A stretch of DNA of 64,000 nt from Parvularcula maris (GTDB taxonomy: Bacteria > Pseudomonadota > Alphaproteobacteria > Caulobacterales > Parvularculaceae). Position numbers and translations under genes: made by a program. The notes beneath the pieces were generated by a model. The model worked only from the letters and a program-made list of their open reading frames with translations. It made no database searches and was not told the origin of the DNA. The stretch covers positions 186,001 through 250,000 of the forward strand of contig NZ_JANIBC010000001.1 in NCBI RefSeq assembly GCF_024505085.1, given 5' to 3'. Shown here piece after piece: positions 1 through 64,000 of this stretch. Position 1 is the first letter of the stretch. Each line of letters opens with the position of its first letter.

Positions 1-387
1 GCCCAGGCCTATGTCATCGCCCATGAGGTCGGCCACCATATCCAGAACGTCACCGGCATCTCCGACCAGGTGCGCTCCGCCCAGCAGCGGGCCAGGGGCG
101 ACGCCGAGCGCAACGAGTACTCCGTGCGCCTGGAGCTGATGGCGGACTGCCTCGCGGGCGTGTGGGCGGGGCGGACGCAGATCCAGCTCGAGCAGGGCGA
201 CATCGAGGAGGCTCTGCGCGCCGCCGCCGCCATCGGCGACGACACGCTGCAGCGGAGATCGTCAGGCCGCGTCGTGCCCGACAGCTTCACCCACGGCACG
301 AGCGAGCAGCGCCAGCGCTGGTTCGCCACGGGCTATCAGGCACGGGACATGTCGGCCTGTGATACGCTGAATACGGATCGGTTGTAG
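1..387 (+). CDS. Neutral zinc metallopeptidase, YpfJ family (3' end only)
   Basis: The reading frame is open from the first base, so the N-terminal part of the gene lies outside the window. The visible 128 residues begin with [17 protein letters not shown], an HExxH zinc-binding motif embedded in the AHEVGHHIQ context typical of the YpfJ/neutral zinc metallopeptidase family. A downstream [11 protein letters not shown] stretch matches the family's second conserved block, where the Glu is a likely third zinc ligand. The C-terminus ([11 protein letters not shown]) also fits the family. Members are usually membrane-anchored at the N-terminus with the peptidase domain outside the cytoplasm; substrates are not established. 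The family call is firm, the start is unknown. Confidence 0.88.
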
Positions 388-394
388 GGAGCGC

Positions 395-622
395 ATGGAC
401 ACAGAGCACGCGAAGTACTGTCTGGAAGGAACAACCTGCCTACCAGACAACTTCGAGCCTTGCTGCGACATTTTCGCTGGTCATACGGCGACTTGCGCCT
501 TCGACCTTCGATACGAGTGGTGGGGCGCGGCGAAAGGCTGGTACATCCGTATCGCGGACGATGCCGGAGGAGGGGGGATCACAATCGCCTGGTGTCCCCA
601 CTGCGGCACCCCCCTTTCCTGA
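395..622 (+). CDS. Small cysteine-rich protein with C-terminal zinc-ribbon-like knuckle
   Basis: A 75-residue protein begins 7 nt after the peptidase stop, behind a good ribosome site (TAGGGAG), so it is probably co-transcribed. It has several Cys residues and ends in IAWCPHCGTPLS, a CPxCG knuckle like those of zinc-ribbon proteins. Other cysteines near residues 13, 23, 24 and 32 could complete a metal site. I do not recognise a named family. A role with the neighbouring metallopeptidase is possible but unsupported. That the gene is real rests on the ribosome site, the spacing and the coherent C-terminal motif. Confidence 0.6.
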   Translation: MDTEHAKYCLEGTTCLPDNFEPCCDIFAGHTATCAFDLRYEWWGAAKGWYIRIADDAGGGGITIAWCPHCGTPLS

Positions 623-644
623 GCGCCTACGGACGAAGAAAGCG

Positions 645-688
645 GTCATCTCGGGGCCGCGTAGCAGAGCTCGAGATCCAGAATCGAA
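645..688. repeat. Dispersed repeat family D, copy 1
   Basis: This segment (CATCTCGGGGCCGCG ... GATCCAGAATCGAA) recurs in inverted orientation at 37491-37534 with only a few differences in the middle. Both copies are in non-coding DNA. A separate short palindrome follows at about 734-773 (TTCCGGG...CCCGGAA). Function unknown; the pattern fits short repeat debris or a REP-like element. Confidence 0.6.
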
Positions 689-791
689 GCGGTTTGATGA
701 CGAGATGGTCCCAAAAAGACCGAACCTGACCGATGATGGATTCCGGGCTCACCCTCCGGGTGCCCCGGAATGACTTCGACTTAGACCGCCT

Positions 792-869
792 GTAGGGCGG
801 AACGCGCAGCGATCCGCCACTTCAGTGGGTAAGGTTGCTAGGCGGATCACCTACGGTGTTCCGCCCTAC
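792..869. repeat. Palindromic repeat family A, copy 1 (convergent junction)
   Basis: The element opens with GTAGGGCGGAACGCG and closes with GTTCCGCCCTAC, giving a long imperfect stem with an inner GGATCGC/GGCGGATC pairing. It sits between two convergent genes. Related copies lie at 11115-11193 and 40225-40293, also between convergent genes. It may act as a bidirectional transcription stop or simply be a REP-like element. Confidence 0.65.
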
Positions 870-872
870 GTT

Positions 873-2672
873 TTACCAGCCGCAGCTTCTGTCCTCGTTC
901 TGCTCGCCCAGATAGTCCATCAGCGGGCGGAAATACTCGACCATGGCCGAGGCGTCCATCTCGCGGGTGCCGGTGAACTCTTCGAGGCTGTCCTGCCAGG
1001 GCTGTGAATTGCCCTTCTCCAGCATCGCGTTGAACTTAGCGCCAACCTCCCCGTTGCCGTAGAAGGAGCAGCGGTGAAGCGGGCCTTCCCAACCGGCCTG
1101 GTCGCAGGCGGCCTTGTAGAACTGGAACTGCAAGATGCGGGCGAGGAAGTAGCGCATGTAGGGCGTGTTGCCCGGAATGTGGTATTTCGAGCCCGGATCG
1201 AAGGCGTCGGCAGGACGATCGTTGGGCGGACGAATACCCTGGTACTCTTCGCGCAGCGCCCACCAGCCCTCGTTCCACTGATCGGGCTGAAGCTCACCGG
1301 AGAAGACCTGCCAGCGCCATTTGTCGACCAGGAGGCCGAAGGGTAGGAAGGCCGCGCCGTCGAGCGCCTTCTGCATCAGGATGGGAAGGTCCGCGTCCTC
1401 CGAAGGAAGCTCGTCCAGAAGCCCCACCTGCTGCAGATAGGCAGGGGTGATGGAGAGGGCCACCATGTCACCGATGGCTTCGTGGAAGCCGTCGTTCGGG
1501 TCGTTTCTGAACAGATAGTCCTGACCCGCATAGGCGCGCTGGTAGATGTTGTGACCGAGCTCATGGTGCATGGTCTGGAAGTCGTCGGCGTTGACCTCCG
1601 TACACATCTTGATGCGGATATCCTCCTCGCTGTCGAGGTTCCAGGCCGAGGCGTGACAGACCACTTCGCGGTCGGCGGGCTTGGTGATCTGGCTGCGCTC
1701 CCAGAAGGTCTCGGGCAGGTCGTCGAAACCGAGCGAAGTGAAGAAGCCCTCCGCCGTCTCGGCGATCTTCAAGGGCGTGTAGTCCTGAGCTTCCAGAAGT
1801 GCGCCGATATCGACACCCTCAGCCTCGAGACCTTCAGGCTTGACGAGGTCGTAGATCGAACCCCAGCTCTGTGCCCACATATTGCCGAGGAGATCGGCGC
1901 GGATCGGCTGGTCGAGGGGCACGACCTCGTCGCCATACTCCTCGTTGAGCTCGTATTTCACCGCGCAGTGAACATTCTCGTAGAGCGGCTTCACCTGGTC
2001 CCAGAGGCGGTCGACCTCGGCGGCGAACTCGTCCGGGTCCATATCGTAGTTCGAGCGCCACATCTGTCCGAGGTCGTCATAGCCGAGTTCTTTCGCGCCC
2101 TCATTGGCGATCTCGACCATGCGGACATAGTCCTCCTTCATGGGCTTCGACTGCTCGCGCCACTTGGTCCAGACCTCCTCGAGCTTGGCCGGATCGCGCA
2201 GCTCGCGCATCAGGGTCTCGGTGCGGTTCTGGGGGACGGTCTCGCCCTCGAACTCGATCGTGCCCGTCGAGTAGGTGTTGCCCAAGCGCGTGGTGATCTC
2301 GGCCAGCTCCGACGCCGCGCCGTCGGCGCTTGGGGCGGGGAGGGTGATCGACTGCTTGAGGATATCCAGCTTGCGGCGAAGTTCGGGCGAGAGGTCGAGG
2401 CGGTCGTAGCGCTTCGCCTCGTTGGCCCACTCGACGGCCTTCTCGGTCGAGCGGGCGCTGGCTTTCGCCTCCAGCCAGCTCGTATCGTAGGTGATGTTGG
2501 TGGCGCGGGCCCAGGCGATGCGGGCGCCCTCCTCGTCCATCGCCTTCTTCTCTTCTTCCACCTTGGCGATGAAGGCCTCGGCGTTCTTCTTCGTGGCGCG
2601 CTGGGCAGCGGCGTCGAGGGGAAGCATCAACGCGGTGCCAAGGAGCAGCGCGGCGGTCAGTTTCTTATGCAA
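873..2672 (-). CDS. M2 family zinc dipeptidyl carboxypeptidase (angiotensin-converting enzyme-like)
   Basis: A 599-residue secreted metallopeptidase expected to release C-terminal dipeptides from peptides in the periplasm. The active site is H370-E-L-G-H374, followed about 24 residues later by a Glu in the NDGFHEAIGDMV block that supplies the third zinc ligand, as in peptidyl-dipeptidase A. I chose the TTG start at 2672. It has GGGAG just upstream and opens directly into a signal peptide (MHKKLTAALLLGTALMLPLD, cleavage near AAAQ). The longer ATG frame from 2753 would put 27 non-signal-like residues in front. Length matches the bacterial M2 family. The gene is divergent from feoA and convergent with the small gene upstream, with a family A palindrome just past its stop. 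Confidence 0.9.
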   Translation of the reverse strand: MHKKLTAALLLGTALMLPLDAAAQRATKKNAEAFIAKVEEEKKAMDEEGARIAWARATNITYDTSWLEAKASARSTEKAVEWANEAKRYDRLDLSPELRRKLDILKQSITLPAPSADGAASELAEITTRLGNTYSTGTIEFEGETVPQNRTETLMRELRDPAKLEEVWTKWREQSKPMKEDYVRMVEIANEGAKELGYDDLGQMWRSNYDMDPDEFAAEVDRLWDQVKPLYENVHCAVKYELNEEYGDEVVPLDQPIRADLLGNMWAQSWGSIYDLVKPEGLEAEGVDIGALLEAQDYTPLKIAETAEGFFTSLGFDDLPETFWERSQITKPADREVVCHASAWNLDSEEDIRIKMCTEVNADDFQTMHHELGHNIYQRAYAGQDYLFRNDPNDGFHEAIGDMVALSITPAYLQQVGLLDELPSEDADLPILMQKALDGAAFLPFGLLVDKWRWQVFSGELQPDQWNEGWWALREEYQGIRPPNDRPADAFDPGSKYHIPGNTPYMRYFLARILQFQFYKAACDQAGWEGPLHRCSFYGNGEVGAKFNAMLEKGNSQPWQDSLEEFTGTREMDASAMVEYFRPLMDYLGEQNEDRSCGW

Positions 2673-2742
2673 TTCAGGACTCCCATGGGCGTTTCCAGCC
2701 CGTGATGTAGCAGTATGGAACTCCCTTGCCACCTTAGAGACA

Positions 2743-2767
2743 CGCAATTGCAAACGCCTCGCAATTG
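2743..2767. promoter_or_regulatory. Direct repeat CGCAATTG x2 before feoA
   Basis: CGCAATTG occurs at 2743-2750 and again at 2760-2767, a 17-bp period, with the core palindrome CAATTG in each. It lies 16-40 bp before the feoA start and in the divergent promoter region of the M2 peptidase gene. A site for an iron-responsive repressor (Fur/Irr/RirA type) would make sense for feoAB, but no exact consensus is matched. Confidence 0.4.
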
Positions 2768-2782
2768 TGGAAGTGAGGCGGG

Positions 2783-3022
2783 ATGCAGGCCTTCTTCCCC
2801 CTCAGCCAGTCCAAGCTTCGCGCCCCGGCACGGATCGTCTCGTTCCGAGGTGACGAAGCGCTCACAGCGCAGCTTCAGGAGCAGGGCTTTGCGACCGGCG
2901 AGACGGTGGAGGTACAGAGCCGCGGCCTGTTCGGCGGCTCGCCGCTGGCGGTACGGCTTGGAAGGACGGTGATCGCGCTGCGCAAGTCCGAGGCCGACGC
3001 GCTGATGGTGGAGCCGGTATGA
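2783..3022 (+). CDS. feoA: FeoA, ferrous iron transport accessory protein
   Basis: A 79-residue SH3-like protein with the FeoA pattern: a Leu-rich start, ARIVSFRGD, then LQEQGFATGETVEVQSRGLFGGSPLAVRLG and a closing IALRKSEADALMVE. FeoA is cytosolic and is thought to modulate the FeoB transporter. A purine-rich ribosome site (GGAAGTGAGGCGGG) precedes the ATG. The stop overlaps the feoB start by 4 nt (ATGA), so the two are translationally coupled. CGCAATTG direct repeats just upstream may be the control site. Confidence 0.93.
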   Translation: MQAFFPLSQSKLRAPARIVSFRGDEALTAQLQEQGFATGETVEVQSRGLFGGSPLAVRLGRTVIALRKSEADALMVEPV

Positions 3023-4821
3023 GCCCCCTCGACACCGCGCCTCCGGTCGAAGCGGACGAGAAGACGGTCGCCCTGGTCGGCCCGCCCAATGTGGGCAAGT
3101 CCACCCTCTTCAACGGCCTCACCGGTGGCCGGGCCAAGATCGGCAACTATCCCGGCGTCACCGTGGAGTTCGCCGAGGGTCAGCTCGGCGAGGCGCGGAT
3201 CATTGACCTGCCGGGCATCGCCAGCCTGACGCCCAGGGGCGCGGACAGCCGCGTGACCCTCGATGTCATTGGCGGGCGTTCGGAAGCGCTTCCCAGGCCC
3301 GACATGCTGGTCATCGTGCTCGATGCGGGACAGCTTCGCCGCCAGATGCCCTTCGCGCGGGAGGTCCTGGCCCTCGGCATTCCCAGCATCGTGGCGCTCA
3401 ACATGTCCGACCTCGCTATGAGGGACGGCTTCGTCTTCGATACGGGAGCATTGAGTACGGCCTTGGGCGTGCCCGTCTTCGCCACCACCGCCCCCCGCAA
3501 GGCCGGGCGCACGGCCATCGGCGAGGCGATCGAGCTCGGCCGTGCGGCCATCTCAAAATCTGACCTTGCCCCGGCGAAGGAGCTCACCGAGCTCGCGGTC
3601 ACCGCCGAACCGGCGGAGACGAAGGCCGGCGCCGCCGACCGCATCCTCCTGCACCCGGTCGCAGGTCTGGCGATCCTCACCGCCGTGCTCTTCCTCGTCT
3701 TTCAGTCGGTCTTCGCCTTTGCCGCCTGGCCTATGGAGCAGATCGAGGCGGGCGCCGCTGCGCTGGCTGGCCTGGTGGAGGCTGCCGTGCCGGAGGGCTG
3801 GCTGCAGAGCCTCCTCGTGGACGGTATCATCGCCGGGGTCGGCAGCGTGGTGATCTTCCTGCCGCAGATCCTCATCCTCTTCTTCTTCCTCCTGGTCTTG
3901 GAGATGTCCGGCTACATGGCGAGGGCCGCCTTCCTCACCGATGAGCTGATGCGCCGGGCGGGGCTATCGGGCAGGGCGGTGATCCCGCTTCTCTCCAGCT
4001 TCGCCTGCGCCATCCCCGGCATGATGGCCGCGCGGACCATGGAGGGGGAGCGTGACCGCCTGGTCACCATCCTGGTCGCGCCGCTCATGACCTGCTCGGC
4101 CAGGCTTCCGGTCTATGCGGTGCTCATCGCCGCCTTCGTGCCCGCCACCAAGACCGGACCCCTCAGCACCCAAGGGCTGGTCCTCTTCGGGCTCTACCTC
4201 GCAGCAGTCGTTAGCGGTCTCGTGGTCGCGCTGGCGCTCAAGAAGTTCGTGGCTCCGGGCGCGAGGCAGACCCTCATCATGGAGCTGCCCTCCTACAAAT
4301 GGCCGCAGCCTCAGGACCTCGCCCTCGGCCTTTGGCGCCGGTCGGTGGTCTTCCTCCGCCGGGCGGGCACGATCATCTTCACCGTTTCGGTCGTCCTCTG
4401 GTTCCTCATCAGCTATCCCGGCGACACGCTGCGCGAGAGCTTCGCCGGCCGTTTGGGCGGCCTGATCGAGCCTCTCTTCAAGCCCATCGGCTTCACCCTG
4501 GAGATGGTCATCGCCCTCGTGCCCGGCCTCGCCGCCCGCGAGGTCGCCGTGGGCGCGCTCGGCACGGTCTACGCCGTTCAGAACGCCGAGGAGAACGAGG
4601 CGGGGCTTGCCGCGGTGCTTCAGAACGAGTGGAGCCTGGCTGCGGCCCTCGCCTTCCTCGCCTGGTATGTCTTCGCGCCGCAGTGCATCTCGACCATCGC
4701 CGTGGCCCGGCGCGAGACCAACTCGTGGAAGTGGACCTGGTTCATGGTCGGCTACCTTTTCGCGCTGGCCTATCTCGCCGCAGGTATCACCTACTGGACC
4801 GCCAGGGTGTTCGGCGCCTGA
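3019..4821 (+). CDS. feoB: FeoB, ferrous iron transporter with N-terminal G domain
   Basis: A 600-residue inner-membrane Fe(II) permease. The N-terminal GTPase domain shows G1 (GPPNVGKST, residues 21-29), G3 (DLPGI) and G4 (NMSD). The membrane part follows from about residue 210 with the Gate motifs typical of FeoB (PLLSSFACAIPGMMAAR; LVPGLAAREVAVGALGT). It is shorter than E. coli FeoB (773 aa), lacking extra C-terminal sequence, but similar to many alphaproteobacterial forms; both gate regions and the terminal membrane segments are present. It overlaps feoA by 4 nt. No feoC follows. Confidence 0.95.
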   Translation: MSPLDTAPPVEADEKTVALVGPPNVGKSTLFNGLTGGRAKIGNYPGVTVEFAEGQLGEARIIDLPGIASLTPRGADSRVTLDVIGGRSEALPRPDMLVIVLDAGQLRRQMPFAREVLALGIPSIVALNMSDLAMRDGFVFDTGALSTALGVPVFATTAPRKAGRTAIGEAIELGRAAISKSDLAPAKELTELAVTAEPAETKAGAADRILLHPVAGLAILTAVLFLVFQSVFAFAAWPMEQIEAGAAALAGLVEAAVPEGWLQSLLVDGIIAGVGSVVIFLPQILILFFFLLVLEMSGYMARAAFLTDELMRRAGLSGRAVIPLLSSFACAIPGMMAARTMEGERDRLVTILVAPLMTCSARLPVYAVLIAAFVPATKTGPLSTQGLVLFGLYLAAVVSGLVVALALKKFVAPGARQTLIMELPSYKWPQPQDLALGLWRRSVVFLRRAGTIIFTVSVVLWFLISYPGDTLRESFAGRLGGLIEPLFKPIGFTLEMVIALVPGLAAREVAVGALGTVYAVQNAEENEAGLAAVLQNEWSLAAALAFLAWYVFAPQCISTIAVARRETNSWKWTWFMVGYLFALAYLAAGITYWTARVFGA

Positions 4822-4847
4822 TCATGCTTAACAGAACCCTTATTGCT

Positions 4848-4875
4848 CCTTAGGCAAAGCTTTATCGCCTTAGGC
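4848..4875. promoter_or_regulatory. Tandem CCTTAGGC boxes upstream of the yfiR-like gene
   Basis: CCTTAGGC is repeated at 4848-4855 and 4868-4875 (20-bp period, two helical turns), between the feoB stop and the next start. Same-face spacing suggests a binding site for a dimeric or tandemly bound regulator. No regulator can be named. Confidence 0.35.
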
Positions 4876-4882
4876 TAGAAGC

Positions 4883-4907
4883 GCTCTCAGGGAAGAGAAT
4901 TGAGAGC
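4883..4907 (+). promoter_or_regulatory. Hairpin enclosing the ribosome site of the yfiR-like gene
   Basis: GCTCTCA (4883-4889) pairs perfectly with TGAGAGC (4901-4907); the loop between them carries the purine-rich ribosome site GGGAAGAG. The 3' arm abuts the ATG at 4908. Such placement could limit initiation, or simply present the ribosome site in a loop. Structure inferred by eye. Confidence 0.4.
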
Positions 4908-5428
4908 ATGTTGGGTCAACGGGCGAGAAGGCTGGTTGCAGCCATGGGGCTAGGCGTCGTGTTGCCGGGCTCCGCCGCGGCGGGGCAGGGCGCCTCGCAC
5001 GACCACGCGCGCATGCTCGTCAACCTCGCACGCTTCGCCGAGTGGCCCGAAGAGAGGGACTACGGCAGCACCTTCCGCATCTGCCTGCGCGACGACGACC
5101 CGGCCATCACCGCGTTCTCCTCCGTCGCTGGTCAAGAGGTGCGTGGGCTGACGGTCAGCCTGCATACATTGGCGCCAAGCGCCATGGGCTCGCGGCCCTG
5201 CCATGCGGTCTATTTCTCCGCTGGCCTCGCGGATAAGGAGGCGGTCGCCAGCCTCGGACACGAGCCGGTGCTGACGGTCTCGCCGTCTTCGGGCTTCACC
5301 GCCATGGGCGGGATGATCGAGCTTCAGACCGGCGGCATCACGCCCACCATCGTGGTCAGCGCCGATGTCATCCGCGACCATCCGCTCAGGATCAGCGCGC
5401 AGCTCCTCTCCATGGCAGAGGTGCTGCC

Positions 5429-5432
<4 letters not shown>
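4908..5432 (+). CDS. YfiR family periplasmic protein (DUF4154)
   Basis: A 174-residue protein with a signal peptide (positively charged start, hydrophobic segment to about residue 24, cleavage near SAAAG). The mature part has the YfiR family layout: [19 protein letters not shown] opening ([14 protein letters not shown]), [38 protein letters not shown] and a C-terminal [13 protein letters not shown]. In Pseudomonas, YfiR is a periplasmic inhibitor of the diguanylate cyclase YfiN. Here the gene overlaps the next one by 4 nt, and that gene encodes a membrane hybrid histidine kinase with a periplasmic sensor loop. The inference is that YfiR modulates this kinase instead. Confidence 0.85.
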
Positions 5433-7813
<2,381 letters not shown>

Positions 7814-7829
7814 GGGCTGCAGGGGTCCT

Positions 7830-7960
7830 CATCTCTCCCTAGGGAGAGATCGACATCTTCGATGTCGAGTGAGGGCGAATAGTGAACTGAGCTAAGCACA
7901 AAGAACGCTCTCACCCGAAGCCTGCTACGCAGCCTTCGATCTCTCCCGGAGGGAGAGGTG
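7830..7960. repeat. Dispersed repeat family B, copy 1
   Basis: An approximately 130-bp element bounded by palindromes (CTCTCCCTAGGGAGAG at the left, CTCTCCCGGAGGGAGAG at the right) with the internal core GATCGACATCTTCGATGTCGAGTG split by its own inverted repeat (CGACATC/GATGTCG). A close copy is at 63261-63390 and a more diverged one at 56810-56950. Read-through of the element creates spurious open frames, so the next gene's start was placed beyond it. Confidence 0.75.
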
Positions 7961-8059
7961 AGCGCAAAGGAAGAGGCTGAAGGAAAACGGTTCGACCCAC
8001 TCTTCATTCGCTCACGGACTCCATTGCTTTTCCGCGATGTCCTGTGGAAGCTTCGTGTC

Positions 8060-9418
8060 ATGCAACACAACGACATCGCCGCTGAGATCGCCAAGGGCCT
8101 CGAAGCGCCAGGCGGGCTGGAGATCGACCTCGTCTCCAGGCCGGATGCCCAGGAACTGCCTTCTGCCTTTCCCGTATCGGACCTGGCTTTCGCCAGTGTA
8201 AGCGCTGCTGGTTCTGCGCTCTCCAAGTTCTGCGAAGAGGCCTTGGCGAGGCCGTATGCCCATGCTGTCGACCCGAGCCTGGTCGATGGCTGGTTCGGCA
8301 TGACTTTGCGCGCGAAGGGGTGGGAGATCCCCTCCGCCTTCGATGCGATTACCGGCGACTACCGTGCGGGGGATGGCTGGATCAGGCTGCATACCATTGC
8401 GGACCACCACCGCGCTGGTGCTCTGCGGGTCCTTGACTGCGAGGCTGACCGGGAGGCGGTGGCTAGCGCGGTATCGGGCTGGGAAGCGGGCGAGCTGGAA
8501 GCGGCGATCCAGGCCGAAGGCGGTGCTGCAGCAGCGATGCGGGGCCTCGATGCGTGGCGCAGCCATCCAGCAGGGATGGCCGTTGCCGCAGAGCCGCTGG
8601 TGCGTTGGGCGGGGAGGCCAGCGCAAAGGGGTGCAAACCTTCCGCACAACCCGGTCCGCCCGCTCGAGGGACTGAAAGTCCTCGACTGCACCAGGGTCCT
8701 GGCCGGTCCCGTCTCGACCAGGTTCCTGGCCGCCTGGGGCGCTTCGGTCCTGCGGATCGACCCGCCGAGCTGGGAGGAGCCGGGTCTGGTGCCCGAGGTC
8801 TGCGTCGGGAAGAGGTGCGCCGGGCTGGACCTGCGCCGGGATCAGGACCGCGCGCGCTTCACAGGGCTTCTGCGCGAAGCGGACCTGTTCGTTCACGGCT
8901 ACCGGCCCGGTGCTATCGAGGGGCTCGGCTTCGGTGAGGAGGCGCGGCGCAGCCTCAACCCGGACCTCATGGAGGTGTCCTTGTCGGCCTACGGGCATAG
9001 CGGCCCCTGGGCAGGGCGGCGCGGCTTCGACAGCCTGGTGCAGATGAGCTGCGGCATTGCCGAGCACGGTATGAGGGCGGCAGGGAGCGAGAAGCCCTTT
9101 CCGCTGCCGGTCCAGGCCCTGGACCACGCAACGGGCTATCTGATGGCGGCGGCGGCGCTGCAGGCCTTGCGGGCGAGGCGGCAGGGCACGATCCTCACCG
9201 CCAAACTCTCCCTGGCGCGTACCGCCTGCCTGCTGACGCCCTTCGCGAGGTCCGAAATCACGGGAGAGGGGCACGGTGCCCTTCCGACCGTCGATGAACC
9301 TACGTTCTGGGGCGCTGCCGAGAGGCTGCGTTTCCCTGTATCGCTGAATGGCGCAGAACCCTCTTGGCCGGTGGAGGCAGGGCCGCTCCGCCGCCACGAA
9401 CCCGCCTTCTCCCCTTGA
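8060..9418 (+). CDS. CoA transferase, class III (CaiB/BaiF family), two-domain form
   Basis: A 452-residue protein. The C-terminal half (from about residue 195) is clearly CaiB/BaiF: GLKVLDCTRVLAGPVSTRFLAAWGASVLRIDPP, then VCVGKRCAGLDLR, LFVHGYRPGAIEGLGFG and RGFDSLVQMSCGI, where the Asp of FDSLVQ is the probable CoA-accepting residue. The N-terminal half is a weaker, apparently degenerate copy of the same fold. Such enzymes move CoA between carboxylic acids; the substrate here cannot be told. I use the ATG at 8060: upstream codons in frame from 7958 come from a family B repeat and look non-coding. Transcribed alone. Confidence 0.8.
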   Translation: MQHNDIAAEIAKGLEAPGGLEIDLVSRPDAQELPSAFPVSDLAFASVSAAGSALSKFCEEALARPYAHAVDPSLVDGWFGMTLRAKGWEIPSAFDAITGDYRAGDGWIRLHTIADHHRAGALRVLDCEADREAVASAVSGWEAGELEAAIQAEGGAAAAMRGLDAWRSHPAGMAVAAEPLVRWAGRPAQRGANLPHNPVRPLEGLKVLDCTRVLAGPVSTRFLAAWGASVLRIDPPSWEEPGLVPEVCVGKRCAGLDLRRDQDRARFTGLLREADLFVHGYRPGAIEGLGFGEEARRSLNPDLMEVSLSAYGHSGPWAGRRGFDSLVQMSCGIAEHGMRAAGSEKPFPLPVQALDHATGYLMAAAALQALRARRQGTILTAKLSLARTACLLTPFARSEITGEGHGALPTVDEPTFWGAAERLRFPVSLNGAEPSWPVEAGPLRRHEPAFSP

Positions 9419-9510
9419 CCTCAAGGCTGTCTTGCGCAGCCCGGCGGTTGGGGCCTTGGGGCTTCCCGCCTACATCAGCGACCTAGCGCCACGCAGAAGC
9501 GGAGACAGCC

Positions 9511-10875
9511 TTGCCCCAACGTGACCTGACCGAAGGCAAGGTATCCCTCCATCTCGCACGGCTCGGCCTGCCGATGGTCCTCGGCGTCGCCGGGGTGATC
9601 TCGGTGAGCATCGCCGACACCTACTTCCTCGGCCAGCTCGGCACCGAGGAGCTGGCGGCGATCAGCTTCACCTTCCCCATCGTGCTGACCGTGACTAGCC
9701 TCGGTATCGGGCTAGGCGCGGGCGCGACCTCGGTCCTCAGCCGCGCCATCGGCAGCGGCGCGGGGTCCGAGGCCAAGCGGCTAGCGACGGACAGCGTGGT
9801 GATCGCGGCCCTTCTGTCGGCACTGGTCTGCGGCGCGGGGTTCCTCTTGGCGCGGCCTCTCTTCTCCCTGATCGGGGCGGAGGGGGAAGTGCTCGGCATG
9901 ATCGTCGGTTATATGCGCATCTGGTTCGTAGGCGCGCCGTTCCTCATCCTCCCCATCGTCCTTCAGGGCCTGATCAGGGCGAACGGCGACAGCGTGGCGC
10001 CAAGCCTGATCATGGTCGGCGGGGCGGCGGTGAACGTGGCGCTGGATCCGCTGCTCATCTTCGGCGTCGGCCCCATCCCCTCCCTCGGCGTCGAGGGCGC
10101 GGGCTGGGCCACGTTGGGGGCGAGGGCGGTGATGATGATCGCCGCGTTCTGGGTGGCGACAAGGCGGGACCACCTTCTGACGAGAGCGCTGCCCAGCTCC
10201 AGCGAGTTCGCAAGCTCGGCCAGGAAGGTGCTGAAGGTCGGCGTGCCCGCGGCGGGCAGCAACGCGATCAACCCGGTCTCGATCAGCATCGTGACGGCTA
10301 TCCTCGCCACCTACGACCACCAGACGGTGGCAGCCTTCGGTGTGGCGAGCCGCATCGAGACCTTCGCCACCATCCCCATGCTGGCCCTCTCCAGCGCCAT
10401 CGGCCCGGTGACGGGGCAGAACTGGGGCAAGGGCGAGCGGGCGAGAAGCCGAAGGGCCGTGCGCGACAGCTTCTTCTTCGTCGTCTTGTGCGGTCTGGGT
10501 TTGGGAGGAGCGTTCTTCTTTCTCGGCGGGCCGATGGCGGCGCTGTTCTCGGACGACACGGTGGTGCAGAACCTCGCCCGCGGCTACCTCGCCATCGTCG
10601 GGCTGACCCTGGGCGGATACGGCATCGTCATCACGGCGAGCGCGGCGCTCAACTCCGTCGACAAGGCGGTGACGGGGCTTTTGGTCACCATGCTGAGGAG
10701 CTTCGTCCTCTACGTGCCTCTCGCTTACGGCGCCTCGATCCTGTGGCCCTCCTGGGTGGTGTTCGCGGGCATTGCGCTGTCCAATATGAGCGCGGGTGTG
10801 GTTGTCTGGTTCTGGACCTTCCGCGCCATGCGGGACCGGGGGCGGACGGGTGAAGCCGTACTGCAGGCGGCTTGA
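9511..10875 (+). CDS. MATE family multidrug/toxin efflux transporter
   Basis: A 454-residue integral inner-membrane protein with about 12 hydrophobic segments in two homologous halves. Early motifs fit the MATE/DinF type (LARLGLPMVLGVAGVISVSIADTYFLGQLGTEELAAISFTFP region), with GLGLGAGATSVLSRAIG after it and the second-half equivalent around GVASRIETFATIPMLALSSAIGP. MATE pumps export cationic drugs or metabolites using Na+ or H+. The start is TTG at 9511 behind GGAGAC. No neighbouring regulator is seen. Substrate unknown. Confidence 0.92.
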   Translation: MPQRDLTEGKVSLHLARLGLPMVLGVAGVISVSIADTYFLGQLGTEELAAISFTFPIVLTVTSLGIGLGAGATSVLSRAIGSGAGSEAKRLATDSVVIAALLSALVCGAGFLLARPLFSLIGAEGEVLGMIVGYMRIWFVGAPFLILPIVLQGLIRANGDSVAPSLIMVGGAAVNVALDPLLIFGVGPIPSLGVEGAGWATLGARAVMMIAAFWVATRRDHLLTRALPSSSEFASSARKVLKVGVPAAGSNAINPVSISIVTAILATYDHQTVAAFGVASRIETFATIPMLALSSAIGPVTGQNWGKGERARSRRAVRDSFFFVVLCGLGLGGAFFFLGGPMAALFSDDTVVQNLARGYLAIVGLTLGGYGIVITASAALNSVDKAVTGLLVTMLRSFVLYVPLAYGASILWPSWVVFAGIALSNMSAGVVVWFWTFRAMRDRGRTGEAVLQAA

Positions 10876-10949
10876 AGTGTTACCTGTCGCAAACGAGTAC
10901 CCGTTCGCCCGCTTACCCTTTCGTCCGTCTCTTTCTGGCGCTCACCACG

Positions 10950-11024
10950 GCGAAGACCGTGGTGCCCAGCTCCTGCTGGTGCGTTCTCGTTCTGCCTTCA
11001 GGTGATGGGTCCCACGGTCTTCGC
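10950..11024. repeat. Inverted repeat in the MATE-edd intergenic region
   Basis: GCGAAGACCGTGG (10950-10962) is repeated in inverse as CCACGGTCTTCGC (11012-11024), perfect over 13 bp with a 49-nt spacer. It is part of a 455-bp gene-free stretch (10876-11330) between convergent genes that also contains a family A palindrome. No gene is evident in this stretch. Confidence 0.55.
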
Positions 11025-11114
11025 TGCGCTGCGCCGTGGGAAACCGGTGGGGGAGGTGGTTCAGCACTCATAGCTGCCGCTAGGCAGTTGTTGCAAAGAA
11101 GCGGGGAGAAGTTC

Positions 11115-11193
11115 GTAGGGCGGACGCAGGTAGGCGGGCACCTTTCCCACGACCCAACCGTCGCAAGGTGGCCGCTGCTCGCGTCCACCCTAC
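11115..11193. repeat. Palindromic repeat family A, copy 2 (convergent junction)
   Basis: Opens with GTAGGGCGGACGC and closes with GCGTCCACCCTAC, one mismatch over 13 bp, the same outer stem as the copies at 792-869 and 40225-40293. It lies between the convergent MATE and edd genes, and may stop transcription from either side. Confidence 0.6.
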
Positions 11194-11330
11194 TACTGGC
11201 GGCCGGTCCCCCCGCCCTGATAGGAGGAGGGAGAAGGTAGAGAACAAACCTCTCTCGCCAAGAACGCGAGCGAAGCGCAGCGAAGTCGAGCCGGCGCTCA
11301 AGTAGCGAGCGCGAGCGAGCGGTAGCGCCA

Positions 11331-13112
11331 CTAAAACAAAGTACACGCCCCTTCATTGGCGGGGCTGACGGCCGCTCTTAGAGGGGCAAACATCTCGCGG
11401 CCTAGGCCGTCATGGCTGTTGACGCGGTGCTGGGCGGCTTCGCGGTTTTCGAGGTCGTCGGTTTCTACCGTCAGCGTACCGGCTTCGGCGTCCAAGGTCA
11501 CGATGTCCCCGTCGCGCACCTTGGCGATGGGGCCGCCGCGCAGGGCTTCGGGGGTGACGTGGATGGCGGCGGGGGTCTTGCCGCTGGCGCCCGACATGCG
11601 GCCATCGGTGACGAGGGCCACCTTGAAGCCCTTGTCTTGGAGGACCGCCATGGGGGGCGAGAGCTTGTGCAGCTCCGGCATGCCGTTGGCGGCAGGGCCT
11701 TGGAACCTCAGTACAGCGACGAAGTCGCGCTCGAGCTTGCCTGCCTTGAAGAGGTCGAGGAACTCCTCCTGCGTGTCGAAGACGATGGCTGGGGCCTTGA
11801 CGTGGCGGTGCTGGGGATCGACGGCGGAGGTCTTGATGACCGACTGGCCTAGGCTTCCTTCGAGAAGTTTGAGGCCCCCTTGCGCCGCGAAAGGGTTGCT
11901 CGCGGGGCGGAGGATGTCCTCGTTAAGGCTCTTCGTAGGGCCATCGCGCCAGACCACCTCGTCGCCCTTGAGGAAAGGCTCTTTGGTATAGTCCTCCATA
12001 CCGTGGCCCACGGCGGTGACGACATCCGTGGCCAGAAGACCCGCTTCGAGGAGCTCGCGGGTGACGAAGGCCATGCCGCCCGCCGCGTGGAAGTGGTTAA
12101 CGTCGGCCGAGCCGTTGGGGTAGACCCGCGCCAGAAGCGGCGTGATCTTGGAGAGATCGGCAAAATCTTCCCAGGTCACGATCACCCCTGCCGCTCGCGC
12201 CATGGCGACGATGTGCAGCGTGTGGTTGGTCGAGCCGCCGGTGGCGAGGAGCCCGACGATGGCGTTGACGATGCTTCCCGCGCTGACGATATCGGCAAGG
12301 CGGTGCTCGGTCCCCATCTCGAGGACGCGCCTCGTGGCCGCTTCGGTGAGAGCCTGGCGAAGCGGGGTGCCCGGATTGACGAAAGCGGCGCCGGGGATGT
12401 GAAGACCCATCATCTCCATCATCATCTGGTTGGAGTTGGCGGTGCCGTAGAAGGTACAGGTCCCCTGGCTGTGGTAGGAGGCCATCTCGCCTTCGAGGAG
12501 CTCCTCACGTCCGATCTTGCCCTGCGCGTAGAGGCCGCGGATGCGCGCCTTCTCCTTGTTGGGCAGGCCCGAGGTCATCGGCCCCGCCGGGATCATGAGG
12601 ATGGGCAGGTGGCCGAAGCTCAGTGCACCGATGAGGAGGCCGGGGATAATCTTGTCGCAGACGCCGAGGCACACGGCAGCGTCGAACATGTCGTGGGTCA
12701 GGGCGATGCCCGTGGCCATGGCGATGACGTCGCGGCTGAAGAGCGAGAGCTCCATGCCGTCCTGGCCTTGGGTGACGCCGTCGCACATGGCGGGGGTGCC
12801 GCCTGCGACCTGAGCCGTGCCGCCTGCCTTGCGCGCGGCCTCCTTGATCTGGTCGGGATAGTCCTTGAACGGCGCATGGGCCGAGAGCATGTCGTTATAG
12901 GCGGTGACGATGCCGATATTCTTGCCGCCCGTCCTGATGCGGAGCTTGTCGCCTGCTTCCGCGGCGGCGAAGCCGTGGGCGAGGTTGCCGCAGGAGAGGC
13001 CGTCGCGCCGTGGGCGCCCTGCCATGGCGTCGCACTTCTGGATATAGGCGGCGCGGGCCTCCCGGCTGCGCTCTTCGATGCGGCGGGTTATGTCCTGAAC
13101 GGTGTGGGTCAT
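11331..13112 (-). CDS. edd: Phosphogluconate dehydratase (Entner-Doudoroff)
   Basis: A 593-residue cytosolic iron-sulfur dehydratase that converts 6-phosphogluconate to 2-keto-3-deoxy-6-phosphogluconate. It belongs to the IlvD/Edd family: [41 protein letters not shown] (cluster Cys), CDKIIPG (second cluster Cys), and [20 protein letters not shown], with [23 protein letters not shown] near the C-terminus. The length is close to E. coli Edd (603). An AGGAGG ribosome site precedes the ATG. It is the last gene of zwf-pgl-edd, so the operon covers the whole oxidative branch into the pathway; the aldolase gene (eda) is not in the window. Confidence 0.96.
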
Positions 13113-13123
13113 GGCGGGTCCTC

Positions 13124-13783
13124 CTATGGAGCCCAGTAGGTGACGAGCTGCGCCGGTTCGGCAGCCAGGAGCGCGCTGATCGGGTGCTCCCGCGGGGTGG
13201 AGCGCTTGGCCTCCTCGAAGACCTCGCGCTTGTCCTCCCCGGTGATGAGAAGAAGAATGCTGCGCCCACGGAGGATGGCCGGTAGCGACATGGTCAGGCG
13301 CTCATAGGGTGCATTGTCGGGTAAGGGGTCCGGGGCCACATGCATGACGTCGGGCGCGTCCCCCGACAGCACCTCCTCCAGGTTCGGAAGCTGCGGGAAG
13401 ATCGAGGCGAAGTGCCCGTCGCCGCCCATGCCGAGAAGGATGAGGTCCTGGATGGGCAGGTCCCGCCCCGCTTCCGGCGCCCTGAACCGTGCATGACGTC
13501 CCGCGTTCTGAAGGAGGGTGCTCTCCACGAGAGCCTGGTTGGAGTTCGTGCGGTCTTCCGAAGGGGTCAGACGCTCATCGGCGAGGGTGACGACGACCTT
13601 CTCCCAATCCACGCTCTCCTTCGTGGACAGAGCTTCGTAGACAGGACCGGGCGTGGAGCCGCCCGATAGCGCCATATGCGCCTCGCTACGCTCGACGATC
13701 GCTGCACGGAGGGTGGAGGCGATCAGCTCGCCAGCGGCGCGCTGCAGCGTCTTGCGGTCGTCGAAGGTTCGAAGCTCACTCAT
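13124..13783 (-). CDS. pgl: 6-phosphogluconolactonase
   Basis: A 219-residue cytosolic hydrolase that opens 6-phosphoglucono-lactone to 6-phosphogluconate. It has the DevB/Pgl pattern: [42 protein letters not shown], and [18 protein letters not shown]. The gene overlaps the 3' end of zwf by 8 nt and is followed 11 nt later by edd. The middle position in zwf-pgl-edd matches the reaction order. Confidence 0.95.
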
Positions 13784-15224
13784 ACCAGCTATCCCCGTTA
13801 CGTTCGGTCAGGACGTGCTTGGCTGACGGACCGGCGCTTCCGGCGCGGTAGCCCTTCGGCTCCATGCCGCGCTCTCGCCAGGCATCGGCGATGCTGTCGA
13901 TCCAGCGCCAAGCGGCCTCCTGCTCATCCCTCTGCACAAAGAGGGAGGGGTTGTCGAGAAGCGCGTCGAGGATGAGCTGCTCATAGGCGATGCGCCGCCT
14001 CGCGCCGTTGTTGCGCTCCACCAGGGATAGGTTGAGGGGCAGCTCCTCCAGCGGCATGCCCTCGGCGGAGAGGCCGGGCTGCTTGTTCATGATCTGCAGG
14101 GTGATGCGTTCCTCAGGCTGCAGAACGATGTGAAGCTCGTTCTCGCTGACGCCCTGGCCGAAGATGGAGTGGGGCAGGGGGCGGAAGGCGATGACAACTT
14201 GCGTCTTGCGCTCCGCCATGCGCTTGCCCGTCTCGAGATAGAAGGGAACGCCGGCCCAGCGCCAGTTCTGGATCTCGGCGGCGACGGCGACATAGGTCTC
14301 CGTGCCGCTATCAGGGTTCTCGACGTCGTGGCGGTAGCTCGGCGCCTGACCGCCATTGGGGCAGAAGCCCTCACTATACTGTCCGCGTACGGTCTTCGAC
14401 TCGACATTGTCCTTGGTGATCGGTGCCAGCGACTTGAGCACCTTCACCTTCTCGTTGCGGATCGCCTCGGCGGAGAGGCTGGAGGGGGGCTCCATGGCGA
14501 CGAGGCAGAGGAGCTGCAGAAGATGGTTCTGCATCATGTCGCGCATCGCGCCGTACTCGTCATAGTAGCCGCCGCGGCCCTCGGCGCCGACCGTCTCGGA
14601 GATCGAGATCTGCACGCTCTTGATGGTCTCGGAGTTCCAAAGCGGCTCGAAGATGCGGTTGGCGAAGCGCAGGGCGACGAGGTTCTGCACCGTCTCTTTG
14701 CCCAAGTAGTGGTCGATACGGAAGGTCCGCTCCTCCGAGAACGCCTTCGCTACCGTGTCGTTGATCTCGATGTTTGATTCGAGGTCGTAGCCGATGGGCT
14801 TCTCCACCACGCAGCGGTTCGGCGCGTCGGCGAGGCCGTGGCTCTTGAGCCCGCGGCACACCTCACCGAAGATCGAGGGAGAGGTGGAGAGGTAGTAGAC
14901 GACCTCCTTCCCGCAGCCGCCCTCGTGGATGATGCGGGAGAGCTCGTCATACCCCTCCGGTGTCGTGACATCGAGGCTGAGATAGAAGACCCGCTCCAGG
15001 AACGGCGTGAGATCGTGGTCGATCTCCTTGCCGCCGCGCTCCCTCACCGAGGCCTCGACATCGGCGCGGAACTCCTCGTGGCTACGCGGCGAGCGGGCGC
15101 AGGCGATGATGCGCAGGTGATCGGGCAGGAACCCTTCCTGGTGCAAGTGGTAGAGCGAGGGGAACAGCATGCGCTTGGCAAGGTCCCCGGTGGCACCGAA
15201 GAGGACGAAAGTGTCGGCCGTCAT
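13776..15224 (-). CDS. zwf: Glucose-6-phosphate 1-dehydrogenase
   Basis: A 482-residue cytosolic NAD(P)-dependent dehydrogenase, the entry step to the Entner-Doudoroff route. Visible motifs: N-terminal nucleotide-binding FGATGDLAKRML, EKPIGYD, and the substrate-binding RIDHYLGKE with the catalytic His in the family motif. The true start is the ATG at 15224, behind GGGAGAAAGG; the same frame runs open further upstream through the antisense of the lipoprotein gene but that extension is not coding. First gene of zwf-pgl-edd. Confidence 0.96.
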   Translation of the reverse strand: MTADTFVLFGATGDLAKRMLFPSLYHLHQEGFLPDHLRIIACARSPRSHEEFRADVEASVRERGGKEIDHDLTPFLERVFYLSLDVTTPEGYDELSRIIHEGGCGKEVVYYLSTSPSIFGEVCRGLKSHGLADAPNRCVVEKPIGYDLESNIEINDTVAKAFSEERTFRIDHYLGKETVQNLVALRFANRIFEPLWNSETIKSVQISISETVGAEGRGGYYDEYGAMRDMMQNHLLQLLCLVAMEPPSSLSAEAIRNEKVKVLKSLAPITKDNVESKTVRGQYSEGFCPNGGQAPSYRHDVENPDSGTETYVAVAAEIQNWRWAGVPFYLETGKRMAERKTQVVIAFRPLPHSIFGQGVSENELHIVLQPEERITLQIMNKQPGLSAEGMPLEELPLNLSLVERNNGARRRIAYEQLILDALLDNPSLFVQRDEQEAAWRWIDSIADAWRERGMEPKGYRAGSAGPSAKHVLTERNGDSWYE

Positions 15225-15235
15225 CGCCTTTCTCC

Positions 15236-15703
15236 CTAGCTGCCGAGGTTGGACAGAACGGCGGCGGCGTCGTAGCTGCGCGGATCGTCGGGCTTGGCGC
15301 CGTTGCCCATGACGATCTCGAGCCTCGCCGTCGCGCTCTCGCTGCCGCTCCCGCCCAAGGGGACGCTGACCCCGAGCCCTACGCCCGAGCGCCTGCCCCC
15401 GGTGCTGCCGCCGATCCCGACAGAGGAGCGCGGCGAGGCGCTGCGCTCCCGGTCGACATTGCGGGCGGTCACGGTGAAGTGGTCGAAGCCCTTCTGCCGG
15501 GTCAGCTCGGCGGCGCGGCGCAGGGCGCCGTCCTCGGCCTCGATGGGGCTCTTGGCCTTGTAGCTGACGCGGTAGCGCGTGGTCTCGATGGCCTGCTCGC
15601 GATAGCCGAAGCCCGACCCTTCGGCAGGGCCGTAGGCAGGGGTTCCGGCGCATCCGGCGGCGAGAAAGACAAGGGCGGCGGCGGCCATCTGATGGTGCTT
15701 CAT
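15236..15703 (-). CDS. Lipoprotein of the CC0125/CC1285 type
   Basis: A 155-residue protein with a lipoprotein signal: MKHHQMAAAALVFLAAGCAG, with the lipobox LAAGC placing the lipidated Cys at about residue 19. The mature part is YRVSYKAKS...DGALRRAAELTRQKGFDHFTVTARNVDRE, typical of the small alphaproteobacterial lipoproteins named after Caulobacter CC0125/CC1285, followed by a Gly/Ser-rich stretch ending in a beta-strand pattern. I start at the ATG at 15703 because the upstream codons are Cys/Arg-rich and not signal-like. Only 11 nt separate it from zwf, so they may share a transcript. Function unknown; cell-envelope location is expected. Confidence 0.75.
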   Translation of the reverse strand: MKHHQMAAAALVFLAAGCAGTPAYGPAEGSGFGYREQAIETTRYRVSYKAKSPIEAEDGALRRAAELTRQKGFDHFTVTARNVDRERSASPRSSVGIGGSTGGRRSGVGLGVSVPLGGSGSESATARLEIVMGNGAKPDDPRSYDAAAVLSNLGS

Positions 15704-15909
15704 AGCTCTTGTGTTAAGGCGAGACGGGCGGGCCGCCAAGCAGCACCTGCAACAAGGCCGCGCGAGCGGTTTTCCCCTTGCCAAGCCCCGCCCCCCTGGT
15801 CTATTCGCCCGCCCCTACGCAAGAGGCGCCGACGTGGTCGCCCCCCGCGCCCCGGCGCGGCCAGCTCTCGACCGAAGAGCGAGACCACGCCCCCCGCGCC
15901 GCTCGCGAT

Positions 15910-15999
15910 GGAGAGGTGCCGGAGTGGTCGAACGGGGCGGTCTCGAAAACCGTTGAGCGTGCAAGCGTTCCGAGGGTTCGAATCCCTCTCTCTCCGCCA
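15910..15999 (+). tRNA. tRNA-Ser (anticodon CGA)
   Basis: A 90-nt class II tRNA. The acceptor stem GGAGAGG pairs with TCTCTCC, with discriminator G and an encoded CCA at the 3' end. The anticodon stem CGGT/ACCG holds the loop CTCGAAA, giving anticodon CGA, which reads UCG. A long variable arm (TTGAGCGTGCAAGCGTTCC region) and the T arm GAGGG/CCCTC with loop TTCGAAT confirm serine identity. The accessory stretch 16.0-20.0 kb begins right at its 3' end, a common integration site. No second copy of the tRNA 3' end was found downstream. Confidence 0.95.
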
Positions 16000-16135
16000 T
16001 TTTGGCTCGATAAACGCCTGGATTTACTTCGAAAATCGCCTGCTAGTATCCATCTCTATCAGCCCAATCCCCCACACAACCCCCCAGGACGTTACGGTAG
16101 GCTTTGGGGTCAGATGTTGTCTTATGACCGCGTGT

Positions 16136-16168
16136 GACCCCCGGCAGCGTGCTGCCAGGGGTCTTTTT
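16136..16168 (+). terminator. Strong intrinsic terminator between tRNA-Ser and the AlpA-like operon
   Basis: A GC-rich stem (GACCCC-C-GGCAGC paired with GCTGCC-A-GGGGTC, one C/A mismatch) is followed by TTTTT at 16164-16168. The T-run orients it to the + strand, where the only gene upstream is the tRNA 137 nt away. Its base lies 6 nt beyond the stop of the minus-strand operon, so the stem may also help end that transcript. Confidence 0.75.
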
Positions 16169-16173
16169 GGTGG

Positions 16174-16380
16174 TCAGGAGCGTTGGCTCTCCACCCAGGT
16201 TTCGAGGTCGCGCCGCCACCACATCAGGCGGCGGCATCCTGGCACCTGTGCCCTGTCCGGGAAGGCTTCCTTCCGCATCCATCGGTAGACGGTTGGTTTC
16301 GAGGGCCTGAAGCCCAAGAAGCCTTCCAGCTCTTCGTACGTGACGAACGCAGGTCGAGGTTTGAACGTCGGCATCGTCAT
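16174..16380 (-). CDS. AlpA/excisionase-like winged-helix protein (third gene of trio)
   Basis: A 68-residue protein with the clearest AlpA/MerR-like pattern of the three: FVTYEELEGFLGFRPSKPTVYRWM gives the helix-turn-helix, KEAFPDRAQVPGCRRLMWWRRDLETWVESQ the wing and final helix. Start at the ATG 16380 (a second ATG is two codons on); the ATG overlaps the stop of the preceding gene by 4 nt. AlpA-like proteins act as excisionases or activators of integrase genes in prophages and islands. No integrase is present in this window, so an excisionase role is inference only. Confidence 0.75.
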   Translation of the reverse strand: MTMPTFKPRPAFVTYEELEGFLGFRPSKPTVYRWMRKEAFPDRAQVPGCRRLMWWRRDLETWVESQRS

Positions 16381-16706
16381 TCCGCGTCCTCCGTCACGAA
16401 GGGGATCGTGCGCCCGCTTTTCTCTTGGTGCTCGAGGACCCTCGCTATCCAATCCGTGAAGCTCGCATCTGTCCATAGCATGGGGCTCATGGAGACGGGT
16501 GCCGGGAAGTTGTTTGTCTCGATGAGAAACAAAAGCACTTCTTTTGGGCACCTCAGACCCCTGTTCACCATGTCGGCGTAGGACACATGCCCTTCAGGCT
16601 TCGACCCCAGGTCCGGATGATGGCTGGACAGGAGAGGCAGCATGCTCTCGTAGCGGAAGTCCGTGCCGTCGTGGTGAGAGCGGTCTACCAAACTCAGCCT
16701 CCTCAT
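16377..16706 (-). CDS. Probable AlpA-like winged-helix protein (second gene of trio)
   Basis: A 109-residue protein from the ATG at 16706, which overlaps the preceding stop by 4 nt. The N-terminal 45 residues are unrecognised. From about residue 46 the pattern YADMVNRGLRCPKEVLLFLIETNNFPAPVSM...WTDASFTDWIARVLEHQ resembles the AlpA layout: a helix-turn-helix, an FPxPxxx turn, then a Trp-anchored final helix with WI. The match is weaker than for the third gene. It is tightly coupled on both sides, by 4-nt overlaps. Function unknown; DNA binding is likely. Confidence 0.6.
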   Translation of the reverse strand: MRRLSLVDRSHHDGTDFRYESMLPLLSSHHPDLGSKPEGHVSYADMVNRGLRCPKEVLLFLIETNNFPAPVSMSPMLWTDASFTDWIARVLEHQEKSGRTIPFVTEDAE

Positions 16707-16930
16707 GCCTCGCCCGCCCCGTGAGCACGACCCGCAATACCGTCCGGCGGGGCGAGGGTTAGCCTTCGCCATGCTGAGAGACGGGCTTGCGTCCATCCTG
16801 CTGGGTCGAGCTGCTCAGGCAGGGGGAAGAGCCCCATTCTGACCAGCGCGGTGACCTCGCTCGCGGTGAGCGGCAGGCCGATACTCTTCTCCAGATCGGC
16901 GATACCGACCATCTTCACTTCTTCTGACAT
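16703..16930 (-). CDS. Probable AlpA-like winged-helix protein (first gene of trio)
   Basis: A 75-residue protein from the ATG at 16930. It shows IADLEKSIGLPLTASEVTALVRMGLFPLPEQLDPAGWTQARLSAWRRL, which fits the AlpA layout: helix-turn-helix, GLFPLPEQL turn, then GW...LSAWRR. The remaining C-terminal residues are Gly/Ala/Pro-rich and probably disordered. A purine-rich AAGGAGAC site lies upstream. The stop overlaps the next start as ATGA. Being first, its promoter should lie in 16931-17100. Confidence 0.65.
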   Translation of the reverse strand: MSEEVKMVGIADLEKSIGLPLTASEVTALVRMGLFPLPEQLDPAGWTQARLSAWRRLTLAPPDGIAGRAHGAGEA

Positions 16931-18435
16931 GGATGCATGTCTCCTTAGGTTTTGGATCGGCACGCAGAGGAGCGGGCTTGCGCGCATGGGCAGGCGGGAA
17001 AACGTGTGTGAAGAGGACGCCTCGGCCCGAGCGCATGGGTAGATCCGCGCGCTATGAAGGGACCGCCGGTGCTCGGCATCTGGTGTAGAAGAAGGCGTTC
17101 GCGGAAAAACGCAGCCTAGTAAGCGCACGGATAAACCCCGCACGTCTCTCCAAGCAGGTCCTTCAGGAACTGCGTGTATTTGGCCTGCCGCTACCTTTCG
17201 GCTGCGGCACCAAAGAGGCGTACTCGTCCATGCTGCTGCGCATTGCGAACGCAGCGGCACGAAGAGTGCCGGTAGTCGTCTGCCCGAGTCTGTGCCCGAG
17301 CTTGTTATGCCGGACCTTTTTGGCAGCCGTCTGAGGCAGCCTCATGCCCGTATGCCCCACTCACCGGAGGGGCGCAGTCGAAATGATCGAAGGCCTGGTG
17401 GCCCGGTTACCGGGACAAGAACGCGCCCGTCCGAACGATTGTAACCTTTTTGCACCCACCCTGCCGTCGGCAGAGCTTACGTGTACAAAACCGAATACCG
17501 GACGCAGCCGAATGGACACCGAGCGTCTTGCGACCCTTCTCGGTCAGGTGCCTCATCGCCAGCTGCCGCAGCAACCAACTACCAAGACTGCCGCAGCGGC
17601 CCTGGATGGAGAAAGACTGCGCCAGAACCTTTTGGGACGTCAAACCGAAAATGCGCCTTCCGGATCACATCGTGTCGAGCTGTGTCAGTTGCTCTTCCTA
17701 AGGAAGATTGGGCCATGAAAAGGCTTAGAACGCGGCGACAACGCCGCCGCACCGGTACTGGCCCAACCTCGCGAGGCACGCGCGGCCCTCTTCCAACTTC
17801 AAAAGGGAAAGGCGAAAGGAAAGGGATGAAGAGGAAAGGCCCTTATCTAGAAAAGGGGAAAGGGCACGCACGAGGGCGCGACCCGGTTCAGGAGCCCATC
17901 AGCGAGATGGTACAGAAGACCCGCTATCGTCCGTTCGCTGAAGCAGCTTCGACAACCCTTGTCACTGAAGCAAACCCTGCCAGACGGTTCGGTTGCGACA
18001 GCTGCATCGCTCCGATGCCCTTTCGCGCGCACGCGCCGCTTCTTTCTGCCCCTGGGGCAGCCCTTTCGGGATTGGCCTCTTGCCGTTCCAACCCTTAACT
18101 TGCCCTTCGGCCTTTCGGGGCAGGCCGATAGATCAGCTAGAGGCCGCAGATTGGGCGCTACAACGGTATGTTCGCAACCGTCTGGATTAGAGAGCAGCGA
18201 CACTCATCCGAAACATGATGGCGAGCCGGAAATGACCCCCGGGCTGTTCCTCATTCCGATTGAGTCAGCGTTTGCGTTGCCGAAGATATATCCCAACGCA
18301 AACGCTGATTTGGAGATCGAAGTGACTACTTGTCAGGCTGCCCCGCTTGAGAGGGACAATATCTCGAAAGCGCTAGCCAAGTCCCACTCTCCGCACTTGG
18401 GTTGTCGTTGTGTGTGACTATGTCACGAAATATCC
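16931..18435. other. Gene-poor stretch of atypical composition between the AlpA-like trio and IS1182-type element
   Basis: About 1.5 kb in which I recognise no gene. Open frames exist on both strands (for example minus 17847-18203, plus 17344-17718 and 17959-18417), but they overlap each other, lack convincing ribosome sites and give no recognisable motifs. By eye the GC content is lower than in the flanking chromosome. It includes a purine-rich tract around 17800-17870 (repeated GGAAAGG units), GC hairpins near 18040-18125 and a perfect hairpin at 18265-18308. The stretch may hold small RNAs, a decayed element or novel small genes. Confidence 0.4.
18265..18308. repeat. Perfect 15-bp inverted repeat with 14-nt loop
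   Basis: TCAGCGTTTGCGTTG (18265-18279) is exactly mirrored by CAACGCAAACGCTGA (18294-18308) around the loop CCGAAGATATATCC. No T-run follows on either strand, so it is not a classic terminator. It lies 128 bp before the left end of the IS. It could be a recombination or replication site, an operator or an RNA stem. Confidence 0.8.
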
Positions 18436-19990
18436 GATGCCGTTGAAAAAGGAGCGTGCGAGCGGCCCCGAACAGTGATTCACTTCATCAGTTGACGGAG
18501 GGAACGTTCGGCATGATGGGTAAGCTCGATGGCGGCGAGGAGAAGCTGTTTTATGCCTTCTCGCTCGAAGATGCGGTTCCTCAGGATCATCTCCTTCGTC
18601 GGATCGACCGGTTCCTGGACCTGAGCGAGCTGCGCCCCTTCTACAGCTCGATTGGAAGGCCGTCGGTCGATCCCGAGTTGATGGTGAGGATGCTCCTCGT
18701 TGGGTATTGCTTCGGCATCCGGTCGGAGCGGCGTCTCTGCGAGGAGGTGCATCTCAACCTCGCTTACCGCTGGTTCTGTCGCCTCGGGCTTGAAGACCGG
18801 GTACCTGACCACTCGACCTTCTCGAAAGCGCGCCATGGCCGGTTTCGCGAAGCAGGTCTGTTCCGATCCCTCTTCGAAGCCACGGTACGCCGCTGCATGG
18901 CTGACGGTTTGGTCGGCGGGGAAGGCTTCGCGACCGACGCTTCCTTGATACATGCCGACGCGAGCAAGAACCGATCTGCTTGGAAAGGTGAGGCTGTCGA
19001 CTGGGAGGATCCACAGATCGCCAGCCGTCCGGTTGTCGAGTATCTCGATGCATTAGATGACGGGCCCAAGGTCACAGAGAAGAAACGTGTCTCACTGACC
19101 GATCCTGCAGCGCAGTGGACCTGTGCTCATGGCGGGCCAGCGCACTTCGCCTGGGCAACGAACTACCTCGTCGACGTCCAGGCGTCGGTCATCGTGGACG
19201 TCGAAGCGAGCCCTGCGGTGAGACCAGCCGAGGTCGCTGCCTCCCGCCGGATGGTGGACAGGACCGAGGAGCGGTTCGGTCTCAAACCGAAGCGTCTCAT
19301 GGGGGACAAGGCTTACGGCAGTGCCGAGATGCTGTCGTGGATGGTGAAGGAGAAAGGCATCGAGCCGCATGTTGCGCTGTTCGCGCAGCCAGATCGGAAG
19401 AAAGCCGATGGCGTTGGCCGTGGCGACTTCACCTATGATCCCGAAGAAGATGCGTACACGTGCCCAGCTGGCAAGAAGCTCAAACGGTTCCGCCGAGAAG
19501 CGCGAGCGAAGAAAGCGAAGCCGCCGCCGGATCAGGTCTACCGCTACTATGCCCTGAAGGCCGACTGCGACGCTTGCCCGCTCAAACCAAAATGCTGCCC
19601 GAACCTACCGATGCGCAAGCTGCCACGCTCGATCCACGAAGACGCCCGCGACAAAGTGAGAGAACTACAGCGTACGGAGGCTTACGAGGTCTCCCAGCGG
19701 GACCGAAAGAAGGTCGAGATGGCCTTCGCCCACCTCGAACAGAACCTCGGCTTCCGCAGGCTGCGGCTTCGCGGTCCGACCGGCGCTCAGGACGAGTTCC
19801 TTCTCGCAGCCGCAGTCCAAAACCTTCGGAAGCTAGCGTGCAGAGTAGCGTAGTGGCCGACCGACCTGGCTGAGGTCATGATCTGGTAACGGACCCAGCC
19901 GAGAAGAGGCCTCAACGGAGGCTACCAGCGCGACGGCGAAATCGCCGAGGGGCATCAATCGCGCCTGGCGCCGACTTCTTCAACGGCATC
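18436..19990 (+). mobile_element. IS1182-type insertion sequence, apparently intact
   Basis: An element of 1555 bp with a single transposase frame. The terminal inverted repeats are GATGCCGTTGAAAAAG at 18436-18451 and its inverse CTTCTTCAACGGCATC at 19975-19990 (one mismatch over 16). Both ends are flanked by ATCC (18432-18435 and 19991-19994), a likely 4-bp target duplication. The internal part of the terminus (GTTGAAGAAGTCGG) is shared with the broken element at 35818-37403. The 250 bp after its right end up to the next gene hold nothing recognisable. Confidence 0.85.
18513..19853 (+). CDS. IS1182 family transposase
   Basis: A 446-residue DDE transposase. Family blocks are complete: the N-terminal LRRIDRFLDL, GRPSVDPELMVRMLLVGYCFGIRSERRLCEEV, NLAYRWFCRLGLED, PDHSTFSKARHGRFRE, then GEGFATDASLIHADASKNRS (first Asp), LMGDKAYGSAEM (second Asp region) and a C-terminal MAFAHLEQNLGFRRLRLRGPTGAQDEF with the catalytic Glu. 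A Cys cluster (CDACPLKPKCC) precedes the last block. The start is ATG 18513 or 18516; upstream codons overlap the terminal repeat region. No frameshift or internal stop is seen, so the protein may be active. Confidence 0.9.
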   Translation: MMGKLDGGEEKLFYAFSLEDAVPQDHLLRRIDRFLDLSELRPFYSSIGRPSVDPELMVRMLLVGYCFGIRSERRLCEEVHLNLAYRWFCRLGLEDRVPDHSTFSKARHGRFREAGLFRSLFEATVRRCMADGLVGGEGFATDASLIHADASKNRSAWKGEAVDWEDPQIASRPVVEYLDALDDGPKVTEKKRVSLTDPAAQWTCAHGGPAHFAWATNYLVDVQASVIVDVEASPAVRPAEVAASRRMVDRTEERFGLKPKRLMGDKAYGSAEMLSWMVKEKGIEPHVALFAQPDRKKADGVGRGDFTYDPEEDAYTCPAGKKLKRFRREARAKKAKPPPDQVYRYYALKADCDACPLKPKCCPNLPMRKLPRSIHEDARDKVRELQRTEAYEVSQRDRKKVEMAFAHLEQNLGFRRLRLRGPTGAQDEFLLAAAVQNLRKLACRVA

Positions 19991-20238
19991 ATCCAATTGC
20001 AGACATCGGCCAATAGACAATAGCGACGCTACCTAGTTTCTGATCCGGCCAACGAGCGAACAGCAGCAGAAAAGCTCTGAATCCTCAGTGGGCCGGGAAG
20101 GCGATGCGAGACGTACTGGAACTCGCTCGGTCTGGCGTCTCTTTTCGTAGAGCGGCATGGCAAAACAGTGATGGCATCAAATTGACACAAAGTGCCCGCT
20201 GCTAGCCCGCAATACCTCGCTTTCGGCGACGCTGCAGG

Positions 20239-21633
20239 TCAGCCCGCCCAGGCGGTCCGTTTTCTGTAGATCGTCGAAGGGTTGATCTCCAACAGCCTAG
20301 CAGCTTCCTGAATATTTCCTTCCGTGACGGCGAGAGCGCGTTCGATGGCGCGGCGCTCGATCACATGGAGCGGTTCGACGACTGCGGTAGCCTCTTTCGC
20401 AGACGGTGCGGCGAAGGGAGCGGAGGGATCACCGACACCATCGAGCCGAAGCGCTGCCGACAAGTCTTCCGCCGTCACGAGAGAACCGCCCGTCGCAGTA
20501 AGGATCATCGTTCGCCTGACGGTGTTCAGCAGCTCACGCACGTTCCCCGGCCAGGTATGCGAGGCCAGCATCGCGCGAGCGCCCTCGTCGAAGCCCGTGT
20601 GCGCCCCGCCCGTCTCCTTGGAGAAGCGCCGAAGAAATTCCTCCGCCAAGAGAATGATGTCGGACCCTCGCTCTCGGAGGGGAGGCATTACGACCGGTAC
20701 GACGTTGAGGCGGAAATAAAGATCCTCGCGAAGTCTGCCCTCGGCGATCGCATGCTTTGGATCGCGGTTGGTAGCTGCTATGATGCGGATGTCGGCGCGA
20801 CGTTCCTTCGATTCGCCGACGCGCATATAGGTGCCAGACTGAAGAAGCCTCAGGATCTTCGCCTGAAGCCCGATCTCCATCTCCCCTAGCTCGTCAAGGA
20901 AGAGTGTGCCACCATGGGCGCGTTCCGCTGCACCCTCGCGGTCGGCGACCGCTCCGGTGAAGGCGCCTTTGACATGGCCGAAGACCTCGCTTTCGAGCAT
21001 GTTCGGCGAGATCGCGGCGCAGTTCAGGATGACCATCGGCCTGCCGCTGCGAGCCGAGTTCTGGTGGATCGCCTCGGCCGCGAGCTCTTTACCCGTACCG
21101 CTCTCGCCGGTGATGAGGACGCTGGCGTCGGTCGGAGCTGCAGCCTCGATGATCCGCTGGACGGCCTTCATCGGTAGCGAGCTTCCGAGCATTGCGGACG
21201 AAGAGGTGGCGGCTTCGGGGCGCGTCGCTGGATTGGCTGGCGCGGACCCCGACCTGTTCGGCTTCTCGCCGGTGCGCACCCACACCTGCTCGAGGGCGGC
21301 AATCATCTTCGGCCCGCTGAACGGTTTGACGAGAAAGTCGCTCGCGCCCTCCCGCATCGCCTCGACGGCGGTGCCCATGGAGCCGTTGGCGGTGATCGCG
21401 ATCACAGGAACGTCGCGACCTTCCTTTTGCAGCCAGCGGAGGAGCTTGAGGCCACTACCATCGGGCAGGTGGAGGTCGAGAAGAACTGCATGGGGCTCCG
21501 CGCGCTCGATCTCGTCGATACCCGCCGCGCAGGTTTCGACCACGACAGTCTCCATCCCGGCACGACGAAGGAAGCCGTCATAGGTTCGCGCCATGGAGGG
21601 GCTGTCTTCGATGATGAGGACGGTCGTCTTCAT
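20239..21633 (-). CDS. LuxO-like sigma-54-dependent response regulator
   Basis: A 464-residue NtrC-family activator. Receiver domain at 1-120 (IIEDSPSMAR acidic pair, phospho-acceptor in AVLLDLHLPDGSG, KPFS). AAA+ domain at about 148-385 with Walker A GESGTGKE, the sigma-54 contact loop GAFTGA and Walker B FLDELGEM, R-finger region RADIRIIAATNRD. A Fis-type helix-turn-helix ends the protein (EGNIQEAARLLEINPSTIYRKRTAW), and this together with the receiver (ITANGSMGTAVEAMREGASDFLVKPF) resembles Vibrio LuxO. Its ATG overlaps the kinase stop by 4 nt. Two sigma-54-type promoters in the adjacent polysaccharide genes are the evident targets. Confidence 0.9.
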   Translation of the reverse strand: MKTTVLIIEDSPSMARTYDGFLRRAGMETVVVETCAAGIDEIERAEPHAVLLDLHLPDGSGLKLLRWLQKEGRDVPVIAITANGSMGTAVEAMREGASDFLVKPFSGPKMIAALEQVWVRTGEKPNRSGSAPANPATRPEAATSSSAMLGSSLPMKAVQRIIEAAAPTDASVLITGESGTGKELAAEAIHQNSARSGRPMVILNCAAISPNMLESEVFGHVKGAFTGAVADREGAAERAHGGTLFLDELGEMEIGLQAKILRLLQSGTYMRVGESKERRADIRIIAATNRDPKHAIAEGRLREDLYFRLNVVPVVMPPLRERGSDIILLAEEFLRRFSKETGGAHTGFDEGARAMLASHTWPGNVRELLNTVRRTMILTATGGSLVTAEDLSAALRLDGVGDPSAPFAAPSAKEATAVVEPLHVIERRAIERALAVTEGNIQEAARLLEINPSTIYRKRTAWAG

Positions 21634-24371
21634 GATGCGGCCCTCCTCGAATGATCGGCAACGGCCTTCTCTGTCTCTTCGATGAGGGTGACGAGACCGG
21701 GAAGGCGCCTCATCACCTCGCTCGCGCGTCCCTCTTTGGAGAGGCCGTCGAGCTCCGCTGCCAGGGTCTGAAGAGGAAGCGCTCCGACATTGGCGGCTGA
21801 GCTCTTGAGCGAGTGGATCTGGCGGAAGATGTCGTCCTGCTTATCCATCGACGCCTCTCGCAACGTCGCCTTGTAGGCCGCGAGCTCGCCGAGGAACATT
21901 TCGAGGACTTCGGCGAAGAGGTCCAGGTCATCGTCCCATTCGTTGACGGAGGTGTCCGGAGTCAGAAGGTCTCGGGTCATCGAAGATGTCCTTGCTGTGC
22001 TTGCGCGGATGACGGCGTCGATCAGCTCGTCGATCGCGATGGGCTTGCTGACATAGCCACTCATGCCAGCCTCAAGGCATCGTTCCTTGTCGCCGCGGAG
22101 GGCGTGGGCAGTAAGGGCGATGATCGGAAGATGGAGAAACGATCCGCCCCGCGCGCGGATTTCCCTCGTGGCCTCGAGGCCGTCCATCTCCGGCATCGAG
22201 ACGTCCATCAGAACGATGTCGTAGTCGCGCTCGGTCGTCATACGGAGAGCCTCGACGCCGTCCCGAGCCCGATCGACCGTCGCGCCGTGACGCTCCAGTC
22301 GACGCGATACGACGAGCGCGTTCGTGTTGCTGTCCTCGGCGAGCAGGATCGAGAACCCGTTGAGCGGCACGATGCCGTTTTTCTCAGCCGGATCGCTGTT
22401 CGCCGAGGGATGCTCTAAAACGGCCGCTGAAGCGGGAACGACCACGGAGAAGCGTGATCCCACACCCGGCTGGCTCGCCGCCGAGATCGTCCCGCCCATA
22501 ACGGTGATCAGGTCGCGGCAGATCGTCAGGCCAAGGCCCGCGCCGCCGTAACGTCGGCTCAAGCCGGTATGGGCTTGAGTGAAGCGATCGAAGAGCTTCG
22601 GGAGGACGTCCTCGGAGATACCGATGCCCTGGTCAACGACGTCGAAGGCGAGAGACTGGGCCTTCAGATCGTAGTCGATCTCGACACGGACGCGGCCCGA
22701 GGGCGTGAACTTGACGGCGTTCGAGAGGAGGTTGGTCAGGATCTGGCGCAGGCGTGCACCATCTCCCTCCACGGCCTCGGGGGTCTCGGGTGCGATCTCG
22801 ACATCGACTGTGACCTGGCGGTCCGCGAACGTTGCCAGGATCACGGATATTGACTGATCGACGAAATCACGTGTTCGGATGGGTTTCTTGTCGATGTCGA
22901 TCTCGCCTGCCTCGATCCGGGACAGGTCGAGAAGGTCCGAGAGAAGCGTCAGAAGGGAGTCGGCAGATGCGGCCGCCTGTTCGAGATACTGGGTCTGGAC
23001 GTCCGTGAGCCTCGTTTCGCCCATAAGGTCGAGAAGGCCGATCACGCCGTTGAGGGGCGTACGCATCTCGTGGGACATAGAAGCCAAGAAGTGCGTCTTC
23101 GCGACATTGGCCGCCTCCGCCGCTTCCTTGGCTTCGGTTAGGGCGAGGTTCGCCTCGGCGACTTTCGTGATGTCCTGGACGGTGCCGACGATCCGGTAAG
23201 GACGACCGCTTGTGCTCTTCAGGCATTCGAACCGGGTTTCAACGGTTCGGACGGAACCGTCGCGCAGAACGATCCGGTGGGTGATGTCCGCGTCCTGCCC
23301 TTCGTTTACCGCATCGATAACGCATCTCTCGATGGTATCTGTGTCATCGGGATGCAGATATGGCCTCAGGCTATCGGTGGTCGGCACTCCTTCGGACGGG
23401 TCGATGCCGAAAATCGAGTACGTCGCAGGCGACCAGTAAAACATACCCGTCTTGATCTCCCACTCGAAGCTGCCGAGTTGGGCGAGACGCTGTGCGTGGG
23501 CGAGGAGCTTTTCGTAGCGATCACGCTCCGCCTCGTGTTGCTTGCGCTCGGAAATATCGCGCACCACACCATGCACGAGAGGTCCTCCGCTGGTCTCGAC
23601 CTGCCTAGCGGAGAGCTCCGCGGCGAACGGTTTGCCATCAGCGTTCAGAAACTCCGTTTCGATACTGACTTCACGGCCTTCTACGACGTCCGCGAGCGCT
23701 TCTTTTGCATGAGCTAGCGCCGTTTCGGGGTGCAGCGAGCGAACATGCAGACCGATCGCATGTTCGCGGGATAGGCCGAGGAGGCTGCTAGCCTTGCTGT
23801 TCAGATCGACGATCGTGCCATCGACTGTATGCACGATGATGGCGTCGGTCGAGAGTTCGAACAGGTTCTGATACTTGTTCTTCGAGGCGCGGACTTCTTT
23901 TTCAGCCTCCAGACGAAGGCTGATGTCCCGGAGATAGGCCGTGAAGTAGTGTTCGCCGCAGCACTCGACCGGCGTGATCGCCAGCTCGACGGGGATCTCG
24001 TTTCCGTCCGCACACAGCGCTTCAATTTCGATCCGTTTACCGATGACAGGGCCGTCACCGGTCTCCTTGAAGCGCTCCATCCCGGCGATGTGCATCTGGC
24101 GGAAACGCTCCGGCACCAGAACATGGGCAAGGTTCTTGCCGATGACATCGGCGCGCCGATAGCCGAAGGTTGAGCAAGCGGCGGGGTTGAACTCGATGAT
24201 GGAACCGTCGCCGTCGATGATGACGACGCAATCGAGTGCCTGGTCGATCACGGCGTTTCTGAGGGCGATCTGGAGCTCGCTTTCATCGTTTATCATGTCC
24301 TCGCCTCGCCTCATCGTGCTCTCCCGCAGGTCATCCATCGCCATGTCACGCTCCCTCGTATTGAGCTTCAT
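21630..24371 (-). CDS. PAS-rich hybrid histidine kinase with receiver and Hpt domains
   Basis: A 913-residue kinase without obvious membrane segments. Order: three PAS/PAC modules (about 38-160, 165-285, 290-405), HisKA with His434 in SHEMRTPLNG, HATPase (NLLSNAVKFT, DQGIGIS, GAGLGLTI), receiver from about 690 ([25 protein letters not shown]), and a C-terminal Hpt domain with HSLKSSAANVGA. Receiver and Hpt in one chain allow a full His-Asp-His-Asp relay ending on the sigma-54 regulator encoded directly downstream with a 4-nt overlap. It is analogous to LuxQ plus LuxU in one protein, but lacks a periplasmic sensor, so the signal is probably cytoplasmic. Confidence 0.92.
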   Translation of the reverse strand: MKLNTRERDMAMDDLRESTMRRGEDMINDESELQIALRNAVIDQALDCVVIIDGDGSIIEFNPAACSTFGYRRADVIGKNLAHVLVPERFRQMHIAGMERFKETGDGPVIGKRIEIEALCADGNEIPVELAITPVECCGEHYFTAYLRDISLRLEAEKEVRASKNKYQNLFELSTDAIIVHTVDGTIVDLNSKASSLLGLSREHAIGLHVRSLHPETALAHAKEALADVVEGREVSIETEFLNADGKPFAAELSARQVETSGGPLVHGVVRDISERKQHEAERDRYEKLLAHAQRLAQLGSFEWEIKTGMFYWSPATYSIFGIDPSEGVPTTDSLRPYLHPDDTDTIERCVIDAVNEGQDADITHRIVLRDGSVRTVETRFECLKSTSGRPYRIVGTVQDITKVAEANLALTEAKEAAEAANVAKTHFLASMSHEMRTPLNGVIGLLDLMGETRLTDVQTQYLEQAAASADSLLTLLSDLLDLSRIEAGEIDIDKKPIRTRDFVDQSISVILATFADRQVTVDVEIAPETPEAVEGDGARLRQILTNLLSNAVKFTPSGRVRVEIDYDLKAQSLAFDVVDQGIGISEDVLPKLFDRFTQAHTGLSRRYGGAGLGLTICRDLITVMGGTISAASQPGVGSRFSVVVPASAAVLEHPSANSDPAEKNGIVPLNGFSILLAEDSNTNALVVSRRLERHGATVDRARDGVEALRMTTERDYDIVLMDVSMPEMDGLEATREIRARGGSFLHLPIIALTAHALRGDKERCLEAGMSGYVSKPIAIDELIDAVIRASTARTSSMTRDLLTPDTSVNEWDDDLDLFAEVLEMFLGELAAYKATLREASMDKQDDIFRQIHSLKSSAANVGALPLQTLAAELDGLSKEGRASEVMRRLPGLVTLIEETEKAVADHSRRAAS

Positions 24372-24429
24372 GATTCAGATGCCGTGCCGGGCAGCAGACA
24401 CCGAAAAGTCTGGGTTTTCGTTTGCGCGG

Positions 24430-24467
24430 CTTGCAAATTGCGACGAAACGGGAAGGCAATTTGCAAG
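24430..24467. promoter_or_regulatory. Inverted CTTGCAAATTGC sites upstream of the kinase-regulator operon
   Basis: CTTGCAAATTGC (24430-24441) and its exact inverse GCAATTTGCAAG (24456-24467) are separated by 14 bp, 59-96 bp before the kinase start. Each arm resembles the LuxO site TTGCA-W3-TGCAA (TTGCAAATTGCGA has one mismatch). It is a candidate autoregulatory site for the LuxO-like protein. No T-run follows, so it is not a typical terminator for the upstream glycosyltransferase gene. Confidence 0.5.
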
Positions 24468-24485
24468 ACAGAGGCGGGCCGGCTC

Positions 24486-25880
24486 TCAAAACGCCCCCCT
24501 TGCCGTCAGCACCGCCCAAGGGGTGCGGAGCAAGATCGAGAGGTCGGTCAGAAGATCGCGTTCCCGCACATACTGAAGGTCGAGACGCACCTGCTCCTTG
24601 AACCCGAGCGATGCGCGCCCTCCGATCTGCCAGAAGCAGGTGAGCCCGGGCTTGACCGAAAGCCGCTTCCAGGCGTCACCTTCATACCTGATCACCTCGT
24701 CCGGCAGGGGCGGGCGCGGGCCCACCAGCGCCATGTTGCCAGCCAGGACGTTGAGGAGCTGCGGCAGCTCGTCGATCGAGAAGCGCCGGATGAACCGTCC
24801 GACCGGGGTGATGCGGGGGTCGTCCTCCACCTTGAATGTCACGCCGCCAGCGCCGTGGTGGTTGAGGGCTGCGACCTCGCCCCGCTTGGCCTCCGCGTCA
24901 GCGACCATCGAGCGGAGCTTCAGCATTAGGAACATGCGCCCGCCCTTGCCGACCCGCTCCTGTTTGAAGAAGATCGGCCCCGGACTGGTCAGCTTCACCG
25001 CCGCCATCGCAGGCAGTAGGACCGGCGCCGTCAGGACGAGCGCTGTACCCGCGCCGACCAGATCAAGGCAGCGCTGTAATTTGTTGTGCACGGAGCGTAA
25101 ATGGCTTCGGAGGCCGTCCGTCAGGGCATGGCCGAGATAGACCGGATTGCCCAAGATGTAGCGTCGCCACATGCGGGCGGGTTCTTGAATGAGGCGCCAG
25201 GTCCATTCGAGACCTGCGGACCTAAGAACGCGGGGCGCGCGCGAGACCCGCTCGGCCATGAAGTCGAAGAGGCCTCCCACTGCGAAGACGAGGGGAGCGT
25301 CGATGCTATTCGCGTAGCGGTCGATCCACAGTTCTTGCCTGGGAACACCCATGGCGACGAGGACGATATCGGCTCCCGAACGGTTGATGGTATTGACGAT
25401 GTTGCGAGAGGCGTAGTCCTTGAAATAGCCGCTGTGTGTACCGACGACCTCTATATGGGGCCAGGACCGGCTGATGGCGGCGGCGACATCCTCTGACACG
25501 CCTTCCGCCCCGCCGAGAAGGAAGACGCGCTGCCGCGTGCCCCGAAGGCTGGCGAAGAGCGCGGGCAGCAAGTCCGTTCCGTTGAGATTGGCTACGAACC
25601 GTCGGCCCTTCGCCTTGGCCGCAAGCGCCACGCCGGAGCCGTCGGGGAGGAGCATGTCGGCCCTTCTGAGCGCAGTGGCGTAGTAGGGGTTCTCCCTGAC
25701 GACGTTGAAGCAATGGGCGTTCATGAACATCACGCGCGTGCACTGACGGTCATTGAGGCGTTGCTGCAGCATCGACAGCGCCTTCGATCTTGACAGGTTC
25801 AGGACACCCAGCCCTTTGAGCTCGATGGGCGTTTCGTTTCTATCGATTTGGTCAACGGGTGTTCTCTGTATCTCGGTCAT
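24486..25880 (-). CDS. Fusion of WecG/TagA/CpsF glycosyltransferase and WcaJ-type sugar-phosphate transferase
   Basis: A 464-residue bifunctional protein. Residues about 25-245 are a GT26 WecG/TagA/CpsF domain (MNAHCFNVV, LLPDGSGVALA, NGTDLLPAL, LGGAEGV, VAMGVPRQELWI, VGGLFDFMAE). After one membrane segment (about 278-300), residues to the end are a polyprenyl-phosphate sugar-1-phosphate transferase catalytic domain (SPGPIFFKQERVGKGGRMFLMLKLRSM, DDPRITPVGRFIRRFSIDELPQLLNVL, LVGPRPPLPDEV, KPGLTCFWQIGGRA). One polypeptide could therefore place the first sugar on the lipid carrier and add the second. A -24/-12 promoter ends about 33 bp before the ATG; the ribosome site is GGGAGGAG. Confidence 0.9.
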   Translation of the reverse strand: MTEIQRTPVDQIDRNETPIELKGLGVLNLSRSKALSMLQQRLNDRQCTRVMFMNAHCFNVVRENPYYATALRRADMLLPDGSGVALAAKAKGRRFVANLNGTDLLPALFASLRGTRQRVFLLGGAEGVSEDVAAAISRSWPHIEVVGTHSGYFKDYASRNIVNTINRSGADIVLVAMGVPRQELWIDRYANSIDAPLVFAVGGLFDFMAERVSRAPRVLRSAGLEWTWRLIQEPARMWRRYILGNPVYLGHALTDGLRSHLRSVHNKLQRCLDLVGAGTALVLTAPVLLPAMAAVKLTSPGPIFFKQERVGKGGRMFLMLKLRSMVADAEAKRGEVAALNHHGAGGVTFKVEDDPRITPVGRFIRRFSIDELPQLLNVLAGNMALVGPRPPLPDEVIRYEGDAWKRLSVKPGLTCFWQIGGRASLGFKEQVRLDLQYVRERDLLTDLSILLRTPWAVLTARGAF

Positions 25881-25912
25881 TGCTTCTCCTCCCTTAGGGT
25901 CGAAGAGAGTAG

Positions 25913-25928
25913 TGCAGGCAGAGTGCCG
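25913..25928 (-). promoter_or_regulatory. Sigma-54 (-24/-12) promoter of the WecG-WcaJ fusion gene
   Basis: On the minus strand the sequence is CGGCACTCTGCCTGCA. Compared with TGGCAC-N5-TTGCA it has both invariant dinucleotides (GG and GC) at the required 10-bp spacing and 9 of 11 defined bases. The expected start of transcription lies about 20 nt before the ATG at 25880, leaving just room for the ribosome site. The LuxO-like activator gene is 4 kb downstream. Confidence 0.7.
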
Positions 25929-26122
25929 GTCGCCGGATATCTCAATAAGAAAGGAAAAACAGAAGGATAACGGATCAGCTAGATCGTCTGTCGGCAGAAT
26001 GCAATCGAATTGTGTTCAATTTGAATGGAATCTTACAAGGACTGAACGCATCGCTATTGCGACCCTATACTGACGAATCAGTTGGCGGAGCATATCCCTT
26101 GCGGCAACGACGGCAAGGTATG

Positions 26123-26133
26123 TGCAGTCTGCA
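26123..26133. promoter_or_regulatory. Candidate upstream activator site TGCA-N3-TGCA between the divergent promoters
   Basis: TGCAGTCTGCA sits between the two divergent sigma-54-type promoters (about 120 bp from one and 195 bp from the other), within the usual range for an enhancer. The core matches the LuxO pattern TTGCA-N3-TGCAA but the spacer is not A/T and the outer bases differ. The rest of the 25929-26253 intergenic region holds no recognisable gene. Confidence 0.35.
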
Positions 26134-26253
26134 TGGCAATTTCAGACGGAAGGGCTGGCAATCCGCGTGACGCAGCCATCGTTGGGGGGGTCTGTAGTCC
26201 TTCAAGCATCTGAAGTATAAAGAGAAAAAAGGTTTTTGTTTCCGGACAGCTCT

Positions 26254-26269
26254 CGGCACGAAGGCTGCG
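26254..26269 (+). promoter_or_regulatory. Sigma-54 (-24/-12) promoter of the wzx-glycosyltransferase operon
   Basis: CGGCACGAAGGCTGCG has GG and GC exactly 10 bp apart and the CACG extension of the -24 element. The expected transcription start is near 26280, 18 nt before the ATG at 26298, with AAGGA in between. It shares both deviations (C for T at the first base of each box) with the divergent promoter at 25913-25928. Confidence 0.7.
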
Positions 26270-26297
26270 ATTGATCCCCCAACGAAGGATCGGTCCC

Positions 26298-27566
26298 ATG
26301 CTGCTCACAAGGACACTAGGAAGACATCTGAGCGCGCTCGCCTCGCAGCGCATCGTCCGCAACCTGGCCTGGCTTGCGGGAGGCGACCTGCTCACCCGGG
26401 CCGTCCGTATCGGGTCCATCGCCATCGTGGCGCGGCTGATAGATCCCGATGCCTTCGGTCTCGCGGCACTTCTGCTGTCGAGCCATGAACTCGTCAAGGT
26501 CGGTGCCCAGATCGGCACCGGACAGTCGATCATCCGCGCGAAAGCCGATGACCTCGAGGCGGTGGCCGAGACCTGCTGGCGGCTCAACTGGATGATATGC
26601 ACCGCCCTAGCCCTCGTGCAGATCGCCGTCGCCGTTGCCATAGGCGCGGTTGCGAGCGACTGGTCCATCACCTTGCTCGGGACAGCGCTCGCTGCGGTTT
26701 TCATCGGGATGCCTGTCGGCCTCGTCCATGTCTATCTTGGTCTGCGGGCCGAGCGCGCCGATGCGGTGGCCAAGATAGCCGCCGCGCAGAACATGGCGGA
26801 CGCGGTCCTGACGGTGGCCTTGGCCCTCGCGGGGGCAGGGGTATGGGCGCTCGTGCTGCCCAAGGCGCTGACCCTGCCAATCTGGCTCGTCGGCGTGAGG
26901 CGGATCGTCTCCTGGCGGCCGGAAGCGTCGGTCACCCCGGCCCCTTGGCGTCCGATCTTGCACTTTGGTCTGCCGATCCTCGGCTCGGAAGCTCTCGTCG
27001 CGGCGAGGAACCACCTCGACAAGCCTCTCATCGGTCTGTTTCTCGGAATCGACGCGCTCGGCGTCTGGTATCTTGCGACCTCGGCAGGCACTGGTCTGGC
27101 ACAAGCTGTCTCGTCCGCCTTCTCCTTCGTCCTCATGCCCTTTCTGTGTAAGGACGAGGGTGGCGAGAACCGCACGGCACGCTTCGATCGTTTCGTCCGC
27201 ATCGCTCTTCCCGTTCTGACACTGGTGTTCATCGCCCAGGCTTTCGCCGCGCCGGTCTACGTTCCGCTGATCTTCGGCCATCGTTGGTCCGAGGCTGCGG
27301 CCATCGTTGCAGTTCTTTGCCTCTCAGGCGGACCGCGGCTCCTTTGGGACGGCGTGGTTCAGCTTGCCCGCAGCGAAGGACGGAGCGGTATCGAGTTCAG
27401 CAGTAACCTGCTCACCGGTTTCCTCTCCTTCGCAGGCCTGACGATTGGAGCGCAGCACGACCTCCTCAACGCTGCTCTTGCGATGGTGATGGTAACCGCC
27501 GCAGCCCAGATCGGTTTGTCGCTCTGCATACGGTTCATCACTCTCAGGAATCCGACCCCCTCATGA
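26298..27566 (+). CDS. Wzx-like polysaccharide flippase (lipopolysaccharide biosynthesis protein)
   Basis: A 422-residue membrane protein with about 12-14 hydrophobic segments. The start (NLAWLAGGDLLTRAVRIGSIAIVARLIDPDAFGLAALLLS) matches the oligosaccharide flippase/WzxC group of the MOP superfamily, as does the central LHFGLPILGSEALVAARNHLDKPLIGLFLGIDALGVWYLA. It should flip lipid-linked repeat units across the inner membrane. I use the ATG at 26298 with AAGGA upstream; the TTG at 26271 would fall ahead of the transcription start predicted from the sigma-54 promoter. First gene of a four-gene operon with three glycosyltransferases. Confidence 0.88.
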   Translation: MLLTRTLGRHLSALASQRIVRNLAWLAGGDLLTRAVRIGSIAIVARLIDPDAFGLAALLLSSHELVKVGAQIGTGQSIIRAKADDLEAVAETCWRLNWMICTALALVQIAVAVAIGAVASDWSITLLGTALAAVFIGMPVGLVHVYLGLRAERADAVAKIAAAQNMADAVLTVALALAGAGVWALVLPKALTLPIWLVGVRRIVSWRPEASVTPAPWRPILHFGLPILGSEALVAARNHLDKPLIGLFLGIDALGVWYLATSAGTGLAQAVSSAFSFVLMPFLCKDEGGENRTARFDRFVRIALPVLTLVFIAQAFAAPVYVPLIFGHRWSEAAAIVAVLCLSGGPRLLWDGVVQLARSEGRSGIEFSSNLLTGFLSFAGLTIGAQHDLLNAALAMVMVTAAAQIGLSLCIRFITLRNPTPS

Positions 27567-27581
27567 GAAAGGAACGCCGCC

Positions 27582-28523
27582 GTGCTTGAAGACCCTCTCT
27601 TCAGTGTCGTCATCCCCTCCTACCGCTCGGCATCCATGGTTGGGGAGGCGGTGAGATCAGCGCTCGCTCAGGATGCCCGATCGCTCGAAGTGATAGTCGT
27701 CGATGACGGCTCTCCAACCGAAGACGCTCAAGCGGCGGAAGCGGCAGGGGAGGGCGACCCTTGCCTTCGGATCATCGTTCAGCACAACATGGGGGTGTCG
27801 GCGGCGAGGAACACGGGGATCAGGACGGCGAGGGGGCGCTTCATCGCCTTCCTCGACGCGGACGACGTCCTCCTTCCGGGTGCTTTGTCCGCTCATCTTG
27901 CAGCGTTTGAAGAGCACCCGGAGCTAGCGCTGTCCTTCGGCCGCGTGCGTTTTTGGGATCCGGCCTTCGGCGAAAAGGGGCGCCAAAGCGCTCGCTGCTT
28001 CTCCCTCAGCCTACCGCGTATTCTCGGTGACAATCAGGTGTGTACCGCATCAAACATGGTCGTTCGGACCGAAGACGCCCGCCAGATCAACGGGTTCGAC
28101 GAGGCGCTGCGGCGGGCCGAGGACCAGGACTTTCTCGCGCGGCTCTATCTTGGCGGATATCGCACCCGCGGGCTCGACCGTCTGACGCTCAACTACCGCA
28201 CCGTCTCCGGCGGCCTGTCGTCCGACCTCGACCTTTTTGCCGCCGACTGGCGAAAAGCCGTCGAGAAGGCTCGCCTCCTGGCGCCGGGAGATGTTGCGCT
28301 CGCCGAACCTGAGATCGAGGCGCGCTTTGCGAGATACGCGGTACGGCGTCGGTTGCGCCTCGGGACATCGGGGGCAAGGGATCTCAGCCTTCTCGCTGGC
28401 CATCTCGTCAAGGCCCCCGGGCTTCTCCTCAAAGAGCCTCGCCGTTGCTTCTCGACGTTCATCGGCGCCGCTGCCGCGCCCCTTTTCCGTCACCCGCATC
28501 TGACGCGGGTTCTTTCACGCTAG
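27582..28523 (+). CDS. Glycosyltransferase family 2
   Basis: A 313-residue cytosolic GT-A enzyme. It has the family 2 opening FSVVIPSYRSASMVGEAVRSAL, EVIVVDDGSPTEDAQ, GVSAARNTGIRTARGRFIAFLDADDVLLPGAL (DxD motif DAD) and the acceptor-side RAEDQDFLARLYL (ED motif). It starts with GTG at 27582, 15 nt after the flippase stop. It should add a sugar to the lipid-linked unit; donor and acceptor cannot be read from sequence. The C-terminal 90 residues are helical and shared in style with the next gene (LLLKEPRR near the end), suggesting an old duplication. Confidence 0.9.
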   Translation: MLEDPLFSVVIPSYRSASMVGEAVRSALAQDARSLEVIVVDDGSPTEDAQAAEAAGEGDPCLRIIVQHNMGVSAARNTGIRTARGRFIAFLDADDVLLPGALSAHLAAFEEHPELALSFGRVRFWDPAFGEKGRQSARCFSLSLPRILGDNQVCTASNMVVRTEDARQINGFDEALRRAEDQDFLARLYLGGYRTRGLDRLTLNYRTVSGGLSSDLDLFAADWRKAVEKARLLAPGDVALAEPEIEARFARYAVRRRLRLGTSGARDLSLLAGHLVKAPGLLLKEPRRCFSTFIGAAAAPLFRHPHLTRVLSR

Positions 28524-28541
28524 AAAGTAGGAGACTTTGCC

Positions 28542-29540
28542 ATGACCACGAACTCCACAAGCCCGACGGTCTCAGTCATCATGCCGGTCTACGGGGCTGA
28601 GCTGACGGTTGCCGAAGCGGTCCTGTCCGTTCTCGATCAGTCCTACCTGGATTTCGAGCTCATCATCGTCGATGACGGCTCGAAGGATTCTAGCATCGAC
28701 ATCTGCGCGACCTTCGATGACGGACGTCTACGGATCGTAAGACAGGCCAACCGCGGTCTTGCGGGCGCGCGCAACACCGGAATCCGTCACGCGCGAGGCC
28801 GTTTCATCGCGCTCATCGACGCGGACGACAGCTGGCACCCGGACAAGCTGAGAAACCACGTCATCCACCTCGAAGCGTCGCCTTCGGTCGGTGTGAGCTA
28901 CGCCGGGTCCAACCTGATGGACGAGAGGGGGGAGTGCCTTGGCGTTCATCAGCGTCCACGCCTCACCTCGGTCAGGCGACGCGATATCTTCCTCCGTAAC
29001 CCCATCGGGAACGGTTCGGCACCGGTCATTCGGCGTGAGGTCTTCGACGCGATCGCCTATATCGACCCCATTCACGGGGAGCGCGCCTTTTTTGACGAGA
29101 GGTTTCGTCAGTCCGAGGACATCGAGTGCTGGATCCGCATCGCGCTCTCGACGCCCTGGCGGTTTGAAGGGCTTCCCGGCCGCCTGACCAACTATCGCCT
29201 CAATGCCGCGGGGCTCTCGGCGGACACGGCCAAGCAGCTAGAGAGCTGGGAGCGCATGGCGGACAAGGTCGCCTACGCCGACCCCACTTTCTTCCGCCGG
29301 TGGGGGCGCATGGCGCGTGGGTTCCAGCTCCGCTATCTCGCGCGCCGCGCCGTCCAGACCGGCGACGAGGCGGAAGCCCTTCGCCTTTGCAAGGAGGCCC
29401 TTAGTGAGGCTCCGCAGCTTTTTCTCCGTGAGCCGAGGAAGACGATCTCGACCGTGGCGGCAGCCGGCTTCCTCGCCCTGGCGCCTGGAGCCCTTCGCAA
29501 CCTCGTTCGTCGTCGCCTCTTCGGCAGGGCGGCGTCGTGA
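28542..29540 (+). CDS. Glycosyltransferase family 2 (paralogue of preceding gene)
   Basis: A 332-residue GT-A enzyme with VSVIMPVYGAELTVAEAVLSVLDQSY, ELIIVDDGSKDSS, GLAGARNTGIRHARGRFIALIDADDSW (DAD motif) and QSEDIECWIRIAL. Its C-terminus (LREPRKTISTV) parallels that of the upstream glycosyltransferase, so the two probably arose by duplication. It lies 18 nt downstream of the previous gene and overlaps the next start by 4 nt. Sugar specificity unknown. Confidence 0.9.
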   Translation: MTTNSTSPTVSVIMPVYGAELTVAEAVLSVLDQSYLDFELIIVDDGSKDSSIDICATFDDGRLRIVRQANRGLAGARNTGIRHARGRFIALIDADDSWHPDKLRNHVIHLEASPSVGVSYAGSNLMDERGECLGVHQRPRLTSVRRRDIFLRNPIGNGSAPVIRREVFDAIAYIDPIHGERAFFDERFRQSEDIECWIRIALSTPWRFEGLPGRLTNYRLNAAGLSADTAKQLESWERMADKVAYADPTFFRRWGRMARGFQLRYLARRAVQTGDEAEALRLCKEALSEAPQLFLREPRKTISTVAAAGFLALAPGALRNLVRRRLFGRAAS

Positions 29541-30511
29541 TTAAGGTCGCCCATCTCCTCGACGATAACCGAGTGGGCGGTGTCGTCCAGCATCTCAAGC
29601 TGTTCCGTCACGAACGGCTGCTAGAAGTCGCTGAATCGACTGTGGTGCCTGTCGATACATCGAAGCCTGGAGTGCGGATCGGCGCCGACATAATGGTCCT
29701 TCATCTGACAATGAGCTGGAGAAAGCTGCCCTTCCTCCTCGGCCTTCGTCTTTCGAACCCCCGTGCCTTTATCATCCTCGAAGAACATAGCTACACGGAA
29801 GGCTTCGAGCGTCACTGCGTACGGACGGCCAGGCGGTTCCGGCTGATGCTCCGCCTCGCCTACCGGCTGGTCGACCGCGTGGTGGCGGTCAGCGAAGCCC
29901 AGGGCGGGTGGATGGCGCGTCTGGGCCTAGTACCCCCGCGAAAGCTCAGCGTGATCCCTATGGCGCGGGAGACGGACAGCTTCGAGAGCCTGCCTTCGCC
30001 GTGGGCCCGTGGCCCGATCAGGCTCGGTCTTCTTGGCCGGTTCGCCCCGCAGAAGGGAATCGACCACGCCATCCGCGCCGTGCGGGGCCTCTCCGGGATA
30101 GAACTCGTCATCGGCGGCTACGGCCCGATGGAGGACGAGCTGAGGACCCTTGCCGAGGGCGCACCGAACATCACCTTTGCCGGGAAAGTCGAGGACCCCC
30201 GAAGCTTCATCGGGAGCATCGATGCCCTTCTCATGACCTCCCGCTACGAGGCGTTCGGCCTGACCGGTCTTGAAGCCCGGGCGGCGGGCCGGCCTCTCAT
30301 CGCCTACGAGGTGGATGGCCTTGCGGACCAGCTCGCGGCAGGCGGCGGCATCGCGGTGCCGGCTGGTGACGAGGCGGCAATGCGCGAGACGCTGGAGCGC
30401 CTGACAGCCGACGACATCGAGCGCCTGATCCCGGCCGCCCGCTGCGGTGCTCATGAGTGCTACGACAAACAGGTGGAAGCCTGGCGGGAGCTTCTCGGCA
30501 CCTGCCGGTAG
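29537..30511 (+). CDS. Glycosyltransferase family 4
   Basis: A 324-residue GT-B enzyme starting with GTG that overlaps the previous stop. The C-terminal nucleotide-sugar domain shows LGLLGRFAPQKGIDHAIRAV, ELVIGGYGPMEDELR, ITFAGKVEDPRSFIGSIDALLMTSRYEAFGLTGLEARAAGRPLIA, with the E-x7-E type motif (EAFGLTGLE). It completes the operon. It is convergent with the polymerase gene, whose stop is only 7 nt away. Confidence 0.9.
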   Translation: MIKVAHLLDDNRVGGVVQHLKLFRHERLLEVAESTVVPVDTSKPGVRIGADIMVLHLTMSWRKLPFLLGLRLSNPRAFIILEEHSYTEGFERHCVRTARRFRLMLRLAYRLVDRVVAVSEAQGGWMARLGLVPPRKLSVIPMARETDSFESLPSPWARGPIRLGLLGRFAPQKGIDHAIRAVRGLSGIELVIGGYGPMEDELRTLAEGAPNITFAGKVEDPRSFIGSIDALLMTSRYEAFGLTGLEARAAGRPLIAYEVDGLADQLAAGGGIAVPAGDEAAMRETLERLTADDIERLIPAARCGAHECYDKQVEAWRELLGTCR

Positions 30512-30517
30512 GTTTTC

Positions 30518-31813
30518 TCAATGGCTCTCGCCGCTAACCGACCGCTGAAGCAGCATCCCGTCCCTGAACGCGATCCCCATAAGTGTCAGGCCCGGCCAGT
30601 AGAGATAGGCCAGCATCTCCATGTTCTCGCCAAAGCTGAAGAAGATCATCAGGAGGAGGCAGGCGAGCGCGGCCCTAGCGGACTTGAGCGCAGATGAGAG
30701 GACCGAGAGTTCGAGGAGGCTCCAGACGACGGGGACGAGGAAGGCGAAGAAGCCCACGAGGCCCTTCACGAAAATTAGGCCGTACCAGGAGTGATGGCTA
30801 CCGATGGGCATGTACTCGACATAGTGCGGTCCTGGCTCGACCACCCCGTGTCCCCAGATCGGGTTCTCCTCGAGCCCCCGCTCCCGGGCGATCCGGTTGA
30901 GCGCGCCGCGCACCCGGCTCGAATCGGCGCGGGCCGAGGTAAAGCTGCCGATGGCTGCGTCGGCGATCCGTAGAAGGACCGGAGCGAGGATACCTGCGGC
31001 AAGGCTTGCGACGCTCGCCGCTAGGAACGTCGTCGGGCGGAGGATCCGGCTCACTGCCCAGGCTGCCGGGTAGATGAAAAGGAGGCTCAGCATCGCCATG
31101 CGCGACTGGCAGAGAACAACAATGGAGAGGGCCGCGGCGACGCCTACTGCTTTCCAGAACCGGTTCCGCTCCTCCATGGCACTGATGAACAGGAGGTTCG
31201 CGATGAGACCTGCCGCCGGAGCCCACGGCGCGAGAAACTGCCAGCGCGCAAGGCCGCTGTCAGGAGCCATCGAGTAGAGGTAGACGGTGAAGACCTCCGG
31301 TCCGGGTCCTCCGATCACCTTGAGGGGAGAGACGAACAGCGCCTCGGGAAGACCGGCGAGGGGCGCGAGGACAAACAGCGGAAGTAGGACGAGCGTCTGT
31401 AGAGAGAAGTAGCCGCAGGCGCGGAAGATCGTCTCGGCACGGATGTGGAGGCAGGCACCTACCAGAGGAAAAAGCGCGAGCAGAGCCCAGCCCTTGGCCC
31501 AGCCGATGGTCGACTTGATCGTCTTTGCAAGGCCGAGGTCGTTGCCAAAATGCCCGGCGAAGAGCGCGACGAGCATGACAATCATCGAGGCGATCCACAC
31601 CCAGACACCGAAGGGTACGGAATGGGGCCTCTTCGAGGGGGAGAGCGCGGGTGCGAAGTAGCTGCGGATGCAGAGAAGCGCGAGGAGAAGGTAGCCCACC
31701 ATCGGACCGAGGACGTAGAACGCACCGACAGCATATGCGGGCCAGCTAAGGGCCCAGCCCCAGAGCGTCAGACTGTCTTCAAGATGACCCGCAGAACGGG
31801 GAGCCTGATCCAT
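30518..31813 (-). CDS. Wzy/O-antigen ligase-like membrane protein
   Basis: A 431-residue protein with about 11 hydrophobic segments and a large polar loop (RVRGALNRIARERGLEENPIWGHGVVEPG...YMPIGSHHSWYGLIFVKGLVGF). The NPIWGHG and SHHSWYG elements are typical of the O-antigen ligase/Wzy (Wzy_C) family, where the loop carries the active site. It should polymerise or transfer the polysaccharide units in the periplasm. The start is set at the ATG 31813, inside the 3' end of the upstream Wzz-like gene (46-nt overlap); an ATG at 31837 is also possible. Confidence 0.8.
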   Translation of the reverse strand: MDQAPRSAGHLEDSLTLWGWALSWPAYAVGAFYVLGPMVGYLLLALLCIRSYFAPALSPSKRPHSVPFGVWVWIASMIVMLVALFAGHFGNDLGLAKTIKSTIGWAKGWALLALFPLVGACLHIRAETIFRACGYFSLQTLVLLPLFVLAPLAGLPEALFVSPLKVIGGPGPEVFTVYLYSMAPDSGLARWQFLAPWAPAAGLIANLLFISAMEERNRFWKAVGVAAALSIVVLCQSRMAMLSLLFIYPAAWAVSRILRPTTFLAASVASLAAGILAPVLLRIADAAIGSFTSARADSSRVRGALNRIARERGLEENPIWGHGVVEPGPHYVEYMPIGSHHSWYGLIFVKGLVGFFAFLVPVVWSLLELSVLSSALKSARAALACLLLMIFFSFGENMEMLAYLYWPGLTLMGIAFRDGMLLQRSVSGESH

Positions 31814-33219
31814 AGGAGTACCAGCATGAAGGTCCAAAGTATCGAGGCCGCTAACGCACCAGCGAGGGCAAGCTTCGGCATCGGGGCGGAGGGGCGGGTC
31901 GGCAGGGACGGGGCTTCGAGCACCTGAACCAGGGGGTAGGACTGGAAGACATCTGTCTTCGAGGTGTCGATACGGGCGAGGGCGGAGGAGAAGACCGCCT
32001 CCGCGATCAGGTGATCCCTTTCCAGATCATCGAGCCGCGCCGCGACGGGCTTCAGGTTTTCGACGCGCAGAACAGCGGTTTCGATCTGCCAGGTGAGCTC
32101 CGAGATCCGGGCCGCGATGGCACCCCTGCGGGCCGAAGTCTCGACAAGATCCCTCATCAGCGCGCCCCGCTCCGCTGCTGCCGCGTGCTGGAAGAGGGGT
32201 ACGAGGGCATCATCGCCAAGCCCGGTCAGAAGGCGGCCCCGTTCTATGAGGGCGGCGATCAGGGATGCGGCCGTGCGCTCGGCCTTTCGAAGCTCGGGGT
32301 GGTTGTCGCCAAAGCGAAGAGAGAGCGCGGCGATGTCGCTACGCTCGGTCGCGAGGCGGTTCATCAGTTCTTTGGCTTCTGGGTCGGTGAAGATAGTGAA
32401 GGCCTGCACCGCTAAGGCTTCATCAATGCCGAGAAGAGAAGCCAGAGTCGTAATCCGGCCAACCGCCTCGGCCAGCATAGCCTTCTGCCGCTCGACCTCT
32501 GCCCGAAGGCCCTCCAGCTCGCCAACGATATCCCTATACTGATCGATAGACACGATCCCTGAAGCGCTCTGCGTTGAGAGGATCGCCGTCCGGGTCCGCG
32601 TCAGGCCCTCGCGGAACTCGGCGATGTGCCGTTGGTAGACGTCCTCGCGTATCGCCATCTCGCCTCGGCGAAGCTCTTCGAGCTCCAAGAGGAAGGCATC
32701 GAGGAGGGCTGCCGCATAACGCTCGGCGTCGGCGGGATCGGCTCCGGACAGCTTGATCATCATAAGCTGGGTTTGATCGACGAGCTTGATGGAGGGGTCG
32801 GGGAACGCCTCGACCTTCATGTCGAGGTTCGCTGCCGCGCGGCCTAGCACGCGCCGGGAGGTAATGATCCGCTTGTAATTTTCGGTGGGGCTGAGCGATG
32901 CCTGGGAAAAAGGCGATGCCGTCATCGACGATGCCTGTCCGATCTCGCTCAGGTTGATCGAGCTTCCCGCACCGGCTCCTGGCATGATGAGCGTCATATC
33001 GCTCGTGTAGCTTTTCGGCGTGAAGAATGCGTAGGCGATGGCGAGCCCGAAAATCAAAAGCGAGCCGAGAAGTCCAAGGCCAACATAGCGCCAGCCGCGT
33101 CCCTCGGGGTCGAAGCCGGAGATCGCCTTGCGGACAAGACCTTTGCCAGCGTGTCGAGCTTGGAAGAGGTCGGCCTGGCGCGGGCGAAATATAGAGCTGA
33201 TCTTCTGCAAAACCATCAC
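31768..33219 (-). CDS. Wzz/GumC-like chain-length determinant protein without kinase domain
   Basis: A 483-residue inner-membrane protein. N-terminal membrane segment about 48-68 (VGLGLLGSLLIFGLAIAYAFF), a long periplasmic part with coiled-coil segments (about 165-235, 360-395), and a C-terminal membrane segment about 445-468. The Wzz-type proline-rich stretch appears as APSLPTRPSAPMPKLALAG just before it. There is no C-terminal tyrosine kinase domain and no separate kinase gene nearby. It controls chain length and links to the outer-membrane exporter, whose gene overlaps its start by 4 nt. Confidence 0.85.
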   Translation of the reverse strand: MMVLQKISSIFRPRQADLFQARHAGKGLVRKAISGFDPEGRGWRYVGLGLLGSLLIFGLAIAYAFFTPKSYTSDMTLIMPGAGAGSSINLSEIGQASSMTASPFSQASLSPTENYKRIITSRRVLGRAAANLDMKVEAFPDPSIKLVDQTQLMMIKLSGADPADAERYAAALLDAFLLELEELRRGEMAIREDVYQRHIAEFREGLTRTRTAILSTQSASGIVSIDQYRDIVGELEGLRAEVERQKAMLAEAVGRITTLASLLGIDEALAVQAFTIFTDPEAKELMNRLATERSDIAALSLRFGDNHPELRKAERTAASLIAALIERGRLLTGLGDDALVPLFQHAAAAERGALMRDLVETSARRGAIAARISELTWQIETAVLRVENLKPVAARLDDLERDHLIAEAVFSSALARIDTSKTDVFQSYPLVQVLEAPSLPTRPSAPMPKLALAGALAASILWTFMLVLLWIRLPVLRVILKTV

Positions 33220-34478
33220 TCTGCCGCCTCCAAAAGCCCGACAGTGAGAAGGCTTGGGCCGGCCAGCTCACCGATCATGGCCAGGACATCGCGGACGTTC
33301 GTGGCGACGGAGTTGTAGCAGGCGATGGCGTCCCCGGGGAGGAGGGTGGGATTGAACTCGGCCCGGTCGGGCCGCCTGACGAGGTCCTCGACGGCACGCT
33401 GAATCACGACGCTCTCGCCGGTGATGGGATCGGTAGTCGCGAGGATGGCGAAGCGGCCGGCATTCGTCACCTGGGTCCCGCCGACGCAGTTCGCCGAGAA
33501 GAGAGCCTGGAGGAGCGTCGTCCCGTAGGGCAGGCTTGTTGAGTGCTGACCGATCGCGGATGGGCCATTAGCTCTGGCAGGGGAGGACAGGTTCGAAAGA
33601 AAGACTCTTACCCCCGGCGGTGTGATCGGGCTTGGCTGCGCGAGGCCAGCATCGAAGCAGCCTCGGCTCGGCACCACGACCCTGTCGCCCGACATCAGGA
33701 AAGGATCGTGCCGTCCATTTCCGGCTAGGGCGTCAGAAAGGTCGACCTTGCGCTCCTGGCCCTCGCGCATGATCACGATGCCCGAAAGGTCTGCATCCGG
33801 ACGGATACCCCCCGCCGCCCTTAAGGCAGCTGACAGCCTCCGTTGGATTGCGTGGTCACCCGATGCCTCGACCTTGTCTGACTGAAGAGCCTCCGCAGGC
33901 AAATCGTTGACGGTGACCGGGCCAGGAATGAATACCGCACCGTCAACCACGACATCGACCGGCGCCCACGCTCCGACAGTTAGCGAGACTGAAGAATAGC
34001 CTTGCTTGTAAATCCGTTCTCCGACGAGAGCGTTCTCAACTGCATCTTCCGCTGAAGCGATACTGCGCCCGGCAACGCCGATCGGTGCCATATGGCGCAG
34101 GCTGATCGTGCCGTCGCTCGCGACAACGACGGGGCCTGAAAAAAGAGTGTCATCTTCGACATTCAGCTGGAGAAGATCACCTGGCGCTAGGCGGGGGTCG
34201 CCGAGCTGGTTGTGATTGCGACCAAACGGAAGAGCTGCGACTGCTTCAGGAAGTCCTTGTACTTTGCATCCATGTGTGTTCTCCACCCCTGCCCATCCGA
34301 AAGGCAGTCGCCGCGCGCGGTAATCGGAGCGCCATTCAGCCATATAGGCGGAGGAAACCTCGCTCTCCTCAAACCCGTTCTTGGGCACCACCGACGCGGC
34401 GCAGCTGCAAATCATTGAGAGTCCGAGGAGGCGGACGCCGAGCTGGATGGTGCTAGAGAGAATGATTTTGAAGGACAT
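33216..34478 (-). CDS. Wza-like polysaccharide export protein
   Basis: A 420-residue protein with a lipoprotein-like signal (LLGLSMICSCAAS, probable lipidated Cys about residue 25-27). The Poly_export domain follows (LAPGDLLQLNVEDDTLFSGPVVVASDGTISLRHMAPIGVAGRSIASAEDAVENAL), then SLBB-like segments (DVVVDGAVFIPGPVTV; PLLPGDAIACYN region). The protein should form the outer-membrane channel. It is the first gene of wza-wzz-wzy. No clear -24/-12 site was found in front of it; a palindrome at 34525-34551 may be its control site. Confidence 0.82.
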   Translation of the reverse strand: MSFKIILSSTIQLGVRLLGLSMICSCAASVVPKNGFEESEVSSAYMAEWRSDYRARRLPFGWAGVENTHGCKVQGLPEAVAALPFGRNHNQLGDPRLAPGDLLQLNVEDDTLFSGPVVVASDGTISLRHMAPIGVAGRSIASAEDAVENALVGERIYKQGYSSVSLTVGAWAPVDVVVDGAVFIPGPVTVNDLPAEALQSDKVEASGDHAIQRRLSAALRAAGGIRPDADLSGIVIMREGQERKVDLSDALAGNGRHDPFLMSGDRVVVPSRGCFDAGLAQPSPITPPGVRVFLSNLSSPARANGPSAIGQHSTSLPYGTTLLQALFSANCVGGTQVTNAGRFAILATTDPITGESVVIQRAVEDLVRRPDRAEFNPTLLPGDAIACYNSVATNVRDVLAMIGELAGPSLLTVGLLEAAE

Positions 34479-34524
34479 GCACCCTGGACTGCATGATCAA
34501 GGCCGGTTTCTGATTTTCGTAAGA

Positions 34525-34551
34525 GTATGAAATCGAGGAACAATTTCATAC
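34525..34551. promoter_or_regulatory. Palindrome GTATGAAAT-N9-ATTTCATAC upstream of the wza-like gene
   Basis: Perfect 9-bp arms (34525-34533 and 34543-34551) with a 9-bp spacer, 47-73 bp before the wza-like start. The A/T-rich arms and position suggest an operator. The rest of 34552-34912 holds nothing I can identify. Confidence 0.5.
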
Positions 34552-34912
34552 GCTGGACAATCTCAGCTGTGGTACGCGATGCCAAATGCGAGAAAGCTGT
34601 GGACAAATGCGGCTCAAAGATACGGAACCGACATCCGAACGCAGCGGATTACTGAAGGCTTCTGTTTCGAAGCATCACCAGACGCATAATGCACCGTTGA
34701 TGATTAATCAGAGTGTGCTGGACAACTGATGGGGAAAGGTCAAACGAGAGGAAGGGAATCCCATGACCTCCTGGTTTGCACCGAAACGCTCTGCGCCCGT
34801 ACGGAAAGTCGTTCAGCAGCCGGCGTCCGGCTGATTCCTGGGGGTGTCGAAACCTATGGAGTCTGCCATGTAGACGCAAGCTATCCGAGCGCAGCATAAC
34901 CCCTGCGGCCTG

Positions 34913-35650
34913 CGCTACCAGACCGACCTGACCGATGCGGAGTAGGGCTTGGTGAGGCCTCTCCTGCCAGAGGATTCGCCCCTCAGCGGGCCGCGCAAGT
35001 AGCCGCTTCGCGCGCTGCTGAACGCGTTCGCCGCTGCGCGCCTCACTCTACGTTCTTCAGGCGGGCTGCCCCTGGCGGCTGGTTCCGAACGACTTCCCAC
35101 CTTGGAGCACGGTCTGGAACTGGTTCCGCGCTCTTCGCGATGGCGGGGCTTCGTCCGCATGGGCCGCGCTCTTCTGGTCCTGGATCGCGAGCGGGAGGGA
35201 CGCGAAACAAGCCCGTCGGCCGCCGTCATGGACAGCCAGCCCATCAAGACCAGCGAAGTAGGCGGGCCACGGGGCTAGGACGGGCCGAAGAAGGTCACGG
35301 GTCGCGAGCGGCACGCTTCGGTCGATATGGACGGGAGGCTACTCATCGCGCAGGTTGGACCCGCAAGTCGGCAGGATCGAGGTGCCGTTAGCCCACAGAT
35401 GACGGCCCCCCGATTGCGCTTCCCCCTCGTCCGCGTGATTTTCGCCGACGCGGGCTAACAAAAGCCGCGGGCCGCTGAAGCCCGCTAAGTGCCGCTCGAG
35501 ATCGTCTAAGGTGTGCCGGGCCAGTGTACCTTCGTCGTTCAGCCCGCCGGTGGGTTGTGACACGCACCTTCGCGTGGCTCTGCAGAAACCGACGCTTCTA
35601 GAAGGACGCCGCCGCCACCGTCCTCCTCGTCAGACGATTCGGACGCTCAA
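34913..35650 (+). pseudogene. Decayed IS5-type transposase
   Basis: Fragments of an IS5/IS427-like transposase can be traced through stops and frameshifts: RYQTDLTDAE-stop-GLVRPLLPE, then SPSAAVMDSQPIKTSEVGGPRG (the first catalytic Asp block), KKVTGRERHASVDMDG, and in another frame RWVVTRTFAWLCRNRR. Canonical IS5 members read YxTDLTDAEWxLVxPLLP, SAAVIDSQSVKT and RWVVERTFAWLGRNRR at these points. Several in-frame stops make it inactive. The terminal repeats were not identified. Confidence 0.8.
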
Positions 35651-35817
35651 TGTAATTCTTGTACAGACTATCAGTACAAAAAATATACGATCCGCTCACA
35701 GACGGCCCTACACTCATCAGCTTGACGAGCTCACCGCGTCATGATCTTCAGATGAGACGGGGTGATTGGAAAGTCTGTGATGTCTTCTTTTGCGCCGAGA
35801 CCGTAGTTCGGTGAATC

Positions 35818-37403
35818 GCCGATTGTGTTGAATAAGTCGCTCTGTCCGTAGACCGAACAGTGATTCTGTTGTCTCGTGGCTAACCGGGGGACGCGGCGAT
35901 GATGGGGGATCGGCTGAGCGGACAGGAGAGCCTATTCTACGACTTCTCGCTCGATCGGTTCGTGCCGGAGGGACACTTGCTGCGGCAGGTGGACCGGTTC
36001 GTCGACCTCGAAGGCGTCCGCTCAAAGCTCAAGCCCTTCTACAGCGAGATGGGGCGGCCGTCCGTCTGCCCGGAGCTGATGGTGCGAATGCTGCTCTGCG
36101 GCTACCTGTTCGGCATCCGCTCCGAGCGCCGGCTCTGCGAGGAGGTGCACCTCAACCTCGCCTACAGGTGGTTTTGCAGGCTTGGGCTGGACGGACAGAT
36201 CCCGGACCACACGGGCCTTCTCGAAGGCGCGGCACGGCCGGTTCCGCGACAGCGATCTCTTCCGGTAGCTCTTCGATGAGGTCGTCGAGCGCTGCATTAC
36301 CGAAGGGCTCGTCGGCGGCGAGGCGTTCACCGTCGATGGCAGCCTGATCAAGGCGGACGCGGATCGGCGGAAGGGACCGCACGGGAAGTATGGTCTGCCG
36401 CCTGGCAAGACGAGCCGCGCGATCGAGGAGTACCTGGCCACGCTCGACGACGCGGCCTTCGGCGCGGCGAGCGATGTGGTCCCGCCGCACCTGTCGGAGA
36501 CGGAGCCAGCGGCGCGCTACACGAGCGCGCACAGGGGACCGGGCTACTACGCCTACAGCTGCAACTACTTGATCGACAACGAGCACGCCGTAATCGTTGA
36601 TGCCCTGGCAGGCAGCACCGTCCGGCAGGCGGAGGCGATCACTGCGAAGCGCATGCTCGAGCGAGCCGAGGAGCGGCATGGCCTCTACCCCGAACGGCTC
36701 TGCGCGGATATAGGCTACGGCTCGGCAGAGATGCTCGGCTGGTTGGTCGAGGGTGAGGCGGAAGAGCAAACGTGGAAGGACCCGCGTTTGTCCGCCGAAC
36801 GGGATCGAGCCGCATATCCCGGTCCATCAGACCGGCAGGCGGGCCGAAGGCATGCTGGGCCGAGAAGACTTCCACTATGATGCCGGTCGCGGCTGCTACG
36901 TCTGCCCAGCGGGCAAGGAACTACGCGCCTACCGTCACGGCTCACGCGCTGCGAAGGGCAAACCGAGCCCAGAGGACTTCTGGAAGTACCGTGCTTCCAA
37001 GCACGACTGCGACCCGTGCCTGCTGAAGCCGCGCTGCTGTCCGAACAAGCCCAACCGAACCCTCGTGATCCACGTCCATGAAGGCGCTCGCGACATGGCG
37101 AGGGCCATCGCCAAGACCGACCAGTAGCGCCGCTCACGCCGCGAGAGGAAGAAGGCCGAGATGCTCTTCGCCCACCTCAAGCGCATCCTAAAGATGGGCC
37201 AGCTCCGCCTGCGCGGCCCAACCGGCGCCCAGGACGAGTTTACCCTCGCCGCCCTCGCACAGAACCTCCGGAAGCTGGCGAAGCTGAGGCTCATCGCACC
37301 AAGCACCGTCCACTGAGGCGGGGAAGCGGGGCTGGCCCGCATGCCCGTTCGTGACCGTTAAGCCACTGCCGATCCAAACCCCGACTTCTTCAACACAATC
37401 GGC
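35818..37403 (+). mobile_element. IS1182-type insertion sequence, inactive
   Basis: About 1586 bp bounded by inverted repeats of 22 bp with one mismatch (35818-35839, GCCGATTGTGTTGAATAAG..., and 37382-37403, its inverse with GAAGAAG). The inner part GTTGAAGAAGTCGG is shared with the ends of the intact element at 18436-19990. No matching target duplication is apparent. The transposase gene inside is broken. Confidence 0.8.
35899..37316 (+). pseudogene. IS1182 family transposase, frameshifted
   Basis: The start (MMGDRLSGQESLFYDFSLDRFVPEGHLLRQVDRF) and the core GRPSVCPELMVRMLLCGYLFGIRSERRLCEEVHLNLAYRWFCRLGL are well kept and parallel the intact copy. The frame is lost after QIPDH (about 36210), a TAG lies near 36269, a further shift occurs near 36780-36830, and a TAG at 37125-37127 interrupts the C-terminal MLFAHLKRILKMGQLRLRGPTGAQDEF block. 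At least four lesions, so non-functional. Confidence 0.88.
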
Positions 37404-37490
37404 AGAAAAGCGTCGGTTCGTTTCGAAATTTCAAACTCAGACACTACCTAGGCATGAAGTTTGAGGCGCCGCGCCAGGCAATCGAGCTGG

Positions 37491-37534
37491 TTCGATTCTG
37501 GATCTCGGGCTCCGTTCCGCGGCCCCGAGATGAC
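37491..37534. repeat. Dispersed repeat family D, copy 2
   Basis: Inverse of the segment at 645-688 (TTCGATTCTGGATC ... GCGGCCCCGAGATGAC). It lies between the IS1182 remnant and the sensor kinase gene. Nothing else is recognisable in 37404-37591. Confidence 0.6.
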
Positions 37535-37591
37535 AGTGCTCGGTACCACGCGACTGTCCTGCCTCAGGGGGAGAGGTGAACACGGTCCGCC

Positions 37592-38674
37592 TCAGGCGGG
37601 GTGGGGTGGTTCGGGGAGGTTGAGGGGGAAGCTGAAGGCGGCCTTGTAGCCGCCGTGCTTCTTGTCCGTGCCGATCTCCACCGTGGCGTGGCCCTGGGTG
37701 GAGAGGTTCATGATCAGGGCCTGGCCGATGCCCTTCTTGGCGGAGTTGGTCTGGCTCGGCGGAAGGCCGGGGCCGTTGTCGCGGTAGTGGATGTCGAGCT
37801 TGCTGCCGCTCACCTCCAGAGTGAGGAAGATGGCGGGCTCCTCCACCTCGGCGAAGGCGTGCTTCATGGAGTTGAGGATCAGCTCGTTCACCGCCAGCGC
37901 GATGGGGACGGCGCGGTCCACGCTCATCACCGCCGTGCCCTTGGCGCGGACCTTCAGGGCCACGTCGTGTTCGACGGCGAGGGCCTGGACGTTGGCCTGG
38001 GCCTGCTCGGCGAGGAAGGAGACCACCTCGATCTCCGTATGCCCGCCGGTCTGGTAGAGCCTGCCGTGAATGTCGCTCAGGACGCCGACCCTGGCCGAGA
38101 GATCGCCGAAGACGGATTTGGCGTCCTCCCCCTCCAGCTTCTTCGCCTGCAGCCGCAGCAGGGCCGAGACGATGGCGAGGTTGTTCTTCACCCGGTGGTT
38201 CACCTCGTAGAGAAGCGTGTCCTTCATCTTCAGGGCGTCTTCGAGGGCCTTCTGGGTGGCGAAGTCCTCGGTGCGGTCCGACACGGTAAGGACGGCGCCG
38301 AGCTGGGTGCCGTCCTCTCCCAGAACGGGGCGGGCGGTGCCGACCGCGTCGATGACCGTGCCGTCCGGGCGTTTGACGAGCCAGTGGGCATCCTCGACGG
38401 TCTCGCCCTTCGTGACCGCCCTCGTCATCGGCAGCTCCTCGGTGGGGAAGGGCTCTCCATCGGGGGTGAGGAGGTGGTAGGTCTGCGTGTACTCGTCCGG
38501 CTCGACATCGAGCGCCTTCACCCCATGGATGGTAGCGGCAGCGGAGTTGACGAAGATCAGCTTGCCGTCCTTGTCGGCCACGATCACCCCCTCGCCGAGC
38601 TGCTCGAAGGCGGCGTGGAGAAGGTCTTCCTGGATGAGACCGAGGGACCGGATCAGTTCGCTGGCAACGGACAC
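37592..38674 (-). CDS. PAS-domain sensor histidine kinase, HisKA_2 family
   Basis: A 360-residue soluble kinase. A PAS domain covers about 18-130 (GVIVADKDGKLIFVNSAAATIHG). The dimerisation domain has the HisKA_2 motif with His160 in EVNHRVKNNLAIVSALLRLQ. The ATPase part shows NELILNSMKHAF (N box) and RDNGPGLP (G1). This kinase class is common in alphaproteobacteria and often works with stand-alone receivers or in general stress signalling. A stand-alone receiver is encoded at 63635-63991, but no link is shown. It is divergent from nth, with a palindrome in the shared promoter region. Confidence 0.9.
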   Translation of the reverse strand: MSVASELIRSLGLIQEDLLHAAFEQLGEGVIVADKDGKLIFVNSAAATIHGVKALDVEPDEYTQTYHLLTPDGEPFPTEELPMTRAVTKGETVEDAHWLVKRPDGTVIDAVGTARPVLGEDGTQLGAVLTVSDRTEDFATQKALEDALKMKDTLLYEVNHRVKNNLAIVSALLRLQAKKLEGEDAKSVFGDLSARVGVLSDIHGRLYQTGGHTEIEVVSFLAEQAQANVQALAVEHDVALKVRAKGTAVMSVDRAVPIALAVNELILNSMKHAFAEVEEPAIFLTLEVSGSKLDIHYRDNGPGLPPSQTNSAKKGIGQALIMNLSTQGHATVEIGTDKKHGGYKAAFSFPLNLPEPPHPA

Positions 38675-38717
38675 TAGCTCACACCTCGCTGGGGCGCTGT
38701 CAGCTAAACCATGTTAA

Positions 38718-38735
38718 GTTATCGCTGTCGATAAC
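38718..38735. promoter_or_regulatory. Palindromic operator-like site GTTATCG-N4-CGATAAC
   Basis: Perfect 7-bp half-sites around CTGT, 44-61 bp before the HisKA_2 kinase start and about 90 bp before nth. Position and symmetry suggest a dimeric repressor site serving one or both divergent genes. Confidence 0.5.
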
Positions 38736-38822
38736 AACCGTATGACCGTCTCCCCATTCCTTCTCGGCGTGGTGCAGGACGTCGTCTGGACAGGGCCTCT
38801 CCCCTGTGCCACCCGCCCGGCC

Positions 38823-39545
38823 ATGCCGCGCCCGATGAAGAAAGAGGACATCGAGGAGTTCTACCGAAGGCTCGAGGCCTCCATGCCCGAGCCGGAGACC
38901 GAGCTCGCCTACAAGACACCTTACGAACTGGTGGTGGCGGTGGCGCTCTCGGCCCAGGCCACCGATGTCTCCGTCAATGCGGCGACGGCGAAGCTCTTTC
39001 CGGTGGCGAACACTCCCGAGGCGATGATCGCCCTCGGCGAGGAGGGGGTTGCTCCCTACATCAAGACCATCGGCCTCTGGCGCAACAAGGCGAAGAACGT
39101 GATCGCCCTGTCGCGGATGCTGATCGAGGAGTTCAGCGGCAAGGTGCCTCAGACCCGCGAGGAGCTGCAGAAGCTGCCCGGTGTCGGGCGTAAGACGGCG
39201 GACGTAGTTCTCAACGTGGCCTTCGGCCAGCCCACCATCGCGGTGGACACCCATATCTTCCGCGTTTCGAACCGCACCGGCCTTGCCTCGGGCAAGACCG
39301 CCGATCAGGTCTCGGACAGGCTGGTGAAGCGGACGCCTGCGCCCTATCTCCTGCACGCCCATCACTGGCTGATCCTGCACGGGCGCTATGTCTGCAAGGC
39401 GAGGACGCCGGAGTGCTGGCGATGCGAGGTCGCGGACCTCTGCGGCTTCAAGGACAAGACGCCCTCGCCCGAGGAGCGGGCCGCTCTCAAGAAAGTCCCC
39501 GGCAAGAAACCAGCCAAGAAAGCTGCGCGAAAGAAGACCGCATGA
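38823..39545 (+). CDS. nth: Endonuclease III (DNA glycosylase/AP lyase)
   Basis: A 240-residue base-excision repair enzyme for oxidised pyrimidines. Helix-hairpin-helix: LQKLPGVGRKTADVVLN, with the catalytic Lys in it; catalytic Asp in AVDTHIFRVSNR. The [4Fe-4S] ligands are in CKARTPECWRCEVADLC (C-x6-C-x2-C-x5-C). Start at the ATG 38823, which opens into MPRPMKKEDIEEFYRRL; an upstream ATG at 38742 would add 27 residues not seen in the family. An extra Lys/Ala-rich tail (KKPAKKAARKK) ends the protein and may bind DNA. It overlaps pyrF by 4 nt. Confidence 0.95.
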   Translation: MPRPMKKEDIEEFYRRLEASMPEPETELAYKTPYELVVAVALSAQATDVSVNAATAKLFPVANTPEAMIALGEEGVAPYIKTIGLWRNKAKNVIALSRMLIEEFSGKVPQTREELQKLPGVGRKTADVVLNVAFGQPTIAVDTHIFRVSNRTGLASGKTADQVSDRLVKRTPAPYLLHAHHWLILHGRYVCKARTPECWRCEVADLCGFKDKTPSPEERAALKKVPGKKPAKKAARKKTA

Positions 39546-40228
39546 CCCCCCAGGAACGCATCATCATCGCCCTCGACCTGCCCACCCTTGAGGAGGCGGA
39601 GACCCTGGTCGCTCGCCTCGGCGAGGAGGCGGTCTGGTACAAGATCGGCTACCAGCTCCTTCCCTTGGGCGGCTACGCCATGGCTCGGCGGCTGCACAGC
39701 CGGGGCAAGAAGGTGTTCATCGACGCCAAGCTCCTCGATATCGGCTCGACGGTGGAGAAGGGTGTGAGGAGCCTCGCCGAACTCGGCGCCGACTACCTCA
39801 CGGTCCATGCCGACCCCGACACGGTGAAGGGGGCGGTGGAGGGGCGCGGCGGCTCGGACCTATGCATCCTCGCGGTGACGGTGCTGACGAGCTGGGGAGA
39901 GGAGGCGCTGCGCCACCACGGCATCGAGGGGAGCGTCGAGGACGCCGTCCTGCGCCGGGCGGAGATGGCGCTTGAGGCGGGGGCGGACGGCCTCATCGCC
40001 TCGGGCCGCGAGGCGCCGCTTCTGCGCGAGCATTTCGGCGACGGCCCCATCATCGTGACCCCCGGTATTCGTCCCTCGGGCGCCGCTCTCGGCGATCAGA
40101 AGCGGGTGCTGACCCCCGCCGAGGCGGTGAAAAGCGGGGCCACGCATCTCGTGATCGGCCGTCCCATCAGCCAAGCTGCGGATCCGAAGGCGGCGTTCGA
40201 TGGGATCGTGGGAGAGCTCTCAGCGTAG
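39542..40228 (+). CDS. pyrF: Orotidine 5'-phosphate decarboxylase
   Basis: A 228-residue TIM-barrel enzyme catalysing the last step of UMP synthesis. Motifs: IIALDLPTLEEAETL (substrate Asp), the catalytic tetrad region VFIDAKLLDIGSTV (Asp-x-Lys...Asp), VTVLTS, IVTPGIRP and HLVIGRPIS. The third Asp-box residue order DAKLLD differs slightly from the usual DLKFHD but keeps the Asp-Lys-Asp set. The ATG overlaps the nth stop as ATGA. A family A palindrome follows the stop. Confidence 0.95.
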   Translation: MTPQERIIIALDLPTLEEAETLVARLGEEAVWYKIGYQLLPLGGYAMARRLHSRGKKVFIDAKLLDIGSTVEKGVRSLAELGADYLTVHADPDTVKGAVEGRGGSDLCILAVTVLTSWGEEALRHHGIEGSVEDAVLRRAEMALEAGADGLIASGREAPLLREHFGDGPIIVTPGIRPSGAALGDQKRVLTPAEAVKSGATHLVIGRPISQAADPKAAFDGIVGELSA

Positions 40229-40293
40229 GGCGGATTGCGAAGCCATCCGCCGTGCAAAGGCGCAGCGGCGGAAAGCTTCGCGTTCCGCCCTAC
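40225..40293. repeat. Palindromic repeat family A, copy 3 (convergent junction)
   Basis: Opens with GTAGGGCGGATTGCG and closes with CGCGTTCCGCCCTAC, with internal ATCCGCC/GGCGGAAA pairing. It starts within the pyrF stop region and ends 5 bp before the stop of the convergent EF-hand gene, filling the entire gap. This placement supports a role as a shared transcription stop. Confidence 0.65.
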
Positions 40294-40297
40294 AGCG

Positions 40298-40963
40298 CTA
40301 CCGCCCGTCCTTCATCTCGCCAAGAAGCTCGGCATAGGCGGCTTCGATCTCTTCGGGTTTGGCATCGACATCGACGGTCCTGGTGGCCGAGGTGACGGAG
40401 ATCGCCGTCTCCTCCTCGCCTGCCACGTCATAGGCGAAGCGCTCGATGCCGATGACGCGGGCTTTCACCCCGTCTCGCTCGGTGAGCTGGTCGGTGCGGC
40501 GGGTGAAGACGCCCTCGCCCTCGAACTCGCGCGGCTGAAGGCTGCGGGAGCCGTCCTGGTCCATGGCCTCGAAGAGCTTCTCATGGCCGAGGCTGCCGCC
40601 CGGTGCGCGGGGCTGGGTGAGGCCCGCGAACTCGCCATAGGTGATGACGCCGTCGGCATTGCGGTCGTAGCTCGAGAAGACCTGGTCCTCGGCCATGGAC
40701 ACACCGCCGCCGAAAAGCGCCGCGGTCAGCGCCGCCCCGGCAGCGCCCGCGGCGGCCTTGAGCGGGTTGTCCTTGATGGTCATGGTGAAGGTCCGGCGAG
40801 CCTTCTCGGGCGGGGAGGCCGCTTCAAGCTCCTGGGCGATCAGCCGCCGCAGCGTGTCCGAGGCTGTCACCCCCTGCTCGCGGCAGGCCTCCATGAAGGC
40901 CTGCTTCTGGCTGTAGGGCAGCCTGATCTCGATCGTTTCGGACTTCTTCTCGGGCCGCGGCAT
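40298..40963 (-). CDS. Ribbon-helix-helix-like protein fused to a hydrophobic segment and EF-hand pair
   Basis: A 221-residue protein with unusual layout. Residues 9-46 (ETIEIRLPYSQKQAFMEACREQGVTASDTLRRLIAQEL) have the beta-strand/helix/helix pattern of a ribbon-helix-helix DNA-binding domain. Residues 68-88 are small and hydrophobic, long enough for a membrane segment. Two textbook EF-hand loops follow: D100-RNADGVITYG-E111 and D135-QDGSRSLQPR-E146, predicted to bind calcium. The last 70 residues are mixed. The start is ATG 40963 (GGGGAGGG upstream); an ATG one codon earlier is also possible. It may link calcium level to gene control at the membrane, but this is inference. Confidence 0.7.
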   Translation of the reverse strand: MPRPEKKSETIEIRLPYSQKQAFMEACREQGVTASDTLRRLIAQELEAASPPEKARRTFTMTIKDNPLKAAAGAAGAALTAALFGGGVSMAEDQVFSSYDRNADGVITYGEFAGLTQPRAPGGSLGHEKLFEAMDQDGSRSLQPREFEGEGVFTRRTDQLTERDGVKARVIGIERFAYDVAGEEETAISVTSATRTVDVDAKPEEIEAAYAELLGEMKDGR

Positions 40964-41090
40964 CATCCCTCCCCATCGGTCGTCGTGGCAACTCCTGCAG
41001 GAAGCTAGCCACAAAAGGGCGAAGCGGAAAGATAGGGGCGAACGGGTCCAGGCGCCCGGAAAATCGTGTCCGGACAGCGGGCGGGACGGG

Positions 41091-41387
41091 CTACTCGCCG
41101 CCCGAAAGCCGCTTTTCCCACTTCTCGCGCAGCTCATCAGGGAGTTCGTCGCCGGGCATGGGGGGGCGGTCTCCGGACAGTTTGAGGATATCCGACATCG
41201 AGCCTTCACCTGCGGCACGTTCTGCAAAGAACTGTTCCGCTGTTTGAACCGCCCCCACCTTTTGAGCGACTGCGGTAACAATCCACTGATTGACCGATAC
41301 ACCGTCGGCTTTGGCCAGGTCTCGGACAATGTCTTTGAGTGAATGAGGGAGCTTCAATGGGTATTTGTAAACGACGCTATCACTCAT
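41091..41387 (-). CDS. Ribbon-helix-helix antitoxin of PIN toxin pair
   Basis: A 98-residue protein. Residues 5-45 (VVYKYPLKLPHSLKDIVRDLAKADGVSVNQWIVTAVAQKVG) fit an Arc/HicB-like ribbon-helix-helix; the acidic C-terminal region (about 55-98) probably wraps and blocks the toxin. Its ATG overlaps the PIN gene stop by 4 nt. The toxin-first order is less usual but known. The complex probably represses its own promoter upstream of 41803. Confidence 0.75.
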   Translation of the reverse strand: MSDSVVYKYPLKLPHSLKDIVRDLAKADGVSVNQWIVTAVAQKVGAVQTAEQFFAERAAGEGSMSDILKLSGDRPPMPGDELPDELREKWEKRLSGGE

Positions 41388-41803
41388 CGGTAGTTCTCCA
41401 GCAACGATGCAGGTGTCTGAGCCTCTAACAGGAGTTTGCCGTCAAAAGGCCTGAAGTCCTTGACGTTGTGGGTGACGATGGTTCTCGCACCGCCATTCAA
41501 AGCTGCTTCGACCACTTTATCGTCGTCCGTGTCCTTGAGAAGCGGACGGTACAGGAAGTTCACTTCTGTAGTTTCGATACGCTTCGCTAGCCCAGTTAGA
41601 AACATACTGATGTTGGCTTGAGTATAGCCAAACTCTGAAGAGTGCTCTTTACGCCGCAGTACAGCCTCGTACTCCAGAAACAGCGGAACCGTACAGACAG
41701 GCTTCAGCTTTCCTTCCTCGACAGCTTTCAAGATAAACGCACTGGCACCCCTTTGGCTACGGAGCGCGGCGACCAGAACGTTCGTATCTAACACAACTCG
41801 CAC
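41384..41803 (-). CDS. PIN domain ribonuclease toxin
   Basis: A 139-residue protein of the putative toxin PIN family: MRVVLDTNVLVAALRSQRGAS (first Asp), EYEAVLRR (Glu), DTDDDKVVEAALNGGARTIVTHNVKDF (clustered Asp residues). These acidic residues hold Mg2+ for RNA cleavage. It is first in a two-gene operon with the ribbon-helix-helix antitoxin. A short direct repeat GACATCCTATAGGATGTC (palindrome, about 41818-41835) upstream is a likely autoregulatory operator. Confidence 0.85.
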   Translation of the reverse strand: MRVVLDTNVLVAALRSQRGASAFILKAVEEGKLKPVCTVPLFLEYEAVLRRKEHSSEFGYTQANISMFLTGLAKRIETTEVNFLYRPLLKDTDDDKVVEAALNGGARTIVTHNVKDFRPFDGKLLLEAQTPASLLENYR

Positions 41804-41833
41804 ACTATGATGTTGGTGACATCCTATAGGATG

Positions 41834-42856
41834 TCAAGAAGAGCCCTTCCGTCTCCGCCACTCCTCCAAGGTCAGCCCCTCGCGCACGCCCGAGCAGACA
41901 TAGCGCTGCAGCTCCTTAGCGGCTTCCTGGTCGTCATCCAGCATCTCCTCGGGCTGGATCGGCCTGCCGATATGGAAGTCGAAGGTCTGGCCCTTCTTGT
42001 TGAGGAGCTCGTGGAACAGGGTCATGTTCCGCAGCTCGTCGTCGATGTTGTTGAACCAGTAGTAGAGCCAGGAGTTGCGGCTCTTGAGGTGCACCGGGAT
42101 GACCGGGCATTTGTAGCGCTTGGGAAGGTTCGCCACCGTCGACATCCAGGGCCGCTCGATCAGCTCCTTGTCGTCGTTCATGTAAGCGAGGCGGCCCGAG
42201 GGGAAGAGAATGATCGAGCGCTCCTCGTCGAACGCCTTCTTGGTGGCCTTCAGGGTCTCGCGGGACTTGGCGCGGGACTTCTTGTTGTCCCGCCACTCTA
42301 CCGGGATCAGCTTCTCTGTCAGGAGCGGGTTGAGGCGGATGGCGTCGGCGTTGACGAAGACGATGGGGTCGTCTCGCACCTGCTCGACCACATCGTGGAG
42401 CGCCAGACCGTCGGCGATGCCGGTGGGGTGGTTGGCGGCGATGATGCAGGCGCCTTCCTTCGGGATGTTCTCGATGCCCTGCACTTCGAGCTTCATCCCG
42501 ATCATGTCCGAGGCGTAGGCGAAGGCCTCCCTGGGCGGCATCCGGCCCGCCTCGTCCACCATCTTCTTGGCCTTGCCGTAGTCGAGGAGCCCGTTGAGGG
42601 TGAGCCGGTAGAGCGGCCAGAAGGTCGATTGGGAGAGCTTGATCGCTCGCTCGCGGATGAGCTGGTCGACGATATGCTGGTGGCGGCTCAGATGCCCCGT
42701 ATCCGTCGGCGGACGCACATAGTAGGGGCTGGTGCTCTGCCACTCATAGATCTGCCGGTCGAGCTCGCTGCCCTCCACGTCGAGGGGCTTCGCGTCCGAG
42801 CCGAGCATGGTCGCGTCGATGGGTTCGGCGTCTTTAGGTGTCGTCTCCGCGTCCAA
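41834..42856 (-). CDS. Lysophospholipid (1-acylglycerol-3-phosphate) acyltransferase family protein
   Basis: A 340-residue PlsC-superfamily protein. Acceptor motif NHPTGIADGLALHDVV (an H-x5-D variant of the usual H-x4-D), then VFVNADAIRLNPLL, and SIILFPSGRLAY (the P-x-G motif). It would transfer an acyl group to a lysophospholipid or related acceptor at the inner membrane, though it has no clear membrane helix. The N-terminal 60 residues are charged and not conserved. It lies 1 nt downstream of rph, so co-transcribed. Confidence 0.82.
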   Translation of the reverse strand: MDAETTPKDAEPIDATMLGSDAKPLDVEGSELDRQIYEWQSTSPYYVRPPTDTGHLSRHQHIVDQLIRERAIKLSQSTFWPLYRLTLNGLLDYGKAKKMVDEAGRMPPREAFAYASDMIGMKLEVQGIENIPKEGACIIAANHPTGIADGLALHDVVEQVRDDPIVFVNADAIRLNPLLTEKLIPVEWRDNKKSRAKSRETLKATKKAFDEERSIILFPSGRLAYMNDDKELIERPWMSTVANLPKRYKCPVIPVHLKSRNSWLYYWFNNIDDELRNMTLFHELLNKKGQTFDFHIGRPIQPEEMLDDDQEAAKELQRYVCSGVREGLTLEEWRRRKGSS

Positions 42857-42857
42857 A

Positions 42858-43562
42858 TCAGACCTCGTTCTGCTTCGCCGTCAGCTCCTGGCAGCCCTTC
42901 TTGGCCAGGGTGAAGAGGGCCTGGAACTGCTCTTCGGAGAAGGGGTCGCCCTCCGCCGTCGCCTGGACCTCGACGAGGCCGCCATCGCCGGTCATGACGA
43001 AGTTGGCGTCGGCCTGGGCATTCGAATCCTCATCATAGTCAAGATCGGCCACCGGGCCACCGCCGTAAAGGCCGCAGGAGATCGCCGCCACTGAACCCGT
43101 CAGCGGATCGTTCTTGATGACCCCGTCCTTCAGCGCCCAGCGCACCGCCTCGCGCAGGGCCACGAAGCCGCCGGTGATCGAGGCGCAGCGCGTGCCGCCA
43201 TCGGCCTGGATGACGTCGCAGTCGATCATGATCTGCCGCTCGCCCAGGGTCTTGAAGTCCACCACGGCGCGCAAGGAGCGCCCGATCAGCCGCTGGATCT
43301 CCTGGGTCCGGCCGGAGGGGCCGTTCTTGGTGTCGCGACGCCCGCGGGTGTGGGTGGCGCGGGGCAGCATCGAGTACTCCGCCGTCACCCAGCCCTCGCC
43401 GCGCCCGCGCATCCAGGGCGGCACGCTCTCGTCCCAGCTCGCGGTGCAGAGCACATGGGTGTTGCCGCATTTGATCAGGCACGACCCCTCGGCATAGCGG
43501 TTGACCCCGGTCTCGATGCTGACGGGGCGGAGTTCGTTGAAGGTCCTGCCGGAGGGGCGCAT
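42858..43562 (-). CDS. rph: Ribonuclease PH
   Basis: A 234-residue phosphorolytic 3'-5' exoribonuclease that trims tRNA 3' ends. Motifs: [105 protein letters not shown], and [15 protein letters not shown]. Length matches the family. It is divergent from hrcA, an arrangement common in alphaproteobacteria. Confidence 0.97.
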
Positions 43563-43673
43563 GGGGTGTCCTTTGGTTGGGCTTGGTCGGCCCTAGACGT
43601 CTCCTTCGCAGCCGCCAAGGAGGGGGTTGCGCATGGTCTCCTCAAATCGGCATCAGCGGTCTAGGGTAGGGGG

Positions 43674-44708
43674 GTGACCAAACTCACCGACATCGACGCC
43701 CGCTCGCGCGCCTTGTTCAAGAACCTAGTCGAGACCTATCTCGAGACCGGCGAGCCCGTAGGCAGCCGTACCCTGTCGCGGGCCGACGGGGTGGACGTCT
43801 CGCCCGCCACCATCCGCAACGTCATGGCGGACCTGACCGAGCTGGGCCTTCTGGAAGCTCCCCACACCTCTGCCGGGCGGCTGCCCACCGAGCGGGGCCT
43901 CAGGCTCTTCGTGGACGGGATGCTGGAGGTGGGCGAGCCGACCTCGGACGAGCGCGCGGCGCTGATGCAGCACTCATCGCCGACCGATCCCGACGGCATG
44001 CTCGACCATGCGGCGGGGATGCTGTCGGGGCTGACCAGCATGGCGAGCCTGGTCATGGCGTCCAAGACGGACCGGCCCCTCAAGCATCTCGAGTTCGTGC
44101 GCCTCGACGAGGCCCGCGCGCTGGCTGTCCTAGTGGATGCAGGCGGCGATGTGGAGAACCGCCTGATCGAGCTGCCCCGCGGCCTGCCCGGCTCGGCGCT
44201 GATCGAGGCGGCCAACTACCTCAACGCGCAGCTAGCCGGGCGCAGCCTGTCCGAGGCGCGTCAGCTCGTGGACCGGGAGATCGCCGCCAAGGCCACGCAG
44301 CTCGACGAGCTGACGGCGGAGCTTGCCCGGCGCGGCATCGCCGAGCTGACCACCGGGCCGAGCAGGGGGGCGAGACGCCTGATCGTCCGCGGGCAGAGCA
44401 GGCTACTAGAGGGGGCGCAAGGAGACCTCGAGCGGGTGCAGCAGCTCTTCGACGAGCTGGAGAGGAAGGAAGGGCTCCTCGATCTTCTCGAAGCCGCCCG
44501 CGAGGGGGAGGGGGTGCGCATCTTCATCGGCGCGGAGAACCGGCTCTTCTCCCTGTCGGGATCGTCCGTGGTCGCAGCGCCCTACCGCGACGCAGGCAAC
44601 AACATCATTGGCGTTTTGGGTGTGATCGGCCCGACGAGGCTCAACTACGGCAGGGTCATTCCGCTTGTGAACTACACGGCCGAGGTGATCTCGCGAGGGT
44701 TGAAGTAG
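43674..44708 (+). CDS. hrcA: Heat-inducible transcription repressor HrcA
   Basis: A 344-residue repressor of chaperone genes. The N-terminal winged helix reads LVETYLETGEPVGSRTLSRADGVDVSPATIRNVMADLTELGLLEAPHTSAGRLPTERGLRLFVD, typical HrcA. A GAF-like middle region and the C-terminal IFIGAEN...GVIGPTRLNYGRVIPLVNYTAEVIS follow. The start is GTG at 43674. HrcA binds CIRCE operators; none was found in this window, so its targets (probably groESL) lie elsewhere. It is divergent from rph. Confidence 0.96.
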   Translation: MTKLTDIDARSRALFKNLVETYLETGEPVGSRTLSRADGVDVSPATIRNVMADLTELGLLEAPHTSAGRLPTERGLRLFVDGMLEVGEPTSDERAALMQHSSPTDPDGMLDHAAGMLSGLTSMASLVMASKTDRPLKHLEFVRLDEARALAVLVDAGGDVENRLIELPRGLPGSALIEAANYLNAQLAGRSLSEARQLVDREIAAKATQLDELTAELARRGIAELTTGPSRGARRLIVRGQSRLLEGAQGDLERVQQLFDELERKEGLLDLLEAAREGEGVRIFIGAENRLFSLSGSSVVAAPYRDAGNNIIGVLGVIGPTRLNYGRVIPLVNYTAEVISRGLK

Positions 44709-44715
44709 GAAGTAT

Positions 44716-45078
44716 CTAAAGCGTGCGCTCGGCGATGACACGCTGGATGTCTTCGATCGGTGTACTGCGATCAAGCTTCACCTCGATCATCGGCATGCCG
44801 GAAACCCAGAGTTTCAGTTCGGCATCGGAGTCGAAGGTGCCCGCCCCCTCGATGGAGAAGCCAGAGACCTTCCCCCAACTGACGGACCTGACTTCCTTCT
44901 TCGAACCTGTCATGCCCTGGACGTCCAGCGACAGGAGGCGCTTGTTCGTCAGGGCGTAGAAGTCCCGGTAGGTCTTGAAGGAGAGTAGAATCTCTTCGCC
45001 TTCGATCAAAAAGGAGCCGAGACGCTCGGTAGCTTTCTCGTTGGAAACTTTGTCAGCGGTGCCGAAGAGGATGGACAT
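44716..45078 (-). CDS. Bacterial PH domain protein
   Basis: A 120-residue single-domain protein: FLIEGEEILLSFKTYRDFYALTNKRLLSLDVQGMTGSKKEVRSVSWGKVSGFSIEGAGTFDSDAELKLWVSGMPMIEVKLDRSTPIEDI, matching the bacterial pleckstrin-homology type (PF08000). Such proteins are cytosolic and widespread; their role is unclear. The gene is convergent with hrcA (7 nt apart) and monocistronic. Confidence 0.8.
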   Translation of the reverse strand: MSILFGTADKVSNEKATERLGSFLIEGEEILLSFKTYRDFYALTNKRLLSLDVQGMTGSKKEVRSVSWGKVSGFSIEGAGTFDSDAELKLWVSGMPMIEVKLDRSTPIEDIQRVIAERTL

Positions 45079-45132
45079 CAGTCTTGCTTACCTGCCTGAC
45101 CGAACTGAACAAGGTCACGATACAGTCCCCGA

Positions 45133-45648
45133 CTACTCCGTATAAAGCGTGAGCTTGCCGTCACGGGTCCTTCGCTCGGCGAAGCGGTCGAGGGCGTTGA
45201 CGCCGAGGAGGTTGCCGCCGAGCCGGTCGTCCGGGAGGACCACGATGTCGAGGTTCTCGAGCTCCACCCCCTCGATCGTCAGGGAGGGGAGGGTGTAGCT
45301 GGCGCCCAGCACCTCACCGTTGGCGGTGGACAGGGGGCGGTTGTAGTCGCGCGGCATGGGGCGGATGCCCGCCTTGGCCGCGTCGCTTTCGCGCAGGGTG
45401 GTGACGCTGGCGCCGGTGTCGACGAGAAGCTCGACTCGCTGGCCCTGAAGCTCGCCGCGGACGATGAAGTGGCCGTCGCGGCGGGCGCTGACCACGATCT
45501 CCTTCGGCATGCCCTCCTCGACGACGATCCTAGTAGGTGCCGGCTCGCGCAAGGGGTTGAAGCGCCCCTCATCATCGACGCTTCGCAGGCCGAAGAAGAG
45601 GATGACCACGGCCAGGGTGGCGAGGATGTAGAAGCCGTTGTTCTGCAA
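45133..45648 (-). CDS. Clan AA retropepsin-like aspartic protease (TIGR02281 type)
   Basis: A 171-residue protein with one N-terminal membrane segment (GFYILATLAVVILFFGL, about 4-22). The protease domain carries the catalytic motif VELLVDTGASVTTLRESDAAKAG and a C-terminal LGVNALDRFA with the paired hydrophobic-hydrophobic-Gly pattern. It is a retropepsin-like fold that must dimerise. Active site predicted in the periplasm; substrate unknown. It is divergent from the DUF423 gene. Confidence 0.88.
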   Translation of the reverse strand: MQNNGFYILATLAVVILFFGLRSVDDEGRFNPLREPAPTRIVVEEGMPKEIVVSARRDGHFIVRGELQGQRVELLVDTGASVTTLRESDAAKAGIRPMPRDYNRPLSTANGEVLGASYTLPSLTIEGVELENLDIVVLPDDRLGGNLLGVNALDRFAERRTRDGKLTLYTE

Positions 45649-45717
45649 AGCGGTTGCCTGCCTGTTCGGTTGCGTGGCACGGAGCCCTACACTCTAGATA
45701 GGGAGGATCGCGCGCCG

Positions 45718-46068
45718 ATGAAGCTCTTGATGGTAGCGGGGCTGGTGGGGTTCGTCACGGTGGCCCTCGGCGCTTTCGGTGCCCATGGTCTGGAGGGGCG
45801 GCTGACCCCGAAAGAGATGGGGTGGTGGCAGACCGCGACCCTCTATGCGCTGGTGCATGCGGCGCTGGCCGCTGGGTGGCTCGCAGCGGGACGGGGCGTG
45901 TGGCCCGCAGGACTGCTTCTGGCTGGAGCGCTGGTCTTCTCCGGCACGCTCTACGCCATGGCGCTCGGTGCGCCGCGGGTGTTGGGTGCGGTGACGCCGG
46001 TAGGCGGGGTGCTCATGCTGGCCGGATGGGCAGGGATCGCGGTCGAGGCCTTCCGCTCACAGGCCTAG
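45718..46068 (+). CDS. DUF423 family small membrane protein
   Basis: A 116-residue protein with four predicted membrane helices. It starts MKLLMVAGLVGFVTVALGAFGAHGLEGRLTP, the hallmark GAFGAHGL of DUF423, followed by WQTATLYALVHAALA and GTLYAMALGAPRVLGAVTPVGG. I use the ATG at 45718; the frame is open far upstream but that part is antisense to the protease gene. Function unknown. The 3' end overlaps convergent dapB by 12 bp. Confidence 0.88.
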   Translation: MKLLMVAGLVGFVTVALGAFGAHGLEGRLTPKEMGWWQTATLYALVHAALAAGWLAAGRGVWPAGLLLAGALVFSGTLYAMALGAPRVLGAVTPVGGVLMLAGWAGIAVEAFRSQA

Positions 46069-46752
46069 GACGTCGTCCATGCCGTAGAGGCCGGGCTTGT
46101 CATGCTTTACGACCCACCGGGCCGCTGCCAGCGCGCCGCGCGCGAAGCCGTCCCGGCCTAGCGCCTGATGGCTGAGGGTGACGGTCTCACCGTCGCCGTA
46201 GAACCCGACCTCATGCTCGCCGTAGACCCCGCCGCCGCGCCTGACCGCGAAGCCGATCTCCTCAGGCCTGCGCTCCTCGCTGCGGCCGTGACGGGTGAAG
46301 CGCGCCGCTTCCAGAAGCGCCGTATCCCTGGCCCTTGCCGCCGCCTCGCCGAGGAGGAGCGCGGTGCCCGAGGGGCTGTCTTTCTTATGGCGGTGATGGG
46401 TTTCGAGGATCTCGATATCGTAGCCTTCGAGCGCCGTCGCCGCCTCGGCCACCAAGCGCTTCAGCAGGGTCACGCCTAGGGACATGTTGCCCGACTGGAC
46501 GATGGCGACCTTCTTGGCGGCTTCCTTCACAGCCATCTGCTCGTCCTCGCTGAGGCCGGTGGTGCCGGTGACGAGGGGGATGTTGTGGGAGGCGCAGTAG
46601 GCCGCCGCCTCCTTCGTTCCTGCAGGCGAAGAGAAGTCGATCAGCACATCCGTGCCGCCCTCCTCGCCGGAAGGGGGGTAGTCGTGGGTCTGGGCCAGCG
46701 CCTTGATCGCCCGGCCCATGCGGCCCTCGCCGCCCAGTAGCGCGATCCTCAT
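46057..46752 (-). CDS. dapB: 4-hydroxy-tetrahydrodipicolinate reductase
   Basis: A 231-residue NAD(P)H-dependent enzyme of lysine and diaminopimelate synthesis. Nucleotide motif LLGGEGRMGRAI; VTGTTGLSEDE; SGNMSLGVTLL; and the catalytic block EILETHHRHKKDSPSGTALLLGEA (HH and Lys). The length is slightly short for the family (about 250-270). Its ATG follows directly after the dnaJ stop (0 nt gap), so it is transcribed with dnaK-dnaJ. Confidence 0.95.
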   Translation of the reverse strand: MRIALLGGEGRMGRAIKALAQTHDYPPSGEEGGTDVLIDFSSPAGTKEAAAYCASHNIPLVTGTTGLSEDEQMAVKEAAKKVAIVQSGNMSLGVTLLKRLVAEAATALEGYDIEILETHHRHKKDSPSGTALLLGEAAARARDTALLEAARFTRHGRSEERRPEEIGFAVRRGGGVYGEHEVGFYGDGETVTLSHQALGRDGFARGALAAARWVVKHDKPGLYGMDDVLGL

Positions 46753-47913
46753 CTAGCCGTCCGTCCCTGAGAGCTTCGACCAGAAGTCCTTGGCCTTGCC
46801 CGCGAAGTCGTTGGATTTAGGGCAGTCGGCACCGTCGCCTTCAGCGCAGAACTCGCGGAGGAGCTCTTTCTGGTGCTGGGTGAGGTTGGTCGGCGTCTCG
46901 ACGCGCAGCTCCACATACATGTCGCCGCGGGTCTTGCGCCTGAGCTGGGTCATGCCGGAGGAGCGCAGGCGGAACTTGGTGCCGGTCTGGCTGCCCTCGG
47001 GGATCTTGATCTTGACCCTGCCGCCCTCGACGGTGGGCACCTCGATCTCACCGCCTAGCGCCGCCGTCACCATGGGCACATGGGCGTCGCAGTAGAGGTC
47101 CGGGCCGTCTCGCTCAAAGAGGTCGTGGTCCTCCACCGAGACGAAGAGGTATAGGTCGCCGAACGGCCCGCCGCGCAGGCCCGCCTCCCCCTCACCGGTG
47201 AGGCGGATACGGGTGCCGTCCTCGACGCCGGGGGGCACGTCGACCTGGAGAGTTCTTGTCTTGCGCACCCGGCCCTGGCCGCCGCAATTGTCGCAAGGCG
47301 CGGTGATGATCTCACCCTGGCCCTGGCAGGTGGGGCAGGTGCGCTCCACGGTGAAGAAGCCCTGTTGTGCCCTGACCCGGCCAGCGCCGCCGCAGGTCGA
47401 GCAGGTGGTGGGCTTGGTACCAGGCTTGGCGCCGGAGCCCTCGCAGACATCGCAGGCCTCGGAGGAGGGGATGGTGACCTCCTTCTCGATGCCAGAGAAG
47501 GCCTCCTCCAGGCTGATGGAGAGGTCGTATTTAAGGTCGGCGCCGCGCTGAGCCTGGTTGCGGCCCCTGGCCCTGCCGCTCTGCTGGCCACCCATGAAGT
47601 CGCCGAAGATGTCTTCGAAGATGTCCGAGAACGCCCCCGCGCCGCCGCCAAAGCTGCCGCCCATGCCCCCGGCTCCGCCCATGCCGCCGTTCTGGAACGC
47701 CGCATGGCCGAAGCGGTCATAGGCCGCTTTCTTCTGCTCGTCGGAGAGCACCTCATAGGCCTCGCCGATTTCCTTGAACTTGCGCTCCGCCTCCTCGTCG
47801 CCGGGGTTCCGGTCGGGGTGGTACTTCATGGCGAGCTTGCGGAAGGCCGACTTGATCGCCGCCGGATCCGCGCTCCGCTCCACGCCTAGGAGGTCGTAAT
47901 AGTCTTGTGCCAT
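46753..47913 (-). CDS. dnaJ: Chaperone DnaJ (Hsp40)
   Basis: A 386-residue co-chaperone. J domain with HPD ([11 protein letters not shown]), Gly/Phe-rich linker (about 75-110), four zinc-knuckle repeats ([32 protein letters not shown]), then the C-terminal substrate domains ([31 protein letters not shown]). It stimulates DnaK ATPase. The gene lies 202 nt downstream of dnaK with a repeat and a stem-loop in between. Confidence 0.97.
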
Positions 47914-47937
47914 TCGGTCTGCCGTCGTTTTTCACCC

Positions 47938-48037
47938 GTCATTCCAGGCGAACCCTGGACCCAAGAACCCGACATCGTTCATCGAAACGACCGTAGCAGA
48001 ATGGGTCCCGGATAGGCCTTTGGCCTTCCGGGATGAC
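47938..48037. repeat. Dispersed repeat family C, copy 1
   Basis: Opens with GTCATTCCAGG and ends with CCGGGATGAC, with inner GGGTCC elements. A copy of the same layout lies at 59511-59624. This one sits between dnaK and dnaJ, inside an operon, where it can form a stem in the transcript. Confidence 0.6.
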
Positions 48038-48070
48038 GAAAGAAGTAGTTAGCCAAGGCTCAAATGTGAA

Positions 48071-48094
48071 GAGACCCGCCGAAGCGGGCCTCTC
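48071..48094 (-). terminator. Stem-loop between dnaK and dnaJ
   Basis: GAGA-CCCGC-CGAA-GCGGG-CC-TCTC forms a stem with a tetraloop 22 nt after the dnaK stop. On the minus strand it is followed by TTCACATTT, only a weak T-tract. It may be a partial terminator or RNA-stabilising element that lowers dnaJ relative to dnaK. Confidence 0.5.
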
Positions 48095-48115
48095 CGGGTT
48101 TCAGTAGCAGGAAGC

Positions 48116-50038
<1,923 letters not shown>

Positions 50039-50263
50039 AGGGTCTTCTCTCCTTATCAGCGGGCGGCGGTGCCGGGTCCCCTTCGGTGAGGCCCCCGGAG
50101 CGGTGCGCCCCTTAGGTCAAAACAGATGCGGATGGAGGGCGGAAGCCCGTCCAGCGAGCGGGATGTGGTGAAGATGGGTCGCCGATGCAACAGGGCCGGG
50201 GCGGGGATGTGGGAAAAAGAGACCAGGCGCCGCCGCCGAGGCCTTCTGACGATAAGGGATGGT

Positions 50264-50312
50264 CCGACTGTCAGGTTTGCTTGACAGTCGGTAGTGTAAG
50301 GCATACCTTACA
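50264..50312 (+). promoter_or_regulatory. Promoter with two palindromic operators for the hydrolase/XRE operon
   Basis: CCGACTGTCA-N8-TGACAGTCGG (50264-50291, perfect 10-bp arms) overlaps a consensus -35 TTGACA (50281-50286). TGTAAGG-CATA-CCTTACA (50295-50312, perfect 7-bp arms) covers the -10 region (TACCTT at 17-bp spacing). Two different palindromes on one promoter, 27 bp before the hydrolase start, fit repression by the XRE protein at the operon's end and perhaps a second factor. Confidence 0.7.
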
Positions 50313-50338
50313 AAACACGAAGTCAGAAAGGGTTTGCC

Positions 50339-51229
50339 ATGCGTAGGAGAAGGAACGGCCTGTTTGCCGCTGCCGTCGGGATCGCCGTAGCTTTGTGGGT
50401 GAGCGCTGATGCCAAGCTGCGTGCCCATCCGCCGGGGGGACGGGTGATGGTCGAGGCGGAGGGGACCGGGCCGGACGTCGTCCTCATCCCAGGCCTCATG
50501 TCTACGCCCGCCGTGTTCGAAGATACCATGTCCAGCCTGCGCATCGCGAGGCATGAGGTGACGGCGAAAGGCTTCGGGGGCACGGAGGCGCCAGACGATC
50601 TCAGTGCGTTCGTAGAGCCGCTAGCAAACGACTTGGCCGCGTATCTGCGATCGGAGGAGGTCGAGGAGGCGGTGCTGGTCGGCCACTCCATGGGGGGAGT
50701 GGCGGCGATGCTGACGGCGGGGCGGTCACGGCGCATCTCGCATGTGGTGATCGTGGACTCCGTTCCTTTCCTTGCGGGCCTGTTCAATCCCAACGCCACA
50801 CCAGACGGCGCCGCAGGCTCGCGAGAACTTCAGAGGCGCCAGCTCGATACTCTCTCGCCCGAAGCGTGGCTCGGCATGGCGAAGCAGGGCCTTTCGCGAC
50901 AGGCCATGACCGAGGAAAGCCAGTCGAAGGTCTTCGCAGATGTTCAGACGGCGGACACCGCCGCTGCGAAGACCGCCTTTCTCGAGCTGATGACTACGGA
51001 CTACTCCGCTGCCTTTCAGAAGGTGGACGTGCCCGTAACGGTACTTGTCCCCTTTGACCCGAGCATCGGCTTCCCCCGTGAGGCGGTGCTGTCGCGCTAT
51101 GAAGCGCAGTATCGGGACATGACGAATGTCGAGTTCAGGGTGATCGAGCCTTCGCGTCACTTCATCATGCTTGATGCGCCGGATGCCTTCCGGAAGGAGA
51201 TCGAGCGCGTTCTGGAGGGCGAGCTGTGA
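50339..51229 (+). CDS. Alpha/beta hydrolase, exported or membrane-anchored
   Basis: A 296-residue protein. N-terminal Arg-rich start and hydrophobic segment (about 6-22) suggest a signal peptide or anchor. Hydrolase features: VVLIPGLMSTPAVFED (oxyanion region), nucleophile elbow GHSMGG (Ser about 122), an Asp candidate in VLVPFDPSIG, and the His in SRHFIMLDAPDAF. It belongs to the alpha/beta-hydrolase fold; ester, lactone or peptide substrates are all possible. GTG of the next gene overlaps its stop by 4 nt. The promoter carries strong palindromes, so expression is likely tightly regulated. Confidence 0.85.
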   Translation: MRRRRNGLFAAAVGIAVALWVSADAKLRAHPPGGRVMVEAEGTGPDVVLIPGLMSTPAVFEDTMSSLRIARHEVTAKGFGGTEAPDDLSAFVEPLANDLAAYLRSEEVEEAVLVGHSMGGVAAMLTAGRSRRISHVVIVDSVPFLAGLFNPNATPDGAAGSRELQRRQLDTLSPEAWLGMAKQGLSRQAMTEESQSKVFADVQTADTAAAKTAFLELMTTDYSAAFQKVDVPVTVLVPFDPSIGFPREAVLSRYEAQYRDMTNVEFRVIEPSRHFIMLDAPDAFRKEIERVLEGEL

Positions 51230-51615
51230 GCGGCAAACCGAGATCCGCGCGGTACACGGCGGAGCTAATAGCCGTCCTCACCCTCTACGCCGTCGCGCTC
51301 ATCGCCATGAATGTTCTCGATACAGAAGGTTGGCCTCAAGCGCTGCGTATCGCGCTGCTTCTCGGTCCAGCCGCCGCCGCGGTGCTGATCGTACCGGTGG
51401 TGCTGCGTTTCGTTGCGACCATGGACGAGTTCCAGCGCCGCGTCATTGCCGAGAGCTGTCTGGTCTCCATGGTGGTCGTCGGTCTGACGAGCTTCGCCTA
51501 CGCCTTCGTTCAGGAGCCGCTAGGTCTGCCGGCCATAGGGCTGATCTGGGTCTGGCCCGCTTTGATGGGGGGTGCGGGGCTCGCACAGATTCCCGTCCGT
51601 ATGCGTCTCTCCTGA
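51226..51615 (+). CDS. Small four-helix membrane protein
   Basis: A 129-residue protein starting with GTG, with four hydrophobic segments (about 14-32, 39-60, 78-97, 103-120). A charged RFVATMDEFQRRVIAES stretch follows helix 2. This layout is typical of small membrane proteins encoded next to an XRE regulator. I do not recognise a named function. It overlaps the hydrolase by 4 nt and the XRE gene by 1 nt. Confidence 0.75.
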   Translation: MSGKPRSARYTAELIAVLTLYAVALIAMNVLDTEGWPQALRIALLLGPAAAAVLIVPVVLRFVATMDEFQRRVIAESCLVSMVVVGLTSFAYAFVQEPLGLPAIGLIWVWPALMGGAGLAQIPVRMRLS

Positions 51616-51809
51616 TGGAGAACCGTGTGCGCGAGATGCGCGCTGAGCTCGGTCTCAGCCAAGGCGAACTCGGCGAGAGGATCGGGGTGTCGCGGCAGGC
51701 GATCAACGCGATCGAGCGAGGCAAGCACGACCCTTCGCTGGCTCTCGCCTTCAAGCTAGCCTCGGTGTTCGGCCGGAGGATCGAGGAGGTCTTCCGGCCC
51801 GATGCCTAA
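51615..51809 (+). CDS. XRE family transcriptional regulator (Cro/CI-type HTH)
   Basis: A 64-residue single-domain regulator: VREMRAELGLSQGELGERIGVSRQAINAIERGKHDPSLALAFKLASVFGRRIEEVFRPD, a complete Cro/CI helix-turn-helix ending in the IEEVF motif common in short XRE proteins. Its ATG overlaps the previous stop by one base. The natural target is the palindromic promoter of its own operon (50264-50312). The 3' end overlaps the convergent S9 peptidase gene by 4 bp. Confidence 0.92.
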   Translation: MENRVREMRAELGLSQGELGERIGVSRQAINAIERGKHDPSLALAFKLASVFGRRIEEVFRPDA

Positions 51810-53722
51810 CGGCAGCCTTCCAGGAAGCTGTCGATCTCGCGTAGCGCCCGGATGCGGTTCTCGCCGACATCGAGGTAGTGCGAGCCTTCTTCGAGCTCGA
51901 CGAAGCGGACATCCTTGCCTTCCCGCTCGAGCGCCTTGTTCATGCGTTCCGAATGACCGATGGGAACGACGCGGTCGTCCTCGCCCGCAATGAGAAGGAT
52001 CGGGACCTGGACGTCCTCGGCCCGGCGTGCGGGGGAGTTCTCGGCCAGCATCTTCCGGTCCTTCCAGAGGCGTCCGATATGCCGCGTGCCGTATTTGCCG
52101 CCTCTGAAGTCCCGTTCGTCCGAAAGCACTTTGGGCAGATCGGAGACGCCGTTGATCGACACGGCGCAGCGGAAGAGATCGGGGGTCTTCACGGCCCCCA
52201 TCAGCGCTGCGTAGCCGCCATAGGACGCGCCCAGAATGCTCATCTTGCCGGGCGCGGCAAGGCCCTGTTCCACGAGCCACGCGGCGCCGTCGGTGATGTC
52301 GTCCTGCATGGCCTGGCCCCATTGCCGGCTGCCTGCCTGCTTGAACTCCGCGCCGTAGCCGGAGGATCCGCGGAAGTTCATCTGCAGCACGCCGTAGCCG
52401 CGGTGGGCCAGGAACTGCGCCAGCCAGTCGAAGCCCATGAAGTCGCGCGCCGTGGGGCCGCCATGGGGCAAGACGATGAAGGGCAGGTTCTGCGCCTGAC
52501 CGAGTTCCGAGAAAGACGGAGGGAGGGTAACGAAAGCCGGGATGCTGAGACCGTCGCGGGCACCGTAGGTAACGGGAAAGACCCTGCCGAGCTCCACGCC
52601 CTCGAGGCTGGGGTACTGGCTCGGCATCTCCATCAGCTTGCTGGTGGCGTAGTCGAAGACCAGGTACCGGCCAGGACGCATCCCGTTGCTGGCGAACAGA
52701 ACGGCCGACGAGCCGGTGAGGTTGAGGCGCTGGAACGAGAGGTGATCGTAGTCGGTGACCTTTTCGATCGCCTCGACCGTTTTCAGCGGCAGGCTGTCGC
52801 CCAGCCATTCCACCTCGGCGGAGTCTTCGGCGTAATAGACGCCGATGACCTCGCCGCTGATGGGATCCTGCCTGATGCCGTAGATCTCGGAGGTGGGGTG
52901 GCTGAAGATCTTCTCGGCGAAACGGTCCGTATCCGCATCGAACAGGTAGAGCCCACCCACATCGCTCTCGTGGCCCGAGACCACATAGGCCTTTCCAGGC
53001 TCTTCGGGGAAGCCGACCACGCTGAACTCAGGACTGCCATCGGCCACGCGATGGGCGAAATTACCCCATTTGCCTTCGGAGGTTTCGATCCGCAGGCGCA
53101 GCTCGCGCTCATTGGCCAGACCGAGCGTGGCTCTGATGTTACCCTTCGCATCGGCCATCCAGTGGATGCTGCGATCCTTCGGCGCCTGGACCATGGGGTG
53201 GCGCCTGCTTTTGTCGATATTGACTTTGAAGACGCCGTTGTGATTGCTGCGGTAGGGTGTGTACTGAACGTAGATGTGCTCTGGGTCGTTTTTGAGAATT
53301 GAAACGACGTTGCTTTGAATCTGCGGTACCCCGCCGCCCTTCGGATAGGCGCGGTCGAACAGCGTCTCGATCTTGCCGGTCTCGATATTGGTGGAGAGCA
53401 GCCTGGTCTCGACCGTCTCGGTGCCGTAACGCTCGCCTGGAAGACGGGCGCTGAAGACGAGAAGGTCGTCCCGTTTCCAGAACGCCTGTTCGATCTTACG
53501 GTTGCCGTCGTCGCGGACGAACCGAAGAAATTTGAGGCCGTCATCGACCGTGAAGACGCCAACGCCGCTCTCGCCGCCGCTCCGGATGAGCGCGCTGTAG
53601 ATCTTGCCGTTCGGGGATACGTCGAGGTCGGATAGAAGCGGCCGGGCTCCAAAGGCCGCTGCCGGGTCTTCGAGAGGCGCTGCCGCCAAGGCCGCCCCTG
53701 CCAACAGACTGATAACGCTCAT
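51806..53722 (-). CDS. S9 family prolyl oligopeptidase-type serine peptidase
   Basis: A 638-residue secreted peptidase. Signal peptide MSVISLLAGAALAAAPLE. A beta-propeller fills about 30-380. The hydrolase domain has FIVLPHGGPTARDFMGFD, nucleophile GASYGGYAALMGAV, Asp in AGEDDRVVPIGHSERM and His in EEGSHYLDVGENR, the S9 Ser-Asp-His order. It should cleave short peptides in the periplasm. I start at 53722, with GGAG upstream; an ATG at 53755 would place charged residues before the signal. Confidence 0.9.
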   Translation of the reverse strand: MSVISLLAGAALAAAPLEDPAAAFGARPLLSDLDVSPNGKIYSALIRSGGESGVGVFTVDDGLKFLRFVRDDGNRKIEQAFWKRDDLLVFSARLPGERYGTETVETRLLSTNIETGKIETLFDRAYPKGGGVPQIQSNVVSILKNDPEHIYVQYTPYRSNHNGVFKVNIDKSRRHPMVQAPKDRSIHWMADAKGNIRATLGLANERELRLRIETSEGKWGNFAHRVADGSPEFSVVGFPEEPGKAYVVSGHESDVGGLYLFDADTDRFAEKIFSHPTSEIYGIRQDPISGEVIGVYYAEDSAEVEWLGDSLPLKTVEAIEKVTDYDHLSFQRLNLTGSSAVLFASNGMRPGRYLVFDYATSKLMEMPSQYPSLEGVELGRVFPVTYGARDGLSIPAFVTLPPSFSELGQAQNLPFIVLPHGGPTARDFMGFDWLAQFLAHRGYGVLQMNFRGSSGYGAEFKQAGSRQWGQAMQDDITDGAAWLVEQGLAAPGKMSILGASYGGYAALMGAVKTPDLFRCAVSINGVSDLPKVLSDERDFRGGKYGTRHIGRLWKDRKMLAENSPARRAEDVQVPILLIAGEDDRVVPIGHSERMNKALEREGKDVRFVELEEGSHYLDVGENRIRALREIDSFLEGCR

Positions 53723-53813
53723 CTCGTCTTCTCCGCCCCTTGCTGACCCGATCAAAGACTACCGGGAGTTCATACTCAAGGGGCAGGGGGAGAAGAGATG
53801 CAGTACCAGGCGT

Positions 53814-54458
53814 TTAGCCCTCGGTAGAAGCCCCCGCGCCGGTCGAGACCGTCACCATGGCCGCGCGGATGACCCGGTCGCCGATGGTGAAGCCGGGAGC
53901 CGCGACGTCGACCACGTGGTCCTTGGGCTCTCCGTTGCCGGGGACCTGGGCGATGGCCTGGTGGATGTTGGGGTCGAACTTCTCGCCTGCCGGGGAGACC
54001 CGTTGGATGCCGTGACGCTCGAAGATTGTCATCAGCTCCTTCTCGGTCATCCGCATACCGTTGATGAGGCCCTTGAAACCGTCCGCATCCATCTGAGCGG
54101 GGTCTTCCGGCGCGAGCTCCAGGGCGCGGGAGAAGTTGTCGGCAACAGAGAGGAGGTCGCGGGCGAAGTTCGTGATGCCGTAGCGGGCGGCCTCGCTCTT
54201 CTCGCGCTCGGCCCTCCGGCGGGTGTTCTCGAGATCGGCGGCGATGCGCAGGGTGCGCTCCTTCTCCGCCTCGACCTGCGCTTCGAGCTCCTTGATGCGG
54301 GCCTCGGCCAGCTCCTTGATCTTGCCCCCGTCGAGGGCGGCGTCGGTGAGATGGTCGGGGATGTCGAAGGCGGGCTCGGCTGCGGTGTCCGCGCCGGCGG
54401 CTTCAGCGTTCACATCTTCTTGGGGGGAGGAGATGTCCTGGCCGTTCTTCTCGCTCAT
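53814..54458 (-). CDS. grpE: Nucleotide exchange factor GrpE
   Basis: A 214-residue DnaK co-chaperone that releases ADP. The acidic, disordered N-terminus (1-45) is followed by a long coiled coil (about 50-100, KERTLRIAADLENTRRRAEREKSEAARYGITNFARDLL) and the C-terminal beta domain (GIQRVSPAGEKFDPNIHQAIAQVPGNGEPKDHVVDVAAPGFTIGDRVIRAAMVTVS). It lies alone, 4 kb from dnaK and divergent from cutA. Confidence 0.96.
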   Translation of the reverse strand: MSEKNGQDISSPQEDVNAEAAGADTAAEPAFDIPDHLTDAALDGGKIKELAEARIKELEAQVEAEKERTLRIAADLENTRRRAEREKSEAARYGITNFARDLLSVADNFSRALELAPEDPAQMDADGFKGLINGMRMTEKELMTIFERHGIQRVSPAGEKFDPNIHQAIAQVPGNGEPKDHVVDVAAPGFTIGDRVIRAAMVTVSTGAGASTEG

Positions 54459-54539
54459 GCGGGCTGATCCGTTCTAGATGATGCTGGGGAGGGCGGCATG
54501 TATCCTTCCCGTCCCGCCCATTCAAGCCAGGGGTTCAAG

Positions 54540-54866
54540 ATGACGCTTTCGCTGCTGATCACGACGATGGGAAGCCGCGAGGAGGCGGAAAGCCTGGCGA
54601 GGGAGATGCTAGGACAGCGGCTGGCGGCCTGCGTGCAGCTCGAGCCGATCACGAGCCTCTACCGCTGGGAGGGGAGTGTGGAGTTCGAGGAGGAGGTGCG
54701 GATGACCTTCAAGACCACCACAGCGCGGGTGCCGGCGCTTCGGCGCGCTGTCCTGGAAGAGCACCCCTATGACGAGCCGGAGATTATCGTCCTTGAGGCG
54801 GCAGGTGCTTCGGACGGCTATGCGGCTTGGGTGGAGAAGGAAGTGAAGGGCACCCCGGCCCACTAA
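54540..54866 (+). CDS. cutA: Divalent-cation tolerance protein CutA
   Basis: A 108-residue trimeric small protein: LLITTMGSREEAESLAREMLGQRLAACVQLEPITSLYRWEGSVEFEEEVRMTFKT, then HPYDEPEIIVLEAAGASDGYAAWVEKE. These are the conserved CutA blocks (AACV, YRWEG, HPYDxPEI). Linked to copper tolerance in E. coli, though the molecular role is debated. Start ATG 54540; an in-frame ATG at 54498 would add 14 unrelated residues. A hairpin spans its stop. Confidence 0.93.
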   Translation: MTLSLLITTMGSREEAESLAREMLGQRLAACVQLEPITSLYRWEGSVEFEEEVRMTFKTTTARVPALRRAVLEEHPYDEPEIIVLEAAGASDGYAAWVEKEVKGTPAH

Positions 54867-54878
54867 GAGACCGGGGTG
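54851..54878. terminator. Hairpin across the cutA stop
   Basis: CACCCCGG (54851-54858) pairs with CCGGGGTG (54871-54878), the stop codon being in the loop. There is no T-run. It lies between convergent genes 32 bp apart, so it may work as a bidirectional pause or stop signal. Confidence 0.4.
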
Positions 54879-54898
54879 AACCTAGAGGTACTGGAAAA

Positions 54899-55348
54899 CT
54901 ACTGTTCGAGGTCGATTTCGATCTCGGCCTCTTCGCCTTCCACCATCACGGCAGCGGCTTCGAAGGTGGGCGCGCCCTCGACTTCGCCGGAGAAGGCGTA
55001 GGGTTCGGAGGGCATCTGGCCGTCAAGAGTGAGCGTGCCGTCGCCATCGGTGTCCTGGAACACGGCCACGGCATACTCACCCGGCTCGACACCCTCGAAG
55101 GTCACCTCGACCTCGTCATCGTCGGCCTCGACGGTCTGGGCGTATTTGCCGTCGGTCTTGGCGAACTCGTCCTTCGTCTGAAGGGCGACATAGACCGTGC
55201 CCTGGTCCTCTTCGACGCCTTCGATCTCGATCTCGACGGTGGTCGAAGCGGTCTCCATCTTGTCCTTCTTGTCACCCCACTCGCCAGCGATGGCAGGGGC
55301 GAACGCGAAGGCGGCAAGGGCGGTGGTGGCGGTAAGAATCTTGATCAT
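54899..55348 (-). CDS. DUF2141 family secreted protein
   Basis: A 149-residue protein with a signal peptide (MIKILTATTALAAFAFAPAIA, cleavage before GEW). The mature part is a beta-rich DUF2141 domain: GTVYVALQTKDEF, VTFEGVEPGEYAVAVFQDTDGDGTLTLDGQMPSEPYAFSG, including a DTDGDGTL stretch that resembles a calcium-binding loop. Very acidic. Periplasmic or secreted; function unknown. Start ATG 55348. Confidence 0.88.
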   Translation of the reverse strand: MIKILTATTALAAFAFAPAIAGEWGDKKDKMETASTTVEIEIEGVEEDQGTVYVALQTKDEFAKTDGKYAQTVEADDDEVEVTFEGVEPGEYAVAVFQDTDGDGTLTLDGQMPSEPYAFSGEVEGAPTFEAAAVMVEGEEAEIEIDLEQ

Positions 55349-55466
55349 GGATAGGCTCCATTGCTGTCTGACTGACAACAGACCAACGGAAGCACCGGGG
55401 TGATCATTCCGCCTGCTGACCCAAGTGTAATAGCTGCGGCGGAATGTCCGCCTGCGTTGGAATTTT

Positions 55467-56711
55467 TTATAGAGGCTGCATCAGGCGGGGCAGCTCGCCG
55501 AGATCGGCGCCGGAGACGCGCATGAAGAAGCGCCTCGCCATGTCCGAGCGCTGGACGAGGCCGAGGCCCAGACCGCGGGCATGCTTGAGCGGCGCGAAGC
55601 TGCCCGAGAAGAGGCGGACGAGACTGTCCGTACCCAAAGCAAGCGCCGTGCTGTCGAAGCGGCGCCAGCGGTCGTAACGGGCGAGCACCGTGCCGTGGCC
55701 GAGGTCGAGGCCGGTCTGACGCGCCTTGCACAGAACATCCGCCAGCGCCGCGACATCCTTGACCCCGAGGTTGAAACCCTGGCCCGCAATGGGGTGGATG
55801 CCGTGGGCGGCGTCCCCGGCGAGGACCAGCCGCTCCGCCGTCAGCTTCGGCGCGTAGAGGAGGGAGAGGGGGAAGCTCTGCCGCTTCGATGCCAGGGTCA
55901 GCTTGCCCAGGTGGTCGCCGACCCGCTCGGCCACGGCGGCGAGGAAGGCCTCGTCATCCAGCGCCAGATAGCTCTTCGCGGCGGCCTCCTTCTCGGTCCA
56001 GACGATCGAGACCATGTTGCCGCGCATGGGCAGGATGGCGAAGGGCCCGTCGGGGTAGAAGACCTCGTGCGCGACGCCGTGGTGGGGCTTCTCGCAGGAG
56101 AGGTTCACGATGATCGCCCGCTGGTTGTAGTGCCAGCCCAGGGTCTTGAGCCCTGCCTGCTGGCGAAGCGGCGAGCGGCGCCCGTCGCAGGCCGCGACAA
56201 GCGCCACCTCGGCGCACTCTCCGTTCGTGAAGTGGACCGTGCCGCATCCGGGCTCGGAGGTGTCGTAATGATCGACCTCGGCGCGGTAGCGCTCGATGAT
56301 GGGGGAGGCTTCGGAAGCTGCCCTCATCGCCTCCACCATGTCCTTGTTCTCCACGATGTAGCCCAGCGCCGGCTCGCTCTCCTCGGGGGTGTTGCCGAGA
56401 AGGGTGCTGGGGAAATGGAGCTGCCCGCCGAACAGGCCGCCGCGGCGGAAGCGGTCGCGCGGCTCGCCGTTGGAGACGAGGATGTCGGTGATGGGCTCGG
56501 CCTTGGGACCTAGCGTCTCCCAGAGCCCTAGACGCTTGAACAGGCGGACGGAGGCATAGGCGAGGGCGGTGGTGCGGCCGTCATCGCTGGGCGTGCCCGC
56601 CTCGGCTCTATCAGCCAACATCACGTCGAGCCCCTGATGGGCCAGGGCAAGAGCAAGGAGGCGCCCGGTCAGCCCGGCACCGACGACGCAGACATCATGG
56701 CGTTCGGTCAT
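55467..56711 (-). CDS. FAD-dependent ubiquinone biosynthesis hydroxylase (UbiH/UbiF/Coq6 family)
   Basis: A 414-residue monooxygenase. FAD motifs: CVVGAGLTGRLLALALAHQGLDVMLADR (GxGxxG), VACDGRRSPLR (DG motif) and the family signature LVLAGDAAHGIHPIAGQGFNLGVKDVAALA (GD and pyrophosphate site). It should add a hydroxyl to the ubiquinone ring at the inner membrane; the exact position (C-5, C-6 or C-1) cannot be assigned. The start is ATG 56711; upstream frame is repeat sequence. Monocistronic, divergent from ftsK. Confidence 0.9.
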   Translation of the reverse strand: MTERHDVCVVGAGLTGRLLALALAHQGLDVMLADRAEAGTPSDDGRTTALAYASVRLFKRLGLWETLGPKAEPITDILVSNGEPRDRFRRGGLFGGQLHFPSTLLGNTPEESEPALGYIVENKDMVEAMRAASEASPIIERYRAEVDHYDTSEPGCGTVHFTNGECAEVALVAACDGRRSPLRQQAGLKTLGWHYNQRAIIVNLSCEKPHHGVAHEVFYPDGPFAILPMRGNMVSIVWTEKEAAAKSYLALDDEAFLAAVAERVGDHLGKLTLASKRQSFPLSLLYAPKLTAERLVLAGDAAHGIHPIAGQGFNLGVKDVAALADVLCKARQTGLDLGHGTVLARYDRWRRFDSTALALGTDSLVRLFSGSFAPLKHARGLGLGLVQRSDMARRFFMRVSGADLGELPRLMQPL

Positions 56712-56809
56712 GGTGGGGAGGTAGAGCGAGCGGGGCTCGGGCGCAAAGGGGCAAATGGACCAACGATGAGAAACTAGGCGGTGAGTGTGGTTGTACCGCC
56801 TCCCTCTCC

Positions 56810-56950
56810 CGCGTGCGGGAGAGGGACCGAGGGTGAGGGTGCTTTGAGCGCGAGTCTTGATGCCGAGCGCAGCAGAACGGCTTCGCCGAGGCCCTCTCCC
56901 AAAGCCTGCTACCGCAGCCTTTGACCTCTCCCGGAGGCGGGAGAGGCAGT
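56810..56950. repeat. Dispersed repeat family B, copy 3 (diverged)
   Basis: CCTCTCCCGCGTGCGGGAGAGG opens the element (in two arms) and CCTCTCCCGGAGGCGGGAGAGG closes it, with an AAAGCCTGCTACCGCAGCC segment close to the matching part of copies at 7830-7960 and 63261-63390. It lies in the divergent region between the Ubi hydroxylase gene and ftsK. Confidence 0.6.
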
Positions 56951-57060
56951 GCGTCGCACTTCCCTTTGGCCGTTGAGACCCCCCACCCCCTGCGCCCATC
57001 AACAAACCCTTAACCACGCTTCCCCCTTATTGGCCCCTTGTGAGAGGAGAGCGAGTAGAC

Positions 57061-59475
57061 GTGCCGCGCGCCAGACCGTCCCGTGAGCCGGACCCGCAGG
57101 AGACCCTGCGCGCCGCCATCCGCCGCCTGATCGGCCGGTCGGGGGGCGCGGCCCTGGTGCTGGCTGCCGTGTTCACGCTGCTCTCGGTCTTCAGCTTCGA
57201 CATCTCCGACCCCTCCCTCTCCAACGCCACGCCGCGCGAGGCGGCTGCGAATTTCGGCGGCACGCTAGGCGCGTCCGTCAGCGACCTGATGCTGCAGGGC
57301 CTGGGGGGGAGTGCACTGGGTCTTCTTTTCGTACTGCTCCTCTGGGGGGTGGACGCTGCGCTTTACGGCACCCACCGGATCACGCCGCTCTCTTCGTGGC
57401 TGAAACTCGGCAGCCTGACCCTTGGAACGCTCCTCGCCGCAGCCTGCCTTGCCGCATGGCCCAAACCTTTGGACTGGCCCTTCGTGGTGAGCCTCGGTGG
57501 ACTAACCGGCGATCTTCTCTTGGGAGGAACGGTCTCGGTACTGAAGGCTGTGTCGGTCCCGTTCCCCGTCACCCTCTGCGCCGTGCTGTTCGGGGCAGGC
57601 GCCGCCTGGCTCCTCGGGCATGCAGGAGGGCTGACACTAGCGCATCTGGCGGCGGCCTCGGACGCCATCGTCTACAGCTACCAGACGGCGCTCGAGGCCG
57701 CGGAGAAGCTGGCCGAACGCCTGCGTCACGAGCCCGAGGCCGAGACCCAGTCCCTGCGCGAGATCGGCCCCGTGGTCGGCCTGATCGACGATGCGCCGCA
57801 AGCGGAAGAAGCCTTCGAGGAAGAGCCGGCAGAGCTGGAGGAGGCCGAACCCGCTCCCGCCCCACCTGTGGTCCGCCCGCAGGCGCCGAAGGAGCCAAGG
57901 GTTAAGCGCGAAGTGCGCAAGGTGGCGCCGAAGAACCGGCCCAAGATGCGCAAGCCCGGCGAGGCCTATCAGTATCCGAGCGTCGCCCTTCTCAAGGCGC
58001 CTTCGCCTAAGGACCGGAAGATCCTCTCCGATGCCGAGCTCGAGGAGCGGGCACGGATGCTGGAGCGGGTTCTCGCCGACTTCAAGATCGGCGGCGAGAT
58101 CATCGGTGTACGCCCCGGCCCCGTGGTTACCCTCTATGAGCTGGAGCCCGCGGCGGGCGTCAAATCCTCTCGCGTCATCGGCCTCGCCGACGACATCGCC
58201 CGCTCCATGTCGGCGGTGGCCTGCCGCGTGGCCGTGGTGCCCGGCAGGAACGCCATCGGCATCGAGCTTCCCAATGATGACCGGGAGATGGTTCTCTTCC
58301 GCGAGATGCTGACCACGGAGAAGTTCGAGGACGGCAAGGGCCTGACCCTGGCGCTGGGCAAGGACATCGGCGGACAGCCTCAGTACGCGGATCTCGCCAA
58401 GATGCCCCACCTTCTGATCGCGGGCACCACGGGCTCGGGCAAGTCGGTGGGGATCAACACGATGATCCTCTCGCTCCTCTACCGTCTGCCCCCTGAAGAG
58501 TGTAAGCTCATCATGGTGGACCCCAAGATGCTGGAGCTCTCGGTCTATGAGGGCATCCCGCACCTCCTAGCACCGGTGGTGACCGACCCTAGGAAGGCCG
58601 TGGTCGCTCTTAAATGGACCGTGCGCGAGATGGAGGAGCGCTACAAGCGCATGTCCATGGTCGGCGTGCGGAACATTACCGGCTTCAACGAGAAGGTCGA
58701 GGAGGCCAAAGCCTCCGGCGAGCAGCTCGTGCGCCGGGTCCACTCGGGCTACGACCCCGAAACCGGCGAGCCGACCTACGAGGAGGAGACCCTCGACGAG
58801 GACAAGATGCCCTTCATCGTCGTGGTGATCGACGAGGTAGCAGACCTCATGATGGTCGCCGGCAAGGACATCGAGGCGATGGTCCAGCGCCTCGCCCAGA
58901 TGGCGAGGGCGGCGGGCATCCACCTCATCATGGCGACCCAGAGACCGTCCGTAGACGTCATCACTGGTACCATTAAGGCGAACTTCCCCACCCGGATCAG
59001 CTTTCAGGTGACGTCCAAGATCGACTCGCGCACGATCCTGGGCGAGCAGGGCGCCGAGCAGCTCCTCGGCCAGGGCGATATGCTCTATATGGCGGGCGGC
59101 GGGCGCGTCACCCGTGTGCACGGCGCTTTCGTGGCCGATGGCGAGGTCGAGAAGATCGTCGAGCACCTGAAATCCCAGGGCAAGCCGGACTACGTCCAGG
59201 AGGTCACCGAGGGCGGCGAGGATGATGATGAGACGGCGAGCCAGCTCGGCCTCGACCTCGGCGGCAATACGGGCTCGGGCGATGCCCTCTTCGACCAGGC
59301 CGTCGCCATCGTGGCGCGGGACAGGAAGGCCTCCACCTCCTACCTGCAGCGCCGCCTACAGATCGGCTATAACCGCGCCGCCTCGCTGATCGAGAAGCTG
59401 GAGGATGAGGGCGTGATCTCTCCGGCGAACCATGCGGGCAAGCGCGAGGTGCTACTGGGTGAGGATGCGGCGTAG
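57061..59475 (+). CDS. ftsK: DNA translocase FtsK
   Basis: An 804-residue septal DNA pump. Four N-terminal membrane segments (about 35-190), a proline/glutamate-rich linker (about 230-310), then the motor: [19 protein letters not shown] (Walker A), [15 protein letters not shown] (Walker B), [19 protein letters not shown]-terminal gamma winged helix ([45 protein letters not shown]) recognises KOPS-type sites. I prefer the GTG at 57061, which has AGGAGAG upstream, over the GTG at 57040. It clears chromosome dimers at division with XerCD. Confidence 0.96.
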
Positions 59476-59510
59476 CCTTCCATCGCTTTAGTAGAAGTGC
59501 GGAGAGGTTC

Positions 59511-59624
59511 GTCATCCTGGAAAGCCGTGAGGCTTATCCGGGACCCATGGACCTTACCGCTGTAACAGCTGGGTCGGCACGGTCCATAGGTCCCGGCTCG
59601 TCGCTCCGCTGCGGCCGGGATGAC
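59511..59624. repeat. Dispersed repeat family C, copy 2
   Basis: Opens with GTCATCCTGG and ends CCGGGATGAC, with an inner GGGACCCATGGACC / GGTCCATAGGTCCC pairing. It shares layout and end sequence with the copy at 47938-48037. It lies between convergent ftsK and ada. Confidence 0.65.
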
Positions 59625-59667
59625 GGCAGAATGAAGCGTGGGATATACATACTAAAAGAAGAAGGGA

Positions 59668-60705
59668 TCAGCAGCCCTCCGCATACCTCTTCTCATGCTC
59701 CAAAAGCCACTCCTTGCGCCACACCCCGCCCGCATAGCCTGAGACCTTGCCGCCCGAGGCGATGACTCGGTGGCAGGGGACGATGATCGCTAGGCGGTTG
59801 GCGGCATTGGCGCGGGCGACGGCCCTAAAGGCCCCCGGCCTGCTGATTTTCTCGGCGAGCTCCTTGTAGCTGATCGTGGTGCCCGGCGGGATGGTGCAGA
59901 GGGCGTCGTGCACGGAGCTGGTGAACGCCGTGCCGTAGCGGACGGGCATCTGGGCGAAGGCGTTGAGGTCCCCGGCGAAATAGGCGGCGACCTCTCTCTC
60001 GACGGCCTCGGTTCCCTTGTTCCGCTGTAGGCTGAGCGTGTGCCCGGCATCGGTCTCCACCGAGCGAAGCTCCTTGGGCAGCTCGGGGCGGTCGGCGAAC
60101 TCGAGAAGATAGAGGGCCTCCTCCGTCGTCGCGGCGATCATGTCGCCTAAGGGCGTGGGGATGAAGGTCAGACCCAAGGGGGAGGGGCGGCTGACCTCCT
60201 TGAGCGACCGGCCCAGAAGCTTCGTCACCGCCTCTCGGAACCCGCTGGCGCTTTCGAACCCTGCGCTGAGCTGCGCCTCGATCGTCTTCTCCCCTCCTTG
60301 CCTCGCAGAAGACCCTGCGACCACGCGCTGTCTTCGCGCCATATCGAGGAAGCTCCTCCCGTGGGTCCGCAGGAACGCGCGGCGCACCCTTCGCGGGCAG
60401 TAGCCTCGCTCCTTGAGCAGCGCTTCGGACCAGACAACGTCCGGTTCGGACCTCAGGAGGCCCATCAGCTCATCCACCAGCGGTTCTGCCTCCTCATCCG
60501 GTCTGCAGCGAAGGCAGGGGCGGTAGCCGCCGTTCTTCGCGCTTTGGAGATCGGGAAAGAACACCCGGTTCTCACGCTTCGGCGCGGGGGAGGGGCAGCC
60601 GAAGCGGCAGACGATCCGGGTGCTTTTCACGCCGTAGAGAAAGCCCCCCGCAGCCCCGCGATCACGGCTTTCGAGAGCTTCATGGAGGAGGGCGTGGTCG
60701 GTCAT
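59668..60705 (-). CDS. ada: Ada, bifunctional methylphosphotriester/O6-alkylguanine-DNA methyltransferase and activator
   Basis: A 345-residue repair protein. The N-terminal zinc domain has four Cys (VCRFGCP and RPCLRCRPD), the first of which accepts methyl groups from phosphotriesters. An AraC-type HTH region follows (EALLKERGYCPRRVRRAFLRTHGRSFLDMARRQRV, about 90-160). The C-terminal methyltransferase has NAANRLAIIVPCHRVIASGGKVSGYAGGVWRKEWLL, with the active Cys in PCHRV. Layout and length match E. coli Ada (354), so it probably activates its own gene on methylation. Confidence 0.94.
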   Translation of the reverse strand: MTDHALLHEALESRDRGAAGGFLYGVKSTRIVCRFGCPSPAPKRENRVFFPDLQSAKNGGYRPCLRCRPDEEAEPLVDELMGLLRSEPDVVWSEALLKERGYCPRRVRRAFLRTHGRSFLDMARRQRVVAGSSARQGGEKTIEAQLSAGFESASGFREAVTKLLGRSLKEVSRPSPLGLTFIPTPLGDMIAATTEEALYLLEFADRPELPKELRSVETDAGHTLSLQRNKGTEAVEREVAAYFAGDLNAFAQMPVRYGTAFTSSVHDALCTIPPGTTISYKELAEKISRPGAFRAVARANAANRLAIIVPCHRVIASGGKVSGYAGGVWRKEWLLEHEKRYAEGC

Positions 60706-60863
60706 GGCGCGGCGCTAGCACGAAACGGCGCGGCCTGGCGCCGGGTTTCGGACGTCAGAGTGTTGCAAGAATGCACTGGCGCCGGAGATTTCCTGTAAGA
60801 CACTTCGATTCAATTCCCAGCCTCCTTAGACCTATCGGCGAAGGGTTATTTCCGGGCTTCATC

Positions 60864-61505
60864 ATGCTGCTACGTTCGCTACCGCTTGTGCTCCTCGCCG
60901 CTGCCGCCGCCATGGTGGGGGTGCCGACGGCGCGTGTCGCCGCCCAGGACGAAGCTTCGAGCGAGCGAAGCATGGGCCTCCTTCAAGAGGCCGCCGCCGG
61001 GCTGGAGGCGATCCGCAACCTAGAGGCCAGCTTCACCCAGTTCGCCCCCGATGGACAGATCTCCAAAGGCCGGTTCTACCTCTCCCGCCCTGGCCGTCTG
61101 CGCTTCGAGTATGACGACCCCAACCCGATGCTGATCGTGGCGACCGGCGGCCTCGTTTATATCCACGACGAGGAGCTGGAGAGCACGTCGAGCTACCCGG
61201 TCGGCCAGACCCCATTGCGCTTCCTCCTCTCCAAGGAGCTGGACCTCGAAGCGGCCCAGGTGATCTCGGTGCGCGAGGACCAGCACGGCATCAAGATCGA
61301 GCTCGAGGCCCGCGACGAGGACCTGCGCGGCCGCCTCGCTCTCCTGTTCGAGTCGGAGACGCTGACCTTGTCGGGATGGTCCTTCGTGGACCCCGCCGGA
61401 CAGATGACCCTAGTCAGCCTGGAGGATGTCGAGGCGAAGAAACGGCTCTCCGGACGTCTCTTCCGCGTACCCGAAGCGGGTGGCAGTTTCCTCAGCGACA
61501 ACTGA
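60864..61505 (+). CDS. LolA-like outer-membrane lipoprotein carrier
   Basis: A 213-residue periplasmic protein. Signal peptide MLLRSLPLVLLAAAAAMVGV with cleavage near VAAQD. The mature part is LolA-like: IRNLEASFTQFAPDGQISKGRFYLSRPGRLRFEYDDPNPMLIVATGGLVYIHDEELESTSSYPVGQTPLRFLLSKELDL and TLVSLEDVEAKKRLSGRLFRVPE. It should shuttle lipoproteins from the LolCDE complex to the outer membrane. Start ATG 60864, as the upstream frame is not signal-like. Divergent from ada. Confidence 0.88.
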   Translation: MLLRSLPLVLLAAAAAMVGVPTARVAAQDEASSERSMGLLQEAAAGLEAIRNLEASFTQFAPDGQISKGRFYLSRPGRLRFEYDDPNPMLIVATGGLVYIHDEELESTSSYPVGQTPLRFLLSKELDLEAAQVISVREDQHGIKIELEARDEDLRGRLALLFESETLTLSGWSFVDPAGQMTLVSLEDVEAKKRLSGRLFRVPEAGGSFLSDN

Positions 61506-61700
61506 TCGGGGCTTTTTGCGCCCCTGGATTGGTGCTTCGCAGCCCTGAGTTGTTGTTATTTTGCTACAGTCAAATTTTACTGCGCTGTAACTGGAACGCC
61601 ACAGTTTCGCTGGTTAGCGTCCTTGTACGGCTCCGGTGAACTCTGCCCCCCCGAACTGGAGCCGCAAAGAGCCGCGTTGGCTCGAAAGACGCCCTAGACT

Positions 61701-61741
61701 GCGCCCGTTTCCATTTCAGTGGAGGCGGGCGCTTCTTTTTC
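61701..61741 (+). terminator. Intrinsic terminator downstream of the lolA-like gene
   Basis: GCGCCCG (61701-61707) pairs with CGGGCGC (61726-61732), with an inner CC/GG, followed by TTCTTTTT. It lies about 200 nt past the lolA-like stop and 26 nt before the next start, insulating the two genes. Nothing else is recognisable in 61506-61700. Confidence 0.7.
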
Positions 61742-61767
61742 GGGGCGGCGCTCCTTAGCTGTTGCTG

Positions 61768-62409
61768 ATGAACGATCTGAACCCCCTCGATGACGCCGAA
61801 GACGAAGCGCTGGACCCTGAGCTGTTCGGCGAGCTGGAGCGGGAGATCCCGCTCCTCTTTGGTGTGCGCAAGCTCGCCTACGGCCTCTCCGCCTTCTCCT
61901 GGTTCGCCCATCTGGGCGAGGAGCCCTCTGCCGCCGTGCGGCTGGCGTCGAGCGGCTATCTGGACCGGCTCGGCTTCCCCGAAGCGGACCTCGCCATCCT
62001 GCCCACCCCCGAGGACGCCGCTGCCGCCGCGGAGACGGAAGGCTGGGCGAGCCCCGCATGGGAGGCGGAGGAGCTGGTCCGAGCCGAGGTGATCGGGCGT
62101 GCCCTCGAAGTGGTCTCCGAGGAGGCGCTGGAGATCGCCATCAAGCTGGTCGGCGCCAAGGCCGGGGAGAGCGCCAAGCTCGCCATGGAGGAGGAGGGCG
62201 CGATCTGGGACATCGAGGACGAGGCGGTGAAGACCCTGGCCGTGGGCGCTGCGGTGCAGGCGGCGACCTCCGCCGCCCTCACCCTTCTGGCCGTCGAGGC
62301 CGATCCCGAGATCGAGCTTTCCGACCACCTCTTCACCCACAAGCTCAAGCTGTTCGAGCTCGGCCGCTGGCCGGTCTCGGTGGTGGGCCAGAGCTTCTCG
62401 CTATTCTGA
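61768..62409 (+). CDS. Conserved-looking hypothetical protein, acidic and helical
   Basis: A 213-residue acidic, Ala/Glu-rich protein (MNDLNPLDDAEDEALDPELF start) without signal peptide or clear membrane segment. There is one weakly hydrophobic stretch (VGAAVQAATSAALTLLAV, about 171-188). Codon use and the strong +1 frame bias match neighbouring genes, so it is probably real. I do not recognise a family. The terminator just upstream shows it has its own promoter; its 3' end overlaps the convergent TauE-like gene by 9 bp. Confidence 0.7.
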   Translation: MNDLNPLDDAEDEALDPELFGELEREIPLLFGVRKLAYGLSAFSWFAHLGEEPSAAVRLASSGYLDRLGFPEADLAILPTPEDAAAAAETEGWASPAWEAEELVRAEVIGRALEVVSEEALEIAIKLVGAKAGESAKLAMEEEGAIWDIEDEAVKTLAVGAAVQAATSAALTLLAVEADPEIELSDHLFTHKLKLFELGRWPVSVVGQSFSLF

Positions 62410-63150
62410 GGAGAGCATGGCGCCGACGGCGAGGGCGATGAGCCACAGCGCCAGCGCCGTCAGTACCCATTTGAGGGCGGCGCGGAAGAACTGCTCGTCG
62501 AAGCGCTTCAGGAGGCGGGTACCGAGGAACGTGCCTGCGAAACCGGCTGCGAGCGCCGCTCCCATCAGCGGCAGCCAGCTCCCGTAGTCGAAGCCCTGCA
62601 GGCCGAAGATCGCGACTTTCCCCCCGTGCTGGAGGGTCATGCAGGCTCCCGCCGTCGAGATGAGAGCGAGGCGGGAGAAGCTCGGGATCTTCGCCAGGAT
62701 CGCGGTGATGAACGGCCCCGACGCGCCCACGAACAGGGTCAGGAACATGGAGAGCCCGCCCGCTAGGCTGTAGAAGGGCGCACCGAGCGGCAGCGACACC
62801 TTCGGCCCCCACTGGGTGAAGAGGATGAACCCTGCCACCGCCAGGCGCAGCATCTCGGGCGGGAGGGTGACCAGGACCTGCGCCCCGATCGTACCGCCGA
62901 CAAGAGCACCAAGCGCGAACCAGCCGATGATCGGCCAGGCCACATGGGGCAGGAGAAGGGCGGAGCGGGAGGCGTTGCTGCCGGTCATCACCACCGCATG
63001 GACCGGGATCACCGCAAGGGGCGGCAGAAGCGCGCTCATCGTGCCGATCAGCAAGAGCCCCCCGCCAATGGAGAAAGCCGCGGTGATCGCAGCCCCAAGG
63101 AAGCTGATCAGCGTGATGATGAGGAAGGAGACGAGGGAGAGCTCTGCCAT
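62401..63150 (-). CDS. TauE/SafE family permease (sulfite/organosulfur anion exporter type)
   Basis: A 249-residue inner-membrane protein with about eight helices in two halves. The first half contains FLGAAITAAFSIGGGLLLIGTMSALLPPLAVIPVHAVVMTGSN, the typical TauE block; the second half contains LTLFVGASGPFITAILA and LQHGGKVAIFGLQGFDYG, the paired G-x-GPF and HxxK elements. Family members move sulfite, sulfoacetate or other anions; substrate unknown. The start is set at ATG 63150 (MAELSLVSFL); an upstream ATG at 63219 would prepend Cys-rich residues. Confidence 0.85.
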   Translation of the reverse strand: MAELSLVSFLIITLISFLGAAITAAFSIGGGLLLIGTMSALLPPLAVIPVHAVVMTGSNASRSALLLPHVAWPIIGWFALGALVGGTIGAQVLVTLPPEMLRLAVAGFILFTQWGPKVSLPLGAPFYSLAGGLSMFLTLFVGASGPFITAILAKIPSFSRLALISTAGACMTLQHGGKVAIFGLQGFDYGSWLPLMGAALAAGFAGTFLGTRLLKRFDEQFFRAALKWVLTALALWLIALAVGAMLSSE

Positions 63151-63260
63151 GGCGGGCTTCTCGCCGCACCGGCAGGCCGCGTCAAAGCCTCGCGGCAGGG
63201 TGAAGAGGGTTGGTTTCAACCGACGAAGAGGAAAGCGTGGATGAAGGAGCGCACCGTCTC

Positions 63261-63390
63261 ATTCCTCCCTCCGGGAGAGATCGACATCTTCGATGTCGAG
63301 TGAGGGCGAGTAGAGAGTTAAGCTAGGTACAAAGAACGCCCTCACCCGAAGCCTGCCATGCAGTCTTTGATCTCTCCCGGAGGGAGAGGT
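63261..63390. repeat. Dispersed repeat family B, copy 2
   Basis: Nearly identical to 7830-7960 along its length: both share the palindromic ends, the core CGACATCTTCGATGTCGAG, and an ACAAAGAACGC-CTCACCCGAAGCCTGC segment. It sits in the 484-bp gap before the receiver gene. Confidence 0.75.
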
Positions 63391-63579
63391 AGGAGCGATG
63401 CCGACCTCTTGGACGACTATTCGAATGGGGCGGCTGTCCCCAAAGAGAAGACCGTTCCGCTCGTTTGCCACAACGTAAGACTGCGGCTTGGGCCTTCGCT
63501 CAACCCTGTATTCACTACCCCCGCACCCGGTTTGGCTGTGAACACAAGCCCCTACACACCGTTCGTGAACTCCGTGACC

Positions 63580-63605
63580 GGAACGTCGGGCGCTAGGGCA
63601 GAGTT
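63580..63605 (+). promoter_or_regulatory. Possible EcfG-type general stress promoter
   Basis: GGAAC (63580-63584) and AGTT (63602-63605) are 17 bp apart, close to the alphaproteobacterial EcfG pattern GGAAC-N16/17-CGTT. The gene start (GTG 63635) is about 30 nt further on. A single near-match of this length can arise by chance. Confidence 0.35.
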
Positions 63606-63634
63606 GGTCAGGTCGAAGCGAGTTCGAGGTTCAC

Positions 63635-63991
63635 GTGCGGGTTCTCATTGCAGAAGACGAGCCGATCATTGGCGGCGCCATCGCCGACCAGATGGAGGCG
63701 CTCGGCTGCGAGGTGCTCGGCGTGGTCCGCGACAGCGCCAGCGGCCGCCGTCTGATCGAGACCGGTCACCCCGACGTGCTGCTTCTCGACGTGGACCTGG
63801 AGGACGGGCCGACCGGTCCGCTTCTGGCCGATCGCAGTCTGTGCGGCGAGGCGGACGTGTTGTTCCTGACCGCCCGCGAGCAGGTGGAGCTGGAGGAGGG
63901 AACGGAGCCGAGGGACATCCTGACCAAGCCGTTCACCCCGCGCGAGCTCGAGCGGTGGGTCAACGGGGTGCGGTCGAGGCGCGTAGCTTAA
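63635..63991 (+). CDS. Stand-alone receiver (response regulator) protein
   Basis: A 118-residue single receiver domain: RVLIAEDEPIIGGAIADQMEALGCEVLG (acidic pair Glu-Asp), phospho-acceptor in DVLLLDVDLEDGPTG, VLFLTAREQ and the conserved Lys in ILTKPFTPRELERWV. There is no output domain, so it either works as a phosphate sink or signals by protein contact. It starts with GTG at 63635. In alphaproteobacteria such proteins often pair with HisKA_2/HWE kinases; one is encoded at 37592-38674. Confidence 0.92.
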   Translation: MRVLIAEDEPIIGGAIADQMEALGCEVLGVVRDSASGRRLIETGHPDVLLLDVDLEDGPTGPLLADRSLCGEADVLFLTAREQVELEEGTEPRDILTKPFTPRELERWVNGVRSRRVA

Positions 63992-64000
63992 CCTGGGATA

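Follow-up and report, generated by a model that had tools for sequence, protein, structure and literature searches.

A polysaccharide cluster of Parvularcula maris as a probable sigma-54 regulon of its neighbouring kinase-activator pair and LuxO-type boxes

The genes of the SypF and SypG regulators lie inside the syp locus. In this system of Vibrio fischeri, a kinase with an Hpt domain feeds a response regulator-type sigma-54 activator of the polysaccharide locus, as described in PMC5019070 and PMC10162802. PEP-CTERM polysaccharide systems under PrsK-PrsR and RpoN control have two-component regulators beside a sugar transferase, together with RpoN-dependent genes (PMC9850573). The 64,000-nucleotide stretch of Parvularcula maris DNA that was analysed here (the window) holds a polysaccharide cluster with the following genes:

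20239 to 21633, minus strand: sigma-54 activator with receiver, AAA+ domain with GAFTGA and Fis-type HTH (domain search, motif read)
21630 to 24341, minus strand: hybrid sensor kinase with PAS domains, HisKA, HATPase, receiver and Hpt (domain search; open frame to 24371)
24486 to 25880, minus strand: WecG/TagA domain fused to a polyprenyl-phosphate sugar transferase (Bac_transf; domain search)
26298 to 27566, plus strand: Wzx-type flippase (domain search)
27582 to 30511, plus strand: three glycosyltransferases, two GT2-type and one Glyco_trans_1-type (domain search)
30518 to 34478, minus strand: Wzy-like, Wzz-like and Wza-like (Poly_export) genes (domain search; Wzy_C match below the Pfam cut-off)

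From sequence comparison, this cluster is likely a self-contained sigma-54 regulon, run by the neighbouring kinase-activator pair through LuxO-type boxes. As the initial annotation had it, the GAFTGA motif of the adjacent NtrC-type activator is intact and the kinase is of the multi-step kind, with PAS, HisKA, HATPase, receiver and Hpt domains; by eye, no membrane segment was seen in the kinase. The receiver, the GAFTGA-bearing AAA+ domain and the Fis-type HTH give the activator the make-up of a response regulator-type enhancer-binding protein. As with SypF-SypG, the polysaccharide locus holds an Hpt-domain kinase beside a sigma-54 activator, but the bacterial class and the sugar genes are others, and the boxes follow the LuxO motif whereas the SypG motif (TTCTCANNNTGMDWN), sought in three of the window's intergenic regions, turned up only with two mismatches, never with fewer. 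By analogy, the regulatory module would work like SypF-SypG and would be a further member of that known type. Two-component regulators beside a sugar transferase also recall PrsK-PrsR, although the kinase here is a hybrid and the activator reaches 346.4 bits against the PrsR model (TIGR02915), the cut-off of which is 502.6 bits. LuxO of Vibrio is the best NCBIfam and PDB match of the activator, which has 9 of the 11 critical LuxO helix residues, and the LuxO box motif TTGCAWWWTGCAA (from PMC10162802) recurs in relatives. The earlier term LuxO-like is apt as a resemblance, but with 459 of 800 bits the activator stays far below the family cut-off (NF041946). Moreover, it is linked to polysaccharide genes, unlike LuxO, and a comparison of 23 kb of the window with Rfam yielded no Qrr and one tRNA only.

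In the mechanism we propose, phosphate would move through the PAS-domain hybrid kinase by a His-Asp-His relay that ends at its own Hpt domain, and from there to the receiver of the LuxO/SypG-like activator. The active protein would bind LuxO-type boxes (TTGCA-N3-TGCAA) upstream of RpoN-dependent -24/-12 promoters, where its GAFTGA loop would bring about opening of sigma-54 polymerase. Three kinds of promoter would be targeted, namely those of the divergent transferase and wzx genes, that of the wza operon and that of the kinase-activator operon itself, the last amounting to positive feedback, and the product of the cluster would be an exopolysaccharide or capsule. The genome has one rpoN match (218.7 bits).

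The -24/-12 consensus is TGGCACG-N4-TTGCA, from which the weights for scoring were taken. Four elements of this type, or close to it, were located:

25913 to 25928, minus strand: transferase -24/-12 element CGGCACTCTGCCTGCA, read from the sequence, 32 bases from the ATG at 25880
26254 to 26269, plus strand: wzx-glycosyltransferase -24/-12 element CGGCACGAAGGCTGCG, read from the sequence, 28 bases from the ATG at 26298
24374 to 24389, minus strand: -24-like element of the kinase-activator operon CGGCACGGCATCTGAA, with GA for the expected GC, 32 bases from the likely ATG at 24341
34490 to 34505, minus strand: wza-wzz-wzy -24/-12 element CGGCCTTGATCATGCA, 11 bases from the called ATG (34478)

The two divergent elements are where the initial annotation had placed them, their gaps to the start codon fall within the proposed 28-33 bp, and both deviate from the consensus in the same two ways (C for T at the first position and just before TGC). 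Their GG and GC are 10 bases apart, as had been claimed, and this spacing, expected of sigma-54 promoters, is found in the wza element as well. The proposed closed signalling-to-polysaccharide unit was drawn too narrowly, as the kinase-activator operon has boxes and a -24-like element of its own and the wza-wzz-wzy operon a -24/-12 element. In Parvularcula mediterranea, the counterparts of the kinase-operon and wza elements are CGGCACGGCCCGTGAA and CGGCCCTTGTCCTGCA, the latter at the corresponding site and preceded, at 76 nt, by a box. The candidate boxes of the window, each with one or two mismatches to TTGCAWWWTGCAA, are:

26122 to 26134, no strand assigned: candidate activator box GTGCAGTCTGCAT, exact TGCA-N3-TGCA core, two mismatches to TTGCANNNTGCAA, 132 nt upstream of the wzx -24
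25992 to 26004, minus-strand reading: candidate activator box TTGCATTCTGCCG, degenerate, two mismatches, 76 nt upstream of the transferase -24
24431 to 24443, minus-strand reading: candidate activator box TCGCAATTTGCAA, one mismatch, 54 nt upstream of the kinase-gene -24-like element
24454 to 24466, minus-strand reading: second tandem candidate box TTGCAAATTGCCT, two mismatches, 23 bp from the first

The wzx-side box of P. mediterranea likewise lies 132 nt from its element. Tandem boxes precede the kinase-activator operon in both species, so that autoregulation is predicted; those of P. mediterranea are perfect matches with the same 23-bp step and make up two of the three perfect boxes of its genome.

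The same box recurs in more distant relatives. These were picked by activator homology, and boxes were consequently sought only around such genes, except in a pattern search of two genomes. Gene calls in them came from a simple longest-ORF script, which makes start positions uncertain; the division into coding and non-coding DNA is least reliable in the nine of 33 class-level loci where the script left the activator itself uncalled (L244, L246, L248, L250, L251, L258, L259, L261 and L265). In sequences that are related and not independent of one another (L223 and L225, for example, are near-duplicates and were both retained), the exact TGCA-N3-TGCA core occurs 49 times in 101 kb of non-coding DNA versus 21 times in 1,031 kb of coding DNA; other gap lengths gave 1-6 non-coding occurrences. 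Box cores are present in the non-coding DNA around activator homologues at 26 of the 34 order-level loci; at class level, homologues are mostly without them (present in 6 of 33 loci). Among the same related sequences, a box combined with GG-N9-TGC was found at 29 promoters in 21 of the 34 order-level loci, against 3-7 promoters with wrong spacings and 0-1 with wrong boxes. None of these strict promoters lies in the P. maris window, because the boxes of the divergent promoters have two mismatches each and those near the wza promoter three. On the sequences compared, the company of LuxO-type boxes kept by homologues of this activator is a new finding, and among the titles listed by a literature search, with subscription papers largely outside its scope, there was no alphaproteobacterial LuxO-box polysaccharide regulon.

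Conservation in related genomes, called for by the initial annotation, was borne out on the transferase side; on the wzx side, the canonical form is confined to P. maris and P. mediterranea. Of 19 regions upstream of the transferase, 11 (that of P. maris among them) carry a GC-type element in the corresponding place. GG-N9-TGC was found in 12 of the 19, versus a shuffle mean of 3.2 and a maximum of 8 (200 shuffles), and over a wider upstream stretch in 15 of 19, versus 2-7 with wrong spacings. Upstream of internal genes it was absent (GT2 0/13, Wzy 0/12), and GC-type elements before kinase genes (11/34) stayed within the shuffle range (mean 5.5, maximum 12). A transferase-led search of 81 genomes gave four matches at E <= 1e-60, one over the second half only. 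In the 17 kb around a transferase relative in Novosphingobium profundi (L074), neither an activator homologue nor an exact box core was found, though the gene caller missed even the transferase there.

That the elements are chance matches, with other promoters driving the cluster, might be argued from the frequency of the pattern: YGGCAC-N5-YTGCR matches the whole 3.19-Mb genome 34 times and its reversed form 24 times. Since this is hardly an enrichment, it was dropped as evidence and the weight rests on placement. When the 417-bp intergenic region was dinucleotide-shuffled 20,000 times, a correctly placed outward site arose on one side twice and an outward pair never. Among 30 fetched of the 34 genomic loci, a box (at most two mismatches, at most 260 nt upstream) accompanies both divergent promoters and one other site, at -256. 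Placement and shuffles, together with the conservation and the box association described above, make chance a very improbable explanation. A distinctly unlikely, though less remote, alternative is that the transferase promoter alone depends on sigma-54 and that wzx has a promoter of another kind, perhaps sigma-70-type. Such a promoter might be suggested by a conserved block that outside the genus mostly ends in TTGAA on the wzx side, where elements are mostly GA-type or atypical and several loci lack the GG; overall, GC-type wzx sites (5/16, shuffle mean 2.8) stay within what chance would give. Against it, the wzx element is canonical, well placed and provided with its box in P. maris and in P. 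mediterranea (AGGCACGGAACCTGCG), the one congener with the cluster. GA-type -12 elements are in excess at wzx upstream regions (9/16, shuffle mean 2.0, maximum 6), but as a general sigma-54 variant they were rejected, given that some matches consist of a ribosome site followed by ATGA and the excess near boxes is weak (11 promoters versus 3-9 at wrong spacings); this weakness also counts against the GA-bearing element of the kinase-activator operon.

Control by the adjacent LuxO-like activator, as first proposed, remains the best reading of the two divergent promoters, because the transferase-side element is conserved and LuxO-type boxes accompany the activator family; the wzx side shares in this only within the two Parvularcula species. 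The genome encodes three clear proteins of the enhancer-binding type, of which NtrX is without GAFTGA and two keep it (by eye), the second being an unlinked NtrC-like protein (contig C5). This protein could drive the promoters while the adjacent pair controls something else, which we consider quite unlikely: box cores surround homologues of the adjacent activator, all four transferase matches share their contig with such a homologue, no more than about 4.3 kb away, and the C5 protein scores 381 bits with the LuxO model. It retains 6 of the 11 LuxO-critical residues, and the other paralogue 7.

What was a guess from a single window becomes a regulon that can be tested, its boxes and promoters named across a whole bacterial order; a likely regulator is proposed for a recurring polysaccharide cluster, and an outgroup is offered for tracing the origin of the DNA code common to LuxO and SypG. 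One may speculate, tentatively, that LuxO-type DNA recognition long predates the quorum sensing of Vibrio: across an alphaproteobacterial order, LuxO/SypG-like activators would use the same box for polysaccharide and other envelope clusters and for their own operons, and surface-polymer control may be the ancestral role, with the quorum-sensing use derived.

Box-to-promoter distances suggest a helical phasing (z 11.3 for 48 pairs, 3.7 for 28 distinct values, period 11.25), which is not claimed since relatedness was left in. A CGGAAC block fits an ECF-type motif (GGAAC, then GTT) at one locus by eye but not at its neighbours, and was set aside. The sole perfect box of the P. maris genome, at C20:39014, lies beside what by eye is an integrase-like reading frame.

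The operon of kinase and activator adjoins a divergent region between a transferase gene and a wzx gene, in a genome of 3.19 Mb in 48 contigs. The two outward-facing putative sigma-54 elements that the initial annotation had placed before these genes match exactly in position and in distance to the start codons. In the following list, mismatches of candidate activator boxes (core TGCA-N3-TGCA) are counted against the LuxO motif.

24486-25880, minus strand, WecG/sugar-transferase fusion gene
26298-27566, plus strand, wzx-type flippase gene
25928-25913, minus strand, transferase -24/-12 element CGGCACTCTGCCTGCA, 32 bases to the start codon
26254-26269, plus strand, wzx -24/-12 element CGGCACGAAGGCTGCG, 28 bases to the start codon
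25992-26004, candidate box, 2 mismatches, 76 nt before the transferase element
26122-26134, candidate box, 2 mismatches with exact core, 132 nt before the wzx element
24454-24466 and 24431-24443, tandem candidate boxes upstream of the kinase gene, 23 bp apart
34505-34490, minus strand, element of wza-wzz-wzy, CGGCCTTGATCATGCA

The pattern YGGCAC-N5-YTGCR is itself hardly enriched genome-wide (34 matches versus 24 for the pattern read backwards); what is unusual is the presence of two outward sites correctly distanced from two starts. This arrangement never arose when the 417-bp region was dinucleotide-shuffled 20,000 times; a single such site, on one side or the other, arose twice.

The activator carries a receiver, an AAA+ domain and a Fis-type helix-turn-helix, and the kinase combines PAS, HisKA, HATPase, receiver and Hpt domains. 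GAFTGA is present in the AAA+ domain, as had been claimed for an adjacent NtrC-type activator. The genome holds one rpoN copy and seven PF00158 matches, three of which are clear EBP-type proteins: the activator, NtrX and an NtrC-like protein. NtrX (1081-2478 of fetched locus L004) scores above the NtrX cut-off, and direct activation of sigma-54 by it is unlikely since its sequence is without GAFTGA; the NtrC-like protein has GAFTGA and scores below the NtrC cut-off. In NCBIfam, LuxO ranks first for the activator at 459 bits, followed by NtrC at 363, yet the LuxO cut-off is 800, so that the description as LuxO-like holds as resemblance and not as membership. Among solved structures, too, the best match is a LuxO (5ep0). 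Replacing any of eleven LuxO helix residues abolished binding, according to the available part of PMC11407668; nine of these eleven are identical in the activator, versus six and seven in the two paralogues.

At E <= 1e-97, 34 of 398 genomes from the order and 72 of 385 drawn from the class yielded an activator homologue, P. maris being counted in both; one such match, at locus L207 (G740:C126:37-1167), contains an internal TAA. Distribution of the cluster within the genus is patchy: among nine other genomes only G009, taken here as that of Parvularcula mediterranea, has a high-identity activator (79%) together with the transferase. When named genomes were scanned with the transferase, this species also came closest (69% identity); the window's own genome may have been omitted from that scan. 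We fetched 67 stretches: one from each of the other 33 order-level genomes, except for two from G009, and 33 from class-level places on a longer list. Because the activator was the selection criterion, its presence at these loci proves nothing. The WecG-transferase fusion occurs in 19 of the 34 order-level loci, the window locus included, and in 15 of these 19 the gene called next to it on the opposite side is wzx. An independent search of 81 genomes with the transferase gave four matches at E <= 1e-60, in G000, G009, G016 and, over just the second half, G043. Each of these four carries an activator homologue no more than about 4.3 kb away on the matching contig; the converse fails, as G017, G037 and G072 have the homologue without a transferase match.

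The Vibrio LuxO binding motif is given as TTGCAWWWTGCAA in the part of PMC10162802 available. We counted exact TGCA-N3-TGCA over the window stretch plus the 67 stretches fetched from relatives: 101,416 non-coding bases contain 49 copies, and 1,031,265 coding bases contain 21. For every other gap length from 0 to 7, the number of non-coding matches lies between 1 and 6. With at least one non-coding match in 26/34 order-level loci versus 6/33 class-level loci, the box code shows strongly in the order but is missing from most of the wider class sample, where gene calling is also poorest. Of the 34 order-level loci, 21 together contain 29 promoters at which GG-N9-TGC near a gene start is preceded, at 35-150 bases, by a box with at most one mismatch. 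At the wrong spacings N7, N8, N10 and N11 this box marks 5, 5, 7 and 3 promoters, and seven decoy boxes combined with the correct spacing mark 0 or 1 each. If TGC is replaced by TGA, there is hardly an excess (11 versus 7, 3, 9 and 6). It is this wider association that a specialist would notice. A further group of the order has boxes 75-96 nt before TGG-type -24/-12 elements that precede a gene (L157 4165-4306; L230 3701-3842; L237 2905-3046). In L157, the one locus run against Pfam, this gene matches an outer-membrane efflux protein, and it may represent a second kind of target for the activator family.

The window adds none to the 29 strict promoters, its boxes being weaker than those of relatives. 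Among 30 fetched P. maris loci (of 34 matches to the -24/-12 pattern), a box with at most two mismatches within 260 nt upstream was found only for the two reported promoters and one other, at -256. One P. mediterranea box likewise lies 132 nt before the wzx element; that genome has three perfect boxes in all, two of which stand in tandem ahead of the kinase gene.

On the transferase side, GG-N9-TGC occurs within -150 to +60 in 15/19 upstream regions (wrong spacings N7, N8, N10 and N11: 4, 2, 7 and 4) and within -120 to +40 in 12/19 (mean 3.2, maximum 8 in 200 shuffles). Read individually, 11/19 regions have a GC-type element in the corresponding position; eight of these, all from one family, share the block CGGAAYG-N3-CCTGC. 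Four loci (L213, L217-L219) have GA in place of GC, and four (L214, L216, L223, L225) show no convincing transferase site, their GG-N9-TGC matches looking accidental. Upstream of the operon-internal GT2 and Wzy genes, which served as a control, the pattern was found in 0/13 and 0/12 regions. The canonical wzx-side element is common to P. maris and P. mediterranea; in most other loci the block aligned with it has a TTGAA ending, and several loci are without the GG. GC-type wzx sites number 5/16 (shuffle mean 2.8) and GA-type sites 9/16 (mean 2.0, maximum 6), some of the GA-type matches being a ribosome site plus ATGA. From these counts and alignments, good support for the transferase promoter extends across families, and support for the wzx promoter is confined to the genus.

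The tandem boxes lie 77 and 54 nt before the kinase-gene element CGGCACGGCATCTGAA, and those of P. mediterranea 78 and 55 nt before CGGCACGGCCCGTGAA; GA instead of GC in this element is unusual. Kinase-gene boxes precede GC-type elements by 64-119 nt in a different family of the order (L213, L214, L216-L219), yet GC-type sites before kinase genes total only 11 over all 34 upstream regions (shuffle mean 5.5, maximum 12). Because boxes and -24-like elements precede kinase genes, positive autoregulation of the kinase-activator operon is predicted. The P. mediterranea counterpart of the wza element, CGGCCCTTGTCCTGCA, has a box 76 nt upstream, and near that of the window only 3-mismatch boxes occur. 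As the ATG is only 11 bases from the element in both species (at 34478 in P. maris; by eye in P. mediterranea), the wza transcript may start at or near the ATG and be leaderless. Of the closed signalling-to-polysaccharide unit initially proposed, the activator pair beside sugar genes stands, but the circuit appears larger, with kinase-operon and wza elements.

Going beyond the DNA and domain evidence, the likeliest working would be a phosphorelay from kinase to activator, which would bind the boxes with DNA looping; sigma-54 polymerase would then be opened at the sugar genes and at the regulator genes themselves. Judged from the available parts of the sources, SypF-SypG of V. fischeri is the closest described case (PMC5019070, PMC10162802) and PrsK-PrsR a second parallel (PMC9850573). 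Within the literature covered, our search found no report of this LuxO-box polysaccharide regulon.

Just past the activator operon lies an IS1182-family transposase gene (18456-19853, NCBIfam). Because an apparently broken, frame-shifted transposase at 35883-37320 resembles it by eye, insertion sequences may flank the cluster on both sides. Past the transposase, a tRNA gene (15910-15996, Rfam) some 4 kb to the left of that operon is a possible integration point.
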